Assembly: GCA_009993955.1 (NCBI GenBank)
Contig: JAACSL010000022.1
Location: 1 to 64,000, forward strand
DNA from: Paraglaciecola sp.
Lineage (GTDB): Bacteria > Pseudomonadota > Gammaproteobacteria > Enterobacterales > Alteromonadaceae
Reading direction: 5' to 3'
Length of the DNA stretch: 64,000 bases
Part shown: in pieces, positions 1 to 64,000 of the stretch
How positions within the stretch are numbered: position 1 is the stretch's first letter
How the letters are laid out: every line of letters begins with the position of its first letter
The notes under the pieces: generated by a model
Database searches by the model: none
The model's input: only the letters and a program-made list of their open reading frames with translations
What the model was told of the DNA's origin: nothing
Position numbers and translations under genes: made by a program

Positions 1-87
1 CTCTGTTGGTTCCCACTTTCTTGGTCGAAAGATCGGATCTTGGAACAGGCATTTAGTTCAATTTCTTAAACAGGATTGGGGTTAACT

Positions 88-112
88 AAAAAACGACCCA
101 AGTGGGTCGTTT
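88..112 (-). terminator. Rho-independent terminator of the leu operon
   Basis: Read leftwards, a 10-bp inverted repeat (arms 91-100 and 103-112, core CGACCC/GGGTCG) is followed directly by a run of six T. It lies 26 bp beyond the leuD stop codon, where the leuLABCD transcript should end. Bases 1-87 to its left hold no gene I can support. Confidence 0.85.
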
Positions 113-137
113 CAGAGTGAGTTCGTTAGCTGGGGTT

Positions 138-758
138 TTAGGCTTGTTGCCACGCGGGGCGGCTGGCTTCGAAGGCACTGATTTTATCTTCTAGTTCCAA
201 GGTCAACCCAATGGCATCTAAACCCTTTAACAGATTGTTTTTATGTTGCTCGGCTATGGCAAAGTGAAAATTCAGGTCATTGGCCCTCACACTTTGCGTT
301 TGCAGATCCACGGTAACCTCGATACTCGGATCAGCAGCCACCGCAGCGAACAGTTGATCAATTTCTTTACTGCTTAGTTGCACCGGCAATAATTGGTTGT
401 TGATACAGTTGCCATAGAAAATATCGGCAAAACTGGTGGCGATCACCACTTTGAAGCCATAATCATCCAAAGCCCACGGTGCGTGTTCGCGGCTAGAACC
501 GCAACCAAAATTTTCACGGGTGAGCAAGATACTGGCGCCTTGATGTTCGGCTTTGTTTAAGGCGAAATCTGGATTGAGTACTTGCTCATGTTGATCGAGA
601 TAACGCCAATCATGAAACAGGTGTTTGCCATAACCACTGCGTGTGACCGCCGTTAAAAATTGTTTGGGTATGATCTGGTCTGTATCCACATTGGCTTGAT
701 TTAAGGGGGCGATACGACCGCTATGTATATTGATCCCGGCGGGTGTTGGGTTTTGCAT
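138..758 (-). CDS. leuD: 3-isopropylmalate dehydratase small subunit
   Basis: Small subunit of isopropylmalate isomerase, which with LeuC converts 2-isopropylmalate to 3-isopropylmalate in leucine synthesis (cytoplasm). The 206-residue length is normal. The family landmarks are visible: the N-terminal segment [13 protein letters not shown] (about residues 23-35) and the swivelling-domain active-site stretch [15 protein letters not shown] (about 83-97). It is the last gene of the leftward leuABCD operon, 12 bp downstream of leuC and just ahead of a rho-independent terminator. The family assignment is secure from sequence; nothing unusual is seen. Confidence 0.97.
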
Positions 759-770
759 GCTCAGTGATTC

Positions 771-2183
771 CTATTGATAGTCGCGTACGTCGGCAAAGTG
801 GCCAGCTAATGCTGCCGCTGCTGCCATGGCTGGACTGACTAAGTGGGTGCGCGCACCACGACCTTGACGACCTTCGAAGTTGCGATTGCTGGTGGAGGCA
901 CAACGATCCCCGGCTTGCAGAATGTCATCATTCATGCCCAAGCACATGGAACAGCCGGGTAAGCGCCATTCGAAGCCAGCATCGAGAAAAATCGTATGCA
1001 ACTGTTCTGCTTCAGCTTGTTGTTTTACCGCATTCGAGCCTGGCACGACGATAGCGGTGACACCTTTAGCCACCTTGCCTTGTTTGGCGATGGCCGCTGC
1101 AGCACGCATATCTTCGATGCGGCCATTGGTACATGAGCCGATAAATACATGGTTAACCGCTAAGTCAGATAACTTTTGTCCGGGCTTTAAGTCCATGTAT
1201 TTTAACGCTTTGTGCGCTGAATCTTGGTCAATCGGGTCGCTAAAATCAGTGGGGGCAGGCACCGTATCGTGTACACCAATCACTTGCCCAGGGTTAGTGC
1301 CCCAAGTGACCTGCGGAGTTATGCTGGTGGCATCTAGCTCAATCACTGTATCAAACACAGCATCGTGGTCAGAATACAAACTTTGCCAGTATGCCAGCGC
1401 CTCTTGCCATTGTTCACCTTTTGGTGCGTACTCACGGCCCTTGATGTAATCAAAGGTACGTTGGTCAGGGGCAATTAAACCGGCTTTTGCTCCTGCTTCG
1501 ATACTCATGTTACACACCGTCATGCGCTCTTCCATGGTCAAACTGCTGATGGCTTCGCCACAATATTCAATTACATGACCAGTCGCCCCAGCATGGCCAA
1601 TTTTACCGATAATCGCCAAGATGATGTCTTTGGCCGTAATACCAATAGGCAACTTACCGTTTACTTTGACCTGCATGCTCTTAGCTTTGCTTTGTTTGAG
1701 GGTTTGGGTGGCAAACACATGTTCAACTTGTGAGGTGCCAATACCAAAGGCCAAGGCACCAAAAGCACCATGAGTAGCGGTATGTGAATCACCACATACC
1801 ACGGTCATACCCGGCAGGATCAAGCCAAGTTCAGGGCCAATGACGTGCACAATCCCCTGCTTTTGATGACCCACGGGAAACAGCGCAATACCGTGTTTAG
1901 CACAGTTATCTGCCAAGGTTTGCAATTGCAGTTTGTTACTGGGCCCACAGGCGTCGATGGCCAATGAACGGGTAGAGATGCTGTGATCCATGGTAGCAAA
2001 GGTACGCTGGGGACAACGTACTTTGCGACCTTTGGCGTCGAGGCCGGCAAAGGCTTGAGGGGTAGTCACTTCATGGATCAGGTGGCGGTCAATATAAATA
2101 AGGGCTTCTTCGCCCGTGCCAGCCTGGTGCTGAGCATCAATAATGTGGTCTTGCCAAATTTTATCAAAAAGGGTACGAGCCAT
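771..2183 (-). CDS. leuC: 3-isopropylmalate dehydratase large subunit
   Basis: Aconitase-family catalytic subunit that pairs with LeuD. At 470 residues it has the usual full length. The [4Fe-4S] ligands are recognisable as the single Cys of [12 protein letters not shown] (about residue 347) and the pair in GCSMCLGMN (about 407 and 410). The substrate-binding segment [19 protein letters not shown] is also intact. The gene lies third in the leu operon, 28 bp after leuB. Cluster assembly by general Fe-S machinery is expected for the family but is not encoded here. Confidence 0.97.
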
Positions 2184-2211
2184 GGTTTTTACTCTTATTT
2201 TAATGGTGATA

Positions 2212-3306
<1,095 letters not shown>

Positions 3307-4866
3307 TTATACCCCTGCTATTTTTACTTGTTGTTTTTTCTGTTGGTCGATTTGATCAGCTAAATGGGTGTTATTGAGCACATAAATGAGGGCTTTCACT
3401 CCCGATTCAACGATGTCTGTAGCCAGACCAATACCGTTAAAACGCCGCCCATTGTATTCGGCAATTACGCTAACTTGGGCTAGCGCATTCGCGCCTTCAC
3501 CTTTGGAATCTAACTTGAAGTCAACAATATCAATCAGATTGTGGCCTAATACCTTGGTGATGGCATTGTAAGCCGCATCCACCGGGCCATTACCAATGGC
3601 TGATTCGGTAATTTCTTTGTCACCTACTTTTAAACAAACCGTGGCGCTAGGAATGATTTCTTTACCAGAATTGGCGTGTAAATACTTCAATTCATAATAG
3701 GCATGATGGTGTTCTTGTTGACTGAAAAACAATAAAGCTTCCAAATCGTAATCAAATACTTGGCCTTTTTTGTCGGCCAGTTTTAGGAAAGCGGCGTAAA
3801 CACTTTCCAAATCAAAGTCGCTCTCTTTATAGCCCAATTCGATGAGGCGGTGTTTGATCACATGCCGCCCCGAACGAGAGGTTAAGTTTAAATTGTTTTT
3901 GTTTATGCCCACGCTTTCTGGGGTCATGATCTCATAGGTGTTTTGCGCTTTTAATACACCGTCTTGATGGATCCCAGAGGAATGACTGAAGGCATTTGCC
4001 CCCACAATGGCTTTGTTTGCTTGCACTGGCATGTTGCACAGGTTGCTGACCAACTTAGAGGTGCGCGAAATTTCTTGGCTGCGAATATTCGTATTTAAAC
4101 CATACATGGCGTGGCGAGTCTGTAAGATCATGGCAATTTCTTCCAGTGAGCAGTTACCCGCCCGCTCACCTAAGCCGTTGATAGTGCATTCAACTTGACG
4201 CGCGCCTTGTTCAACTGCGGCTAAGGAATTCGCCACCGCCAAACCTAAGTCGTTATGGCAATGTACCGAGATAATCGCTTTGTCGATGTTGGGAACTCGA
4301 TTAAACAAGTTATGGATGATACCGCCAAACTCGGTTGGCGTGGTATAACCTACCGTGTCAGGAATATTCACCGTGGTGGCCCCGGCATTAATTGCCGCTT
4401 CTACCATGCGGCACAAATAGTCAATATGGGTTCGTCCCGCATCTTCGCAGGAAAATTCCACATCGTTGGTGTAGCGCTGTGCACGTTTAACTGCCTTGAC
4501 TGCCATTTCCACCACTTCATCCTGGGATTTGCGTAACTTGCTGCCCACATGGATTTCTGAGGTGGCAATAAAGGTATGAATACGAAAGTGATCGGCCACT
4601 TTTAAGGCCTCTCCACAGGCATCAATATCCTTGTCCAAGGCACGCGATAAACCACACACTGTGGCATTTTTCACTTCACGGGCAATGGTTTGCACCGAAT
4701 CAAAATCACCGGGAGAAGAGACGGGAAATCCAGCCTCGATAATGTCGACACCAAGGCGTTCAAGCGCCAGAGCAATTTTCAGTTTTTCCTTTACGCCCAA
4801 ACTGGCGGGCAGAGCCTGTTCACCGTCTCGCAAGGTGGTGTCGAATATCTTAACGTGGTTTGACAT
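3307..4866 (-). CDS. leuA: 2-isopropylmalate synthase
   Basis: Condenses acetyl-CoA with 2-oxoisovalerate, the committed step to leucine. I place the start at the ATG at 4866 (protein [17 protein letters not shown]..., 519 residues), because AGGAG lies 6 bp upstream and an upstream in-frame extension to 4959 would run through the attenuator terminator. The catalytic TIM-barrel motif DTTLRDGEQ is at about residues 9-17, and the metal-binding [20 protein letters not shown] is in the middle. A C-terminal LeuA dimer/regulatory domain for leucine feedback follows. First structural gene of the operon, controlled by the leuL attenuator. Confidence 0.97.
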
Positions 4867-4935
4867 ACCTTCTCCTATTGCTCTGTTGTGGTGCCTGTAC
4901 CTTAGATGTTGTGTATCACACAGCATATAACGCAC

Positions 4936-4970
4936 ATACAAAAAACCCGTGCTTGGCACGGGTTTTTGTA
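4936..4970 (-). terminator. Leucine-operon attenuator terminator
   Basis: Read leftwards, an 8-bp perfect stem (ACCCGTGC at 4963-4956 and GCACGGGT at 4952-4945, 3-nt loop) extended by A-T pairs is followed by a run of T, 70-80 bp ahead of leuA. An identical copy of the 3' arm, GCACGGGT, overlaps the end of the leuL reading frame (5009-5002). It can pair with the terminator's 5' arm instead, giving the mutually exclusive antiterminator expected of an attenuator. Confidence 0.9.
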
Positions 4971-4999
4971 AATCTGCAACTACGTTGTTTGCTTACAAT

Positions 5000-5056
5000 C
5001 TACCCGTGCAGTCTTGCTGCCAGAAGGAGTAGGATAGTGAGCATGTTTGTAGTCAT
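5000..5056 (-). CDS. leuL: leu operon leader peptide
   Basis: An 18-codon frame, MTTNMLTILLLLAARLHG, lies upstream of leuA and contains four consecutive leucine codons (CTA CTC CTT CTG) plus two more. Its last codons and stop overlap GCACGGGT, a duplicate of the 3' arm of the attenuator hairpin. Ribosome stalling at the Leu run would leave this segment free to pair with the terminator's 5' arm, while completing translation to the stop would mask it and allow termination. This is the established leader-attenuation logic. The sequence fits it closely, though no expression evidence is available here. The SD is weak (AAGGT about 8-12 bp upstream). Confidence 0.88.
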   Translation of the reverse strand: MTTNMLTILLLLAARLHG

Positions 5057-5084
5057 CTAGGTTACCTTAAATTTTATGCTGTCA

Positions 5085-5113
5085 GTTTTAACGCCAAAGA
5101 CGGCACTGGTCAA
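5085..5113 (-). promoter_or_regulatory. Candidate sigma-70 promoter of leuLABCD
   Basis: Read leftwards, a -35 TTGACC (5113-5108, 5 of 6 consensus) and a -10 TAAAAC (5090-5085, 4 of 6) are separated by exactly 17 bp. They place transcription start shortly before the leuL frame. The -10 is weak, so this is a candidate only. Confidence 0.45.
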
Positions 5114-5480
5114 CCAAATGTAGAGCTGAGTTATATAACGAATAAGCATAAGCTTACGTTTTTACTGCTTATTTGTGTTGCTTAGACAAAAATATATAAA
5201 CAATAAGTGGTTACGGCTAATGATTTCAAAACATACCGTGTTTGACGACTGGGCATTCCTTACATTGTCTTTTTATCTAAGACTATGGCATTGTATTTGC
5301 TGCAAAAATGTATTCACGGGCACTACAGTATTTACACCTGCAAAAGTATTCACCTGCGCAGGGGAGTTAAGTGAGTTAGGCTACGACAAGCCCACGGTCT
5401 TTGACCCAAATACGATGCTGCCTGTTTGATGTTTGCTGAACGAGTGTTATCCACTGTATGAAAGGAAGTAGTAAAGCACC
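5114..5480. other. Gene-poor spacer between leu promoter and diguanylate cyclase
   Basis: This 367-bp stretch separates the leftward leu operon from the rightward diguanylate cyclase. An open frame 5175-5429 (84 codons, GTG start, Cys- and Phe-rich, no recognisable family, no good SD) is present but I do not call it a gene. The notable content is a three-copy 18-bp tandem repeat at 5310-5363. No LeuO-like regulator gene is present here. The diguanylate cyclase promoter must lie in the right part, but I see no convincing -35/-10 pair. Confidence 0.5.
5310..5363 (+). repeat. Three-copy 18-bp imperfect tandem repeat
   Basis: Units begin at 5310, 5328 and 5346, each opening GTATTCAC or GTATTTAC, so the period is 18 bp. 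In one frame they would encode VFTGTT, VFTPAK and VFTCAG. The repeat lies in the spacer upstream of the diguanylate cyclase. It could be an iterated binding site or the relic of a repetitive coding sequence; the sequence does not decide. Confidence 0.5.
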
Positions 5481-7157
5481 ATGTTGAGTTGGCTCAATAT
5501 TTTTCGGAATCGATTAACTTTGCTGTTTGGTGGTTTGTTGTTGCTCATCGGCAGTCTGTTATTTTCCTATCTCTACTATCAAGCGTCAGACAAAATCCGC
5601 CAAGCAAGCAGCGATGCCTTGGTGAGCATAGGGCGCACCAATGCCAACGCCTTGGCGGCCACGCTGAAAGAGCGCGAACGGGAAATCATTTTATTAAGTA
5701 AACGTCCGGTTTTCAGCCAACAAGAAGTCAATACCGCCAGTATCCAGAGTATCTTTGAATTGTTGCAAAGCTCTAATCCACATTATGTATGGATAGCTTT
5801 TGTTGACCCTGACGGAAAAGTATTGGTGTCGTTTAATGATTTGTTATTGGGCGACTATGTCAGTGCGCGTCCTTGGTTTGTGCAAGCACAACATGCACCC
5901 TACCTTGGTGATGTGCATGAAGCTGTCTTGCTGGCGAAGCAGTTACAAGTTAAAAACACCGACGAACCCTTGCGTTTTGTTGATTTTGCCGCGCCAGTAT
6001 TTAACGCCAACCACAAACTACTTGGTGTGGTGGCGATTCATGCTGATTGGTCGTGGGTCAAAGTGGTACTACAAGGTTCATTGCCCCATGATGCCAAAGA
6101 GCAAGGTTTAGAAGTGTATATTGCCAATGCTCAGCAACAGTTGCTTTATCCATACGCCAGTATCAGTCAATTGAGCCTGCCTAAAGCATTGCCGGCCAGT
6201 GGTGACAGTGATGTTATTCGTTGGCCTGATGGTGCCGAGTATGTCACCAGCTCTTTTGATGTGAACGTGCCAAATAGTGCTCAACTGGCATGGAAGATAG
6301 TGGTACGTCAGCCCGTTGAAAAAGCCTTAGCAGCGGCATTAGAGTTAAGAACAACCATGCTGTGGATGGGCAGTTTGGCCGTTATTCTGATTTTATCGGT
6401 AACCTACAGGCTCGCTAGTCAAATGAGTCGGCCCATTGAGCAGCTAGCGCGTGTCGCCAATTTGATTCAGGCAGGTAACGAACGAGCCAAGTTCGACATC
6501 AGTAGTAATTTGCAAGAAGTCAAAAGTCTCAGCGCTTCGTTGCAGGGCATGACCAGTAATTTGTTGAGTCGTCGCCAAGCATTGAGTGAGATAAACAGTA
6601 AGTTGGAAGAAAAAGTCCAAGAGCGTACGGCTGCGCTAGAAGAAGCAAATTTGCAACTCCAGCGTCTTTCGCGACGTGATGGCCTGACCGGTTTGCAGAA
6701 TCGCCGAGCAGCTGAAGAAGCTTTGCAGCATGAGTTTTTGGTGCTTAAACGCAGCGGTACGCGCTTTTCAGTATTGATATTAGATGTCGATCATTTCAAA
6801 CAAGTGAACGACAAATTCGGTCATTTGGTGGGTGACGCGGTGTTAATTGACATTGCTAAACTCATTCAATCCAGCGTGCGGCAGACAGACCTTGCCGCAC
6901 GTTTTGGAGGCGAAGAATTTTTGGTGCTGCTCCCCGACACCATTGAAAGTGCCATTAAAGTCGCAGAGAAAATTCGTTTAAGCATAGAAGCCCAGACTTT
7001 CCCAGAAGTAGGCAGGGTGACGGTGAGTATCGGTGTGTCTGGCGCAAGGCGGGCTGATGAGAGTCAAGATGAAGTAGTGCACCGTGCCGATATGGCATTA
7101 TACGAAGCGAAAAGAGCAGGGAGAAACCAAGTCAGCATTGCGGCGGGGAGTTTTTAA
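5481..7157 (+). CDS. Membrane-bound Cache-HAMP-GGDEF diguanylate cyclase
   Basis: Predicted synthesis of c-di-GMP from two GTP at the inner membrane. The order is an N-terminal membrane segment (about residues 12-32), a periplasmic Cache-type sensor region (about 35-285), a second membrane segment (about 293-315), HAMP (about 315-370), a coiled-coil linker (about 370-395) and a GGDEF domain (about 398-555). The catalytic GGEEF is at 476-480, and RQTD at 467-470 is an inhibitory I-site with the canonical five-residue spacing, so an active, product-inhibited enzyme is expected. The ligand is unknown. An AAGGA SD lies about 13 bp before the ATG. It is monocistronic and convergent with the next gene. 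Confidence 0.92.
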   Translation: MLSWLNIFRNRLTLLFGGLLLLIGSLLFSYLYYQASDKIRQASSDALVSIGRTNANALAATLKEREREIILLSKRPVFSQQEVNTASIQSIFELLQSSNPHYVWIAFVDPDGKVLVSFNDLLLGDYVSARPWFVQAQHAPYLGDVHEAVLLAKQLQVKNTDEPLRFVDFAAPVFNANHKLLGVVAIHADWSWVKVVLQGSLPHDAKEQGLEVYIANAQQQLLYPYASISQLSLPKALPASGDSDVIRWPDGAEYVTSSFDVNVPNSAQLAWKIVVRQPVEKALAAALELRTTMLWMGSLAVILILSVTYRLASQMSRPIEQLARVANLIQAGNERAKFDISSNLQEVKSLSASLQGMTSNLLSRRQALSEINSKLEEKVQERTAALEEANLQLQRLSRRDGLTGLQNRRAAEEALQHEFLVLKRSGTRFSVLILDVDHFKQVNDKFGHLVGDAVLIDIAKLIQSSVRQTDLAARFGGEEFLVLLPDTIESAIKVAEKIRLSIEAQTFPEVGRVTVSIGVSGARRADESQDEVVHRADMALYEAKRAGRNQVSIAAGSF

Positions 7158-7197
7158 ACGAAGGGCACCCAACCAATGTTAACAACAGCAACCAAAG

Positions 7198-7854
7198 TTA
7201 ACGAAAGGTCTTCCAGTTAATTCCAAACGACAACATCAACTCACGTAGACTTAAGGTATGCGGTTGGGTTTTGCCTTTGTAGTTCCAACTGTGCCCACAA
7301 CACGCAGCGACCATCACAGCCTTATTCGGTTTAAGCAATTGGACTTGCACGTTAGTGCTTGGTGCGGCCTCACACTTTTTGCCATCTTGCGTAAACCAAC
7401 CAAATTTATTCAGGTGCAAGGTATGCGCCTCTGAATCAATCCTATCAATGGAATCCAGTTCGATATGTTCGTTGCCAAGGGTATTAATGTGCACTGCCAC
7501 GGCGATCCCAAGTTCATGTTGTTGAGCAAACCACTGGGCTACAGCAGCAAAGTCTTCAAGTTTGGCGGGGCAGTGTGCGGCTTGTTTGTGTTGCCAACTG
7601 GCATTATGGCTGTCGAGCACCAATACCGGATGAGGCTGTAAAAATTGATAGGCAGCGCGTTTTATATAGTGCTTCAAGCCGCCAATTTGACGTTGTAACA
7701 GACTGATATTATTGAATTTTCGCTGGGCTAAGGCGCTAAGTTCTCGTTCGTACAGGGCATTACACAGTTCAGCAAAATGTAGCTGACGAACATCGTCAGA
7801 AAAGATATTAACTTGTTGACCGAGATCAATGGGGGGAGGGAGTGTCGATTTCAT
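7198..7854 (-). CDS. Hypothetical protein
   Basis: A 218-residue soluble-looking protein whose family I do not recognise. It has no signal peptide or membrane segment. The middle contains PVLVLDSHNASW and AVAVHINTLG, and the C-terminal part contains a Cys-Cys pair (VAACCGHSWNYKG) that could bind metal, but no catalytic motif is certain. I chose the ATG at 7854 over a TTG one codon upstream; neither has a clear SD. It lies downstream of eno on the same strand, beyond a hairpin at 7881-7908, and converges with the diguanylate cyclase with a 40-bp gap. Confidence 0.75.
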   Translation of the reverse strand: MKSTLPPPIDLGQQVNIFSDDVRQLHFAELCNALYERELSALAQRKFNNISLLQRQIGGLKHYIKRAAYQFLQPHPVLVLDSHNASWQHKQAAHCPAKLEDFAAVAQWFAQQHELGIAVAVHINTLGNEHIELDSIDRIDSEAHTLHLNKFGWFTQDGKKCEAAPSTNVQVQLLKPNKAVMVAACCGHSWNYKGKTQPHTLSLRELMLSFGINWKTFR

Positions 7855-7880
7855 CAATAGCCATGTTGAATCAATAAGTA

Positions 7881-7908
7881 GGGGATAGCAAGGTAGGTGG
7901 CTATCCCC
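7881..7908 (-). terminator. Hairpin downstream of eno
   Basis: A perfect 9-bp inverted repeat (GGGGATAGC 7881-7889 and GCTATCCCC 7900-7908) lies 8 bp past the enolase stop. The following bases on the minus strand are only moderately T-rich, so it may be a leaky terminator or an mRNA-stabilising hairpin between eno and the downstream hypothetical gene. Confidence 0.55.
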
Positions 7909-7915
7909 GCGCTGA

Positions 7916-9217
<1,302 letters not shown>

Positions 9218-9239
9218 TTACTAAGTCTGAAAAATTAAG

Positions 9240-10904
<1,665 letters not shown>

Positions 10905-10972
10905 TTACTTTTTTGGGGTGATGAATACGCCATTGTTGCTTACGCAAAATAATCACCCTCAGACGGGCAAAT

Positions 10973-11001
10973 AGTATACTTAAAAGCGCGTAATCTCACA
11001 A
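10973..11001 (-). promoter_or_regulatory. Candidate pyrG-eno promoter
   Basis: On the minus strand, TTGTGA (11001-10996) and TATACT (10978-10973) are separated by 17 bp. This is a good sigma-70 pair that would give a leader of about 95 nt before pyrG. Within that leader, GGGTGAT and ATCACCC (around 10914-10957) form an inverted repeat. I found no clear initially-transcribed pyrimidine signal of the known pyrG type. Confidence 0.55.
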
Positions 11002-11310
11002 TTCAAAAGCGTGGATTAAATGAAATAAACCTGTTTTATTTCAGCGTGTAATGGCAGGTAGCAAGTGGGCAAAGCTCGCAGTTAGCACGCAAGTCATGCC
11101 TGCCTTGGCGCAAACGACATACTCTTCCACGTGAATGCCCATCAACGGCTTTAGCCCAAAGCAAATGTGATGTAGAGTCGAAGATTATCGTTTCGAGTAC
11201 TTGCAAAAAGATCACTGAGTGAGTGGTGGTCGCGAGGCATCATTAAGCACTCTAGATTAAATGCATCATTCGCCAAGTAAGGTTTGGCTATAAAAAAAGG
11301 GGATGGATCG
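11002..11310. other. Intergenic region between pyrG promoter and VOC gene
   Basis: About 300 bp without a supported gene. It contains a 9-bp perfect palindrome (11021-11043, TGAAATAAA and its complement, 5-nt loop) just upstream of the pyrG promoter. Short frames on the minus strand (such as the one ending near 11026 with several Cys, or 11151-11348 overlapping the VOC gene) lack SD signals and recognisable family, so I leave them uncalled. Confidence 0.4.
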
Positions 11311-11652
11311 TTGAATATTACTGACATTAGACCGTTTATTCCAAGCAAGGACTACGAGTTATCACGGTCTTTTTACACACTTCTTGGCTTTAAAGGCGAG
11401 CATGCAGGGCCAGATTTAACCCTCTTTCAAAAAGGTAGCTGTACGTTTTTTCTACATAGAAATGTCGACAGTAAAGCGCCGAATTCGATGATGTTGCAAC
11501 TGATCGTCGACAACATAGATGAAGCCTATACGTGGTTATCGAGGATCAGTGATCTTAAGCACAGTGAAATCACCCAAGAACCTTGGGGTGCCGTCGTTTA
11601 TCTGTGGGGACCCAGTGGTGAACTTTGGCATATTACCGAATTGAACAGGTGA
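11311..11652 (+). CDS. VOC (glyoxalase/bleomycin-resistance) family protein
   Basis: A single vicinal-oxygen-chelate domain of about 113 residues. The family pattern is visible: an N-terminal beta strand, then SRSFYTLLGF (FYxxLGF), a central strand with LFQKGSCTFFLHR, and the C-terminal AVVYLWGPSGELWHITEL with the usual Glu-containing strand end. Such proteins are small metal-dependent lyases, dioxygenases or binding proteins; the substrate cannot be told. I prefer the TTG at 11311 because AAGGGGAT lies about 8 bp upstream; another TTG at 11284 has no SD. It stands alone, converging with mutS. Confidence 0.8.
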   Translation: MNITDIRPFIPSKDYELSRSFYTLLGFKGEHAGPDLTLFQKGSCTFFLHRNVDSKAPNSMMLQLIVDNIDEAYTWLSRISDLKHSEITQEPWGAVVYLWGPSGELWHITELNR

Positions 11653-11749
11653 CGATGCGCTCAAACACTGGTGTATTCGTTGCCAATTGTGTAAGCGCTG
11701 AGTACGGTTTTCACCAATTGAAGTGCTTCACTAACTACTCGCTGCTACC

Positions 11750-14368
11750 TTAAGCGTCAGCGAGTTGTTTTAATTGATACAAATACTCCAAAGCCATTTT
11801 AGGTGTCAGTTCATCTGGGTTGATTTTTTGCAGGGCTAAACGCACTTCATCACTTTGCGTGAGCATGTCTAACTGTTTGCTACGTGGCGCGCTGGTTTCG
11901 GTTTTGTCGAGCACTCGGTGGTTTTCCAATTCATGCAATTTCAGTTTTGCTTGCTGGATCACGGCTTTCGGCACACCGGCTAATTGTGCCACTTGCAAAC
12001 CATAACTCTTATTGGCCGCGCCTTCTTGCACGGCGTGCATAAACCTGATGGTGTCGGCATGTTCCACGGCGTCTAAATGCACATTGGCGAGCTCATCCCG
12101 TGCATCGGCTAAGGCGGTTAATTCGAAATAGTGGGTGGCAAATAAGGTATAGGATTGCAACTTTTGTGCGAGGTAATCGGCACAAGACCAAGCCAACGAC
12201 AAACCGTCGTAGGTGCTGGTGCCACGGCCAATTTCGTCCATCAATACCAAAGAGTTAGCGGTGGCGTTATTCAAAATATTGGCTGTTTCGGTCATTTCCA
12301 CCATGAAAGTTGAGCGACCTGAAGCGAGATCGTCTGAAGCTCCGATACGGGTGAAAATACGATCAATAGGGCCAATCTGGGCGTTATCCGCTGGTACAAA
12401 ACTACCAATGTAGGCCATCAATACAATCAATGCAGTCTGGCGCATGTAAGTGGATTTACCGCCCATGTTGGGGCCGGTGATCACCAACATGCGACGTTTG
12501 GGGTTGACTGCCAAGGGATTGGCGATAAACGGCGTTTTCATCACGTGTTCTACCACGGGGTGGCGGCCTTGATCGTAGAATATGCCGCTGTTTGTGCTTA
12601 ACTCTGGGCACTGATAATTAAGGGTTTCAGCACGTTCGGCAAGGTTGCTTAATACGTCTAGTTCAGCCAACGCAGCGGCACTTTGCATGAGGGCGTCGAG
12701 TTCGGGCAACAAGATGTCGAAGAGTTCATCATACAGGCGTTTTTCAAGGGCTAAAGCGCGACTTTGGCTAGTAAGCACCTTGTCTTCGTGCTCTTTTAAT
12801 TCAGGAATGATGTACCGTTCATTATTTTTCAGGGTTTGGCGACGAATATAATCTGCAGGCACTTGCTCACTGGCCCCGCGGCTGGTTTCTATATAAAAAC
12901 CGTGCACGCGATTGTAGCCCACTTTAAGACTGGCAATACCTGTACGCGCTTTTTCTCGTGCTTCTAATTCATCCAAATAGTCGGTGGCTCCTTGGGATAA
13001 AGCGCGCAGTTCATCCAGTTCAGCGTGGTAGCCTGCTTTGATCACGCCACCGTCACGGATCAAAACCGGTGGTGACTCTTCGATAGCACGTGTGAGCAAT
13101 TGCGCAAATTGTGGAAACTGACTGATTTCACTGGCCAACTGCATGAGCCCAGTATTGGCAGTTTGCGCCGACTCTTCTGTCACAAACGCTTGGATTTCAG
13201 GCAATAAACTAAAGCCTTGGCGCAGGCGCGCGAAATCACGTGGCCGCGCAGAGCGCAGGGCTAAACGCGCCAAGACCCGCTGCATATCACCCACCTGTTT
13301 GAGCAAACATTGCAACTGCGGGTAATCGGTATTGAGCAGAGATTTAATATTATTTTGCCGTGCTTGTAGCAGGCGACGGTCGGTCAACGGGCGGTGTAAC
13401 CAACGCTGCAATAAACGGCTGCCCATGGGGGTTGAGGTGTTGTCTAACACACTGGCTAAGGTATTTTCTCGACCACCGGCAAGGTTTTGGGTGAGTTCTA
13501 AATTACGCCGCGTGGCAGCATCGAGTTGCACCGTGGCAGAAGATAGTTCTAATTCGATTTTGCGAATGTGTGGCAAAGCCGCGCGCTGGGTGTCTTTCAC
13601 ATAGTGCATGACACAACCTGCTGCACATAAACCAGCGTGGGTATCCACCAGACCAAAACCACTCAGTTCTTTGGTGCCAAATTGCTGATTCAGCAAGTTG
13701 ACGGCGGTGGCTTTATCAAATTCCCACTGGGGCCTGCGGCGTAAGCCGGGGCGCGAATCGATGAGAGTTAGGTGAGCAAATTGTTCGGTATAGAGCAATT
13801 CCGCTGGGTTAGTACGTTGAATTTCGGCGGCCAAGGCATCCAAATTGTGCGGTTCACACACAGCAAAACGCCCGGTGGTAACGTCTAAGGTAGCATAACC
13901 AAGTTGCTCGTTTGCGCCGTGTTTGATGGCCACAACGGCAGCGAGCAGGTTATCTTTTTTATCGTCTAATAAGGCCTCGTCAGACACCGTACCTGGGGTG
14001 ACGATACGCTGCACCTGTCGCTCTACTGGACCTTTGCTGGTGGCAGGATCACCAATTTGCTCAACGATGGCCACGGATTGGCCTAATTTAACCAGGCGAG
14101 CCAAGTAGTTTTCAACGGCATGATAGGGCACGCCGGCCATGGGGATGGCATTGCCTCCTGATTTACCCCGGGCAGTGAGAGAGATATCTAAAAGTTCGGC
14201 AGCTTTTTTAGCATCGTCGAAAAATAATTCGTAAAAATCCCCCATACGATAAAACAATAAGATATCCGGATGCTCGGCTTTAATACGCAAATATTGTTGC
14301 ATCATTGGGGTATGAGATTCGAGTGCAGTGTGCGATTGCGCTTGCTCTGAAAATTTGTTCGACGGCAT
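11750..14368 (-). CDS. mutS: DNA mismatch repair protein MutS
   Basis: Mismatch-recognising ATPase. The N-terminal mismatch-binding domain holds the GDFYELF element (about residues 42-48) whose Phe stacks on the mispair and whose Glu contacts it. Connector, lever and clamp domains follow. The C-terminal ABC-type ATPase has Walker [10 protein letters not shown] (about 630) and Walker [17 protein letters not shown], and a short C-terminal tail resembles the tetramer-forming region. The 872 residues are close to the usual length. It is divergent from pncC across about 78 bp. No mutL lies in this window. Confidence 0.98.
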
Positions 14369-14446
14369 AATGATTTTACTTTTTAGTTATAGTTTGGTGG
14401 CTATCGGCACCCACGTTGCTAATTCATCTGGCATACAGGCACAAAT

Positions 14447-14935
14447 ATGACGGCTAACACGCTGCAACTCGCGGCACAACTCGGACAATTATTGTTGACT
14501 CGACACTGGCATATTAGCTGCGCTGAGTCATGCACCGGTGGTGGCATAGGATACGCCATCACAGCTATTTCTGGAAGTTCTGCCTGGTTCAAACAAGGCA
14601 TTATTAGTTATGCCAACGAGGCGAAGGAAAACCTGCTGAATGTTGATAGGCACACTCTGGTTACCTACGGTGCTGTCTCTCAGCAAACCGTTGAGGCCAT
14701 GGCTCAAGGTGCGGCAATGCTGGCCAACGCGCAAGTAGCGGTGGCGGTGAGTGGGATTGCTGGTCCGGATGGTGGCAGTGTCGAAAAACCAGTGGGTACG
14801 GTGTGGTTTGGGTTTTTTGTCGATGGAGAGGTAACGAGTAGTTGTCAATTATTCACTGGCGACCGACAAAGCGTGCGTGAGCAGGCGGTAGACTTTGCTT
14901 TGCAGCAGACGCGAATTTTAATGGAAAAACATTGA
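14447..14935 (+). CDS. pncC: Nicotinamide-nucleotide amidase (CinA C-terminal type)
   Basis: Predicted deamidation of nicotinamide mononucleotide to nicotinate mononucleotide in the pyridine nucleotide cycle. The 162-residue protein is a stand-alone CinA C-terminal domain. It has the active-site stretch CAESCTGGGIGYAIT (about residues 24-38) and the conserved GIAGPDGGSVEKPVGTVWFG. It lacks the N-terminal MoCF-like domain of full CinA, as in E. coli PncC (YgaD). It lies between mutS and recA, in the neighbourhood usual for this family in gammaproteobacteria. Confidence 0.93.
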   Translation: MTANTLQLAAQLGQLLLTRHWHISCAESCTGGGIGYAITAISGSSAWFKQGIISYANEAKENLLNVDRHTLVTYGAVSQQTVEAMAQGAAMLANAQVAVAVSGIAGPDGGSVEKPVGTVWFGFFVDGEVTSSCQLFTGDRQSVREQAVDFALQQTRILMEKH

Positions 14936-15039
14936 TCATCTTGAGCCGCTGTCGAGTAACTATCGGCACTATTTATTATGCCGGCTTTTGGCGCCTATAA
15001 CTCGCGCCGCGCGTAACAACCCAAGGTGGATTGAATCTT

Positions 15040-15795
15040 ATGCTGACCCAGCTTTTCGCCGAATATTTTGCTAACCAACAAGCACTTTTGTGGTGTTTGA
15101 CCATCTTCGTTGATTTAGGCTGCGCGGTTGTTTTGTTTCGTTTGTTTGGTCGCCAAGGTTTATACGCGAGTGTGGTGATAAGCTTATTATTAGCCAACTT
15201 GCAGGGGCCTAAATTAACCGAAATATTTGGTCTGCAAACCAGCATGGGTGTGATCCTTTACTCAAGTATTTATTTTGCAACTGACTTACTCAGTGAACGC
15301 TATGGCAAACGTGAAGCCAACCGCGCGGTGATGATCGGTTTTGTGGTGAGTGTTATTTTTATTATCATGACCAGCATCAGCCTGATGTACTTGCCATCCA
15401 GTGCCCCAGCGACCAAAGACTTTGCCTTGAGTATTCATCAAGCCACCGAGACTCTGTTTAACTTCAGTCCTCGTTTTGTATTTGGCTCGTTATTAGCCTA
15501 CTTTATTTCACAAAGTTTTGATGTGTGGATCTATCATCGCATCAAACAAAAAACCCAAGGACGCCATTTGTGGCTGCGCAATAATGTGTCCACCATGTTG
15601 TCGCAAGCTATCGATACTTTCATTTACGGCATAGTGGTTTGGTGGGGCATTGTTGATTTTGCTACCGCTATGCAATTGGCCATGGCCAAGTACTTATTCA
15701 AGGTGATTATCGCCTTGGCGGATACACCGTTTTTATATTGGGCTCGTCGCTGGTCGGTGAAACAACGTGATTGGGTTGAGCAGGCGCAACACTAG
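15040..15795 (+). CDS. yhhQ: Queuosine precursor transporter (YhhQ/VUT family)
   Basis: Inner-membrane protein of 251 residues with about six hydrophobic segments, probably importing 7-deazaguanine precursors (preQ0/preQ1) for tRNA queuosine, as shown for E. coli YhhQ. The family landmark TDLLSERYGKREANRAV follows the third membrane segment, and a late segment has SQAIDTFIYG. I chose the ATG at 15040 because AAGGTGG lies 10 bp upstream; a TTG at 15031 abuts the SD too closely. Substrate is inferred from family only. It lies between pncC and recA. Confidence 0.85.
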   Translation: MLTQLFAEYFANQQALLWCLTIFVDLGCAVVLFRLFGRQGLYASVVISLLLANLQGPKLTEIFGLQTSMGVILYSSIYFATDLLSERYGKREANRAVMIGFVVSVIFIIMTSISLMYLPSSAPATKDFALSIHQATETLFNFSPRFVFGSLLAYFISQSFDVWIYHRIKQKTQGRHLWLRNNVSTMLSQAIDTFIYGIVVWWGIVDFATAMQLAMAKYLFKVIIALADTPFLYWARRWSVKQRDWVEQAQH

Positions 15796-15871
15796 CCGTT
15801 GAATCGAAGTAGCAAGACTTTGCGTCGCTGTTTGAAAAAAACACAAAAGTTAATTAATTTTCAGCAAACTA

Positions 15872-15899
15872 TTGTAACTGTATAACCATACAGTATACT
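15872..15899 (+). promoter_or_regulatory. recA promoter with LexA box in the spacer
   Basis: TTGTAA (15872-15877) and TATACT (15894-15899) flank a 16-bp spacer that is exactly CTGT-ATAACCAT-ACAG (15878-15893). This is a perfect CTGT-N8-ACAG SOS box. LexA bound there would cover the polymerase site, so SOS induction of recA in the E. coli manner is expected. Confidence 0.92.
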
Positions 15900-15971
15900 T
15901 CTGCTATTGACAGAGCTAAGCACTCACTTGAGCACTGACTCAGGCTGACTAACCGCATTAAGGATATTCTT

Positions 15972-17006
15972 ATGGATGACAATAAAAATAAAGCATTGAC
16001 TGCCGCATTAGGCCAGATCGAAAAACAATTTGGCAAGGGTGCGATCATGCGTTTGGGCGACAATAACGCCTTAGACATCGACACGATTTCCACCGGATCA
16101 TTAACCATCGACATTGCCTTAGGCATAGGCGGATTGCCATGTGGTCGGGTAGTGGAAATATACGGGCCTGAATCTTCGGGTAAAACAACCTTAACTTTAC
16201 AAGTGGTAGCAGAAGCTCAAAAAGCCGGTAAAACCTGTGCGTTTGTGGATGCTGAGCACGCTTTGGATCCTATTTATGCCAAAGCGTTAGGCGTTAATAT
16301 CGATGACTTGTTAGTGTCGCAGCCAGACACGGGTGAACAAGCCTTAGAAATCTGTGACATGTTAGTGCGCTCTGGTGCAGTTGACGTGGTTATTGTCGAC
16401 TCGGTTGCCGCTTTAACCCCCAAAGCTGAAATCGAAGGTGACATGGGTGATTCGCACGTCGGTTTGCAAGCGCGTTTGATGTCGCAAGCCCTGCGTAAGT
16501 TAACCGGTAACATTAAACGTTCGAATACCTTGGTTATTTTTATCAACCAAATTCGTATGAAGATTGGCGTGATGTTTGGTTCGCCAGAAACCACCACTGG
16601 CGGTAACGCCCTGAAATTCTATGCTTCGGTACGTTTAGATATTCGTCGTATCGGCGCTATTAAAGAGGGCGATGAGGTAGTAGGCAGTGAAACTCGGGTG
16701 AAAGTGGTGAAGAACAAAGTCGCTCCACCGTTTAAACAAGCCGAGTTTCAAATCATGTATGGTTCAGGTATTTGTAAAGAAGCTGAGCTCATCGATTTGG
16801 GCGTGGCACAGAAAATGGTGGAAAAAGCCGGTGCATGGTATAGCTACAAAGGTGAACGCATCGGTCAAGGTAAAGCCAACGTAGTGAAGTATTTACAAGA
16901 AAACAAAGCCATGGCAGAAGATATTGAAAAACGTTTACGCGAAGAATTATTACTGTCGAAAACCATCAAACCTGAAGCGCCCGCTGCATCGGCTGATGTG
17001 CTTTAA
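15972..17006 (+). CDS. recA: Recombinase RecA
   Basis: ATP-dependent strand-exchange protein and LexA co-protease. The 344 residues include Walker A GPESSGKT (about 66-73), the catalytic Glu region FVDAEHALD, Walker [14 protein letters not shown], loop L1 around [20 protein letters not shown] and the L2 region [20 protein letters not shown]. The C-terminal tail is shorter and less acidic than in E. coli. An AAGGA-type SD (TTAAGGATATTCTT) precedes the ATG. The upstream LexA box shows SOS control, and a strong terminator follows. No recX lies behind it in this window. Confidence 0.99.
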
Positions 17007-17063
17007 TTAAACGACCACAGATTGTTAGTTACCTAGCAATTAACTCACGTTAACTCCCTTTTT

Positions 17064-17091
17064 AGCCCTGTGATACAGGGCTTTTTTTTTT
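17064..17091 (+). terminator. Rho-independent terminator of recA
   Basis: An 8-bp perfect stem (AGCCCTGT 17064-17071 and ACAGGGCT 17075-17082, 3-nt loop) is followed by ten T. It ends the recA transcript and nearly touches the convergent fhlP stop at 17094. Confidence 0.92.
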
Positions 17092-17093
17092 GC

Positions 17094-17447
17094 TCAAACG
17101 TGTTGTGAGACCTTGCCCATTTCTTTGGCCCAACTATCTGGGAATTTGCCTTGTAAAACATACGAAAAGGCAATGAGCTCTGCGATAACATGGTAGAGCT
17201 GGTCGGGGATTTCTTGGCCCAAATCAAGGGTGGCAAGAAAATCACTGAGATAGGGATCTTCATGAACGAGAACGCCATTTTCTCTGGCTAACTGAATGAT
17301 TTCATCCGCTAAATCACCAAAACCTTTGGCAATTATGGTGGGGGCTGCGCCTTTTTCACCTTGCTGATATTTAAGCGCAACGGCACTTTTGGCTTTGCCT
17401 GTGTTTTCCTCGTTGCTGTCTTGTTTATGTGTTGTCTCGTCTGTCAT
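17094..17447 (-). CDS. FlhB C-terminal-domain-like protein (FhlP/YscU-type fragment)
   Basis: A 117-residue soluble protein aligning with the cytoplasmic C-terminal domain of FlhB/YscU: SAVALKYQQGEKGAAPTIIA matches the stretch after the cleavage site, and LGQEIPDQLYHVIAELIAFSY matches the C-terminal helix. The autocleavage motif NPTH is absent; the segment before AVALKY is a Ser/Lys/Glu-rich tail. Homologues of this sort (FhlP-like) can partly replace the FlhB domain in flagellar export in some bacteria. It lies 6 bp downstream of a FliK-like gene, a recurrent pairing, yet no other flagellar gene is near. Its role here is inferred. Confidence 0.85.
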   Translation of the reverse strand: MTDETTHKQDSNEENTGKAKSAVALKYQQGEKGAAPTIIAKGFGDLADEIIQLARENGVLVHEDPYLSDFLATLDLGQEIPDQLYHVIAELIAFSYVLQGKFPDSWAKEMGKVSQHV

Positions 17448-17453
17448 GTCGTT

Positions 17454-20093
17454 TTAAGCCTGCGTCGAGAAAATATGATAAGGCCGTTGTGCAAGGGTAG
17501 TGGGAATTTTCCCTAATTGGCATTGGGTGGCGGCAATGGTAATACCTAGGTTGCTAAAGCGGCGTTTTAAAATCGGCAAGAAATTGAGGACTTGATATTT
17601 CACTTCATCATTTGAGGCATAGAAATCTAAGTCTACTTCATCTGGGCGTAATCTTGCCTTGGTAAGCAGTTCACCCACCTCGCCAACGCTAAGCTTCATG
17701 GTCAGTTGCCAATGTTTGTTGCCATCATTATGGTGTTGGCTGTTATCTTGCTCGCGCTGTTCGTCGCGTCTAATGAGGAGTTCAATATTTTTAAAATCAC
17801 CACCAAAGGCGGCGGGTAGATTGTAGTAAAAACTTTCTTGGCCTTGCACCATGCGCTCTGCGTTGTTGAGTTTACTGCTTTGATGATCGGCGAGTAATTT
17901 ACCAATATTACGCATTAACTGTTGTTTTTGTTCTAATTGCGAAAACTCCTGCATGGTTTTACTGGCTGCACTGCTTCGCCCCTCACTCGAAGTACTTTCA
18001 TTGCCCGACAAAATACTGGGTAGGACCTGCGCAACACGTTCGGCCAAACTGGGCTGATTGCGCAACAAACGTGAAGCCAGAGATACTTGCAATAATGTCA
18101 GCAAACCGGCCAACAACCCCGGGGTGCTTGGTGGTGTAACGATACTTACTGGCGATAAAGTAAAGGCAGGCTGAGTCAGGAGTTGTTTAATTTGCGCGGC
18201 ATCTTGTTCATTGCCACGTGGCAAACTTTGTTTCAATTCCTGAGTGAGCTGTTTGACCCATTCTTTGCTGTTACTGTCGTTTAGTTCTTTGCTTTGCGTG
18301 GCACTGAGTAAGCCTTGGTCTAATTGCTGCAAAACGTTACTGGGCACGTCGGCTTTGGCATTCACAATGCGCAATAAACTATGCAGTAAGTTAAGTTGCT
18401 CTACCTTATTGTTGAGCAAGGCGGGCGTAATGCGAGTGTTGCTAGCATCACTATTTGCATTCAGTGCTTGGGCAAGGGCGAGTTTTAATTCAACTAGAGT
18501 GCGTGGTTTCGCCTCATTACCATTTATTGGAGCGATATTGCTGGCCCGTTGGTCGGCTTGGTTAGCTGTGGCCTTAATCAGACCGTCTATGGGCGTGTTT
18601 TTCGAGGCATGAAGGCTTTGATTATCTCTGCTGTTAGTGCTGGTCTTGTCGATATTGAGACTCTTAGCATCAGTGCTGACGACCCCTAGACTCGCTGTTT
18701 TATCGGCTGACTGTAAGTTAGTAATTACTTTTTCTAAATTATTTATATTTAAAGGTTTTAGTGCTTGCGCCATCGCAGTATCAAGGGGTAGCTGCGCAAC
18801 GAGCTTGGCAGCATAAACCAACAATTTAAACTCACCATTTGTTGGCACTTGCATAACAAGTTTTGTGGTCAATCCGCTACTGAGTTGTTGGGCCAAGTTG
18901 AGGGCATCCGTTTCGGCTATTTGATTGATTTGCTTGACTACCTTGCCTACATCAAGGGGGAGTTCTAGGGGTTGCTGTTGCGCTAGGGTGGGCAGTATTG
19001 CCAAGTTAAAGCCTTTATTTACCAGGGGATTGACGATAACTTTAATCAGGGCGTTGACGTTTTTGTCACTACTCCCTGCTGCCCTTAAGTCACTCGCCAA
19101 GGCCTTAGCTGCACTGTTTGAGGTTTGTATTGACGGTAGTGCTGTGGCGGGAGCTTGTATAGATGAAGTTTGGGTCGTGGTATTAGTTTTTAACGGATTA
19201 GAGGTGTTTTGCTCACTGCGTGGTGAAGACGTTTGTTCACTATTACCTGCCGCTAATAGCAGCGCACGTTGACTGACTTGTAAGGCAACATCACCCTTTG
19301 TTGCAACGCTCTGATTGCCACTTACGGGCCATATCGACACTTGCCAATTGTTGCCCCGTGCTTGTATGACGAGATTGACTTTTTCGCCTACCGCATAACT
19401 TTGACTGCTTTGCACTTGAGCCAGCGACTGTTTTGTTAAGGGTAAGTCGACGACATTATTTGGCGTACTTTGTGTGCTTAGCTTTGCAGTCAGGCTGGGG
19501 TTGTCGATGCTCAAACGCAGATTGTTGCCCGCTAATTCCAGCACGTTGGCACTTAACTTGAATGTTACCGGCGCAGACACATTTGTTGGCGAGACAACTT
19601 GAGCCGCACTCCTCGTGTTGTCTTTACCTTGCACAGCACTCAGTGTCTGACTCAACTGGGTGGCTGGCAAAGTTAACAGTCGTTTTGCGATTTCAGGGGA
19701 AAGCACGAAGCTTGTTGGTGTTGAGGTGGCAGTGGAAGTTGTGAGGGAATTTACGCTACCACCAGCAAGACCTGGTTGGCTTGAATTGGCAGTTGGTGCA
19801 AGATAAAACTGCAGTTGCGCCCTACCATCATTAGTTAATTTCAGTTGGTAAGTTTGCCCAGATACTACGCTGCCCTGCAATGCGCCACTATTTACGACCA
19901 CGGGTGGAAGGCGTTTAAACAAGGACAGGGGACTGCTTGGGGCTGGGCTTGAAAGACTTATTTGATTGGCACCCAGTTGTTTGACAATAACCTCAATCGC
20001 CTCACGAGCGGCCACTGAGTCAGGCGCGACTTGGCTTAGCTGTGTTAACGCTTGGCTAAGTTGGGTGCGAATTGTCAAAGGAATGTCTGTCAT
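17454..20093 (-). CDS. FliK-like hook-length-control family protein
   Basis: An 879-residue protein with a long low-complexity Ser/Thr/Gln/Asn-rich N-terminal and central part and a structured C-terminus. The last 120 residues (from about ELLIRRDEQREQ through LTMKLSVGEVGELLTKARL to KRRFSNLGITI) resemble the FliK C-terminal domain that talks to FlhB. It has no signal peptide. It is co-transcribed with the FlhB-like gene immediately downstream, so the two could work as a FliK/FlhB-type switch pair, but the location outside a flagellar cluster leaves the export system unclear. It is much longer than usual FliK. Confidence 0.8.
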   Translation of the reverse strand: MTDIPLTIRTQLSQALTQLSQVAPDSVAAREAIEVIVKQLGANQISLSSPAPSSPLSLFKRLPPVVVNSGALQGSVVSGQTYQLKLTNDGRAQLQFYLAPTANSSQPGLAGGSVNSLTTSTATSTPTSFVLSPEIAKRLLTLPATQLSQTLSAVQGKDNTRSAAQVVSPTNVSAPVTFKLSANVLELAGNNLRLSIDNPSLTAKLSTQSTPNNVVDLPLTKQSLAQVQSSQSYAVGEKVNLVIQARGNNWQVSIWPVSGNQSVATKGDVALQVSQRALLLAAGNSEQTSSPRSEQNTSNPLKTNTTTQTSSIQAPATALPSIQTSNSAAKALASDLRAAGSSDKNVNALIKVIVNPLVNKGFNLAILPTLAQQQPLELPLDVGKVVKQINQIAETDALNLAQQLSSGLTTKLVMQVPTNGEFKLLVYAAKLVAQLPLDTAMAQALKPLNINNLEKVITNLQSADKTASLGVVSTDAKSLNIDKTSTNSRDNQSLHASKNTPIDGLIKATANQADQRASNIAPINGNEAKPRTLVELKLALAQALNANSDASNTRITPALLNNKVEQLNLLHSLLRIVNAKADVPSNVLQQLDQGLLSATQSKELNDSNSKEWVKQLTQELKQSLPRGNEQDAAQIKQLLTQPAFTLSPVSIVTPPSTPGLLAGLLTLLQVSLASRLLRNQPSLAERVAQVLPSILSGNESTSSEGRSSAASKTMQEFSQLEQKQQLMRNIGKLLADHQSSKLNNAERMVQGQESFYYNLPAAFGGDFKNIELLIRRDEQREQDNSQHHNDGNKHWQLTMKLSVGEVGELLTKARLRPDEVDLDFYASNDEVKYQVLNFLPILKRRFSNLGITIAATQCQLGKIPTTLAQRPYHIFSTQA

Positions 20094-20316
20094 AGTGGGG
20101 TTATCGACCCAAGTCCCAGCTCATTAAAATTTATCTTGTTTACTTACTGTAGAGGAAAAATCGCTTCAGGTCGCGATCAAAATCCGCCCCGTGTACTGAC
20201 ATATTAGTGGCGATGTAGATGGATTTATTTTGTCACAATTTGTCGTAATTTATTCACGTGAAAGGTAGGTATCACCTAGCCCTTATGCTAACATCCTGTC
20301 CACTTTTATTCTTGCT

Positions 20317-20958
20317 TTGAGTGCAGTTTTGGTCGTACTGAGTGCCCATAATTTATCCCTCGTAAAAGGTGAGCGATTATTGTTTGAACAGATTAATTTT
20401 TCAGTCAACGCTGGCAATCTGTTGTACATCACAGGCCCGAATGGCGCAGGCAAAACGAGTCTGTTACGCACCTTATGTGGATTTAGCCAAGGGGAACACG
20501 GTGAAGTCCGTTTTTTGCAGCAAAATATTCAAGATTGTGCTCCCTTATTTCAACAAAAACTGGTGTATTTTGGCCACAAAGCAGGGTTAAACGCCCAGCT
20601 CAGCGCATTGGAAAATCTGGTTTTTTGGTGCCGATTGCATGCCGTTGCAGCACAAGAAACCGACATTTATGCGGTATTAGCCGATCTGAATTTGCTCGGA
20701 TTGGAGGATATTGCCGTGAGTAAGTTGTCTGCCGGACAGCAACGGCGAGTTGCCTTGGCAAGACTGTGGCTAAAACAACAAGCGAATTTATGGATCTTAG
20801 ATGAGCCGTTTACCGCCCTTGATAAACAAGGCATTGCTTTACTCAATACCAAAATGCTGGCTTTTTTAAACGCTGGAGGGGCGATTGTAACTACCTCACA
20901 TCAAGCCCTGAGTCCTCAACAAAAGTATCAAGAATTACACTTGGAGTATCGCTGGTGA
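20317..20958 (+). CDS. ccmA: Cytochrome c biogenesis ABC transporter ATPase CcmA
   Basis: ATPase of the CcmABCD complex that releases haem-loaded CcmE. The 213 residues carry Walker A GPNGAGKTSLLRTL (about 48-61), signature LSAGQQRR (about 144-151) and Walker B LWILDEPFTALD. The reading frame has no ATG upstream. Candidate starts are TTG at 20317 or 20329, neither with a clear SD, so the first few residues are uncertain. It opens the ccmABCDEFGHI operon and its stop overlaps the ccmB start. The divergent fliK-like gene is 223 bp away. Confidence 0.95.
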   Translation: MSAVLVVLSAHNLSLVKGERLLFEQINFSVNAGNLLYITGPNGAGKTSLLRTLCGFSQGEHGEVRFLQQNIQDCAPLFQQKLVYFGHKAGLNAQLSALENLVFWCRLHAVAAQETDIYAVLADLNLLGLEDIAVSKLSAGQQRRVALARLWLKQQANLWILDEPFTALDKQGIALLNTKMLAFLNAGGAIVTTSHQALSPQQKYQELHLEYRW

Positions 20959-21620
20959 GTGCCATAAGGGCCCTGTTGTATCGTGAATTTGCCCTTGCCT
21001 ATCGGCAACGCAGCGAATTATTACAACCTCTGATATTTTTTGTCATGGTGATTAGCTTATTTCCTTTGGCCGTTGGGCCGGCCCCACAGACCTTGCAAAT
21101 GATTGGCCCTGGGGTGATATGGGTGGCGGCAATTTTGTCATCGTTAATGGGCTTGGAACGAATGTTTCGAGACGATTATCATGACGGCAGTTTAGAACAA
21201 CTGCTAATCAGTAGTCGGTCTTTGAGCCTGCTAAGCCTAACCAAAGTGTTGGCACATTGGCTGAGCAGCATAGTGCCCTTGATTGTATTGTCACCCTTAC
21301 TCGCCTTGTTTTTGCATTTAAGTGTGGAAATGTATTGGGCCTTACTCGCTACTTTACTCTTGGGCACACCTGTTATCAGTTTAGTTGGCGCCATAGCGGT
21401 AGGCTTAACGGTTGGCTTAAGTAGGGGCGGGGTGTTATTGGCGCTGTTGCTCGTGCCGGTTTTTATTCCCTTATTGATTTTTGCGACATCGGCAGTGAAT
21501 GCTGCAGCCATGCAATTACCGTATACTGGGCATTTAGCGATTATTGCCGCCATGTTATTGTTGGCCTTAGCCTTGGCACCTTTTGCCATTGCCTATGCTT
21601 TGAGAGTGAGTCTGTCCTGA
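20955..21620 (+). CDS. ccmB: Haem exporter permease CcmB
   Basis: Integral membrane partner of CcmA in System I cytochrome c maturation. The 221 residues show about six hydrophobic segments. The family segment GPGVIWVAAILSSLMGLERMFRDDYHDGSLEQLL is recognisable in its parts LSSLMGLERMFRDDY and DGSLEQLL. The GTG start overlaps the ccmA stop and the TGA overlaps the ccmC ATG, so translation is coupled on both sides. Complete, with no odd feature. Confidence 0.96.
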   Translation: MSAIRALLYREFALAYRQRSELLQPLIFFVMVISLFPLAVGPAPQTLQMIGPGVIWVAAILSSLMGLERMFRDDYHDGSLEQLLISSRSLSLLSLTKVLAHWLSSIVPLIVLSPLLALFLHLSVEMYWALLATLLLGTPVISLVGAIAVGLTVGLSRGGVLLALLLVPVFIPLLIFATSAVNAAAMQLPYTGHLAIIAAMLLLALALAPFAIAYALRVSLS

Positions 21621-22402
21621 TGTGGAAATGGTTACATCCCTACGCCAAAACAGAGCGTTGTTACGCCCTATGTCAGCGTTTATTGCCGTGGTTCAGTGTA
21701 TTGGGTCTAGTGAGTCTGGTGATAGGCTGTGTCTGGGGCTTGGCGTTTGCCCCAAGCGACTACCAGCAGGGTGATTCGTACCGCATTATTTTCATTCATG
21801 TGCCCAGCGCTATTCTGTCAAAGGCGATGTATAGCGGCATGGCCGCTGCCGCTTTTATCGGCTTGGTGTGGCAAGTAAAAACGGCTTTTATGGCGATGAT
21901 AGCGATGGCCCCGATTGGCGCCATGGTGACTTTTGTGTCTCTTATCACCGGCGCAGCCTGGGGCAAACCCATGTGGGGTACTTGGTGGGAATGGGATGCG
22001 CGACTGACGTCGCAATTGATTTTATTATTTTTATTTTTAGGTGTGATTGCCTTGTATAAATCGTTTAACGACGTGCAACAGGCGGGCAAGGCAGCAGGTG
22101 TGATGGCCTTAGTGGGGATCATCAATCTACCGATCATTCATTATTCTGTAGAATGGTGGAACACCTTGCATCAGGGGGCAACGATTCTAAAGATGGGTAA
22201 ACCGTCAATGCCACCTGACATGTTGCAACCTTTGTTATTTTGCATTGTCAGTTGGATGTTAGTGTGTGCGGCGATTTTTTTGCTGGCCTTACAAAATGAA
22301 ATTTTGCGCCGTGACATAAGACGACCCTGGGTAATTCACTTGGTCAAGGGTAAAAATATCGGTACTGCACAGCTTGGCAGTACGTCACGAGGACAGATCT
22401 AA
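21620..22402 (+). CDS. ccmC: Haem lyase/transfer protein CcmC
   Basis: Inner-membrane protein that delivers haem to the chaperone CcmE. The 260 residues have six predicted membrane segments. The periplasmic tryptophan-rich WWD-type motif is present (WGKPMWGTWWEWDARLTS, about residues 114-131). Candidate haem-ligand His residues flank it in the loops FIHVPSA (about 55) and IIHYSVEWWNTLHQG (about 173). It overlaps the ccmB stop by one base and is followed two bases later by ccmD. Confidence 0.97.
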   Translation: MWKWLHPYAKTERCYALCQRLLPWFSVLGLVSLVIGCVWGLAFAPSDYQQGDSYRIIFIHVPSAILSKAMYSGMAAAAFIGLVWQVKTAFMAMIAMAPIGAMVTFVSLITGAAWGKPMWGTWWEWDARLTSQLILLFLFLGVIALYKSFNDVQQAGKAAGVMALVGIINLPIIHYSVEWWNTLHQGATILKMGKPSMPPDMLQPLLFCIVSWMLVCAAIFLLALQNEILRRDIRRPWVIHLVKGKNIGTAQLGSTSRGQI

Positions 22403-22404
22403 GT

Positions 22405-22635
22405 ATGCAGTTTGACAGTATCAATGCCTTCTTTGCCATGGGTGGTTACGGCCTTTACGTGTGGTTATCGTTTGGCTTGGGATTACTGAGTATGGCTTTG
22501 TTATGGGGCAGTGCTTGGCTAAGCAAAAAGCGCTTGTTGCAACAGGTAGTTATTGAACAAGCTAGGCAGACCAGAATAAATCAAGCGCGCCAAGCCGCCA
22601 ACAATCATGACGGCAAAAATGAGCAACAAAACTAA
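22405..22635 (+). CDS. ccmD: Haem exporter accessory protein CcmD
   Basis: A small protein of 76 residues with one hydrophobic segment (YGLYVWLSFGLGLLSMALLW, about residues 14-33) and a Gln/Arg-rich cytoplasmic tail. CcmD proteins hold haem-loaded CcmE in the CcmABCD complex until ATP hydrolysis releases it. Sequence conservation in this family is low; the call rests on size, topology and position between ccmC and ccmE. Confidence 0.92.
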   Translation: MQFDSINAFFAMGGYGLYVWLSFGLGLLSMALLWGSAWLSKKRLLQQVVIEQARQTRINQARQAANNHDGKNEQQN

Positions 22636-22656
22636 ATAACCTGACGTAGATAAACC

Positions 22657-23154
22657 ATGAACCCAAGAAGACAACAACGCCTCATAGCCGTGTCAGCCAT
22701 CGTTGTGGCAGTGAGTATGGCCATCGGTTTGACCCTGTATGCCCTGAGTCAAAGTATTGATTTGTTCTATACCCCCTCTGAAATTATCGATGGCAAACAA
22801 GGTAATGTGCCAGAGATTGGTCAACGTTTGCGCATTGGCGGTATGGTGGTGCCCGGCAGCGTAAAACGCGACCAAAGCTCCTTGGCCGTCAGTTTTGATT
22901 TAGTGGATACCGGTCCGATTGTCACCGTAAGTTATAAGGGAATCTTGCCTGATTTGTTTAGAGAAGGGCAAGGCATTATCGCCACCGGCATACTCCGTGA
23001 CCGTCATCATATCGACGCTCATGAAGTGTTGGCCAAACATGACGAAGACTATATGCCACCTGAATTGGCTGAAAAAATGAAAGGGATTAAACATATCAAG
23101 CCCGCAGAGGCGGATTATTCAAAACCGGCTGAAGCCAACAGTACAGGATATTGA
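22657..23154 (+). CDS. ccmE: Cytochrome c-type biogenesis haem chaperone CcmE
   Basis: Periplasmic haem chaperone anchored by one N-terminal membrane segment (about residues 8-29) followed by an OB-fold domain. The covalent haem ligand His is in [18 protein letters not shown] (His at about 128), followed by the Tyr of the conserved HxxxY. The 165-residue length is normal. The stop overlaps the ccmF start by four bases, which suggests coupled expression. Confidence 0.97.
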
Positions 23155-25160
23155 TGATGTTAGCTGAACTGGGTAATGTTTCCTTAGTATTGGCCTTATT
23201 GATGGCGATAACCCTAGCCATCTACCCCATGTGGGGTGCATACAAACAACATGCACAATTAATGGCCATGGCAAAACCTTTGGCCATTGGTATGTTTTTA
23301 TTTACCGTATTTGCCTATGTATGTTTGACTCACGCTTTTTTAAATGATGACTTCTCCCTTGCCTACGTGGCGAATACTTCGAACAGTACCCTGCCTATTT
23401 ATTACAAATACACGGCAGTGTGGGGTGGGCATGAGGGTTCATTTTTATTGTGGGTGTTGATTTTTTCCGCATGGACAGTGGCTGTTGCTTTATTCAGTCG
23501 CGGCATTCCTTTGGCGATGGTAGCAAGAGTGCTGGCGATATTGGGGTTTGTGGGTAGCGGTTTCTATTTGTTTATGTTGTTAACCTCTAACCCTTTTGAT
23601 CGCTTATTGCCGTTTTTTCCGGTGGACGGCAAAGACTTAAACCCCTTACTGCAAGATGTTGGCATGATCATCCATCCCCCCATGCTTTACATGGGTTACG
23701 TGGGGTTTTCTGTGGCCTTTGCTTTTGCCTTAGCTGCCTTAATATCTGGCAAGTTAGATTCAACCTGGGCGCGCTGGTCGCGTCCATGGACTTTGGCCGC
23801 CTGGTCTTTCTTAACGGTGGGGATAGCCTTGGGAAGTTGGTGGGCTTATTACGAACTCGGTTGGGGCGGATGGTGGTTTTGGGATCCGGTGGAAAACGCC
23901 TCTTTCATGCCGTGGTTAGTGGGTACGGCCCTTATTCACAGTTTGGCTGTGACCGAAAAACGCAAAGTCTTTAAAGCCTGGACTGTTTTGCTGGCGATTG
24001 CCGCTTTTTCCTTGAGTCTACTGGGGACGTTTTTGGTGCGCTCAGGTATTTTGGTCTCGGTGCATTCCTTTGCCAGTGATCCAAGTCGTGGTTTATTTAT
24101 TCTTGGTTTATTGGTGGTGATCATCGGCGGTTCATTGGCTTTGTTTGCCTTCAGAGGCGCTCAATTGCGTGGCGTGGGCAACTACCGTTTGTTTTCCCGT
24201 GAAGTTCTGCTCATGGGTAACAACGTGTTTTTAAGTGCCGCCACTTTGGTGGTGTTGTTGGGCACGTTATTGCCCTTGGTTCATAAAGAACTGGGACTCG
24301 GTTCTATTTCCATTGGTGCACCATTTTTCAACCAAATGTTCACTTACCTCATTGTGCCTTTTGTGTTTTTTATGGGCATTGGACCGCTGTCGCGTTGGAA
24401 AAGCCAAAGTGCCCAAGCCTTGTACAAACAGATGTTGATTGCGCTGGGGTTGAGTATCAGTGCCGCGTTGTTGATCAATGCCAGTTTCAGTGAAATGTCT
24501 TATTTAGCCGTGCTTGGCGTGGTATTGAGTGGCTGGATTGTGGTGAGCACGGTTTTTGAAATTGTGCAGCGCACTCAGCCTTTGCAACAAACTCAGCAAC
24601 TTTCCTTGTGGCAGAGTTTAGCCACACTAAGTCGCAGTCACTGGGGCATGGTGAGCGGACACTTAGGTTTTGCAGTTACCCTTATTGGCATCAGTTTAGT
24701 GAGTGCCTACAGTGTGGAACGTAACGTACGTATGGCCGTAGGTGATGAATTAGAATTACAAGGCTATCGCTTTGTATTTGATCGCGTGAGTCAGATCCAA
24801 GGCCCCAATTACAGCGCTGACCGCGGCCATATTGTTGTGTGGCAAGATGCTAAGCAAGTAGCTGATTTAGAAGCAGAAAAACGTTTTTATCCGGTGCAAC
24901 GCAATAGTATGACTGAAGCGGGCATTGACAGTGGTATCACCCGCGACCTGTTTGTTGCATTGGGTGAACCCCTCGAAAACGGCGATTGGGCACTACGCAT
25001 TTACGTTAAACCCTTTGTCAATTGGATATGGCTTGGCGCGCTGATCATGGCGTTTGGTGGTGTGTTGTCCATCAGTGATCGACGTTATCGTATGGCTAAA
25101 TTAGCCAGCAAAACTCAGCCACAAGTTATGCACAAAAACCTTGAAGAGCAGCCATCATGA
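23151..25160 (+). CDS. ccmF: Haem lyase subunit CcmF
   Basis: Large inner-membrane protein (669 residues, about 15 hydrophobic segments) that ligates haem to apocytochrome c with CcmH. It has the N-terminal [12 protein letters not shown] (about residues 86-97) and the WWD motif region [18 protein letters not shown] (about 237-254). A periplasmic domain precedes the last membrane segment. It starts within the ccmE stop region and overlaps ccmG by four bases, continuing the tightly coupled operon. Confidence 0.97.
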
Positions 25161-25732
25161 AAAAATTTATGATCTTTGGCCTGCCCCTGTTTGCCTTTGT
25201 GGCTTTATTGGTGTTTTTGTACAAAGGGCTTTTTTCCGACCCACGTGAACTCGAATCAAGTTTGTTACAGCAAACAGTTCCCCATTTTAACCTGCCTAAT
25301 CTGATGCAAGTAGATGAAACATTTAACCAAGACGTATTTTTAGGCAAAGTTACTTTGTTAAATGTATGGGGCGTGTGGTGTATCACCTGCGCCATCGAAC
25401 TACCCTATCTGACGCAATTGCGGCAAGAGGGCAAACACATTGTTGGTCTTTATTATGATCAAGACATCGACCCTGATTTTGGGCAAAAAACCGTGCAAAG
25501 AGTACAACAAGAGGTGCAGCAAAAACTCGCACAACTGGGTAATCCTTATGCGTTTAATATATTTGATGTGAAGCGTAATTTGTCGCTTGATTTAGGCGTG
25601 ACAGGGGCGCCAGAGACCTTTTTGATTGACCAACACGGGCGGATTGTTTTACATCACATTGGTGATTTAAACCCACGTATTTGGGACAAGAAGTTTGCGT
25701 CTGTGTACGCTGGTTTGGTAGGTGCACAGTGA
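25157..25732 (+). CDS. ccmG: Thiol:disulfide interchange protein CcmG/DsbE
   Basis: Membrane-anchored periplasmic thioredoxin-like protein that reduces apocytochrome c or CcmH thiols. The 191 residues have one N-terminal membrane segment (about 4-21) and the active site NVWGVWCITCAIELPYL (about 71-87). The CxxC interior is Ile-Thr where E. coli CcmG has Pro-Thr, a mild departure that may alter redox potential. The C-terminal cis-Pro region GVTGAPETFLID is intact. It sits between ccmF and ccmH. Confidence 0.94.
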   Translation: MKKFMIFGLPLFAFVALLVFLYKGLFSDPRELESSLLQQTVPHFNLPNLMQVDETFNQDVFLGKVTLLNVWGVWCITCAIELPYLTQLRQEGKHIVGLYYDQDIDPDFGQKTVQRVQQEVQQKLAQLGNPYAFNIFDVKRNLSLDLGVTGAPETFLIDQHGRIVLHHIGDLNPRIWDKKFASVYAGLVGAQ

Positions 25733-26190
25733 GATTTTTAGCCATGGCAAGCCGTTTTTCCGTCCTGTGTTTTTGTGCCTTATGGAGTGTAGCTCTGCTG
25801 GCCAGTGAAGACGCCTATAAATTCGATAATGGGGCGCAGCATGCCACCTTCATTGAGTTGACCAAAGCATTACGCTGTCCGAAGTGTCAAAATCAAAATC
25901 TAGCCGATTCCGATGCCATGATTGCCCAAGATTTAAAACGTAAAGTGCACGAGTTGATTTTACAAGGGCAAAGTTCGGAGCAAATTATTCACTTCATGAA
26001 ACAGCGTTATGGTGACTTTGTTTATTATCAGCCCCCGGTTAATCCCACCACAATATGGCTGTGGATTTTACCGATAGGATTTATTCTAGCGGCAGGGGGT
26101 GCAGTAATTTTTAGCCAGCGTAAAGGCAGCACTCAGCTCAGTGATGAGCAAGCCAAACATGCACAAACTTTGTTGGAGAAAGACGATTGA
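25729..26190 (+). CDS. ccmH: Cytochrome c maturation protein CcmH
   Basis: Periplasmic-facing thiol protein of the haem lyase complex. I start it at the GTG at 25729, which overlaps the ccmG stop and has an AGGTG about 6 bp upstream, giving 153 residues; an ATG at 25744 is the alternative. A signal sequence is followed by the redox motif LRCPKCQNQNLADSDA (about residues 44-59) and a C-terminal membrane segment (TIWLWILPIGFILAAGGAVI). This is the short CcmH form, with CcmI encoded separately right after it. Confidence 0.94.
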   Translation: MRFLAMASRFSVLCFCALWSVALLASEDAYKFDNGAQHATFIELTKALRCPKCQNQNLADSDAMIAQDLKRKVHELILQGQSSEQIIHFMKQRYGDFVYYQPPVNPTTIWLWILPIGFILAAGGAVIFSQRKGSTQLSDEQAKHAQTLLEKDD

Positions 26191-27437
26191 GCGCTTTTAT
26201 ATTCGGAACGATCGGTCTTTGTCTGGCGGCAGTGCTATTGGCGGCCCTACCATGGCTGAGCAAGGTATTATTTAAACGCGGCGACGAACTCACCAATACA
26301 CGATTGATTAAACAACGCTTGCTGGAACTGCAAAGTGAAGAGCAGCAAGGCTTGCTTAGTGCTAGCGACCGACTTCAAGCTGAAAATGAACTCAAGCTTG
26401 CGTTACTTGATGAAAATACCAGCCAGCAAACAAGTGCTAAACCGTTAAGCATGCTGCTTTGGTTGGGGGTGGTGTTTGCCATTGCTATTGCCACAGTGGT
26501 GTATTATCGCGCTAATCAGCTTCCTGCTTTGCTCGAATGGCAAGCGGCGGTGGATCGTTTGCCTGAGCTAGGTCAGCGCATTGTGCAAAAAAACGATGCC
26601 AGCATCACCGCCAAAGATTTACAAGATTTCAGCTTGGGTTTGCGCACGCGTTTACAAAAAGAGCCTAACGATGCGGTAGGTTGGTTATTGCTGGGCCGAG
26701 TATGGGCGGCACTCGATCGTTTTGACATGGCTACCGATGCATTTGAAAAGTCATTGGCGATTAATCCAAATAGCGTAGGTGCGTTGCAAAGCTTTAGCCA
26801 AGTTTTGATCATGAGCAATGAGGAAGGCAGCTTGTTACGCGCCAAACGAGTACTGCAGCATTTGTTGTCGATAGACACCACAAACATTAACGCAATGGGT
26901 TCATTGGCAATAGTCGCGACTGAGTTGGGTGACCGCCAGTTAGCCTTGGCAAACTGGCAACAACTGCGCAGTATTTTGCCCAGTGACGACGCGAATTATG
27001 CCATGGTTAGCCAGCGCATTGCTGAGCTACAACAGGCAAACATCAGTCAAGCCGGGCCCACAACGGCGTCAACAAACAGCGAAGTTGGTGGCTTTGTGAT
27101 TACCGTTAAGCTCGCTGCAGCGCTGCAAGACAAGTTACCAAAATCGGGTACGGTCTACGTGTTTGCTCAAGATCCGAGTGGGCAGGTGCGTATGCCGGCA
27201 GCAGTGGTAAAAATACCCCTTAGCAGTTTTCCGCAAACGATTGAATTAACCGAAAACAACGCCATGATGCCAAGCTACACCTTAGCTAATCTGCAACAAG
27301 CAAAGTTGGTGGCGCGTATCTCGGTGGATGATAATGTGGCCGCGGCACCAGGAGAATTACAAGGCGAGACAGTTGCGCCCTTTGTAGCTGGGCAAACAAG
27401 TGAACAGACGATTTTAATTGATAAGGAACTACTGTGA
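26187..27437 (+). CDS. ccmI: Cytochrome c maturation apocytochrome chaperone CcmI
   Basis: A membrane-anchored protein of 416 residues that presents apocytochrome c to CcmF/H. Two membrane segments (about residues 3-22 and 93-110) enclose a cytoplasmic leucine-zipper-like loop (LIKQRLLELQSEEQQGLLSA). A periplasmic TPR region follows (for example GWLLLGRVWAALDRFDMAT and AFEKSLAINPNS, about 165-200), then a beta-rich C-terminal domain. The TTG start overlaps the ccmH stop. It is the last ccm gene, and its stop overlaps the mlaA start. Confidence 0.93.
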   Translation: MSAFIFGTIGLCLAAVLLAALPWLSKVLFKRGDELTNTRLIKQRLLELQSEEQQGLLSASDRLQAENELKLALLDENTSQQTSAKPLSMLLWLGVVFAIAIATVVYYRANQLPALLEWQAAVDRLPELGQRIVQKNDASITAKDLQDFSLGLRTRLQKEPNDAVGWLLLGRVWAALDRFDMATDAFEKSLAINPNSVGALQSFSQVLIMSNEEGSLLRAKRVLQHLLSIDTTNINAMGSLAIVATELGDRQLALANWQQLRSILPSDDANYAMVSQRIAELQQANISQAGPTTASTNSEVGGFVITVKLAAALQDKLPKSGTVYVFAQDPSGQVRMPAAVVKIPLSSFPQTIELTENNAMMPSYTLANLQQAKLVARISVDDNVAAAPGELQGETVAPFVAGQTSEQTILIDKELL

Positions 27438-28213
27438 ATAAAAGTGTAATGGCGTTGGCACTTATGGCTTTGGTGATGCTGGGAGGCTGTGCCTCAAAGC
27501 AAGTGGCGCAAGAGCAGGCCAACACCACCAATACTAGAAGTTATGATGATCCCAAAGATCCATTTGAATCAGTCAACCGCTCCATTTATGACTTTAACTT
27601 TGATGTACTGGATGCTTATATTTTGCGCCCTGTCGCCGTTGTCTATGCAGACTACATGCCAGGTTTTGCGCGCACAGGTTTGCACAATATGGCACTGAAC
27701 TTAGAAGAGCCATCGAATACCATCAATAATCTGTTGCAAGGTAAAGTCAGTGACAGTTTTGTCAGTCTGGGACGTTTTTTAGTTAACAGTACAGTTGGTT
27801 TATTGGGGGCGATTGATGTGGCTCAAGAAATTGGCATGGGCCGTAAAGAGGAAGAGTTTGGCGAAGTGCTGGGTCGTTGGGGCTTGGGCACTGGACCTTA
27901 TTTGATGCTCCCAGCCATGGGACCCAATGATATTCGTAGCGGCGTGGGTGATGTGGTGGACACGGCTTACTTCCCCCTTGAAGGGCTAAACATCTATTTT
28001 TCTATCCTGCGTACTGGTATCAAAGTGCTCGAAACCCGAGCGAATTTAATTCAGCAAGAGGGACAACTCAACTCCTCTGCCGACCCCTATACTTTTGTCA
28101 AAAGTGCCTATTTTCAAAATCTTGAATACCGGGTAAACGACGGTGTAGTGGAGCAAAGCAGAGAAGAAGAAGCGTTGGATGAAGATATCGATGCTTATTT
28201 GGATGGTTTGTAG
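27434..28213 (+). CDS. mlaA: MlaA/VacJ family phospholipid-transport lipoprotein
   Basis: Outer-membrane lipoprotein that removes mislocalised phospholipid from the outer leaflet and passes it to the Mla system. The 259 residues start with a lipoprotein signal whose lipobox is LGGC (Cys at about residue 19). The family core DDPKDPFESVNRSIYDFN, EPSNTINNLLQGK and GLGTGPYLMLPAMGPNDIR is clear. The GTG start overlaps the ccmI stop, so it is co-transcribed with the ccm genes; this may be only genomic convenience. A bidirectional terminator follows. Confidence 0.95.
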   Translation: MNKSVMALALMALVMLGGCASKQVAQEQANTTNTRSYDDPKDPFESVNRSIYDFNFDVLDAYILRPVAVVYADYMPGFARTGLHNMALNLEEPSNTINNLLQGKVSDSFVSLGRFLVNSTVGLLGAIDVAQEIGMGRKEEEFGEVLGRWGLGTGPYLMLPAMGPNDIRSGVGDVVDTAYFPLEGLNIYFSILRTGIKVLETRANLIQQEGQLNSSADPYTFVKSAYFQNLEYRVNDGVVEQSREEEALDEDIDAYLDGL

Positions 28214-28243
28214 ATTAATGTAGTTGATAAAAATTCGCTCAAT

Positions 28244-28275
28244 AAAAGGGGAGAAGGTAAACCCTATCCCCTTTT
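28244..28275. terminator. Bidirectional terminator between mlaA and galE
   Basis: A perfect 9-bp inverted repeat (AAAAGGGGA 28244-28252 and TCCCCTTTT 28267-28275) has T runs on either strand's 3' side. It serves mlaA from the left and galE from the right. Confidence 0.85.
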
Positions 28276-28315
28276 ATGTTGGTAGTTCTACAGTTTGACG
28301 GATCTCCCCAAGAAC

Positions 28316-29329
28316 TCAATACCCGTCTGGATTACTGGATTGCCACTTCCATGAGTCGCGGCACATTTCAGCTAAGCCTCGTTCGGCACGCCAATTCAGT
28401 TGCTCGGCGGCATAGGCTGGATCAGCGTAACAGGCTGCCACGTCTCCGCTGCGGCGTGGCACAATTTTGTAAGGCACTTTTTGACCACTTTGCTTCTCAA
28501 ATTCTTTGACCATGTCTAATACACTGTACCCTTGCCCAGTACCCAAATTATAGGTGACCAAACCAACTTTCCCTGTCAGCTTTTCTAAGGCTTTTAGGTG
28601 GCCTGCAGCCAAGTCTTCAACATGAATGTAGTCTCTTACACCTGTGCCATCGTGGGTGGCATAGTCGTTACCAAAAACAGATAAAAACTCACGTTTGCCG
28701 GTAGCAACTTGGGTAATAAACGGCATTAAGTTATTGGGGATGCCATTAGGGTTCTCTCCAATACGTCCAGAAGGATGAGCCCCCGCCGGATTAAAATAAC
28801 GCAAAATGGCAATGTTCCAGCTGGGATTGGATTTATATAAATCTGTTAATACATGCTCCACCATGAGCTTAGACATGCCGTAAGGATTGGTTGGGTGGCC
28901 AGTGGGCATATCTTCTTTAAGTGGCAAAGCCACCGGGTCGCCATACACAGTAGCAGATGAACTGAATACCAAGTTTGTTACCCCAGCGGCTTGCATGGCT
29001 TCGCACAGGGTTAAGGTGCCATAGACGTTGTTGTGATAATAACTTAAGGGTTTTTCTACTGACTCACCCACGGCTTTTAGCCCAGCAAAATGAATAACCG
29101 CGTCTATTTTATCTTCACTGAATACTTGTTTGAGTATGGCGGCGTCGCGAATATCCCCTTCGACAAACTTGGCCTGTTTACCGGTCAACTCGGCAACACG
29201 ACGCAAGGATTCAGGGGAAGAGTTACACAGATTATCCAGAACGATAACCTGATGGCCGGTCTCTAGCAGTTGCAAAACGGTGTGGCTACCAATATAACCT
29301 GCACCACCTGTGACGAGGATCGTCTGCAT
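28316..29329 (-). CDS. galE: UDP-glucose 4-epimerase
   Basis: Interconverts UDP-glucose and UDP-galactose, feeding galactose units to surface polysaccharides. The 337 residues form an extended short-chain dehydrogenase. It has the NAD-binding [10 protein letters not shown] (about residues 7-16), catalytic Ser in [10 protein letters not shown] (about 122-131), and the YxxxK pair in [10 protein letters not shown] (about 149-158). It lies just downstream of the polysaccharide-poor housekeeping block and close to the capsule-export genes at 31.7 kb. It is 2 bp after a small membrane-protein gene, so the two form one leftward operon. Confidence 0.97.
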
Positions 29330-29331
29330 GT

Positions 29332-29631
29332 TTAATTTCCTTGTGACTTAGATTGGTTTAGATATTTAGCGCAAAGACTGAGTTCAAAAGGTCTGATAAT
29401 CAAGGGATAAGCCAAGGTTATCAGCAATGCCCACAACAAGGCTAGCCAGTTTTGACTGACTTGGAGAATACAAATAAAAACAGGTACCACGATGCACAAT
29501 TTAATCACATTCAACAGTAACTTTTCTGGCCCTTGAAATTGCTTTTGTGCACCTTGTAGCGCTTCAAAGCGCTCTTTGAGTGGCAAGTTTTGTAAGCTGG
29601 GGATTTGTTTGCTGGTAAAATACAGTTTCAT
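29332..29631 (-). CDS. Small two-helix membrane protein
   Basis: A 99-residue protein I do not assign to a characterised family. Its N-terminal 35 residues are polar ([20 protein letters not shown]). Two hydrophobic segments follow (about residues 38-58 and 63-82) and a short polar tail. It precedes galE by 2 bp in the same operon, so it may be involved in envelope or sugar metabolism, but this is position only. The ATG is preceded by AAGGCTGTATAA, a modest SD. Confidence 0.75.
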
Positions 29632-29660
29632 TTATACAGCCTTTGTTATTAAGTGATAAC

Positions 29661-29696
29661 AAAACGCCCACTGAAATGCTGACATTTGAGTGGGCG
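29661..29696 (-). terminator. Rho-independent terminator of the peptide transporter gene
   Basis: Read leftwards, an 8-bp perfect stem (arms 29665-29672 and 29689-29696, sequence CGCCCACT/AGTGGGCG), extended inward by further pairing, is followed by TTTTGTTAT. It lies about 50 bp after the transporter stop. Confidence 0.8.
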
Positions 29697-29745
29697 CATC
29701 GAAATCACTATTTAGCCAGCGCCAAGGCGCACGCTTTTCTGACAA

Positions 29746-31248
29746 TTAAACAAAATTATCAGCGCGTTTTTCCCAATGTCTGGTTTTGATGACAAACAGC
29801 ATGACTACCACACCGATGGCGATAGTGAATAAGCTTATTTGTAAATACAAATCAGGCATTTGCTCTAAGTTTTCTGGATCGAAGTTGCCTGCCAATAAAC
29901 CCGCGACTACGTTGCCGATGGAATAGGTCAATACAAACACACCTTGCATTTGACCAATAAAGCGCTTGGGCGAAAGTTTACTTACCGCAGCCAAGGCAAT
30001 GGGGCTCAAACATAATTCACCTACGGTGTGCAGGAAGTAAGTGGCGATTAACCAAGTAGGTACCACTTTCAAACCTGAAGCGGCAAACTGTGCGGCAAAA
30101 AACATCACCAAAAATCCCGTTGCCATAATGATTAAACCCAAAGCACTTTTGAAGCCGTAGGAAGGCGTGATCATGCGTTTAGCTAGGTTAATCCACAAAG
30201 CGGCAAAAAAAGGCGACAGGATAACTAAGAATATAGAGTTCGCTGATTGTAACCACGCAGTTGGGATTTCAAAGGCGCCAATCATTCGGTCAGTGTAATC
30301 ACGGCCAAACAAGTTTAAAGACGAGCCAGCTTGCTCAAAACCTGTCCAGAAAAAGATGGAAGCAATACACACCAAAAATAAAGCACCCAAACTGCGTTTT
30401 TCATCACTGTTTAAATTACCGAGGAAAAATATGCCAGCATAATACAGTAGGAATACGACGGTGATGGCAATCGCCACGTTTTGCGCCATGGCGACGGGGT
30501 TAAAAGCATAGACACCGCTGATCATTAAAAATGTGATAACCGCGATGCCAGCTAATACGACGCCGATAATCGACCAGCTCAATGTAGCCGCTTTACCAGT
30601 AATTTTTACCGCTGGTTGTGAACCGGCACCTTTAAGGTTTTTCAGGGTTAATACGTATTGAATAATACCCAAGCCCATGCCCACGGCAGCGGCACCAAAC
30701 GCCCAGTGCCAACCCATTTCGACCTGTAAATACCCGCACACGAAATACCCTATGGTTGAACCAAGGTTAATACCCATGTAATAAATCGTATAGCCGCTGT
30801 CGCGACGTTGGTCTTCACTGCTATACAGTTGACCAACCATGGCCGCGATATTGGGCTTTAACAAACCGGTACCGATAACCACCAGTACCAAACCCACAAA
30901 AAAGGTTTTGTCGCTGGGAATGGCTAAGACGATGTGACCACACATGATCACGATACCGCCATATAACACCGCTTTTTGCCCACCAATTAAGCGGTCAGCA
31001 ATCCAGCCACCGGGTAAACCCATGAAATACACGGCACCTGTGTACAAACCGTAAATAGCAGTGGCAGACGCGACAGTGATGAAAAGACCACCTTCCTGAA
31101 TGCTGGCAGTCATAAACAGTACAAGCAGAGCGCGCATGCCGTAGTAACTCATACGCTCCCACATTTCAGTAAAAAATAGCGTAGCCAAGCCCTTAGGATG
31201 GCCGAAAAAGCTCGTGTCGCCATTATCGATAACGGATTTTGTTGTCAT
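29746..31248 (-). CDS. POT/PTR-family peptide:H+ symporter
   Basis: Proton-coupled uptake of di- and tripeptides at the inner membrane. The 500 residues have about 14 hydrophobic segments, as in bacterial POT proteins. The first helix carries the diagnostic ExxER pattern in FFTEMWERMSYYGMRALL (about residues 26-43). The family motif GINLGSTIGYFVCGYL (about 154-169) and the late FFLHTVGELCLSPIAL-type segment (YFLHTVGELCLSPIAL, about 391-406) are present. It has its own terminator. Substrate range within peptides cannot be told. Confidence 0.93.
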   Translation of the reverse strand: MTTKSVIDNGDTSFFGHPKGLATLFFTEMWERMSYYGMRALLVLFMTASIQEGGLFITVASATAIYGLYTGAVYFMGLPGGWIADRLIGGQKAVLYGGIVIMCGHIVLAIPSDKTFFVGLVLVVIGTGLLKPNIAAMVGQLYSSEDQRRDSGYTIYYMGINLGSTIGYFVCGYLQVEMGWHWAFGAAAVGMGLGIIQYVLTLKNLKGAGSQPAVKITGKAATLSWSIIGVVLAGIAVITFLMISGVYAFNPVAMAQNVAIAITVVFLLYYAGIFFLGNLNSDEKRSLGALFLVCIASIFFWTGFEQAGSSLNLFGRDYTDRMIGAFEIPTAWLQSANSIFLVILSPFFAALWINLAKRMITPSYGFKSALGLIIMATGFLVMFFAAQFAASGLKVVPTWLIATYFLHTVGELCLSPIALAAVSKLSPKRFIGQMQGVFVLTYSIGNVVAGLLAGNFDPENLEQMPDLYLQISLFTIAIGVVVMLFVIKTRHWEKRADNFV

Positions 31249-31306
31249 TAAAACACCTTTTTTTTATTATAATTTATTACGTTGTATGAGCCGCCAAATC
31301 TCTGTT

Positions 31307-31323
31307 TGACTCGGCCTGAGTCA
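31307..31323. promoter_or_regulatory. Palindrome, candidate operator of the peptide transporter
   Basis: A perfect 6-bp inverted repeat, TGACTC and GAGTCA, separated by GGCCT, lies about 60 bp upstream of the transporter start. Its spacing suits a dimeric regulator. No regulator gene is adjacent, so this is a structural observation. Confidence 0.35.
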
Positions 31324-31397
31324 GTGCTATGTATTGGACGTTCAATGCCTAATTTGAGCACATATTTATCTTGATTTCTATTTAGTTGGAGTCGAAC

Positions 31398-31493
31398 GTG
31401 AAGTTTTCTAAGATTCGTTTACTGCCTTTCATATTTTTTCTTGTTTTTTCACGAACTCTTGTGAAGATTAACACTGAAATGGCTAGTCATTAG
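31398..31493 (+). CDS. Possible 31-residue small membrane protein
   Basis: A GTG-started frame with GGAG six bases upstream encodes a 31-residue peptide beginning MKFSKIRLLPFIFFLVFSR: a basic start followed by one hydrophobic segment, like a signal peptide or small membrane protein. It ends in TAG well short of the next gene. Such frames arise by chance in AT-rich intergenic DNA, so the call is weak. It could also be the remnant of a larger secreted protein. Confidence 0.22.
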   Translation: MKFSKIRLLPFIFFLVFSRTLVKINTEMASH

Positions 31494-31683
31494 CTAGGTC
31501 GATTTGCTACACTTCCCAGCGCAAAACGCCATTGCTACTTAATAATAATGATTTTTTACACAACAGTGCAAAGGTTGCTCTTATGTTTGTTATACCTACA
31601 TTACATTTTGTAACGCTCAAACACCCTTCAACAACGCTAGAATTACCGCTCAAAGTTTATGGACAAACAAGGAGAAAGTTAGA

Positions 31684-31716
31684 ATGTGGAGTTGTATGAT
31701 AAGGAAGTTTTGTTAA
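31684..31716 (+). CDS. Possible 10-residue upstream ORF coupled to the glycosyl-1-phosphate transferase gene
   Basis: ATG at 31684 has AGGAG nine bases upstream. It encodes MWSCMIRKFC, and its TAA is immediately followed by the ATG of the transferase gene at 31717. The abutting stop and start suggest translational coupling or a leader peptide. The downstream gene also has its own SD-like AAGGAAG within this frame. No terminator hairpin is obvious, so attenuation is not shown. Confidence 0.3.
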   Translation: MWSCMIRKFC

Positions 31717-32772
31717 ATGTTTGCATACTTAGATGTAATTCCTCTGTGCACTGCTTTTTTTGTGGCGTTAATTTTATTGGTCGTTATGACCCCATTTGCC
31801 CATCAACTAGGCTTAGTTGACCAGCCTAGTTATCGTAAAACTCACTCAGGAAACATTCCATTAACTGGCGGTGTGGCAATGTTTTTGGCCGTGCTTATCG
31901 CTAGCTTTGCCACTGACGTATGGCTTCGCAATAACCCGTTATTTTTCACGGCGTCAGCTTTTGTTGTGTTACTGGGTATGTTGGATGATAGATTTGATTT
32001 AAGTGCCAAAGGACGCCTTCTCTGTCAGTTTGGTGTCGCGGCGATTATGGCGTGGAGTGCCCAAAACCATATCACTAATTTAGGTGACTTATTTGGATTT
32101 GGGGATGTACATCTTGGTTGGGTTGGTTATTTTTTTACACTTGTTTGTGTCGTCGGTGTAATCAATGCTTTCAATATGATAGATGGTATTGATGGCCTTG
32201 CTGGTGGCGTGAGTTTGGTAGTGCTATCTAGCGTTGTGATGTTGTTGTTAATTTCAAACAACGGATCGGCCATCATGGTGCCTATGTTGATTATAGCGGC
32301 GTTAGTCCCCTTTCTTGCCTTTAATCTGAGTTTAAAAGGATTTAAAGGAAACAAAATATTCATGGGCGATAGTGGCAGTATGTTTATTGGCCTAACCATC
32401 GTTTGGTTCTTGGTTGAATATACACAAGGTAGAGACGCCGCAATGAGACCGATAACCGCTGTCTGGTTGGTTGGTTTACCGCTTATGGATATGGCTGCAA
32501 TTATGTATCGTCGTACTAGAAAAGGGGATTCAGTGCTCAAGCCTGACCGTCAACATTTGCACAATATTTTTATGCGAGCAGGCTTGTCACCTAATATGGC
32601 CCTGGTAGCCATTATTTTAATGGGTTTTGTTTACTCACTGATTGGTATTCTTGGCGAAATATACAGCGTTCCTGAATACATCATGTTTTATGGTTTTATT
32701 ATATTGTTGTTGGTTTACGGTATCATTATTCAAAATATTTGGACGATATTAAGAGTACTTCGCAAAGTTTGA
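31717..32772 (+). CDS. WecA/MraY-type undecaprenyl-phosphate glycosyl-1-phosphate transferase
   Basis: Starts glycan synthesis by moving a sugar-1-phosphate (GlcNAc-1-P in WecA) from its UDP form to undecaprenyl phosphate on the cytoplasmic face. The 351 residues have about 11 hydrophobic segments. Diagnostic loops are present: GMLDDRFDLSAKGRL with the Mg-binding Asp pair (about 88-102), NAFNMIDGIDGLAGG (about 150-164), FMGDSGSMFIG (about 217-227), and the His-rich cytoplasmic loop DRQHLHNIFMRAG (about 276-288). It opens the polysaccharide block. The exact sugar is not determinable from sequence. Confidence 0.92.
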   Translation: MFAYLDVIPLCTAFFVALILLVVMTPFAHQLGLVDQPSYRKTHSGNIPLTGGVAMFLAVLIASFATDVWLRNNPLFFTASAFVVLLGMLDDRFDLSAKGRLLCQFGVAAIMAWSAQNHITNLGDLFGFGDVHLGWVGYFFTLVCVVGVINAFNMIDGIDGLAGGVSLVVLSSVVMLLLISNNGSAIMVPMLIIAALVPFLAFNLSLKGFKGNKIFMGDSGSMFIGLTIVWFLVEYTQGRDAAMRPITAVWLVGLPLMDMAAIMYRRTRKGDSVLKPDRQHLHNIFMRAGLSPNMALVAIILMGFVYSLIGILGEIYSVPEYIMFYGFIILLLVYGIIIQNIWTILRVLRKV

Positions 32773-32819
32773 TTGTCTCTCAGTAGCCTTCAGTGATAAC
32801 CAATAAAAAAGGTTTTAAG

Positions 32820-33206
32820 TTGACAAAAAATAGTAGCCTTTTAGTTATTCTTGCGTCACTCGGAATGATGTTGAGTAGTTGTGCAAAAAACATTAATCAA
32901 CCCTCTGCATCAATACCGTTGGTCGATAAAATTACTGAAATAAACGCAACCTTAGTGCCCGAAAACTATTGGGATGCATTAGGTTCAGCATCAATAGGTA
33001 CCCAAATTAAAATGAACTTTGGGATGGCCGAGGTAGTAGCGTCTTATATTTCAGCCAATGGGGAGACGTGTAAAAAATTGCAGTCTTCTGATCAGTCTAT
33101 GAATTTCAATGCCATACAAACTGTGTGTAAGTCTAACGCAAGTAATCAATGGCGTTTTGCGAAAAATATCTTATCCAGTTCTCTTCTATTGCCAACTCAA
33201 GGTTAG
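32820..33206 (+). CDS. Small lipoprotein in the polysaccharide operon
   Basis: I do not recognise a family. The TTG at 32820 is preferred (AAGG seven bases upstream), giving 128 residues; a GTG at 32793 is the alternative. The N-terminus is a lipoprotein signal with lipobox LSSC (Cys at about residue 21), followed by about 107 mature residues with two further Cys (in ETCKKL and TVCKSN), which may form a disulfide. It sits between the initiating transferase and the KpsD-like exporter, suggesting an outer-membrane accessory for polysaccharide export. Confidence 0.75.
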   Translation: MTKNSSLLVILASLGMMLSSCAKNINQPSASIPLVDKITEINATLVPENYWDALGSASIGTQIKMNFGMAEVVASYISANGETCKKLQSSDQSMNFNAIQTVCKSNASNQWRFAKNILSSSLLLPTQG

Positions 33207-33213
33207 ATATCAG

Positions 33214-34935
33214 ATGATGAATAAAAGATTGGTTGGCCTGCTAGGCGCTGTTTTTCTTCTCATCCAAGGTGGTGTTGCTTCACAGGTCCTTGCGCAAAGT
33301 TCTGATAATTCCCCCGTGCCCATTCAGCTTGATGACACATCATTGTTCATGAATACGACTAAACGCCAGCCAGTGACCACGTCAAGTGTGCCTGAAATGC
33401 AAATTTCGCAGTCAAGCACTCAAAGTCAACCCTTTGGTGCAAACCTATTTATCAGTGGCTTTGAATCAGAACGTTCAGATGGTTTAAATGACAGCTATTT
33501 AATCGCACCAGGCGATAAAATAGCTGTGCAGATATGGGGCACAGTCAATCAAAGCGAAGTATTAACGGTAGACAATCAAGGCAATATATTTATTAGTAAT
33601 ATCGGTCCTGTGTACGTTCAAGGCACGTCCGCTGCCAAGCTCAATACTTTGGTGACATCGAAAATAAAGAATATTTATAAAAAAAATATTGATGTTTACA
33701 TCAATTTACTGACTTCAACACCAGTGAGTGTTTTTGTGACAGGACCAGTGTTGCGTCCTGGACAATATGCCGGTCTTGCATCGGATTCGCTCTTATATTT
33801 CTTGAAGCGCGCTGGCGGTATCGATCCTGTGCGAGGTAGCTATCGCAATGTGAGTTTGTTGAGAGCTGGAAAAACTATACAAACTTTTGATTTATATAAG
33901 TTTGTAAGGGAAGGTTACCTAGATTCTGTGTCATTTCAGGATGGCGACGTGCTATTGGTTAGTGAGCAAGGTGCTGTAGTAACGGTAGAGGGTTCTGCTC
34001 GGTATCCCTTGAAATTTGAATTAGACCCTGACAAAACGTTAGGTCAAGATTTAATCTATTACGCTAGACCACTAGCTAAAGTTAGTCACGTTGGTATTGT
34101 TGGCGATAGAAAAAGTGGTCCAGTTGCAGTTTATATACCGATAGAAAATTTTTCCACGTTTTTACTTGGTGATGGTGATGTCGTTACGTTTAACGATGAC
34201 CTACGTCCTGAAGTCATCAGCATCAGTGTTTCTGGAAGTTATGTAGGTCCTTCATTTTATACATTGCATCGCGATGCCAAATTACGTGAATTATTAGATC
34301 ACATTAAAGTTGAGCCAGACCAAGCTGATTTTGCTTCCGTTTACATTAAACGTAAAAGTGTGGCTGCACAGCAAAAGAAATTATTAGAAGAGTCGCTACA
34401 AAGACTAGAACGCACTGTTTTCACTGCGCCAGCTGCGTCGAATGGTGAAGCTCAAATTCGTGCTGCGGAGGCTGACTTAGTCATGCGTTTTGTTGAGAGA
34501 GCGAGAGCAATAGAACCTTTGGGTAAAGTAGTGGTTTCTTCAAATGGGAACGTTGCAAACGTCAGACTTGAGCATGGCGATGAAATTGTTATCCCTAGAA
34601 AAACAGATCTTATACAAGTTGCTGGGGAAGTATTGATACCGCAGGCCATAGTATACAATGCCAAGGCTGCAGTTAGTGATTATGTTGCATGGGCTGGTGG
34701 ATACAGTGACAGAGCTAATGTAGAACGTATTGCAATAATTCATGCCAATGGCCTGATCACCTTCGTTGACGGTAACTCCAATAACGGCAAAGGGAATGAT
34801 GAGTCTAGTATTAATCCAGGTGATCAAATTTTAATACTGCCAAGAGTCGACTCGAAAACCATGCAGGCAGTGAAAGACATCACGCAAATTATTTACCAGC
34901 TGGCTGTCACGGCAAATGTGGCCTTTAGAAACTAG
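33214..34935 (+). CDS. Polysaccharide export outer-membrane protein (KpsD/Wza-like)
   Basis: Forms or feeds the outer-membrane exit for capsule-type polysaccharide. I start it at the ATG at 33214 because a cleavable signal peptide ending near ASQVLAQ follows; the protein has 573 residues, close to KpsD. The polysaccharide-export core is LIAPGDKIAVQIWGTVNQSE through IFISNIGPVYVQG (about 95-150), followed by several SLBB-type repeats such as VFVTGPVLRPGQYAG and VVTVEGSARYPLKFEL. There is no lipobox, as in KpsD rather than Wza. It precedes the ABC transporter genes. Confidence 0.9.
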   Translation: MMNKRLVGLLGAVFLLIQGGVASQVLAQSSDNSPVPIQLDDTSLFMNTTKRQPVTTSSVPEMQISQSSTQSQPFGANLFISGFESERSDGLNDSYLIAPGDKIAVQIWGTVNQSEVLTVDNQGNIFISNIGPVYVQGTSAAKLNTLVTSKIKNIYKKNIDVYINLLTSTPVSVFVTGPVLRPGQYAGLASDSLLYFLKRAGGIDPVRGSYRNVSLLRAGKTIQTFDLYKFVREGYLDSVSFQDGDVLLVSEQGAVVTVEGSARYPLKFELDPDKTLGQDLIYYARPLAKVSHVGIVGDRKSGPVAVYIPIENFSTFLLGDGDVVTFNDDLRPEVISISVSGSYVGPSFYTLHRDAKLRELLDHIKVEPDQADFASVYIKRKSVAAQQKKLLEESLQRLERTVFTAPAASNGEAQIRAAEADLVMRFVERARAIEPLGKVVVSSNGNVANVRLEHGDEIVIPRKTDLIQVAGEVLIPQAIVYNAKAAVSDYVAWAGGYSDRANVERIAIIHANGLITFVDGNSNNGKGNDESSINPGDQILILPRVDSKTMQAVKDITQIIYQLAVTANVAFRN

Positions 34936-34959
34936 CTTCATCCTTTTTAGGACACAGGC

Positions 34960-35745
34960 TTGATTTCTTTAAAGCGCAGGTCGGCATGGCAAACTTGGCG
35001 AGACGTGATTTTCGCTCTGTTTGCTCGAGAAATCAGAATTGGCTTCAATGATAAATTTGGCTTGAGTTGGGCAGTCGTCCAGCCCATTTTGTTTATTCTT
35101 TTGCTTTCGTTCTTACGTGGCCGCCTGAATGGCGGTGATACCCATTCTTTGCCCACTTTTGTGTTTATGGCCTATGGCCTATTAACCATTCAGATGTTTA
35201 TTCAAACGTTCACTGCTTGTTTCAATGCTGTAAAGAAAAATATGGCATTGTTTGCCTTCCGACAGGTACAACCCTTAAGTGCCGTCATTGCAGCTGCTTT
35301 ATTTGAATTGCTAGTTAAAATTTTTGTTATCGTTGGTATTGTCATCGCCATGAGTTTTTTTGGCATTGAATTGAGGGTGAATAATCCTTTAGCGGTACTT
35401 TACTATTTTTTAAGCGTATGGGTACTTGCCGTTGCGATGGGGCTGTTTTTTGCCATCGCCGCCATCTATATTCCTGAACTAAAAAAGATACAGTCGTTAA
35501 TTACCCGTCCTCTATTTTTTCTATCTGCTGTATTTTTTTCGTTGCAGGATGTGCCTAAGGACTACTGGTGGTTATTAAATTGGAACCCTATCTTACATGC
35601 CATTGAGCTGTCGAGATACAGCGCCTATCCTACCTATGGAAGTAATGGGGTGAGTAGTGTTTTTCTGGGAGTTTCGGTGTTATTTATTGCTTTTATGTCG
35701 TTATTCTTCTATCACGCCATGTGGAAAAAAGCGATAAGTCGATGA
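34960..35745 (+). CDS. Capsule-type polysaccharide ABC transporter permease (KpsM-like)
   Basis: ABC-2 family inner-membrane permease exporting lipid-linked polysaccharide. The 261 residues have about six hydrophobic segments, with the family start FAREIRIGFNDKFGLSWAVV and a late amphipathic FFLSAVFFSLQDVPKDYWW. The start is TTG at 34960, with AGGA about eight bases upstream; no in-frame ATG is near. Its stop TGA overlaps the ATG of the ATPase gene, as expected for obligate partners. Confidence 0.92.
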   Translation: MISLKRRSAWQTWRDVIFALFAREIRIGFNDKFGLSWAVVQPILFILLLSFLRGRLNGGDTHSLPTFVFMAYGLLTIQMFIQTFTACFNAVKKNMALFAFRQVQPLSAVIAAALFELLVKIFVIVGIVIAMSFFGIELRVNNPLAVLYYFLSVWVLAVAMGLFFAIAAIYIPELKKIQSLITRPLFFLSAVFFSLQDVPKDYWWLLNWNPILHAIELSRYSAYPTYGSNGVSSVFLGVSVLFIAFMSLFFYHAMWKKAISR

Positions 35746-36392
35746 TTAGATTAAATAATATCACTAAATACTATCATTCGACCAAGGGTAGGCAATATGT
35801 ATTCAAAGATTTAAGCTTTGACATTCCAAGTGGTCACAACATTGCTTTACTCGGCGCAAACGGCGCAGGCAAATCGACACTTTTTAAAATCATTGCGGGT
35901 AGTGACTATCCTAACCGCGGCAATGTTCAAACTGACTTAAGCATCTCTTGGCCGGTAGCGTTGTCTACTGGCATTCATCAGCACATGACTGGACGGGAAA
36001 ATACTCGGTTTATTGGCAGAATAAATGGTATTGCTGACCTCGCCAGTTATGAAAAAAGGGTGAAGGATTTCGCTGAACTCGGCAATAAATACGATTTGCC
36101 GGTAAGTACCTACTCAAGTGGTATGAAACCACGTCTAGCATTTGCATGCTCTATTGCCATTGATTTTGATGTCTATTTAATCGATGAAGTTACCTCGGTT
36201 GGAGACGCAAAGTTTAGAAAAAAGGCAAAAGAAGCACTAGTGAATAAAAGTAAGTCTGCGAATGTGATTATGGTTAGCCATCAGATGGATGAGTTACAGC
36301 AATTCTGTGATAGTGCTATCGTGTTACAAGATGGTGAATTGACCTTTTACAATGACCTAGAAGAAGCCATCAAAAAATATCGGACCCTATAG
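35742..36392 (+). CDS. Capsule-type polysaccharide ABC transporter ATPase (KpsT-like)
   Basis: Powers the KpsM-like permease. With the ATG at 35742 (ATGA overlap with the permease) it has 216 residues, the typical compact size. It has Walker A GANGAGKSTLFKIIAG (about 38-53), a KpsT-type signature YSSGMKPRLAFA in place of LSGGQ, Walker B VYLIDEVTSVGDAKF and the switch His in VSHQMDEL. There is no C-terminal carbohydrate-binding extension, so this is the capsule-type (KpsT), not the Wzt O-antigen type. It is followed one base later by the KpsE-like gene. Confidence 0.93.
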   Translation: MIRLNNITKYYHSTKGRQYVFKDLSFDIPSGHNIALLGANGAGKSTLFKIIAGSDYPNRGNVQTDLSISWPVALSTGIHQHMTGRENTRFIGRINGIADLASYEKRVKDFAELGNKYDLPVSTYSSGMKPRLAFACSIAIDFDVYLIDEVTSVGDAKFRKKAKEALVNKSKSANVIMVSHQMDELQQFCDSAIVLQDGELTFYNDLEEAIKKYRTL

Positions 36393-36393
36393 A

Positions 36394-37866
36394 ATGACAA
36401 ATGCTGCGTTGAGTGATTTAGACAAAAAAACCGAGAGTTTTATCAAGGGTTTAAAGCCAGGACAATGGCGTGATGCCGCTTTCCTAAGTGGGATGGCACG
36501 TGACATTGAAGACAAGGATTTAGCACTCGCCCATCGAATATTTCAACGTGTGCGGAATTTACGTCCTGATGATAAGGCGACAGCGCTTAAACTGAGGGAG
36601 TTAAATCGAAAACTTAAAGCGGCCCGCCCTGAATTCATGTCTAGTTCATCCGCCGAAAAATCACCCAGCGCTCAACACTCTGCGCAATTACCCGAGGGCG
36701 ACGAGCAAAAATTTACGACGCGAGTATCGTCACTTTTTGATGTAAATATCTATAAAAAGTGGGTGAAAACACCTTTGTTCATCCTTGTCGTATTGCCCTT
36801 TTTACTCTTCGCATTCTACCTGATCGTATGGGCCAGTCCTCGCTATGAAAGTGTGACGCAATTTGTGATTAAGCAACCAGATGGTGGCTCAACACTAGAT
36901 CCAACCTTTGCCTTGATAGCAGGCTTCAGTGGTGGCAATGCCTTGGCTGATACAGAACTTGTTAAAGCCTACATTAATTCCTTCGACATGATTCGTTACC
37001 TCGACGAGACACTCGCAATATCAGAGCATTATAGTTCGTTTGACTATGACTTTTTTAATCGACTGAATCGGTCTGCCAGCGTCGAGGATAAAATTGATTA
37101 CTTTAAAACTAGATTTATGGTGGAGATTGACGATCGCTCAAACGTTGTTTCAGTGAGTGTTAATGCATTTGATTCAAGCTTTGCCAATCAGATTGCTCAG
37201 CAGATATTGTCTAGGTCTGAGTGGTATATCAACGAAATCGGCCACAATCTAGCAAAGTCGCAACTTAGTTTCGTGCAAAATGAACATGCATTAGTAGAAG
37301 AAAGACTCAAAAATGCAAAAGGCGAGCTGCTAACATTTCAGCGAGAACACAATTTGTTAGATCCTGAGGCTGAGAGCAAAGCTATCCAACAAATTGCCTA
37401 CGGCTTAGAAAGCCAAATTGCTGGTGTCGAGGCAGAACTGAGACAATTACGAGCAAGCATGAGTGAAGATGCGACACCTGTTATTCAATTGAAGGAGCAG
37501 TTGCAGAGTTTGACCACTCAACTTAGCCAAGAGCGAAATAAACTGACAAATGATCCCTTGAAAGGGAGAGGTGAGCTCGATAATTCCATGGGAGTAGGGG
37601 AGATCATGGCGCAATTTAGCAATTTAAAAATAGCCATGGAGCTGGCTGTCCAGGCATACACTTCCTCACAAATATCCCTTGAGAAATCGCGAATCGAAGC
37701 CTATCGACAGCTCAAGTATCTTGTTCATGTGGAGTCCCCTACCCAACCAGAGGACGCCAGGTACCCGCAGATTAGCTATAATTTGCTATTGTTTTTGGTG
37801 GTATCGCTGATGTTATTTGGAATTGCTAAGATAATTGTGGCGACAGTGTCGGAATTAAATCAATGA
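36394..37866 (+). CDS. Capsule export inner-membrane protein (KpsE-like, PCP family)
   Basis: Links the ABC transporter to the KpsD-like outer-membrane part. The 490 residues have a cytoplasmic N-terminal extension of about 120 residues with TPR-like helices (DLALAHRIFQRVRNLRPDDKA). A membrane segment follows (about 127-148), then a periplasmic domain with coiled coils (about 290-430) and a C-terminal membrane segment (about 463-482). E. coli KpsE lacks so long an N-terminal arm. The Pro-Glu region ESPTQPEDARYPQ before the last segment is typical. Last gene of the rightward block, followed by a terminator. Confidence 0.9.
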   Translation: MTNAALSDLDKKTESFIKGLKPGQWRDAAFLSGMARDIEDKDLALAHRIFQRVRNLRPDDKATALKLRELNRKLKAARPEFMSSSSAEKSPSAQHSAQLPEGDEQKFTTRVSSLFDVNIYKKWVKTPLFILVVLPFLLFAFYLIVWASPRYESVTQFVIKQPDGGSTLDPTFALIAGFSGGNALADTELVKAYINSFDMIRYLDETLAISEHYSSFDYDFFNRLNRSASVEDKIDYFKTRFMVEIDDRSNVVSVSVNAFDSSFANQIAQQILSRSEWYINEIGHNLAKSQLSFVQNEHALVEERLKNAKGELLTFQREHNLLDPEAESKAIQQIAYGLESQIAGVEAELRQLRASMSEDATPVIQLKEQLQSLTTQLSQERNKLTNDPLKGRGELDNSMGVGEIMAQFSNLKIAMELAVQAYTSSQISLEKSRIEAYRQLKYLVHVESPTQPEDARYPQISYNLLLFLVVSLMLFGIAKIIVATVSELNQ

Positions 37867-37900
37867 TTTACTTATAAATATCTTGATGTGTCGTCATGAT

Positions 37901-37927
37901 AAGGCAGTGTTTAACACTGCCTTTTTT
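37901..37927. terminator. Bidirectional terminator after the KpsE-like gene
   Basis: A 9-bp perfect stem (AAGGCAGTG 37901-37909 and CACTGCCTT 37915-37923, 5-nt loop) has a T run on the plus side. It also lies just past the stop of the convergent pyruvyl transferase gene. Confidence 0.88.
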
Positions 37928-37941
37928 ATTGCGTTTAAGAT

Positions 37942-39087
37942 CTATTGCATCGCAATGCTGGCTATTTTAGCAAATGATTTTCTCACCATATTTTTTTGAT
38001 TGGCCACAAAGGGTAGATAACCTTTGTGCTGATTCAAACGTTCAGCCACGGTTTGAGCAATTTGATTAAAATCAACACTCCCTTTTAAATACTCTGGCGC
38101 CCATGCTTGGGTATAGGCTTCAATTTTGCGGATTTTTTTATTTACCGCCACAAACGGGTTGCCATAAGAAAGCGAAACGATAACACCGTGTAAGCTTGTG
38201 CCGATAAATATTTTAGCATGGGCAATGCTCGCTGTTATCGCGTTGATACTATCACTAGGAAGCGTAAATACAGGAAAATCAGCGTGTTGTATAATCCATT
38301 CAACGGATTTCATATCATCATGACCTGGACAATTACCAATGGAGAGCAAGCCAATTGCTAATTTTTGTTGTTGATGAATGGTTTTCAGTTCTTTAAGTAC
38401 GTCTGGGAGTCGATGTTGACTCTTGAGAAAACCAAATTGTATACATGCATATTCAGATTCATTTGGTGAAGGTAGTGATGATTTGGGATGCATGTCGCTG
38501 AGTACCATCACTGAATCGGGAACCAGTGACACTTGTTGTTCGTAATGATTGGCAATCCACCGGCGAGTATCTCTCTCTCTTACACTGAAATAACGGGCGG
38601 CTTCAACCGAGCGTTTGACTTCTTCTTGCTCTGGAAGTTTATGGGTGGGGCCTCCTCCAACTGCATGAAAGACTAATTTCACTTTGGCTAACAAAGGCTC
38701 CGCCGCTGGCACAAAAGGGTAGGCTAGTTGGTTATCGCCGAATCTATGTTTAGCAATGTTTTCGAGCCTAGTGCTCGAGTGCTTTTCGTACATTTGGTGA
38801 TAAAACTCGCTGGTAAAACTAATTAAACGAGACCAATTTGCCGTTAAAACCTCACCCCCTGCCACAATCAACGTCGAATTATCAGGTAGGTTTTGATAAT
38901 CCAGTAAGGCCTTGTAACTTTCTGTTGCTAAGGCGCCACACTCTGCTAAATCTGAAGCGATAGTTGCTATGTTTCGGAACTCAAAATCCCCTAGTTTCTC
39001 TAATTCATGTTTTGCCACAATTGGAAAGAGTACATCGCCGTAGTTAAAACGGTCGGATGCACTGAGCAAAAATATGTGATTCTTCAC
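37942..39087 (-). CDS. Polysaccharide pyruvyl transferase family protein
   Basis: Predicted transfer of a pyruvyl group from phosphoenolpyruvate to a glycan (CsaB/WcaK/EpsO superfamily). The 381 residues have the N-terminal FNYGDVLFPIVAKHELEKLG (about 13-32), an early sugar-nucleotide-fold segment TLIVAGGEVLTANWS, and VFHAVGGGPTHKLP with SVRERDTRRWI. The C-terminal family signature is IFIGTSLHGVIVSLSYGNPFVAV (about 306-328), read in parts. It is transcribed alone and towards the capsule block. In Gram-positive bacteria CsaB-type pyruvylation makes the anchor for S-layer proteins, a notable parallel here. Confidence 0.88.
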   Translation of the reverse strand: MKNHIFLLSASDRFNYGDVLFPIVAKHELEKLGDFEFRNIATIASDLAECGALATESYKALLDYQNLPDNSTLIVAGGEVLTANWSRLISFTSEFYHQMYEKHSSTRLENIAKHRFGDNQLAYPFVPAAEPLLAKVKLVFHAVGGGPTHKLPEQEEVKRSVEAARYFSVRERDTRRWIANHYEQQVSLVPDSVMVLSDMHPKSSLPSPNESEYACIQFGFLKSQHRLPDVLKELKTIHQQQKLAIGLLSIGNCPGHDDMKSVEWIIQHADFPVFTLPSDSINAITASIAHAKIFIGTSLHGVIVSLSYGNPFVAVNKKIRKIEAYTQAWAPEYLKGSVDFNQIAQTVAERLNQHKGYLPFVANQKNMVRKSFAKIASIAMQ

Positions 39088-39304
39088 GTCAAGTCCTTGT
39101 TAATTAGTGAGTATCATTCACTAAATAGTTGAGTAGCCAGAGGGCCGGATTCTAGCATTTTTAGATTTAGGTAAAAACACGTGTTGTGCTTTACACCTCA
39201 TCTTTTTCTTTTGCCATTTTTAAGTAAAATACCGGCTACTTCTGACTGCGTATTTTCATATCAGTTGGGCGAGTCTTATGGTTTTGATAATTTGAGGTGG
39301 AAAT

Positions 39305-39784
39305 GTGAAACGTTTTATCCATGTTGCGTTGTTTAGCTTTGTGTCGATGAGTTTTGGCAGTGGTGCAGAACAGCCATTACCCATCAGCGCTGATGAACAA
39401 TCAGAAATTAAGATAAGTGGATTTGAGTGTGCTAATGACATTATGCATATCATTCCATTATTAGGTCGAGGACCAGACTTTCCTGATTTCATCGTGAAAG
39501 ATATCGAAAAAGAGTTAGATAGACAGAAAAAAGGATCGTATCTCAAGAAAGTTGAGTGTACCGGTAACCCAGAAATAAAAGTCACGACTTTAGCGCAAGA
39601 GAGCAATGCTGAAATGACTGAATTATCCAGCATTTCGGTGTCTTTCCCGGTTAGCTTAATAGTCTCACAAAGAAACAACCGTGATTTTTCTATGCCGCTG
39701 AATGTCGAGCAGAATTACTTTGTCGAGCATTTGGATGACCCAAGTAAGACTAAAGTCACACAAAATTTCATTGTGAAAAAGTGA
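39305..39784 (+). CDS. Exported protein of unknown function
   Basis: A 159-residue protein with an N-terminal signal peptide (basic start, hydrophobic core to about residue 20, cleavage near FGSGAEQ). It has two Cys (FECANDI and KKVECTGNP) that may form a disulfide. I recognise no family. The GTG start is supported by GAGGTGG six bases upstream; an out-of-frame ATG next to it stops at once. It lies alone between the pyruvyl transferase (divergent) and the secretin operon (convergent), so envelope function is plausible but unproven. Confidence 0.7.
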   Translation: MKRFIHVALFSFVSMSFGSGAEQPLPISADEQSEIKISGFECANDIMHIIPLLGRGPDFPDFIVKDIEKELDRQKKGSYLKKVECTGNPEIKVTTLAQESNAEMTELSSISVSFPVSLIVSQRNNRDFSMPLNVEQNYFVEHLDDPSKTKVTQNFIVKK

Positions 39785-39832
39785 GTTCGTTGATTGGTGT
39801 AAAACACGTCGTCACGCAAAAGTGAAAACAAC

Positions 39833-39855
39833 ATGGCGTTAATATTTAACGCCAT
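39833..39855 (-). terminator. Hairpin terminating the secretin operon
   Basis: A perfect 9-10 bp inverted repeat (ATGGCGTTAA / TTAACGCCAT with a 3-nt loop at 39843-39845) lies 15 bp beyond the gspD stop. On the minus strand it is followed by TGTTGTTTTC, moderately T-rich. It may also serve the convergent gene at 39305-39784. Confidence 0.7.
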
Positions 39856-39869
39856 TCACTAGTTAAATT

Positions 39870-41993
39870 CTATTTTTCAATAATTTCTTCAGTCAACTGC
39901 TCAATTCTTGCTTTCTGCAACTCGTCACTTAATTGTTCTGCTTCATCTGGTGAGTTCAAAATGTAAGGAATTATCATTATCATCAGTTCGGTGCGATCTT
40001 GACTATCTTTGTCCGTTCTAAATAATTTACCGATTAAAGGTAACTTACCAAACACAGGCACACCTTGATTGCCTTGACTGGTGCTTGATGAGATAAGACC
40101 GCCCAGTAATACTGAGCCACCATCTCTTAGCGTAACAGTCGTATTAATCTTCCTTGTTAGAATAGTTGGGTTACTGCTGCCGGCGGTTGACGAGGCTTCA
40201 CTCAGTTCTTGGTCAATCTCAATGTCTACAAAGCCTGATGCATGCACCGTTGGCTTGACCTGCAATAAAACCCCCGTTCTGCGATATGAAAAGTTTTGAA
40301 TGTTCGGCGCATCACCGGATGTGGTGCTTTGGCTTGACGAAGTGACTACAGGTATTTCATTGCCGACATCAATAGAGGCCTCGCCACCGCTTTTTACCAT
40401 AATGCGTGGTCTGGACCTGATATTTGCTTTCTCGTTTTTATAAAAAGCATTGAGTACCGCACGCGTCTGGCCAGCATTATCAAGAGAAGTACTGAACATC
40501 GAAGCAGCTAAACCAGTGCCACCAAAGGTTGAGAAATTTAATGCAAAACGGCCGAGTGTTGAGTTTGCCAACCACTCCACTCCAGAATTCTCGGTATCGT
40601 TCAATGTGACTTCCGCCAATATCACTTCAACCATCACAGAAGGTGCCGGTTTATCTAAGTTTTTAATCACTGGTAATACTTGTAGCCAATCCTTTCCACT
40701 ACCACTGAATAAGATAGTATTTAACTGTTCGTCCACGGCGTAGCGACCTTTTGCTTCAGCACTTCCGCCGTTGAACGTGGTTCTGGAGGCTGCTGAACTG
40801 GAGTCTGACGCAGTAGTTTTCTCAGATGCCGTTTTGCTTAATTGTGCATCTGCAACACCCAAACTGTTTAATACAGTCACAATATGTGTTGCTTGGGTAC
40901 TTTGTACTTGATAGGTAAACAACCCCTGATCAACTTTATTGTGTTGCTCAGTCTCTAATGTTCGAGCCCACTCAATGATGTGATCTAAAACTTCAGTTGA
41001 TTTTGCAAAAATAACAAGCTGGTTGACCGACGTCAGTGGTAGTAAACGAATCGCCGATGCACCATCGTTTTGTCGTACTGAGTATCCTTCGGCTTTTAAT
41101 ACATTTTCTAAATTAGTGGCCAAATCAGCCACTGATAACATATTTGGCCGCACGATCTGACTGAACATACCTTGCATAGTGGGTTGATCGAGCAGTTTTG
41201 CGGCTGTAACCGCTTGTTCAATGGCGCGAACTGGTCCCATAAATACCAAGGCATTCCTGTTTATATCTTCCTGGATATTCAGCTCTTTTTTGTTAAACAT
41301 TTGAGCAATCCAACCTTTAACAGATGGAGTAGTCAATGCTTTTAAAGGATAGATATAAAAGATTGGTCTGCTGCTGCCAGGGACTTCTGGAAGGGCACGG
41401 CCACTGACTAATAACGGTGTTTCACCATTACTGGCATTCTCTGAAAATGAAAATAAAACCGCATTGTTGCTGATTGAAGTTGTGACGCCGTAGCTGGTCA
41501 GGGTGGTGGTTGCTAGGCGGTATAGATCCTTTTGGCTAATTGCCTCATTGAGTCGCATGGTGACTAAATCGGACGAGCCCTTTAAACCTGGCTCTATTAC
41601 AAAATTCAGGCCCAATTGATTACCAAATACTTCGTTAATAAAAGCAGGCACAGGCAGGTTGTTAAAACTTAATCGACTTATCAACTTGTCACTAAGGCTG
41701 GGTAAAACTGCTGTTTCAGCCACTTCAGAGGCTTGTTCAACACTCAACGATGGCGTATCGAGCAGTTCTAGTTGATCGTTTGAGGAGGTTTCAGTTTCTA
41801 ACGGTATGTAGATATTTCCGTCTTTCACCTCTTTGGCGGGCCGCAACGGTGTCTCAAAAATGATGTCATCTTGCCTAGCGGCTTGGTAGGCAGGGCCCTT
41901 AAAATTTGCACAACTGGTAATAAAACCAAGCATACACAACGGTACAAGAATCTGTGCGGCATCTTTTTTTATTCGTTTTTTTATGACAGACAT
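39870..41993 (-). CDS. gspD: Type II secretion system secretin GspD (lipoprotein form)
   Basis: Outer-membrane gate of the T2SS. The 707 residues begin with a lipoprotein signal whose lipobox is FITSC (Cys at about residue 28). N0/N1-type periplasmic domains follow (RLSFNNLPVPAFINEVFGNQ onwards), then the secretin core with VMVEVILAEVTLNDTENSGVEW, VGNEIPVVTSSS, RTGVLLQVKPTV and GGSVLLGGLISSS. Lipidation could replace a pilotin, since none is encoded here. A Ser/Thr-rich linker lies at about 375-400. It ends the leftward operon after the GspL-, M- and C-like genes. Canonical GspD is usually not a lipoprotein, so this resembles PilQ-like or divergent secretins. Confidence 0.92.
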   Translation of the reverse strand: MSVIKKRIKKDAAQILVPLCMLGFITSCANFKGPAYQAARQDDIIFETPLRPAKEVKDGNIYIPLETETSSNDQLELLDTPSLSVEQASEVAETAVLPSLSDKLISRLSFNNLPVPAFINEVFGNQLGLNFVIEPGLKGSSDLVTMRLNEAISQKDLYRLATTTLTSYGVTTSISNNAVLFSFSENASNGETPLLVSGRALPEVPGSSRPIFYIYPLKALTTPSVKGWIAQMFNKKELNIQEDINRNALVFMGPVRAIEQAVTAAKLLDQPTMQGMFSQIVRPNMLSVADLATNLENVLKAEGYSVRQNDGASAIRLLPLTSVNQLVIFAKSTEVLDHIIEWARTLETEQHNKVDQGLFTYQVQSTQATHIVTVLNSLGVADAQLSKTASEKTTASDSSSAASRTTFNGGSAEAKGRYAVDEQLNTILFSGSGKDWLQVLPVIKNLDKPAPSVMVEVILAEVTLNDTENSGVEWLANSTLGRFALNFSTFGGTGLAASMFSTSLDNAGQTRAVLNAFYKNEKANIRSRPRIMVKSGGEASIDVGNEIPVVTSSSQSTTSGDAPNIQNFSYRRTGVLLQVKPTVHASGFVDIEIDQELSEASSTAGSSNPTILTRKINTTVTLRDGGSVLLGGLISSSTSQGNQGVPVFGKLPLIGKLFRTDKDSQDRTELMIMIIPYILNSPDEAEQLSDELQKARIEQLTEEIIEK

Positions 41994-41999
41994 GTGCTG

Positions 42000-42494
42000 T
42001 TAATTCTCACTATTCGACATCGTTAATGATCCGTCTCGATTTTCTGGAACGGAAAAAAGAGTTTGTAAATAAGTTTGCTCAGTTTGTTGGTTAATCCATA
42101 AAACCGTGTCTGCATTGATGGTTTGAATAAACCAATTCTGCAGCCAACTCTCACCTTCTTTCAATTCAAAGGGGAAGTTATTGCCTTGACCTTCAACCAT
42201 CATAATGACTGACCTAGGTTGCCCTAAAATGATACCCACAATTTGGCCATCACTAATTTGTGGCTCACGCTGCGTTACCGTTTTTGTTTCTTCACTTTTA
42301 ACAACAACTTTGCGAAATTGTGCGACATTGTTCAATATATCTTGCCAGTTGGATTGTTCCATTAGCGCAGAGTCATAGGAAAAAGCATATTTTACCTCTT
42401 TTGCTACTTTTGCCGTTTGCAATGAAAAGGCCACACTTGAGCAAATTGAAATGACCAGCAAAACACTGCATAGAATTCTGATATTTTTAGGCAT
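42000..42494 (-). CDS. GspC/PilP-like inner-membrane clamp protein
   Basis: A 164-residue protein with one N-terminal membrane segment (about 6-24) and a periplasmic homology-region-like domain: DGQIVGIILGQPRSVIMMVE, ELKEGESWLQNWFI and ADTVLWINQQTEQTYL follow the GspC HR pattern. It lacks the C-terminal PDZ or coiled-coil domain of ordinary GspC. Its job should be to couple the secretin N0 domain to the inner-membrane platform. It overlaps the GspM-like gene by 8 bp and precedes gspD by 6 bp, as PilP precedes PilQ. The identity is inferred from pattern and context. Confidence 0.72.
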   Translation of the reverse strand: MPKNIRILCSVLLVISICSSVAFSLQTAKVAKEVKYAFSYDSALMEQSNWQDILNNVAQFRKVVVKSEETKTVTQREPQISDGQIVGIILGQPRSVIMMVEGQGNNFPFELKEGESWLQNWFIQTINADTVLWINQQTEQTYLQTLFSVPENRDGSLTMSNSEN

Positions 42495-43068
42495 TGCTTA
42501 CTCGTTTGAACATAATATCTACAACCAAATTAACTGTGTTTGCCGCCTTTGGGTTGAATTGCATGGACGCAATTCTTACATGCCGATCTTTACTGTCAAA
42601 ATTTGCTAACAAATCTATGAGGTTGGCGGGATTGACCTGACCTGCAATCTCGATCCTCACTTGCCAAAATACTTCACTAGCAAAGGTCAGTTCTTCTGAA
42701 CCAATCAAATTCAAACGTTTTGCCTTAATCAATTTATTCACTTTTTGCTCGACTTCACTCAATGCGGAAGCTTCTGCAATACTGGCGGAAAAAGCAGAAG
42801 GAATAGCATCCAACCAGCTGGTTTGTGTTTGTTTTAATTTTTCGACACCCTCTGTATCAAATGATGAACTGGCAGTGCGCTGATACTTTTCGGCTAAATC
42901 AATACTCGTTTGAATTTGCTGTTTCTCAGATTCAATTAAATCGGCAAAGTGTTTAGTCAGCGAAACCAGTAAAATCGCAGCGATCACCACAGTCATCCAC
43001 TGCAATCGCAGGTTGCTTTGAAATTCAGCAACAAATTTGTTGTTTAACCAAGCATTTGGAATATTCAT
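42487..43068 (-). CDS. GspM/PilO-like inner-membrane assembly protein
   Basis: A 193-residue protein with a short cytoplasmic start, one membrane segment (about residues 22-42), a coiled coil (about 45-75) and a periplasmic ferredoxin-like domain (about 115-190, RIEIAGQVNPANLIDLLANF). This is the GspM/PilO architecture. The ATG at 43068 overlaps the GspL-like stop (ATGA). An upstream in-frame GTG at 43092 is unlikely to be used. Sequence identity to the family is low, and the call rests on topology and operon position. Confidence 0.75.
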   Translation of the reverse strand: MNIPNAWLNNKFVAEFQSNLRLQWMTVVIAAILLVSLTKHFADLIESEKQQIQTSIDLAEKYQRTASSSFDTEGVEKLKQTQTSWLDAIPSAFSASIAEASALSEVEQKVNKLIKAKRLNLIGSEELTFASEVFWQVRIEIAGQVNPANLIDLLANFDSKDRHVRIASMQFNPKAANTVNLVVDIMFKRVSNA

Positions 43069-44015
43069 TTTACGGTCGCTTCTAAAATCCACGTATTGTC
43101 AGAAATGTGTGGCCTGATGTTGATTTGCGTTAAATTGGGCAATTGCTCCAAATCCACGACCATTTGCGTAATATCTAAATCTGATGAATACACTTCCATA
43201 GAAATGACACGATTTTGCCAAGTTAGGGTGTTGAGTTGCCAATTGTTCTGTCGGTTAATCACTGACGCAACACTGGCCAATGTTTCAGGTAAAAAAGCGT
43301 ATTCTTGATGCCAATTACTTAAGCCATTTACCACATCTAAGGCTTGATTTAAATCTGCTTGCATTGACAACTTGTCACCCAAGGTTTCCTGCAATGCAGT
43401 AACTTGCTGCTCAGCCGCAGAACGTTGAATTGTTCCGCTCAGGTAGGCGGTTGACATCCAAACCACTACGCAGATAGCGCAAAAAGCTACTATACCCAGC
43501 CATACGCTCGCTTGACGCAATTTACTATCAAGCTTCCGCGGTATCGCCCAGCCGTGTTCGTTTTGCTGCAACAGCTTCGTGATATCGTTATTGCCTTGAG
43601 ATATCTCACTCACGCTAGCCATCACTTCACAATTGATTAATTGAAATTTTGACCATGTCTGGCGATAGGCATGATTTTTACCCTGAACAATGTATTGTCC
43701 ATCAGGTAGGGCCTGTTGAGCGGCTGTTTCTGGAATGCCCGTGAAAGGTGAAGTGCAAATCCACAAATGCAGCCCTGACGTGCTTACAAACTCATAACTA
43801 TCGCTAGTGGTAAAAGGCGTGAGTCTTTTTTTCTGTAATTTAACCCAACCAGATACCTGATGCTTTTTAAGGCCATGAGGAAACGGTTGAAACTGGTAAA
43901 AACTCACGCTTGTGGAATCAATAGCTTTGTTTTGCGGCCAAATCCAACGATCAAGCCTATTCACGAGCTTTGAAATCAGCAATTGTAGTGATTGTAGTGG
44001 GAACACAGATACCAT
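43065..44015 (-). CDS. GspL/PilN-like inner-membrane platform protein
   Basis: A 316-residue protein with a cytoplasmic region of about 165 residues, a membrane segment (LGIVAFCAICVVVWMSTAYL, about 170-189), a coiled coil (about 195-220) and a periplasmic ferredoxin-like domain (about 240-310). This is the GspL layout. However, the cytoplasmic part is shorter than the actin-like domain of typical GspL and I cannot recognise its ATPase-fold landmarks. I use the ATG at 44015; an in-frame TTG at 44027 is possible. First gene of the leftward L-M-C-D operon. Confidence 0.75.
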   Translation of the reverse strand: MVSVFPLQSLQLLISKLVNRLDRWIWPQNKAIDSTSVSFYQFQPFPHGLKKHQVSGWVKLQKKRLTPFTTSDSYEFVSTSGLHLWICTSPFTGIPETAAQQALPDGQYIVQGKNHAYRQTWSKFQLINCEVMASVSEISQGNNDITKLLQQNEHGWAIPRKLDSKLRQASVWLGIVAFCAICVVVWMSTAYLSGTIQRSAAEQQVTALQETLGDKLSMQADLNQALDVVNGLSNWHQEYAFLPETLASVASVINRQNNWQLNTLTWQNRVISMEVYSSDLDITQMVVDLEQLPNLTQINIRPHISDNTWILEATVK

Positions 44016-44047
44016 AAAGCGCTTCAATAATAAGCTTTTTGTGGTGT

Positions 44048-44076
44048 AATATACCCTATTGATGTCAATAGGTTAA
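44048..44076 (-). promoter_or_regulatory. Promoter of the L-M-C-D operon with an embedded palindrome
   Basis: On the minus strand, TTAACC (44076-44071) and TATATT (44053-44048) are 17 bp apart. The spacer is largely occupied by the perfect inverted repeat CCTATTGA-TG-TCAATAGG (44055-44072). It lies in the gap between the two divergent secretion operons, so a protein binding the palindrome could control both. Confidence 0.5.
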
Positions 44077-44118
44077 TCGCTTCTTTGGTTTTATTCGACG
44101 AATCGGGGAGCCTAGGTG

Positions 44119-45855
44119 ATGAGCTTAGGCGGATTGCTGAAAATTAGTGGGTTTAAAGGATATAAATTGGTTAATAAAATTTCCATTGATGCTGCGCAGT
44201 TAGATGCCGAATTAGCCTTAATGCTGGCCAAGATAGTTCCCCTGAATGGCAAAGACGTAAACCTCGTTGAATCAACTGCTAGGGAGCTAAAGTCTTCTTT
44301 TGCTGTGGCGGCTACACGCTTGGGCATGTGTGGTGAAGAAACGGTTTATCGTGCAATAAGCGATATTTGTGCATGGCCTTTAATTGACCAAATTGCCCAA
44401 TGTCCGCATGCTCAGTTGGTTTTGACCGCCTGTAACGAGATGGGTCTCAATATTGACTGGTGTATAGAGCACCAAGTCTTCCCAGTGCTGACTGAAGACG
44501 ATCAACTCAAACTATATGCGACGGATCCTTGTGCTAGTTTTTCACTTCAAGTGATTGAAAATATTGCAACTTCCAAGCGTGTATCTTGCTTTCTTCTTAC
44601 ACCTGCAATGGCAGTGTCTGTAATGGATGAGATCTCCAGAGAAAGAGCGGTCAGTGAGTTATTCGGTCGTTCAAGAACTGATGTGGCAGCTCTGGCTGAA
44701 GAAGCGCCTGTTATCAATTTAGTTAATAGTATTGTGGAAAGAGCGGTACTGGCAGACTCTTCTGATATTCACATTGAAGCAAGTTCAAAAAATATGGTTG
44801 TCAGGTTTAGGGTGGATGGCCGCTTGTCGGAATTCATGCAACAACCGATGACGCGTTTTCCGGCGATTGCTTCGCGGATCAAATTAATGGCACAGCTTGA
44901 TATTGCTGAACGTCGCTTACCACAGGATGGACGCTTCAGTATTAGGGCTGGTAATAAAGATTTTGATGTGCGGGTTTCTACCGCACCTGATGTGCACGGT
45001 GAGTCCATTGTACTGCGCTTACTACCAAAGAAACGTGACGAACTGTCCATCGAAAGTTTGGGTTTTGAATCCGACCACCTCAATTTAATCAAACAATGGG
45101 GTAGCCTAAATAACGGGATTGTTTTGGTCACGGGGCCTACAGGATCGGGTAAATCAACAACCTTATACGGACTGTTGGGTCATATTAATTCGGGTAAAGA
45201 AAAAATTGTGACAGTAGAGGACCCTGTGGAATACCAACTAGACGGTATCACGCAAGTTCAAGCGCGCCCTGATATAGGTTATACCTTTGCCCGAGCGTTG
45301 CGCACTTTTCTACGTCAAGACCCAGATGTGATCATGGTGGGTGAAATTCGCGATAAAGAGACAGCAGATATAGCAGTGCAGTCATCGCTGACAGGACATT
45401 TGGTGCTGTCTACATTACACACCAATGATGCCTGTTCGGTGTTTCCGCGTTTGACTGATATTGGTGTCGAACCTTTTATGGTTGCTGCTACCATTCAAGG
45501 GGTGCAGGCTCAGCGTTTGGTGAGAAAGCTATGTCAAAACTGCGCCCAAGAAACTGAAGCACCAAGTTTTTTAAACGAAACCTTACCCCAAGGACAGTGG
45601 AAAAAAGCCGTTGGCTGCAAACAATGCCAAGGTCGCGGTTACCGCGGGAGAATTGGTGTCTATGAATTGGTGCCAGTTACTTCCACTATACGACAACTTA
45701 TTACCCATAGTGCGCCGTTAGCCGACATTCGCGCTGAAGCACGTGCGGCAGGCTGCCGGTCACTGTTTGATGACGGTTTGTTGAAGGCTGCTCGTGGGAT
45801 TACCACCGTAGAAGAAGTCTTAAGAGTTTGTTCAGTTGAAGAGAGTGAAGCTTGA
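44119..45855 (+). CDS. gspE: Type II secretion ATPase GspE
   Basis: Hexameric cytoplasmic ATPase driving pseudopilus assembly. The 578 residues have an N-terminal GspE/PilB N1-N2 region (about 1-150), the Asp/His boxes (SSDIHIEASSKNMVVRFRVDG), Walker A GPTGSGKST (about 341-349), Walker B VIMVGEIRDKETADIA, and the His box STLHTNDACS. The zinc-binding motif CQNC...CKQC is at about 472-502. I use the ATG at 44119 (GGGGAG upstream) over an adjacent GTG. First gene of gspEFGHIJK, divergent from the secretin operon. Confidence 0.96.
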   Translation: MSLGGLLKISGFKGYKLVNKISIDAAQLDAELALMLAKIVPLNGKDVNLVESTARELKSSFAVAATRLGMCGEETVYRAISDICAWPLIDQIAQCPHAQLVLTACNEMGLNIDWCIEHQVFPVLTEDDQLKLYATDPCASFSLQVIENIATSKRVSCFLLTPAMAVSVMDEISRERAVSELFGRSRTDVAALAEEAPVINLVNSIVERAVLADSSDIHIEASSKNMVVRFRVDGRLSEFMQQPMTRFPAIASRIKLMAQLDIAERRLPQDGRFSIRAGNKDFDVRVSTAPDVHGESIVLRLLPKKRDELSIESLGFESDHLNLIKQWGSLNNGIVLVTGPTGSGKSTTLYGLLGHINSGKEKIVTVEDPVEYQLDGITQVQARPDIGYTFARALRTFLRQDPDVIMVGEIRDKETADIAVQSSLTGHLVLSTLHTNDACSVFPRLTDIGVEPFMVAATIQGVQAQRLVRKLCQNCAQETEAPSFLNETLPQGQWKKAVGCKQCQGRGYRGRIGVYELVPVTSTIRQLITHSAPLADIRAEARAAGCRSLFDDGLLKAARGITTVEEVLRVCSVEESEA

Positions 45856-47042
45856 AGTTTAAATATTCGGGTTTCGAACTAGCCACCAAACAGGCAACAA
45901 ACGGAGAGGTTGAGGCTGCGTCTGAACAAGAGGCTTTGCGGTTGCTCACTCAAAGGCGTATCGAAGTCTATACCATTGATGAGCCAACTAACTCGAGTCA
46001 CAAAGGTCGAAAAGTCACCGTTTCAGATCTCGTCATTCCACTGCAGGAATTATCCACGTTGTGTGCATCAGGTGTTTCACTCATCGATGCGCTGAAAGCT
46101 TTAGCGCAGAATAAAGAACACCCAGCATTGGCCAATGGCTTCAAAAAAATCGCCAGTCGCATTGAGGGAGGCGAGAGTTTATCGACGGCTTTACAAACCT
46201 CTGGTTTACCTTTTCCGCGCTACGTGGGGCATTTAGTGAATGCTGGGGAATTAGGTGGTCAATTGCCACTAGCCTTAGCCAACGCATCGGAACAACTTAA
46301 TTATGACCAGGCGATTAAAAGCGATTTACGCAGTGCACTAACCTACCCAGTCGTATTGGTTGGGGCTGGCATAGCAGCGATGTTGATCATTTTTTTTGCT
46401 GTCGTACCCAAGTTCAGCCACCTTTTAAATGGGGACAAACCACTCCCTGCATTGGCGACCTTTGTCCTCACTGCAGGCAAGTTAGTAAATGAGTCCCCCT
46501 ATCTTGTTTTAACCTGTATTTTGGGCGTGATCTTTTCATTAGTGGTGATTTTTACTAATCCAACGGTAAAACATTGGTTGATGGATAAAATGATTGAGGT
46601 GCCTGTCATTGGCCCTTGGCTTGCCGAACAAGATGCGGCGCGATGGTCTTCGTTATGTTCCGCTATGCTGCATGCCAAAGTGAATTTGGTTGTGGCATTG
46701 CGACTTGCAGCAGAAAGTTGTGATTATACACGACGTCGCATCCGGGCACAGGCAATGGTGGTTGAAGTTGAATCTGGTGTCGCATTCACACAAGCCTTAG
46801 AGCGTTCAGCGCTAGTACCGCAAACGTCATTGAACTTGGTAGCGGTGGGAGATAAAACCGGACAGTTAGCTCAGATGTTAAGTGCGGTAGCAAAGTTGCA
46901 TGACAATGCTTGTAAACGGCGGATGAAGCAAGTTCTCACCCTCATGGAACCTTTGGCCATTTTAGTGGTTGGGGTACTTATTGGCGTAATGATACTCGGC
47001 ATTGTGATGGCCATTACAGCGTCGACAGATATCGAAATTTAA
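45852..47042 (+). CDS. gspF: Type II secretion inner-membrane protein GspF
   Basis: Polytopic platform protein of the secretion ATPase. The 396 residues have two T2SSF repeats (about 60-185 and 262-385) and three membrane segments (about 163-190, 213-236 and 363-390). Typical family stretches are LSTLCASGVSLIDALKALAQ and SLNLVAVGDKTGQLAQML. The TTG start overlaps the gspE stop. It shows no anomaly. Confidence 0.95.
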   Translation: MKFKYSGFELATKQATNGEVEAASEQEALRLLTQRRIEVYTIDEPTNSSHKGRKVTVSDLVIPLQELSTLCASGVSLIDALKALAQNKEHPALANGFKKIASRIEGGESLSTALQTSGLPFPRYVGHLVNAGELGGQLPLALANASEQLNYDQAIKSDLRSALTYPVVLVGAGIAAMLIIFFAVVPKFSHLLNGDKPLPALATFVLTAGKLVNESPYLVLTCILGVIFSLVVIFTNPTVKHWLMDKMIEVPVIGPWLAEQDAARWSSLCSAMLHAKVNLVVALRLAAESCDYTRRRIRAQAMVVEVESGVAFTQALERSALVPQTSLNLVAVGDKTGQLAQMLSAVAKLHDNACKRRMKQVLTLMEPLAILVVGVLIGVMILGIVMAITASTDIEI

Positions 47043-47072
47043 GCGTGATAAAAACTAGGAATAGAGTCAAAA

Positions 47073-47492
47073 ATGAAAAAGAGCGTTAAAAACGGTTTTA
47101 CAATGATTGAATTGTTGGTGGTGTTAGTCATTCTTGGTCTGCTAGCAGGCTTAGTTGGCCCTCAATTTTTTGGCAAGGTCGATAGCTCCAAAGTGAGGAC
47201 AGCGGAAACTCAAGTTAAAATGTTGAAAATGGCGTTGCAAACCTATCGTCTGGATATCGGTTCATATCCTGCTGCGCTAAATGACTTGCGCACTGCGCCA
47301 GCCTCAGCAAAAGGACGTTGGGATGGTCCGTATTTAGATGAAACATTGCCACTCGATCCTTGGAATCATGACTATCAGTACCGCGTCGATGCTCAAGCAG
47401 AGCAGGGATTTTATTTATACAGTTTAGGTGCAGATGGACTAGAGGGTGGGGAAGAGCTCAATGCTGACATAGGTTATGTCCCAGCTAACTAA
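47073..47492 (+). CDS. gspG: Major pseudopilin GspG
   Basis: Main subunit of the T2SS pseudopilus. The 139 residues start with a short basic leader cut by prepilin peptidase before FTMIELLVVLVILGLLAGLV (Gly-Phe at about 8-9, Glu+5 present). The C-terminal part has the Pro-rich/Ca-binding loop of GspG (SYPAALNDL, WDGPYLDETLPLDPW, SLGADGLEGG). Its last codons overlap the gspH start. No prepilin peptidase gene is in the window, so one shared with type IV pili is expected elsewhere. Confidence 0.96.
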   Translation: MKKSVKNGFTMIELLVVLVILGLLAGLVGPQFFGKVDSSKVRTAETQVKMLKMALQTYRLDIGSYPAALNDLRTAPASAKGRWDGPYLDETLPLDPWNHDYQYRVDAQAEQGFYLYSLGADGLEGGEELNADIGYVPAN

Positions 47493-47874
47493 CTCACCAC
47501 TTAAGCATGTTAGTGGTTTTACCATGATAGAACTGCTTGTCACATTAGTATTGCTGGGTTTGATCGCGTCGGTGGCGGCCCCAGGCATTGACGCGTGGTT
47601 GCGTTCAAGACAGGCTAGCGCAGTGCGCTTAGCCCTCAGCAGTGAAATGGCTTTATTACCCCTAAAAGCCAAAAACCTCGGTGAACATCTTTTGATTAAC
47701 TCAGTAGATCAACTTGACCAGCCAGAACTACCCTTAAGGTTTATTACACCAATTTCGGTGCTCAGTAATGGCTATTGCCAAGGTGGGCAGGTGGAATTAA
47801 TGCAGAATAGCCAAGCTATTGTGTTTGATGTAATGCCACCCTTGTGTGAGGTGCGTCGCCTTGAGACAAAATAA
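47476..47874 (+). CDS. gspH: Minor pseudopilin GspH
   Basis: A 132-residue pseudopilin with the type IV methylation motif GFTMIELLVTLVLLGL after a 13-residue leader (about 14-29). It carries the expected Glu+5 and a beta-rich C-terminus with two Cys (NGYCQGGQ and PPLCEVRR) that may form a disulfide. It overlaps gspG by 17 bases and gspI by about 14. GspH is assigned by its place after gspG; sequence alone among minor pseudopilins is not decisive. Confidence 0.87.
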   Translation: MSQLTNSPLKHVSGFTMIELLVTLVLLGLIASVAAPGIDAWLRSRQASAVRLALSSEMALLPLKAKNLGEHLLINSVDQLDQPELPLRFITPISVLSNGYCQGGQVELMQNSQAIVFDVMPPLCEVRRLETK

Positions 47875-48277
47875 AGTCGGCTTTTCTTTGATTGAAGCAA
47901 TAGTGGCTTTAGTTATCCTCTCATTGTTTTTCAGTGCAATGTGGGCTTGGTTTGCCACCGCAACAAAATCGACTTCAAGCATTGAACGTTTGGTGGCGTT
48001 ACCCGAAATATATCAACAGTTTATGGTTAATCTGGCACTGCAGGACCTTAACACCACGCCACAAGGCACTTTCGTGATGGGTGACCTTGAACTTGCGTGG
48101 CAAGCCAAGGTGATTCGACGCTCCGACCAAGAACAATATCGCCGTCAGCCCGCCTGGATTGTGGCCTTGTATGAAGTAGACGTGGCGGTATTAGCAAATG
48201 GTCGAGAAGTGACAACATTCGTCACAAAAACAGTTCGTCAATTTCCTGATCCTACCTACGTCGATATTCCCTCTTAA
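47861..48277 (+). CDS. gspI: Minor pseudopilin GspI
   Basis: A 138-residue pseudopilin. I choose the TTG at 47861 because GAGGTG lies seven bases upstream; it yields a short leader MRQNKVG before FSLIEAIVALVILSLFF, the methylation motif with Glu+5. A GTG at 47846 is the alternative. It should sit in the tip complex with GspJ and GspK. It lies between gspH and gspJ and abuts gspJ (TAA then ATG). Confidence 0.87.
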   Translation: MRQNKVGFSLIEAIVALVILSLFFSAMWAWFATATKSTSSIERLVALPEIYQQFMVNLALQDLNTTPQGTFVMGDLELAWQAKVIRRSDQEQYRRQPAWIVALYEVDVAVLANGREVTTFVTKTVRQFPDPTYVDIPS

Positions 48278-48919
48278 ATGAAGTGCATGATGAAACTTTG
48301 GCAGAAAAAGCGCTACCCACACCAAGGGATGCATGCAAAAAGAGGGTTTACCTTAATTGAAATGTTGGTGGTGTTGGTTATTTTGGCCTTAGTCATCAGT
48401 TTGTTGATTCAAAGCTTTTCCACTACTTGGCGTAGTTTTGAACGCCTTAGTATGCAAGATTTAGCAATTAAAGTGGCGCGTTTGCCCGCTAGTTGGTTTA
48501 CCAACAGCGTTGCCGGCGCAGTACTTTATCATCCTGACACCTCATTATTTACCGGAACGAGAGATCGCCTTGAATTTGTCACGAGTGAAGCGCCTGACGA
48601 TGATATGCATATTCCCCAGCGCCTAGTGTGGCGAATTGATTACCAAAACATCAATGCCCAGGAATCGCACTGGACATTGGTGTTTGAGTCACAACTGGGT
48701 GGGCAAAGTCGCACGGTGATGACCTTTGAGCAAGAGCCTCACTTTGAGTATTGGAACGGGCAACAGTGGTTGCTGGACTTTCGTCCGCCGTCAGGTCTCT
48801 TACCTTCGGCTGTAAAAATAGTGCAAAACGATGTGGTTTGGGCACTAGCAAAACCTCTCAGACCTGTAGTGGCAGATATTCCCCCTGAGTTAGCGCAGTT
48901 TGGTGTGTATGAGTTCTAA
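48278..48919 (+). CDS. gspJ: Minor pseudopilin GspJ
   Basis: A 213-residue pseudopilin with a long basic leader (about 22 residues) before GFTLIEMLVVLVILALVISL. Glu+5 is present, and the globular C-terminal domain is longer than that of GspH or GspI, as expected for GspJ. Its ATG follows the gspI stop directly; a later Met at codon 4 or 5 could be the true start, since no SD favours the first. Downstream it is 6 bp from gspK. Confidence 0.88.
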   Translation: MKCMMKLWQKKRYPHQGMHAKRGFTLIEMLVVLVILALVISLLIQSFSTTWRSFERLSMQDLAIKVARLPASWFTNSVAGAVLYHPDTSLFTGTRDRLEFVTSEAPDDDMHIPQRLVWRIDYQNINAQESHWTLVFESQLGGQSRTVMTFEQEPHFEYWNGQQWLLDFRPPSGLLPSAVKIVQNDVVWALAKPLRPVVADIPPELAQFGVYEF

Positions 48920-48925
48920 AACAAC

Positions 48926-49888
48926 ATGAAGACAGGGAGCAATCAACAAGGCGTTGCCTTACTGGCGGTTTTGGTTGCGGTTGTAGTTTTAACCGTTTTA
49001 ATCGCTGTTGTGGCCAATAATTTGGACAGTCGCATCGGTATTGCAGAACAATCCAAAATGACCTTAGCCAATACGGCAAAGGTTGATGCAAAAGTCGCAG
49101 AGCTTATTTATATCGTAGCCACCCAGCGCATGTCTGTCGCTGGGGTTAGTCAAGGCAATACACAACAAAGGCAGTCACCCCAAGTAATTGAAGCATTCAA
49201 CATCGGCCCCCAGCTGAGCGCGTGGTCACCTGTAGTGTTAGGGGATGAGTTACGCAGTGATGGCTTTTGGTATCAGCAAGAAGGCGGGCTGACATATTCG
49301 ATCCAAAACCAACTGGGTTTGGTGCCATTTAATTCCTCTGGTCAGTTTTGGTTAAAAAAGTTATTGGGCAGCCATAAGCAATCAGTCAGTCAACAGGCGC
49401 GTTTGGCCGATGTGCTTGCCGACTATGCCGATGCTGATAATTGGCGTCGGCCCGCTGGTGCTGAAGCCAACGAATATCAGCAGTTCAACCTACCGAAGCC
49501 ACGGAATTTTTTATTACAAAGTTGTCATGAAGTGAAAGCCATGGTGCAATGGCGGGAGTTTCTCAAACTTAACCCTGCATTCACCGATTTTTGTAGTTTA
49601 GGCCGCGCAGAGGTCCTTAATCTAAATGCAATTCCCATTACTCTTTGGCAAAAGTTATGGCCCGACTCAGCGAACAACATACAAATCAAACGGCAGCAAG
49701 GCCAGTGGTTGATCAACAGTGCAGACACATTGGCGATAGAGCCAAGCTTATACCTGATGCCCGAAGATTTTTTTACCACATTGGGCGGACAAGTTTTTTG
49801 TATCAAGGTAAAGATGCAAGGGCAAACACGCAGTGTTTACCTGAGCTTGGGCACGGGCAAGCTCGCACCGTTTGAACAACGTTTTTAA
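48926..49888 (+). CDS. gspK: Minor pseudopilin GspK
   Basis: The largest minor pseudopilin, 320 residues, expected to cap the pseudopilus tip. The leader MKTGSNQQG precedes VALLAVLVAVVVLTVLIAVV. As in other GspK proteins the Glu+5 is missing, replaced by a hydrophobic residue. A large globular domain with the family-type LADVLADYADADNWRRPAGAE segment follows, and Cys pairs lie in its C-terminal half. Last gene of the rightward secretion operon. Confidence 0.9.
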   Translation: MKTGSNQQGVALLAVLVAVVVLTVLIAVVANNLDSRIGIAEQSKMTLANTAKVDAKVAELIYIVATQRMSVAGVSQGNTQQRQSPQVIEAFNIGPQLSAWSPVVLGDELRSDGFWYQQEGGLTYSIQNQLGLVPFNSSGQFWLKKLLGSHKQSVSQQARLADVLADYADADNWRRPAGAEANEYQQFNLPKPRNFLLQSCHEVKAMVQWREFLKLNPAFTDFCSLGRAEVLNLNAIPITLWQKLWPDSANNIQIKRQQGQWLINSADTLAIEPSLYLMPEDFFTTLGGQVFCIKVKMQGQTRSVYLSLGTGKLAPFEQRF

Positions 49889-50296
49889 CCGTTTATACGG
49901 AAAAACCTTAATTTTATTGCCGCTACAGCCCTTATTTTGACTGAAAGCGTAATAGGTATCCTCAAACATCCAAGAGTATTCACTTTTGCTACGATAAAAT
50001 TAGCTTAAACCTTTGACTTCACCCTATTTTTGATTAAACATTGCAGCGCTGCGTAAATCTGCGTGAATAAATTTACGAAAGTTGCGGCATTGATAGTAAT
50101 CTGTGTGCTGCATTTTTGGCGAAATTTTGTTAAGTATCAGTAAACACAGACAAAATTAGAATAAAAGTTGATTACTACTACTTAGTGTTGTAATTTAATA
50201 ACCTAGTCTGGTGAATTGTCACCAAGGACTTGGTGGTGGTTTACCTAGGCAACCTTAGATAAACTATAGTTATTTACTCTTGCAGGAGTTTTTTAA
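49889..50296 (+). promoter_or_regulatory. Long upstream/leader region of the abundant surface-protein gene
   Basis: A 408-bp gene-free stretch. It contains the palindrome GCAGCGCTGC (50043-50052), the inverted repeat CGTAAAT/ATTTACG (50052-50077) and, near the gene, GGTGA-ATTG-TCACC followed by ACCAAG-GA-CTTGGT, which could fold in the mRNA leader. A candidate TTGATT-N17-TAATTT promoter lies near 50168-50196 but its -10 is poor. Just before the gene is a strong SD (GGAG, eight bases before ATG). I see no small ORF worth calling. Confidence 0.5.
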
Positions 50297-51676
50297 ATGA
50301 TAAATAAAAAAATATTAGCCGTAGCCATTGCTGCTGCTTTTTCTACTAACGCTTTAGCGGCACTTAACTTAGACGCAGCTACTGCGGCGACAGTTGGAAC
50401 AATTAACGTTGCTACTGAAACTTATACATCTGGCGATTTAGATGCAGACGGTTTCTTAACTGTTACTACTGCAACTTTGTTAGATGCATCTGCAGCAGCG
50501 GGTTTTACAATCAACACAGGTACGTCAAAGTACGTACGTTTTGATTTGGTTAACGCCAAATTTACTGGTGTTCCAGCTCTTCTTACTGATAGCGGTTCAC
50601 TTAACTTTGTAGCTACAGTTTCTGCTGGCGGCGCGATTGGTGATTCTTATGTTATTTTTGAAGTAAGCGACACAGTTGATATTTTAAGTGATGACGTTTT
50701 CACTTTAGATATCGGTGGTTTGAAAGTATTGGCAGGTTCTACTGCTACTGTTCAGTACCGCATGTTCAACAGCGCTCCTGGTGCTGTAAACCAAACAGCT
50801 GGCGACGTATTGAAGAACTCTGGTGCCGATACTGCCGTTACTTTTGGTTCAGCTGTTGACGCAACTAAAATCACTATCGCTGATACTGCTGAAGCCACTG
50901 TAGGTTCTAGCTTCAAAGCTTTCACTGTTGAAAATACGCCAGCCACTGCTAACTACGCTACTGCCACTATCGCCCGTCAAGGTGAGTTGACTGTAGCGAA
51001 CGCTTTGGTTGCTGGCTCTGTCACACCTGCTGGTGTTGCTGTTGTTGTAGGTGACGTGTTTGATACAAGCCAGTTAGTGACCTTTAAAGGTGACTTCAGC
51101 TTCGGTACTTGGTCTACTTCAACTGCCAATGACTGTACTGCTTTAACTGCATTAACGTTGAATACTGCTAAAACTGAAGCCACAACTGTTGCTACTTTTG
51201 ACGTAACGGCTGCAGACATCTATTTGTGTGTAACGGTTAATGGTACTACTGTTATCAACAAAACTAGCAGCCCAACTACTGTGACTTTGGCTGATGACAA
51301 CTTAACAGCTAACATGGGTACTATTACTTATGATACAACTTCTGTATCTGTACCTTATGTCACTACGTTCTCTTCTTACAACCAACGTATCTACTTGATC
51401 AACTCAGGTAGTGTTGCTGCTAACTATACCAGTTCTTTCCGTTCAGAAGCTGGCGTAACTGCCACTGCTGGTACTAAAGCAACGGGTACTATCCCAGCTA
51501 ACAGCGTAATGGTTATCAAAGCCACTGACTTAGTGACCTTGACTGGTGGAACACGTACTTCTGCTACCTTCGAAATCGAAGCAGTAGACACCGCTATTGA
51601 AGGTGTTAGCCAATCAGTGAACATCTCTACTGGTGGTACTGACACGGTTAACTTGGCTGTTTCTAGCAAGTACTAA
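50297..51676 (+). CDS. Candidate S-layer-type abundant surface protein
   Basis: A 459-residue secreted protein with a clear signal peptide (cleavage near ALAA, about residue 22) and a mature part rich in Ala, Thr, Val, Ser and Asp, predicted beta-rich. It has only two Cys (280 and 311). Codon use is strikingly biased to GCT, GTT, ACT, GGT and AAC, unlike its neighbours, which is typical of very highly expressed genes. A strong SD, a long leader and a strong terminator agree. Family recognition is tentative: it recalls the Slr4-type S-layer proteins described in Pseudoalteromonas, but I cannot align them here. It follows a T2SS operon, a likely export route. An abundant adhesin or matrix protein is the alternative. 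Confidence 0.7.
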   Translation: MINKKILAVAIAAAFSTNALAALNLDAATAATVGTINVATETYTSGDLDADGFLTVTTATLLDASAAAGFTINTGTSKYVRFDLVNAKFTGVPALLTDSGSLNFVATVSAGGAIGDSYVIFEVSDTVDILSDDVFTLDIGGLKVLAGSTATVQYRMFNSAPGAVNQTAGDVLKNSGADTAVTFGSAVDATKITIADTAEATVGSSFKAFTVENTPATANYATATIARQGELTVANALVAGSVTPAGVAVVVGDVFDTSQLVTFKGDFSFGTWSTSTANDCTALTALTLNTAKTEATTVATFDVTAADIYLCVTVNGTTVINKTSSPTTVTLADDNLTANMGTITYDTTSVSVPYVTTFSSYNQRIYLINSGSVAANYTSSFRSEAGVTATAGTKATGTIPANSVMVIKATDLVTLTGGTRTSATFEIEAVDTAIEGVSQSVNISTGGTDTVNLAVSSKY

Positions 51677-51700
51677 TATTGTCTAATATTGCTTGATAAG

Positions 51701-51729
51701 AGCCTTCGCGCAAGCGAAGGCTTTTTTTT
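51701..51729 (+). terminator. Strong terminator between the two surface-protein paralogues
   Basis: A 9-bp GC-rich stem (AGCCTTCGC 51701-51709 and GCGAAGGCT 51714-51722) closed by a GCAA (GNRA) tetraloop is followed by eight T. It lies only 25 bp before the downstream paralogue, so that gene depends on read-through or on a promoter I cannot see. Confidence 0.95.
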
Positions 51730-51754
51730 GCCTGTTTTAAAGTAGCCTTTGCCT

Positions 51755-53146
51755 ATGATCTACCTTCGTGTATTTTTAATCTGTATATTGTCATTTCGTT
51801 TTCATGCGGCGATCAGTGCTGAATTGCGCTTAGATGAGCAACAAGCGTTGTTGTACGCGCTTGAAGTGATCGAAAATGAAAAACTGGGCGCTGATGGTGT
51901 ATTAACCATCAATAGTGCGGGTGATGAGCTGAACTTACGGTTTAAAGCGGGATTTGGCATTTCTAATTCCGAACGTTATATCCGCCTTGATTTAATCAAT
52001 GGCCGCTTTAATCAACACTTTGCCAGCACGGGCATCAAAGCCGATGTAGCCTATGACGCTACCTTAGTTGGTGGCGGAAATAGTGCCGATACCTACCTAA
52101 TCGTTGAAGTCAAAGCTGCCACGCCCCAAGGGGCTGATACTGAGTTTGTATTAGAAAGTAATAGCTACTTATGGTTGGACTATCGCCAGCCCCTGTATGT
52201 CAAATATACCTATTACGCTTCCGCCGCTGCAGCGTTAAACGGCGGTGATTTTTTATACCAAATTACCTCGCCCATCGCGCAGTCGACCAATACCATTGGT
52301 ACAAGTTTTACCCGCTCCTTTGTGCATTCCGTTGAATTTTCTCAAGATTTTAAGAAGTTCACATCTACCTTTCGTGCACCTTCTACTTTCATGTTAGGGG
52401 ATGCCAGCGCAAACTTAGCAGCAGTGGGTAAAGTACAATTTGACACCTTGATCACACAGGCCGTTAGATTGCCTGCTACATCTGCATTAATTACGGTGTT
52501 TTCAGACCTGTTACCGTCGATGAATACAGCAGCGAGAACAGCCACAATTAAAGGTGATTTTTCGTCTGTTCGCGCATTTTTGAACCAACAAGATGATTGT
52601 GCAGGGGCCAGTTATGCCTTGGCCGAATACAGTCAAACCAATATTGTGCAGGTGAGCATTGATGAACTCATCGATTATCCAGTTTTTTGTCTGGCGGCGG
52701 AAAGTAAAAGCTTAGCCATAAAACGGGCCGCTTATTATTTAGATCTTGGGTTTGGCTTAGCAGCAAGTTTGTTGGGAGAAGTGGTTTACGATACGGCTGC
52801 GGTGGATTTGCCCTATATCACTAATTACGCCAATTACCGACAACGTATCATCTTAATTAACCATGCGGGTTATGACGTGGCGTATACCACACAGTTTGTG
52901 GCTGAAGAGGTGGTTATGGGTAATTTTCAAGCGAACTCAAAAGCGACGGGTATTATCCCTGCGGGAAGCACCTTGAAATTGAATAGTGATGAATTGGTTA
53001 CCATTGATCCCAATGTGCCGTCACGAGTCAGCGCGAGGATTTTTATTGATGCTAAGCCCCAAGATGTAGCGGCTGCTGTGCAAATCTTGGCTTTAGACAG
53101 CAATTTGCCGCCGCAAACCAATACCCTGAATGTCATTCAGTATTAA
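51755..53146 (+). CDS. Paralogue of the abundant surface protein
   Basis: A 463-residue secreted protein (signal peptide to about residue 22). It aligns over its length with the preceding protein: RYIRLDLINGRF versus KYVRFDLVNAKF, IKGDFS before DDC versus FKGDFS before NDC, and a C-terminal domain sharing YxQRIxLIN, KATGxIPA and LVT. Its cysteines at 282 and 312 match 280 and 311 of the first. Unlike the first it uses ordinary codons and has a weak SD (ATG at 51755; TTG at 51749 possible), so it is probably made in small amounts: a minor subunit, anchor or nucleator. Function is inferred. Confidence 0.75.
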   Translation: MIYLRVFLICILSFRFHAAISAELRLDEQQALLYALEVIENEKLGADGVLTINSAGDELNLRFKAGFGISNSERYIRLDLINGRFNQHFASTGIKADVAYDATLVGGGNSADTYLIVEVKAATPQGADTEFVLESNSYLWLDYRQPLYVKYTYYASAAAALNGGDFLYQITSPIAQSTNTIGTSFTRSFVHSVEFSQDFKKFTSTFRAPSTFMLGDASANLAAVGKVQFDTLITQAVRLPATSALITVFSDLLPSMNTAARTATIKGDFSSVRAFLNQQDDCAGASYALAEYSQTNIVQVSIDELIDYPVFCLAAESKSLAIKRAAYYLDLGFGLAASLLGEVVYDTAAVDLPYITNYANYRQRIILINHAGYDVAYTTQFVAEEVVMGNFQANSKATGIIPAGSTLKLNSDELVTIDPNVPSRVSARIFIDAKPQDVAAAVQILALDSNLPPQTNTLNVIQY

Positions 53147-53157
53147 TAGTGTAAACG

Positions 53158-53991
53158 ATGGCCAAAGCAGTCTATTTGATTAGTGGTATTCCCCGTTCAG
53201 GCACAACCTTGTGTTGTAAGTTACTCAATGAACGGCACGATACAGTGGCCTTGCATGAACCCATCGATCCTCAGTCGATTATTAGCCAGACAAACAAGAC
53301 AGACGTTGTAGAACAGATTGCCCAGCAAATCTCTAGTTTAGATTGGGCCATTTGTCAGGGTTTGTCGTTTACGCATGGCGCCAAAGGGGGCTTGATCTTG
53401 GATAACCCTGTTGGGCAGCATGCAAGTAATGGTGTGCGCAACGTTGTAGCTCAGCGTGGTCAAATCAAGCTCGCTGCACGGGATGCCAATAGTTTCCACT
53501 TAATAATCAAACAAAACGCGTTTTTTACGGCATTGTTGTCTGACCTTACCAAGCACTATTCCCTTGTCTGTATCGTACGCAATCCAGTGGACGTATTGTT
53601 GTCGTGGTTGACGGTTGATTTGCCGGTGAATCGTGGCAGATTGCCAGCAGGGGAACGTTTCGATGCTGAGCTGGCAGCAGCGTTAAAAGATAAAAGTGTA
53701 AGCGAGAGACAGTTGCTTATTTTACAATGGTTTTTCGACCAATTTCATCGCAGTGGTTTAGCTGTTGTCCGTTATGAGGATGTGATTGCCTCTGATGGTC
53801 GAGTATTGGATGAGTCGCTGGGCTTACCCGCCACCCATCGCTCTCCACTGCACAAAATGCAGCGCCAGTTTTCAGCTAAAGTGTTGACTGATATGGAACT
53901 CATGTTACCCGCCATCGTGGCACTAAACTGTTATGGTTGGTATGCGCCATCTGATATTCATCAAGCTTTTGCAGAAATTGCCCGAGTTTAA
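53158..53991 (+). CDS. Sulfotransferase family protein
   Basis: Predicted transfer of sulfate from PAPS to a glycan or other acceptor. The 277 residues have the 5'-phosphosulfate loop SGIPRSGTTLCCKLL (about residues 8-22) and the 3'-phosphate-binding region VCIVRNPVDVLLSWL (about 138-152), both intact. No signal peptide or membrane segment is seen, so it should act in the cytoplasm on precursor glycan. It starts 11 bp after the surface-protein paralogue and is probably co-transcribed with it. Acceptor unknown. Confidence 0.88.
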   Translation: MAKAVYLISGIPRSGTTLCCKLLNERHDTVALHEPIDPQSIISQTNKTDVVEQIAQQISSLDWAICQGLSFTHGAKGGLILDNPVGQHASNGVRNVVAQRGQIKLAARDANSFHLIIKQNAFFTALLSDLTKHYSLVCIVRNPVDVLLSWLTVDLPVNRGRLPAGERFDAELAAALKDKSVSERQLLILQWFFDQFHRSGLAVVRYEDVIASDGRVLDESLGLPATHRSPLHKMQRQFSAKVLTDMELMLPAIVALNCYGWYAPSDIHQAFAEIARV

Positions 53992-54041
53992 GGTAACATA
54001 TGCCGTATGAGCGCTTTTTAGCGAGTAATTTTTAATAATCT

Positions 54042-56792
54042 ATGTCGATTGACTCATTTGATGCTTTGTTCGCAGAGCCAGTAAGCTCAAACCCTCTATT
54101 CTATCTGTGTACCGGCTTTCATCGCAGCGGTACTTCACTGGTGGCGCAAACCCTAGCCAATAACGGTGTTGCAATGGGCAATGAGCTAATGGGAGCGAGT
54201 TTTAGCAATCCCCTTGGCCATGTAGAAGACATGCCAGCAGTGCGTTTGCATGACAACATTTTTGCCATCAATGGCACAGATTGGCGTTATGCTGACAATG
54301 GCCCATTAATTAAACCCAATTGGCTGACCAACTACATAAGCCGATACATTAATGAGCGCCAACAAACGGCAGAGCTGTGTGGTGTAAAAGATCCACGAGC
54401 GGTATATTTCTTAAAAGATTGGCACCTTGCCTATCCCAAACACATCCGCTTTGTTTTAGTCTTTCGGCACTGGTCGACTGCAGTCAACTCTTTATTTAAC
54501 CGCCACAGCAGACACATTATAAATAGTGCACAGCGTATGGAAGCGCATAAAGTGAACATGCGTTTTTGGCAAGAACCCTCGTTGGCATTTGAAATGTGGT
54601 GGTCGTCAAACCAGCGCATATTGGAATTTTATCGAGCTCATAAAGACAAATGTGTGTTGATTTCCCAAGAAGGTTTTGTGCAACAACCCACGCAATTATC
54701 TGCGGTAGCCACCCGCGTTAATTTGCCAAACAATGCTTTCGATGCACCACATTATCAACCAGAGCTGATGACGGATAGTGTGCCCTCGTATGTATTAGCG
54801 ATGGTTGACCGAGACCTACGTAAAAAACTTGATAGCCTGTGGCAAGACCTGCAAACCATAGCCGATATACCTGCTCCGCATGTGCCAAAACAGGTTGACG
54901 CAGTGGCACTGAATAAACGCCATTTTAATTTGCCTGACGAAGCAGACAAGGCTATCCAAGCACATGCCCAGGCCTTTGATTTATCTAGTCTGTCTTGGAC
55001 AGAAGCCTGCGGTTTTTTGGTGCGTATTCCACCTCAACATATTGCACCACAGTTATTTGAGTCTCTTCTGCAGCGGCCATTTACCTCAGTAGACAACTAT
55101 TTCACCTTGGCAAAATTAGCCCATAAACATGCTTATTTTCTGCACACCAAACTGGCAAAGATGCGTGGTATGCATGTCGCCAGTAATAGCTGGCACATTG
55201 CTGCTTGGCAGTTATATACCGACGGTAAGCCAGATTGGATACATAGCTGCGACGCTGATTTACCTCAGATTAATCCGTTTTCACTGCGGCCAAGGTCTGA
55301 CCTAGCTGAGGGCGGCGATCAGGATGAAATACTCCAGTGTTCACCTGATACAGTTATCGATATGCTCAGTGGATCTCAATATGTAAGACGAGAAAAACTG
55401 GAACTTGTATTGCTCTATAGGGCTTTTTCTGACAGTCAATATTTTTTAAAATTGGCGCAGTTTGCCACGCAACACGGTTTATTTAGCCACGCAGAGTTTT
55501 GCTTAATCAAAGCGCTGCGACTCAATAACGAGCCCTATACCATCATGGCCATTGGTGATTTGTATTTGCGTATGGGTCTCACATTACAAGCCCATCACTG
55601 TTTTGTGCAGGCCATAGCAGAGCAAGCTGATGCAGTGCCGTTGTTAGTCAGACTTGCCGATGTCAACCTTGCACTGAATCATGTAACTGAATCATTGCGC
55701 TTCATAGCTCAAGCTCAGCATCTTCAGCCTAATGCAGCGATGGTGAAAAAATGTGCCTTACGTATAGAGCGTTTCATGGCGGCGAATCAATACAAAGACG
55801 TGGCGTCTTCAGGTAACAAAAAACAAACAATACCAGCCGAATATGTGATGCCAGCCGTTGAATCGTATGAGGAAGTAGTGGCCTTACTTCGTTACGACGA
55901 AAAAGCGGGTGAAAAACTCGATGACTATAATATGCGCTATGCGTTTATGATGCGTGATAACAAGGCTTGGTTGCGCCATGGTCTTATGCAACTTAGCCCC
56001 CCAGCGGCAACCTGTTTGGCCAGTAAGATTGTGCAGCATTGGAGCAAAATTTGGCCAAAATCAGTTTTACACTCAGTGTTAACTCTGCCAGATACTTACC
56101 CCATGCGTATTATCTCCACCGCCAAGGCAATCGACGCAACGCTGAACATTGCGGTGCATTGGCATATCGACAGTATGCATCAATTATCACAGCTAATTGA
56201 CTACACACGTTTGTTACCACACACGTATCAAATATTGGTGAGTGGAGTAGATGTGCAGAGGGAGAGTCAACTGACACAAATCGCCGACCAATTTAAGAAT
56301 AGATTAGTGGTGATACAAAGTCCTAGATCGGAAGGTTCATCCGTAGACCTCAGCGTTTTGTATCAGCATCTAAGTCAGTTTGATGTGGTCTGTATGTTGA
56401 GGTCTGCACCACAGGAAGATGAAGCCAAACCGGTTAATTTATTGTTGCAACAGCTGTATAGTTTACTTGGATCGGCAGATATTATTAATCATGCTATACG
56501 TGCTTTCGCACAAGATGCCAAACTTGCCATTCTTTGCGCGCCCTATCATCCAGCCAAACTTGATAGAATAGGGTGGTTGCAAGATAAACCTGAGGTCGAA
56601 GCGCTTTTAGACGAGCTACCGAACCCGTTGATACTGTATCCCGAAGGTGGATTATGTTGGATAAGACCCGGTTTACTTGAGCCTGTATTTTCCCAGAACA
56701 AGATATCTTTCACCTCAGGTGTTTGGCCAAAATTAGCCGCTGCTTACGTTGATAAAATGGGCTACGCCATTAAGGTAAATCGTTTAATCTGA
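54042..56792 (+). CDS. Sulfotransferase-TPR-RgpF-like fusion protein
   Basis: A 916-residue multidomain protein. The N-terminal part (about 17-290) is a sulfotransferase with PSB loop TGFHRSGTSLVAQTL (about 24-38) and a 3'-PB-like VLVFRHWSTAVNSLF. The middle has TPR-like repeats (about 465-575; AEFCLIKALRLNNEPYTIMA, AHHCFVQAIAEQADAVPLLV). The C-terminal third (about 690-916) resembles rhamnan-synthesis RgpF-type glycosyltransferase domains (NIAVHWHIDSM, ADIINHAIRAF, YPEGGLCWIRPGLLEPVF). It probably couples glycosyl transfer with sulfation in one polypeptide. It overlaps the convergent next gene by 9 bp at the 3' end. The RgpF assignment is by pattern only. Confidence 0.78.
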   Translation: MSIDSFDALFAEPVSSNPLFYLCTGFHRSGTSLVAQTLANNGVAMGNELMGASFSNPLGHVEDMPAVRLHDNIFAINGTDWRYADNGPLIKPNWLTNYISRYINERQQTAELCGVKDPRAVYFLKDWHLAYPKHIRFVLVFRHWSTAVNSLFNRHSRHIINSAQRMEAHKVNMRFWQEPSLAFEMWWSSNQRILEFYRAHKDKCVLISQEGFVQQPTQLSAVATRVNLPNNAFDAPHYQPELMTDSVPSYVLAMVDRDLRKKLDSLWQDLQTIADIPAPHVPKQVDAVALNKRHFNLPDEADKAIQAHAQAFDLSSLSWTEACGFLVRIPPQHIAPQLFESLLQRPFTSVDNYFTLAKLAHKHAYFLHTKLAKMRGMHVASNSWHIAAWQLYTDGKPDWIHSCDADLPQINPFSLRPRSDLAEGGDQDEILQCSPDTVIDMLSGSQYVRREKLELVLLYRAFSDSQYFLKLAQFATQHGLFSHAEFCLIKALRLNNEPYTIMAIGDLYLRMGLTLQAHHCFVQAIAEQADAVPLLVRLADVNLALNHVTESLRFIAQAQHLQPNAAMVKKCALRIERFMAANQYKDVASSGNKKQTIPAEYVMPAVESYEEVVALLRYDEKAGEKLDDYNMRYAFMMRDNKAWLRHGLMQLSPPAATCLASKIVQHWSKIWPKSVLHSVLTLPDTYPMRIISTAKAIDATLNIAVHWHIDSMHQLSQLIDYTRLLPHTYQILVSGVDVQRESQLTQIADQFKNRLVVIQSPRSEGSSVDLSVLYQHLSQFDVVCMLRSAPQEDEAKPVNLLLQQLYSLLGSADIINHAIRAFAQDAKLAILCAPYHPAKLDRIGWLQDKPEVEALLDELPNPLILYPEGGLCWIRPGLLEPVFSQNKISFTSGVWPKLAAAYVDKMGYAIKVNRLI

Positions 56793-57560
56793 GGCTGCAT
56801 CAACATGCCGTGCGATGATTTTTCGCCACGTGTTCCATGTCTCACCACGAAGCAGAAAGTACAGTTTTGCATAGAGTATCGCTAAAGGATCGGTCCAATG
56901 TTGGTGTCGTTTATCTGTGGGGAAAATGGTTGAAGCGTGTATATCGAAACCATCGACCTGCAAAAATTGGAAGACACCTTGCAACGTTTCTTGGTGGTTT
57001 TGCAATAAATCATGATGTTCAAGCACCAATATTTGCCCCGCAGGCACGGTACTAAACAGGTTGTCTAGTTGCTTTGAGTAACACCCTCGCTCAAGGTAAG
57101 TCTGGGTTCTGTATACCGAATTAAATGGAAAATAAGGGCCTTCTGTTAGTTTGAGCATTCTGCGTTTTTCTAGGATGAAGGCCAATAACATGCATTGGTC
57201 TTCTTCAACGTTGTTTTTAGACATTTGAAAATGCGACACAGCCCGTTGAATGGGATCGCGTAATACAACAATAAACTTTGCGTGGGGATTATATTGATAG
57301 CAATTTTGTAAGTAGATTGGATTAAACAAGGTGATGGGCGTGGCATCACACACTATTTTTTGACCGTTGTACTTGGCTAGTTTTTTGTTGAAGTGTTGGC
57401 GAATAAATAACAGTTTGTTAGGGCGATTTTTTAATGCGGGGTGATCAAAAGCATGGGCCTCTTTGCCTTCCACAACATAGATGTCTGGATGCTGGTTAAG
57501 AAAATAGGCTAATGCAGTTGTGCCCGCTTTCTGCACACCGATAATATGTAGATTTATCAA
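56784..57560 (-). CDS. Sulfotransferase family protein
   Basis: A 258-residue stand-alone sulfotransferase of the heparan/glycan type. PSB loop IIGVQKAGTTALAYFL (about 6-21) and 3'-PB region FIVVLRDPIQRAVSHFQMS (about 95-113) are intact, and the C-terminal region contains the usual HWTDPLA-like tail. It is the only leftward gene in this 53-64 kb set and overlaps the end of the fusion-protein gene by 9 bp, so the two transcripts collide. No SD of note is seen before its ATG. Acceptor unknown, presumably a surface glycan. Confidence 0.88.
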   Translation of the reverse strand: MINLHIIGVQKAGTTALAYFLNQHPDIYVVEGKEAHAFDHPALKNRPNKLLFIRQHFNKKLAKYNGQKIVCDATPITLFNPIYLQNCYQYNPHAKFIVVLRDPIQRAVSHFQMSKNNVEEDQCMLLAFILEKRRMLKLTEGPYFPFNSVYRTQTYLERGCYSKQLDNLFSTVPAGQILVLEHHDLLQNHQETLQGVFQFLQVDGFDIHASTIFPTDKRHQHWTDPLAILYAKLYFLLRGETWNTWRKIIARHVDAASD

Positions 57561-57666
57561 TTTGTTAGAGTATTTTTGAGCATTATCATGTGCTACAAAG
57601 TAATCTGTTTCACTGACTCTGTCATCAACAATAGTTAATTGTTAGTTGGCGCAAAGTACGGTTTGT

Positions 57667-58590
57667 ATGCTGAATTATAGAAAAAACAAAAAAAAGATCG
57701 CTTTTCATCGACAGTATAATCAGTACTCGGGCGGCCATCAAAAGGTCAGAGATTATCTCGACCACTGTATGGCTTACGGTCAATTGGATGTCAGCCTGTG
57801 GTGTGAAAGCAGTTCAAAGGTCAATGCCAATTTATTCAGTGACATTCCCGGCATTACCTATCAACAATCGTATGCTCCACAAGACGCTGATATTGTTTTT
57901 CTTGCAGGTATGGATTGGAAAAACTATTTGCCGTTTTACGATGAGAAGCAGACAAAAGTCAATCTTATTCAGCATGTAAGACATGGCGATAAGCGCCATC
58001 CACTGTTTCAATTTTTACAGTTTAAAGCCGTGCGTTTATGTGTGTCACAAGCGGTATATGATGCCATTATTCCCTATGCTAATGGCCCTTGTTATGTGAT
58101 TAAGATGGGGCATGAAATTCCCAATATAAAATTGCATCGAGATATCGATGTCTATGTTTTGGCGACAAAACAACCGTCTCTTGGTAAACAAATTACTACT
58201 GTTTTGCAACAACGGGGATACCACGTTGTAATACATGATGAACCTACAGAGCGGTCTATGGTTTATCAAGCCATGGCCGCAGCAAAAGTAACGTTGGCCT
58301 TACCTAATAAGACTGAGGGATTCTACTTGCCTGGCATCGAAGCCATGCAACTATCAGGCTGGGCGGTCATACCAGATTGTATTGCCAGTCGAGAATACAG
58401 TTCACCCGGCGCCAATATTACGATGTGTGAGCTGAGTGCTGACAGTTGTCTGCATGCTATTGAAGCAGCGACTTCTGCCATGCAAACATGGACGTATTTT
58501 TTGCATAAGAGGGCCGGCGTTAAAAGAGCGCGGGAATATAAACCGCAAGTTGAGAGGCAAACCTTGTACCGTGTCTTAGATTCGCTATAA
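57667..58590 (+). CDS. Glycosyltransferase, GT-B fold (GT4-like)
   Basis: A 307-residue putative retaining glycosyltransferase. The C-terminal half has the EX7E pattern in TEGFYLPGIEAMQLSG (about 221-236) and a preceding AKVTLALPNK strand, typical of GT4 enzymes. The N-terminal half contains HRQYNQYSGGHQKVRDYL, with the GG loop seen near the start of many GT-B proteins. I use the ATG at 57667; an in-frame TTG at 57646 is possible. It is divergent from the preceding sulfotransferase gene. Donor and acceptor sugars are unknown. Confidence 0.8.
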   Translation: MLNYRKNKKKIAFHRQYNQYSGGHQKVRDYLDHCMAYGQLDVSLWCESSSKVNANLFSDIPGITYQQSYAPQDADIVFLAGMDWKNYLPFYDEKQTKVNLIQHVRHGDKRHPLFQFLQFKAVRLCVSQAVYDAIIPYANGPCYVIKMGHEIPNIKLHRDIDVYVLATKQPSLGKQITTVLQQRGYHVVIHDEPTERSMVYQAMAAAKVTLALPNKTEGFYLPGIEAMQLSGWAVIPDCIASREYSSPGANITMCELSADSCLHAIEAATSAMQTWTYFLHKRAGVKRAREYKPQVERQTLYRVLDSL

Positions 58591-58744
58591 ATCCATCACT
58601 TAAACCATCCGCTGCGACGAGTTTTTACGAGGTTTTTTTGGTTTATCCATGCTATATTCCGCGGCCTTAAAATTATTGCGTTGGCCTGTTGAGGACGATG
58701 TAAACATCATTAAATAACAGTCAATAATAGGGAGCTAAGTTGTA

Positions 58745-59800
58745 GTGAGTAAAAACACTTCTTTGCGTGAGTTTGGATACAATTTTTTGGGACCCATTTG
58801 CAGTGAGTACTTCCAATCTCTACTGACTCAGTGTGCGCAATTGCCCCAGCCATTTATTGGCTTCTTAGCGAGAGAAGGATATCTGTTAAATCGCATTTTC
58901 CAAACGCTTGTTGCTGAAAATTTGATACCTAACTACCCGTCCGCGTATGTGCTCTCTTCACGCAGTTTTCTTTTTCGGATCTGTGTTGCTGATCCATCAA
59001 CGTGGCAATGGAGCCTGACACACAAGTTTTCAGGCAGTTTAGAACAGCTACTTGTTTCAAGATTTGGCCTTTCCTTAGCTCAGATCCATGAGGTGTTTGA
59101 AGACGATGACCTGTCGATGCATTGGTACCTGCCTGAAGAACAAGAGGCACTGGAAGCGCATTTTTATCGAAAACGTCAACAGCTTAATAAGATCGTCAAG
59201 CAAACTAAACGGAATTACATTGATTATTTGCGAAGTATTGGTTTGACTGAAGACAAGTCAGTGATTTTTGCTGATGTTGGCTATTCGGGGACTATCCAGA
59301 AACTGATCACAAAGTTACTCAAGGTAGATACCTCTGCGGTGTATTTCATCACTTCTAAGCAGGGTGATTACAACATTGATGAAAATACCGCACACATGCA
59401 TGCTGTGTTTAAAGACGGCGTGAAGATGGGCGATGGTTATACGATGTTGGATCGCTCACTATTTTTAGAAGCACTATTGACCTCTCCTCAAGGTCAGTTT
59501 TTAGACATTGCTAAAACCTCCTCACTCAACACACGAAAATTCAATTTTTCATTTGGTAAAAAGGCTTATTCCCAACATCATTTGCATGAACTGCAAGCAA
59601 TATTTGAGGGCGCGATTGAAGCCTGTTGTCACTTCTTTAGGCATAATATTCGGTTTAGTATAGCTGAAATAGAAATGTTGAATGAACGGTATGTAACGCA
59701 GCGACACATGCTTCCGCGCAGCACATGGGCCTTGTTTGATGTTGATGATGCTATTTCTGGGAATGGCAATGTTGACCCCCTACGTTTATTCAGGTTGTAG
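58745..59800 (+). CDS. HAD-like protein of the rhamnan/glycan-synthesis type
   Basis: A 351-residue protein with features of the C-terminal HAD-related part of some glycosyltransferase fusions: FIGFLAREGYLLNRIFQ (about 38-54) and VIFADVGYSGTIQKLITKLL (about 176-195). A complete HAD catalytic DxDx motif is not evident, so it may be non-catalytic. The GTG start has GGGAG about 11 bases upstream. It is followed 5 bp later by an RgpF-HAD fusion gene, and the two may interact, since the next protein has a HAD domain with its own motifs. Function is not known. Confidence 0.65.
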   Translation: MSKNTSLREFGYNFLGPICSEYFQSLLTQCAQLPQPFIGFLAREGYLLNRIFQTLVAENLIPNYPSAYVLSSRSFLFRICVADPSTWQWSLTHKFSGSLEQLLVSRFGLSLAQIHEVFEDDDLSMHWYLPEEQEALEAHFYRKRQQLNKIVKQTKRNYIDYLRSIGLTEDKSVIFADVGYSGTIQKLITKLLKVDTSAVYFITSKQGDYNIDENTAHMHAVFKDGVKMGDGYTMLDRSLFLEALLTSPQGQFLDIAKTSSLNTRKFNFSFGKKAYSQHHLHELQAIFEGAIEACCHFFRHNIRFSIAEIEMLNERYVTQRHMLPRSTWALFDVDDAISGNGNVDPLRLFRL

Positions 59801-59805
59801 TAGTT

Positions 59806-61782
59806 ATGGTAAATTTTTCACGCAGAATCATAAACAAGTTAGGCAAAGTATTTTTTACTAAGTCAAAGGCCACCGTTTTATCTGAGCGAGAGCATAATTT
59901 ATTGGCTGAAGTGAATGAGGATATAAGGACCGCTTATACCTCCGCCATCGCCTCAGGCTTGTTTAATACAGAGTGGTATGAAGCTCGTTATGGTAAGTTT
60001 GAGCATCCCATTTTGGCTTTTCAAGACTATGTTGAAAAGTCAAAATATAGTAATGCTAATCCTTCCTCGGCATTTGACACCGAGTATTATCATCGCTGCA
60101 ACATTGATATCTATCATGCAGATCAGTCGCCGTTATTGCATTACATTTTCCATGGCAAACAAGAGGGGCGTCGAGCAGCGCCAGCGCAAATCAAATGGCA
60201 TCCCAAAAAAGCCATTGTGGCTGTGGACGATCCCGCGTGGCAAAACCAGAAAATTGCCATCTGTTTGCATATTTTTTACCCTGATTTTGTTGAAAAATTT
60301 GCCGATTGTCTCCGTCACTTTCCCTGTCAAATCGATGTTTTTGTGTCAGTTAGTCACGCAGATATACAGAGCCAAGTAGAACAGACTTTTTCTGAAATTC
60401 CTCAGGTTAAGTTCTTAAAGACAGCGGTTGCACCGAACAGGGGCAGGAATTTTGGGCCTATGTTGGTGGAATTTGCTAAAGATCTACTGAATTACGATTT
60501 GATGTGCCATCTACATTCGAAAAAATCGTTATATTCGGGGCGCGAACAAACCCAGTGGTTTGATTATCTCAATCAGTACTTATTCAAAGATCGTCATGTA
60601 GTTGCTTGTCTATTACGTTTGTTTCAGAACCAACCACAACTTGGCATGTATTATCCAACGTCATTTTGGATGATGCCAGCGTGGGTGAACCATTGGACAT
60701 GCAACAAACCATTTGCTCAAGGTTTTGAACATGATTGGGGCATCGAGTGTAAAGAGAATTTTATCAATTATCCGGTGGGGGGCATGTTTTGGGCTAGACC
60801 TGCAGCGATAAAACAGCTATTGGAAAGTGATTTCGACTATGAGGACTTTCCGGCGGAGCCGTTACCCAACGATGGCTCATGGTTACATGCCCTAGAACGT
60901 TCGGTAGGGTTGTTGGCTGAAAAAAATGGCTATGAGCAGTTCTTTTATTATCCGCCAACAGGTCAATTCACCAAGGACAAAAGCTATATCTTTGCACCCT
61001 ATGTTAAAACCTCAGAGGTTTTATTTAACGACCTAAGAAATCATCATGTTGTTTCTTTTGACGTGTTTGATACGGTGGTACGTCGGCAATATTGTCAGCC
61101 AGAATATGCAAAACTCAAATTGGGCAAGATACTGAGTGACGCTGGACTTTTTGGGACCGCAGAATCGTTTGTAAAAATGCGCAATGATCTCGAATTTCAA
61201 CTGCGTCAGCTAAAAAATTTCCAAGGTGATGTGAGTATTTCGGAAGTCTATGCTGAAATGGCAAAAGTTTTGGATGCCGATCAAGAGCAGGTTAATAGTT
61301 GGATGCACATGGAGTTCGACTTAGATCTCGAGCAAATCGTTGAGAAAGATGAAATGGTTCAGCTTGTCCATCGCTTGCACGAAATCGGTCGAGAAATCTG
61401 GTTTGTGACGGATATTTATTACACCCGACAACAGGTGGAAGCTGTACTTAAAAAAGCGGGACTTGTTATGCCACACCGTCTTTATGTTTCCAGTGAGTTA
61501 GGTAAACGCAAAGATACTGGTACCATGTGGCAGTATATTGCAGAGCTTGTGAAAGAAAGTGGCAAAAGTTTTGTGCATGTGGGTGATAACGTGCGCTCTG
61601 ATGCACAACTATGCGGTGATTATGGGTTAACAAACGTGCATATCTTACATCCATTAGAAAAATGGCAAGCCTCGGGTTTTGCAGCCGTGCTTACAAAAGA
61701 AAAATGCCTTGATGAATCGCATACCTTAAAGTGGGGGCCGCTGGTAAGTAACCTGGGACGCTATCCACTATTAGGTGATTAA
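59806..61782 (+). CDS. RgpF-type glycosyltransferase fused to a HAD domain
   Basis: A 658-residue protein. After an N-terminal region of about 120 residues comes a rhamnan-synthesis RgpF-like domain (about 140-390; KIAICLHIFYPDFVEKFADC, CHLHSKKS, NYPVGGMFWARPAAIKQLLE). A HAD domain follows (about 412-640) with motif I FDVFDT (Asp419), a late FVTDIYYTRQ (motif II) and motif IV VHVGDNVRSDAQL. The usual second Asp of motif I (+2) is Phe, as in dehalogenase-like members, so phosphatase activity is uncertain. It is probably co-transcribed with the HAD-like gene before it. Confidence 0.82.
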   Translation: MVNFSRRIINKLGKVFFTKSKATVLSEREHNLLAEVNEDIRTAYTSAIASGLFNTEWYEARYGKFEHPILAFQDYVEKSKYSNANPSSAFDTEYYHRCNIDIYHADQSPLLHYIFHGKQEGRRAAPAQIKWHPKKAIVAVDDPAWQNQKIAICLHIFYPDFVEKFADCLRHFPCQIDVFVSVSHADIQSQVEQTFSEIPQVKFLKTAVAPNRGRNFGPMLVEFAKDLLNYDLMCHLHSKKSLYSGREQTQWFDYLNQYLFKDRHVVACLLRLFQNQPQLGMYYPTSFWMMPAWVNHWTCNKPFAQGFEHDWGIECKENFINYPVGGMFWARPAAIKQLLESDFDYEDFPAEPLPNDGSWLHALERSVGLLAEKNGYEQFFYYPPTGQFTKDKSYIFAPYVKTSEVLFNDLRNHHVVSFDVFDTVVRRQYCQPEYAKLKLGKILSDAGLFGTAESFVKMRNDLEFQLRQLKNFQGDVSISEVYAEMAKVLDADQEQVNSWMHMEFDLDLEQIVEKDEMVQLVHRLHEIGREIWFVTDIYYTRQQVEAVLKKAGLVMPHRLYVSSELGKRKDTGTMWQYIAELVKESGKSFVHVGDNVRSDAQLCGDYGLTNVHILHPLEKWQASGFAAVLTKEKCLDESHTLKWGPLVSNLGRYPLLGD

Positions 61783-61835
61783 AAAGTCTTGGAATCGAAA
61801 AAATTGGTCGAGTACAAACTCTATTTAGGCAGGAC

Positions 61836-62825
61836 ATGAAAACTTTATACTTACATGTTGGTCCCCACAAAACAGGGACAACACTTCTTCAGAAGTTTAT
61901 GTTGGACAATACTCCTGCGTTAGCAGAGCAGGGTTTGGTCTATCCTTCAAACTATATCAAGATCTTTGGGCACCATGAGCTTCGACAGAAAATTGTTGAC
62001 AGAGCACTAAGCGACGAAGATGTTCAATTCATTAATCAATCTACGCAAAATATATTGTTTTCCAGTGAAGATTTTATCTCTTTGAATAAAGCAGATTTTG
62101 AGTATTTACGTGATGTGATAGACAACAAAAATATTGTGGTTATTTATGCTTGGCGCCGAGCTGGTTACAAAATGTATTCAATCTGGCAAGAAGTGATTAA
62201 ACACGGTGGCACAGAAACGTTTTATCATTATTTCCATAATCATTTAGCTCGGCCCGGACAAAGCCAAATGCTCTCCGCAGATTTGAAGTTAGCGATGTTT
62301 CAAAGCGTGTTTGGTGAGGATAATTTGATCATCATTGACTACGATAGTGCCGACAGCCGTGACTCATTGGTAAAGGACTTTTTGCAGGCGGTCAATATTA
62401 CGTGGTATCCGTCTTTTGTTATTGCTAACGACAATGTCAACGCGGTTAATAAATCGATGCCGGTTGTTGATATTGAAATTATCCGCGCGCTCAACTTTAT
62501 ATTTGCGAAAAACCATCAGAAAACAGGTTCATGGGTCAGAACTAAGTTTGTGCAGGAAGAATCAGCGTTACTCAATCATGGTTTGACTGAGTTACGAAAT
62601 GTCATCAAAGCAGACTTGGAAAAAATCAATGTAGGTAATTATTTCATCGACCATCGCTGTGAAAAAATAATGGTGACACAATTTGCCAATGTTATTCAAA
62701 ACTATCAAATAGCCAACGACGTTAGAACGATAGAACTGGCGAGCTCAGATTGGATGCTAAACCCTGAAGCACAAAAGTATCTTGCTAACATTACCCAGCA
62801 TTTGACTACATTTTTGCCAGTGTAA
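61836..62825 (+). CDS. Sulfotransferase family protein
   Basis: A 329-residue protein starting straight into the PSB loop LYLHVGPHKTGTTLLQKFML (about 4-23), a form common in bacterial glycan sulfotransferases. A 3'-PB-like segment, NIVVIYAWRRAGYKMYSIWQ, is at about 100-119 but the usual Arg-x-Pro is replaced, so the match is weaker there. No membrane segment is seen. The ATG is preceded by AGGCAGGAC. It lies between the RgpF-HAD and GT genes on the same strand. It is the fourth sulfotransferase domain within 10 kb. Confidence 0.82.
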   Translation: MKTLYLHVGPHKTGTTLLQKFMLDNTPALAEQGLVYPSNYIKIFGHHELRQKIVDRALSDEDVQFINQSTQNILFSSEDFISLNKADFEYLRDVIDNKNIVVIYAWRRAGYKMYSIWQEVIKHGGTETFYHYFHNHLARPGQSQMLSADLKLAMFQSVFGEDNLIIIDYDSADSRDSLVKDFLQAVNITWYPSFVIANDNVNAVNKSMPVVDIEIIRALNFIFAKNHQKTGSWVRTKFVQEESALLNHGLTELRNVIKADLEKINVGNYFIDHRCEKIMVTQFANVIQNYQIANDVRTIELASSDWMLNPEAQKYLANITQHLTTFLPV

Positions 62826-62837
62826 TTAGTGATACAT

Positions 62838-64000
62838 ATGCAATCAGTACCAAAAGTTAAAATTGTCGCAATAGCGAAGGATGAAGCAGCATACCTACCA
62901 GAATGGATTCATCATCATCTGCATTTTGGTTTTGATGCAATCGAAATTTATATTAATAGATGCACAGACAATTCAGTAGAGGTGCTGTCAACTATTAACG
63001 CTAAGTTTCCTAATGTGACTTGGCAAAGTGCTGACTGGATTGACTGGTGCCCGAAAGAAGCTAAAAATCAAATTCAATTCATTGTTTATGCCAAGGCCCT
63101 TTCTGAAATCAAAGAGCAAGGGCTTTATTCGCACATATTATTTTTGGATATAGATGAGTTCTGGATACCGCAGAATTTCTCAACCACTATCCAAGCCTTC
63201 ATATTATCACTGTCGGATGTTGGTCCAGTCTTTTTCGAATGGGTGAATGATTTTGGAAATTTGCCCCCATTCAGTGACCTACCTGTCTATATTGAGGGTA
63301 ACTTGTCCCCATTAGGTAAAACGATGCTGCCAGTCAATGTCGATCTGATTGAATTCAGACATCATTTACCCCTTTTGAAGGATGGTGTATTACCCAAATT
63401 GGTAAACGGTGAGTCATTTTTGTGCCGCAACAGACCTGTGCAGGCTCTCGATGCTAGGCTCAATTCATTGAAACATGCTTTTATTTACCACCGCGCACAT
63501 CGCTCGCAACTAGAGTATATTTCTCTGCTCTATCGAGGGCGACCAGGGAATGAATTTAATTATAAGAATAACCGCACAGGATTAGCCAAAAGAACCCTGC
63601 AAACAGTGTGTGTTCAGTTACCTCACCACATCTATAGTGACTACTCTTTTGCGTTTGCAAAATTTTTGCAAAATCTATCTATCAAGGGGGAGTTGCGGAA
63701 AGCTCGGAATTTTGTGAAGGCGCGATACGTGGCATCAATTGAAAACATGGACCAGGATATCGCTAGTCATTATAAAGACATGATGAAAATATTTTGTCGT
63801 GTGGATGTGCCAGAAGTAGTCGAAAAATTTCGAAAGCACAGAGAGAGAGTTTTAAGCTTAGATCCACAAAACATTCCTTTGATGCGTGACTTGGCTAGAG
63901 ATGCAGAAAAACAGGATATAAACGAAGCGATTGAAATATTAGAGAAAGCATTGAAAATTCGTCCAAAAGGTCCTTTGATAAAGGCTAGATTGGCGGAGTA
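62838..64000 (+). CDS. Glycosyltransferase family 2/92-like protein (cut by window end)
   Basis: The frame is open from the ATG at 62838 (GTG at 62829 also possible) to the window end, at least 387 codons with no stop. The start KVKIVAIAKDEAAYLPEWI and following HFGFDAIEIYINRCTDN are typical of the GT2-like/GT92 family that act on surface glycans. The metal-binding DxD is in ILFLDIDEFW (about 94-103). The last 60 residues (RKHRERVLSLDPQN, EAIEILEKALKIRPKG) look TPR-like. The C-terminus lies outside the window. Substrate unknown. Confidence 0.82.
   Translation, partial: MQSVPKVKIVAIAKDEAAYLPEWIHHHLHFGFDAIEIYINRCTDNSVEVLSTINAKFPNVTWQSADWIDWCPKEAKNQIQFIVYAKALSEIKEQGLYSHILFLDIDEFWIPQNFSTTIQAFILSLSDVGPVFFEWVNDFGNLPPFSDLPVYIEGNLSPLGKTMLPVNVDLIEFRHHLPLLKDGVLPKLVNGESFLCRNRPVQALDARLNSLKHAFIYHRAHRSQLEYISLLYRGRPGNEFNYKNNRTGLAKRTLQTVCVQLPHHIYSDYSFAFAKFLQNLSIKGELRKARNFVKARYVASIENMDQDIASHYKDMMKIFCRVDVPEVVEKFRKHRERVLSLDPQNIPLMRDLARDAEKQDINEAIEILEKALKIRPKGPLIKARLAE

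Follow-up and report, generated by a model that had tools for sequence, protein, structure and literature searches.

The window (the whole stretch of 64,000 nucleotides of Paraglaciecola sp. DNA analysed here) contains, directly downstream of a series of T2SS genes, a gene with an unusually biased codon choice that encodes a secreted-looking protein of 459 residues. This arrangement raises the question of which protein the cell would produce in such amounts, and whether the neighbouring T2SS serves to export it. A previous sequence-only reading had proposed an abundant S-layer-like protein, tentatively tied to Slr4-type S-layers, next to a dedicated-looking T2SS. The analyses described below indicate that the protein (hereafter, SLP) is very likely the main subunit of an S-layer, i.e., an abundant secreted chain of beta-sandwich domains from a divergent sister clade of Slr4, which would be exported by the T2SS, assemble into a lattice and be anchored to the cell. 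As predicted from homology and genomic context, the locus as a whole is very probably a real, functional S-layer module that represents a divergent Slr4-type variant.

Table 1. Features of the SLP locus (positions in the window)
Feature	Position	Strand	Remarks
Polysaccharide exporter (Wza-like, ABC-2 permease, ABC ATPase, Wzz/KpsE-like)	33109–37866	+	Last component below the Pfam cut-off
Small secreted-looking protein, 159 aa	39305–39784	+	Adjoins gspD; possible T2SS accessory
T2SS unit 2 (secretin, N164, M-like, L-like)	39870–44027	-	Divergent from unit 1
Secretin GspD	39870–41993	-	T2SS unit 2
N164 (164 aa)	42000–42494	-	Named by position
GspM-like	42487–43092	-	T2SS unit 2
GspL-like	43065–44027	-	Named by position
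T2SS unit 1 (E-F-G-H-I-J-K)	44116–49888	+	Upstream of the SLP gene
GspE	44116–45855	+
GspF	45852–47042	+
GspG	47073–47492	+
GspH	47476–47874	+	Named from order and prepilin start
GspI	47846–48277	+	Named from order and prepilin start
GspJ	48278–48919	+	Named from order and prepilin start
GspK	48926–49888	+	Last gene of T2SS unit 1
Promoter-like block	50168–50196	+	TTGATT, then imperfect CTACnAC / GTTGTAn inverted repeat; putative function
Leader RNA, 5' part	50206–50246	+	GGTG:CACC hairpin (50210–50223); second small hairpin (50234–50246)
Exposed AAGGACTT	50224–50231	+	Between the two small hairpins
Leader RNA, 3' block	50262–50296	+	AACTATAGTT palindrome and ACTCT-TGCA-GGAGT hairpin holding the Shine-Dalgarno sequence
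SLP, S-layer-type protein, divergent Slr4 homologue	50297–51676	+	459 aa, ATG start; expression marks, homology
C-terminal beta-sandwich domain of SLP	51326–51670	+	Residues 344–458; TM1070-like fold; possible glycan anchor
Intrinsic terminator, GCAA loop	51698–51725	+	12 pairs, -19.5 kcal/mol, z -3.6
PAR, paralogue of SLP	51755–53146	+	26% identity to SLP, E 5e-24; CAI 0.585 (ordinary)
Sulfotransferase ST277	53158–53991	+	PF00685, E 1.2e-8; downstream of the SLP gene
ST916	54042–56792	+	Weak sulfotransferase match, below cut-off
ST258	56784–57560	-	Clear sulfotransferase

The SLP gene carries the marks of very high expression

The codon adaptation index (CAI) of the SLP gene, calculated with 10 ribosomal genes from the S10 operon of this genome as the reference (rpsS left out), was 0.786 (z 5.5), the highest value among the 50 scored genes of the window, the second being that of eno (0.694). 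Each of the ribosomal genes scored lower in a leave-one-out calculation (0.654–0.748), which excludes a low CAI of the SLP gene relative to them. The codon choice pointed out in the sequence-only reading was likewise borne out: GCT, GTT, ACT and GGT had shares of 0.54, 0.51, 0.66 and 0.77 of their boxes in the SLP gene, and of 0.25, 0.28, 0.09 and 0.40 in the gene just 3' of it. The bias recurred across loci in 22 of 23 tabulated rows, three of which correspond to a repeated locus and one, L050, to an SLP gene that had gone unrecognised: U-ending codons for Ala, Val, Thr and Gly accounted for 0.42–0.68 in SLP genes versus 0.14–0.35 in T2SS genes and 0.25–0.38 in paralogues.

With regard to the ends of the transcript, the Shine-Dalgarno sequence (GCAGGAG), the long leader (a gap of 408 nt from gspK to the SLP gene) and the GNRA-loop terminator described earlier were all confirmed. 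We infer that the SLP gene is very highly expressed, with codon usage as the proxy for abundance, and that its transcript is terminated on its own.

The product also corresponded to its earlier description as an Ala/Thr/Val/Asp-rich protein with a signal peptide and two Cys. Its N-terminus has, on inspection of the sequence, the features of a Sec-type signal peptide, and the 437 residues past position 22 include 78 Thr, 61 Ala, 48 Val, 38 Ser, 35 Gly and 29 Asp, the only Cys residues of the protein being 280 and 311. No Pfam or NCBIfam family was matched by SLP above its cut-off, and sequence searches of the PDB with SLP, with two family alignments (including the Slr4 set described below) and with the protein of locus L030 gave no credible match.

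SLP falls into a divergent clade that is sister to Slr4

The Pfam Slr4 model PF19526 (cut-off 25 bits) gave no match to SLP at E values up to 10, nor was there any match when the whole genome was searched with it. Within an alignment of 14 SLP members, it matched a single one (3.1e-15), namely the L030 protein (L030:9061–10458, genome G306; 56.7 bits). This protein could also be aligned directly with SLP, with 34% identity over 163 residues (E 6e-13) that lie in the N-terminal half only. A further reference point was provided by L097, a weak family-profile match encoded directly after a T2SS secretin gene, which scored 79 bits with PF19526. When the SLP profile was compared with L097 alone, hmmsearch gave an E value of 0.15, or of 0.0036 once the profile included the paralogues, and hhalign a probability of 22.9 (E 9e-4).

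A Slr4 reference set of 23 proteins, all of which match PF19526, was assembled from L097, 21 of its 28 relatives and L030; L106, L109, L112, L115, L118, L125 and L129, being fragments, near-copies or sequences with unclear starts, were not used. Aligned with this set by hhalign, the 14-member SLP alignment reached a probability of 98.7 and an E value of 2.5e-16 over 414 columns, and an E value of 2.9e-13 without the bridging member L030. Since eight control alignments (one reversed, six column-shuffled and one of unrelated GspL proteins) gave E values of 0.3–0.86, we conclude that SLP and Slr4 are homologous over the whole chain. Judged by these profiles, the SLP clade is a divergent sister clade of Slr4 that lies beyond the reach of the Pfam model. 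The S-layer-like identity and the tie to Slr4 proposed in the sequence-only reading, which a Pfam scan with the single sequence did not bring to light, are hence supported by the full-length profile–profile comparison and by the direct match to the L030 protein. In this comparison Slr4 is represented by PF19526-matching proteins, and the Pseudoalteromonas tunicata protein itself by its published description.

The other 13 proteins of the SLP alignment are 23–47% identical to SLP, mostly 33–47%. SLP matched 8 of 147 genomes, its own included. When named genomes were scanned, the single protein retrieved no relative, while the alignment as query retrieved 13 loci: Alteromonas halophila, three other Alteromonas, three Bowmanella, Neptunicella marina, Lacimicrobium alkaliphilum (L043), Neiella litorisoli, Agaribacter marinus, an Alteromonadaceae MAG and a distant Lysobacterales MAG. 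Together with the window, L013–L019, L029 and L030, and after subtraction of four named loci that coincide with L016, L017, L018 and L029, these made up 19 distinct loci. The known S-layer family is thereby extended past the Pfam Slr4 model to Alteromonas, Bowmanella, Neptunicella, Lacimicrobium, Neiella and Agaribacter. Lacimicrobium was already listed among the holders of Slr4 in a figure legend of PMC7821379, and L. alkaliphilum carries an SLP-clade gene.

The distribution was patchy: the genus that includes G044 had 6 positive genomes out of 59, and among the 75 genomes in the family of G306 the only match was G306 itself. No SLP relative was found on plasmids by tblastn. A family-level profile search retrieved 58 of 395 genomes at E values up to 0.1, the match being strong in 17 and weak in the remainder. 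Of the weak places, ten were looked at and nine ORFs from five of these were examined; several of the matches proved by eye to reflect signal-peptide similarity in unrelated proteins (a glycosidase, a TonB-type receptor and a lipoprotein), whereas L097 was a genuine Slr4 and L090 contained a secreted protein of no assigned class next to a T2SS.

A divergent pair of T2SS units accompanies the SLP gene

T2SS genes do lie upstream of the SLP gene, as had been noticed, but they form two divergent units instead of the single operon described at that time (Table 1). Beside gspD lies the gene of a small 159-residue protein, a relative of which had the same position in 5 of 7 stretches examined; no Pfam family was matched by the window protein at E values up to 0.001.

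The secretin of the window scored 296 bits with the GspD model, below the cut-off of 351, whereas a second secretin of the genome, on contig C44, scored 520. The ORFs around the latter run like a canonical C-D-E-F-G-H-I-J-K-L-M-N operon, in which D, E, F, G and K were assigned by BLAST match and the remaining genes by order and length. The T2SS of the window is therefore an additional one. Furthermore, T2SS genes were present upstream of the SLP gene in all 19 loci, with one extra ORF in between in Lacimicrobium (L043), although these loci had all been found by way of the S-layer gene. Among 394 evenly sampled genomes of the order, 6 were matched by the SLP profile and 5, all of them within those 6, by a profile of the GspL-like protein (both samples being taken as one and the same); the sixth genome was G306, whose T2SS is distant. 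Linkage, co-occurrence and the presence of a second T2SS support the dedicated-looking character ascribed to the system in the sequence-only reading, and we infer that it is dedicated to the transport of SLP across the outer membrane.

Predicted structure of SLP and of its C-terminal domain

An AlphaFold model of SLP with a moderate mean pLDDT of 72.5 consisted of a chain of beta-rich domains. Searched as a whole with Foldseek against the PDB, it gave only loose beta-sandwich matches, with no solved S-layer protein among the rows listed, and domain by domain it matched beta-sandwiches of pilins, adhesins and integrins. The clearest resemblance concerned residues 344–458, which VIA-align superposed on Thermotoga maritima TM1070 (1nc7_A) with a Z of 12.7 and an rmsd of 2.8 over 104 residues, the next row having a Z of 6.4. 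For the model of the paralogue PAR (pLDDT 69.4), VIA-align listed no TM1070 row, so that the fold assignment relies on the one model; the PAR model matched the S-layer chain 4aq1 (SbsB) with a Z of 4.3, which is within noise.

TM1070 is a member of the ASRAH superfamily, for which sugar binding has been argued (PMC2739507). The likeness of the SLP domain to the ASRT/TM1070 (ASRAH) domains is one of fold, as a search of Pfam with the domain matched no family. Given this, and the PAR result, binding of sugar by the C-terminal domain is put forward here as a suggestion from the model.

Cys280 and Cys311 were both present in 12 of the 14 members of the SLP alignment and both absent from the other 2, one of which (L050) has two Cys elsewhere. 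That the two residues are kept or lost as a pair argues for a disulfide bond between them.

A paralogue of ordinary codon usage follows the SLP gene

Immediately 3' of the SLP terminator lies the gene of PAR, which had been overlooked as a paralogue of SLP. The paralogues grouped together with a support of 100/100 in a tree built from 5 of them and 17 SLPs, which fits a single ancient duplication. They were present in 6 of the 19 loci, and in the sample of 395 genomes a paralogue was matched in 7 of the 17 genomes with a strong SLP match. Compared alone, the paralogue set (4 sequences) was matched weakly to the Slr4 profile (E 0.016) and strongly to the SLP clade (E 2e-46); its tie to Slr4 therefore runs via the SLP clade. 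Most likely, PAR is a minor lattice, edge or anchor subunit, with a low expression according to its codon bias. The paralogue of Neiella litorisoli (L044:12139–13493) consists of two overlapping ORFs and is possibly a decaying copy or the result of a sequence error.

The leader of the SLP gene is strongly conserved

The promoter-like block upstream of the SLP gene was kept, by eye, in most aligned leaders; a scan of the same region for strict sigma-70 consensus sequences found no site. Its inverted repeat was clearest by eye in Neptunicella (CTACAAC-N5-GTTGTAG) and could represent an operator. Further downstream, AACTATAGTT-N(0-6)-CTCTTGCAGGAG was exact in 15 of 18 aligned leaders, with a single copy in each locus having it, and a near-identical pattern occurred once in the genome of the window. 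A search of Rfam retrieved no match to the leader with E under 6.

Scored on 17 distinct but related sequences, some of them poorly aligned in that region, a model of two short hairpins plus the Shine-Dalgarno hairpin had 93% paired cells and a covariation score of 0.136. Shuffles averaged 0.092, with 2 of 500 reaching the score of the model, and slid versions of the model gave 0.036–0.098. A single long hairpin, in contrast, scored lower than its shuffles did on average, and 389 of 500 of them reached its score; this hairpin retains some plausibility because it is what energy minimisation gives for the leader of the window and for several other leaders. Support for the two-hairpin structure is thus modest.

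The notion that nothing more than a promoter and a strong ribosome-binding site is conserved in the leader, and that neither an RNA structure nor a regulator is involved, has a real, albeit minority, chance of being correct. The Shine-Dalgarno sequence does lie within the most conserved block, covariation and single-sequence folding favour different structures, the fold of the window leader is unexceptional (z -1.5), and one slid version equals the two-hairpin model in the number of pairs with two-sided changes (5). However, about 20 nt upstream of the Shine-Dalgarno sequence are nearly invariant among loci whose proteins are mostly 33–47% identical to SLP, and the covariation score of the two-hairpin model exceeds those of both types of control. 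Most likely, the leader acts by stabilising the mRNA, by controlling access to its translation, or by both. CsrA/RsmA-type proteins prefer GGA motifs, and GGAC was counted by eye at one position in 13 of the 18 aligned leaders; as a guess, a protein of this type acting on the GGA motif would be the first candidate regulator.

The module is embedded in a surface-polysaccharide region

Judged by gene content, the S-layer/T2SS module is embedded in a surface-polysaccharide region that extends on both sides of it (33109–37866 and 53158–62825). ST277 was kept in 17 of the 19 loci, up to a few genes downstream of the SLP gene, and was missing from L030 and L050. The three ST277 proteins scanned (window, L013 and L019) all passed a Pfam sulfotransferase cut-off. 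The region also holds a pyruvyltransferase and an RgpF-type gene, with ST329 and ST916 as weaker sulfotransferase candidates.

Comparison with known S-layer systems

The pairing of an S-layer protein with a T2SS has already been published for Slr4, VapA and NpdA, so the inference of the sequence-only reading was right in kind and the kind is known. Slr4 of P. tunicata is an S-layer protein by experiment, as the lattice is gone in a deletion mutant, and its gene has a T2SS cluster immediately upstream, for which a dedicated role has been proposed (PMC7821379) and proposed again (PMC11094555). SLP shares with Slr4 (PF19526) full-length profile homology, a Sec signal peptide, an adjacent T2SS, the sign of top-level expression and the lack of any other known domain. 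The SLP clade differs from Slr4 in falling below Pfam detection, in its C-terminal signature YDTTxxxVPYxTTFxxYNQR, in the tandem paralogue of some members, in the divergent D-N-M-L / E-K organisation of the T2SS, in the neighbouring sulfotransferase and in the conserved leader; in the Slr4-type locus L097, the gene order is G-E-F-...-D followed by the S-layer gene.

The VapA/AhsA A-layers of Aeromonas, with the Sps T2SS, resemble the locus in having T2SS genes followed by the S-layer gene and a polysaccharide cluster with an ABC-2 exporter; the A. salmonicida cluster contains one ORF with a sulfotransferase domain (PMC4483657). Locus L030, in which the PF19526-matching gene is the last of a T2SS cluster resembling the VapA locus, is probably from Aeromonas, and with it genome G306: its T2SS genes include four ORFs of the lengths given for SpsF, SpsG, SpsH and SpsM of A. 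hydrophila AH-1 (399, 144, 123 and 198; PMC4413209), while the lengths of the remaining ORFs, whose starts are unsettled, differ from that table. A Wzt gene lies downstream in L030. Unlike the SLP clade, L030 has neither the conserved leader nor a paralogue, and its direct similarity to SLP lies in the N-terminal half. By way of L030, these sequences suggest that the A-layer protein type of Aeromonas and Slr4 belong together, and results obtained with one of them, such as T2SS export or polysaccharide tethering, become predictions for the other. NpdA of Paracidovorax citrulli is described as a secreted S-layer protein, too, of 52 kDa in its mature form and with 12 gsp genes upstream (PMC10765051).

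What is new in the locus is the divergent sister clade of Slr4, the paralogue of low codon bias and single origin, the recurrent sulfotransferase and the Rfam-less leader. In the part of the open-access literature that was searched, we found no report of the SLP clade, the quiet paralogue, the recurrent sulfotransferase or the leader, no S-layer paper for Bowmanella or Alteromonas, and none on S-layer leaders; the one paper retrieved that combines an S-layer with a sulfotransferase and a T2SS concerned Aeromonas.

A proposed route from gene to lattice

In the sequence of events that we propose, SLP would be produced in large amounts from its own terminated transcript, as the sequence-level evidence indicates, and exported by Sec, with removal of the signal peptide and formation of the C280–C311 disulfide in the periplasm. 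It would then cross the outer membrane through the adjacent dedicated T2SS, as their linkage and co-occurrence and the second T2SS of the genome suggest, and assemble as a two-dimensional lattice, which is expected because SLP is homologous to Slr4 over its full length. More tentatively, the lattice may be anchored, possibly by the C-terminal domain, on a surface polysaccharide to which the neighbouring sulfotransferases add sulfate.

SLP could instead be a protein of Slr4 fold that is secreted in abundance as a matrix component or adhesin, deposited on parts of the biofilm and forming no continuous lattice on the cell. Its domains do resemble pilin, adhesin and integrin sandwiches, and Slr4 is shed and abundant in the biofilm matrix of P. 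tunicata; the same Slr4, however, makes both lattice and matrix (PMC7821379), and VapA and NpdA, likewise linked to a T2SS, are S-layer proteins too, all of which renders this reading improbable. It would be more surprising still if the T2SS were a general one that lies beside the highly biased gene by coincidence. T2SS clusters may adjoin unrelated genes, and the specificity for SLP is deduced from genomes; against such a coincidence stand the T2SS–SLP pair kept in 19 of 19 loci (found, as stated, via the S-layer gene), the GspL-like gene matched, among the 394 genomes, solely in those with a match to the S-layer gene (5 of 5), and the other T2SS on contig C44. An S-layer subunit with a T2SS of its own thus remains the preferred reading.

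A broader scenario, which we consider possible but rather doubtful, is that Slr4, VapA/AhsA and the SLP clade constitute one T2SS-exported superfamily that moves as a module with surface-glycan genes. The SLP clade would then have gained a low-copy subunit that seeds or anchors the lattice on sulfated glycan, and a dedicated leader RNA by which S-layer output is switched when cells change from planktonic growth to biofilm or back. The presence of two genes in tandem and the near-invariant leader raise questions on the anchoring of Gram-negative S-layers and on the control of large protein output.

Other loci of interest

Some additional loci came to light in these searches. In the Lysobacterales MAG, L050:10001–11434 encodes a protein with 23% identity to SLP that falls outside Pfam Slr4 and lies near T2SS genes and a Wzt-like gene. 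In genome G079, a secreted-looking protein of 567 residues (L090:1908–3611) is encoded divergently from a T2SS of another layout; it gave no match to Pfam Slr4 and is possibly a further S-layer type. Finally, G732, G578, G750 and G557 each contained two or three Slr4-like matches close together, and multi-copy Slr4 arrays thus exist outside the SLP clade too.
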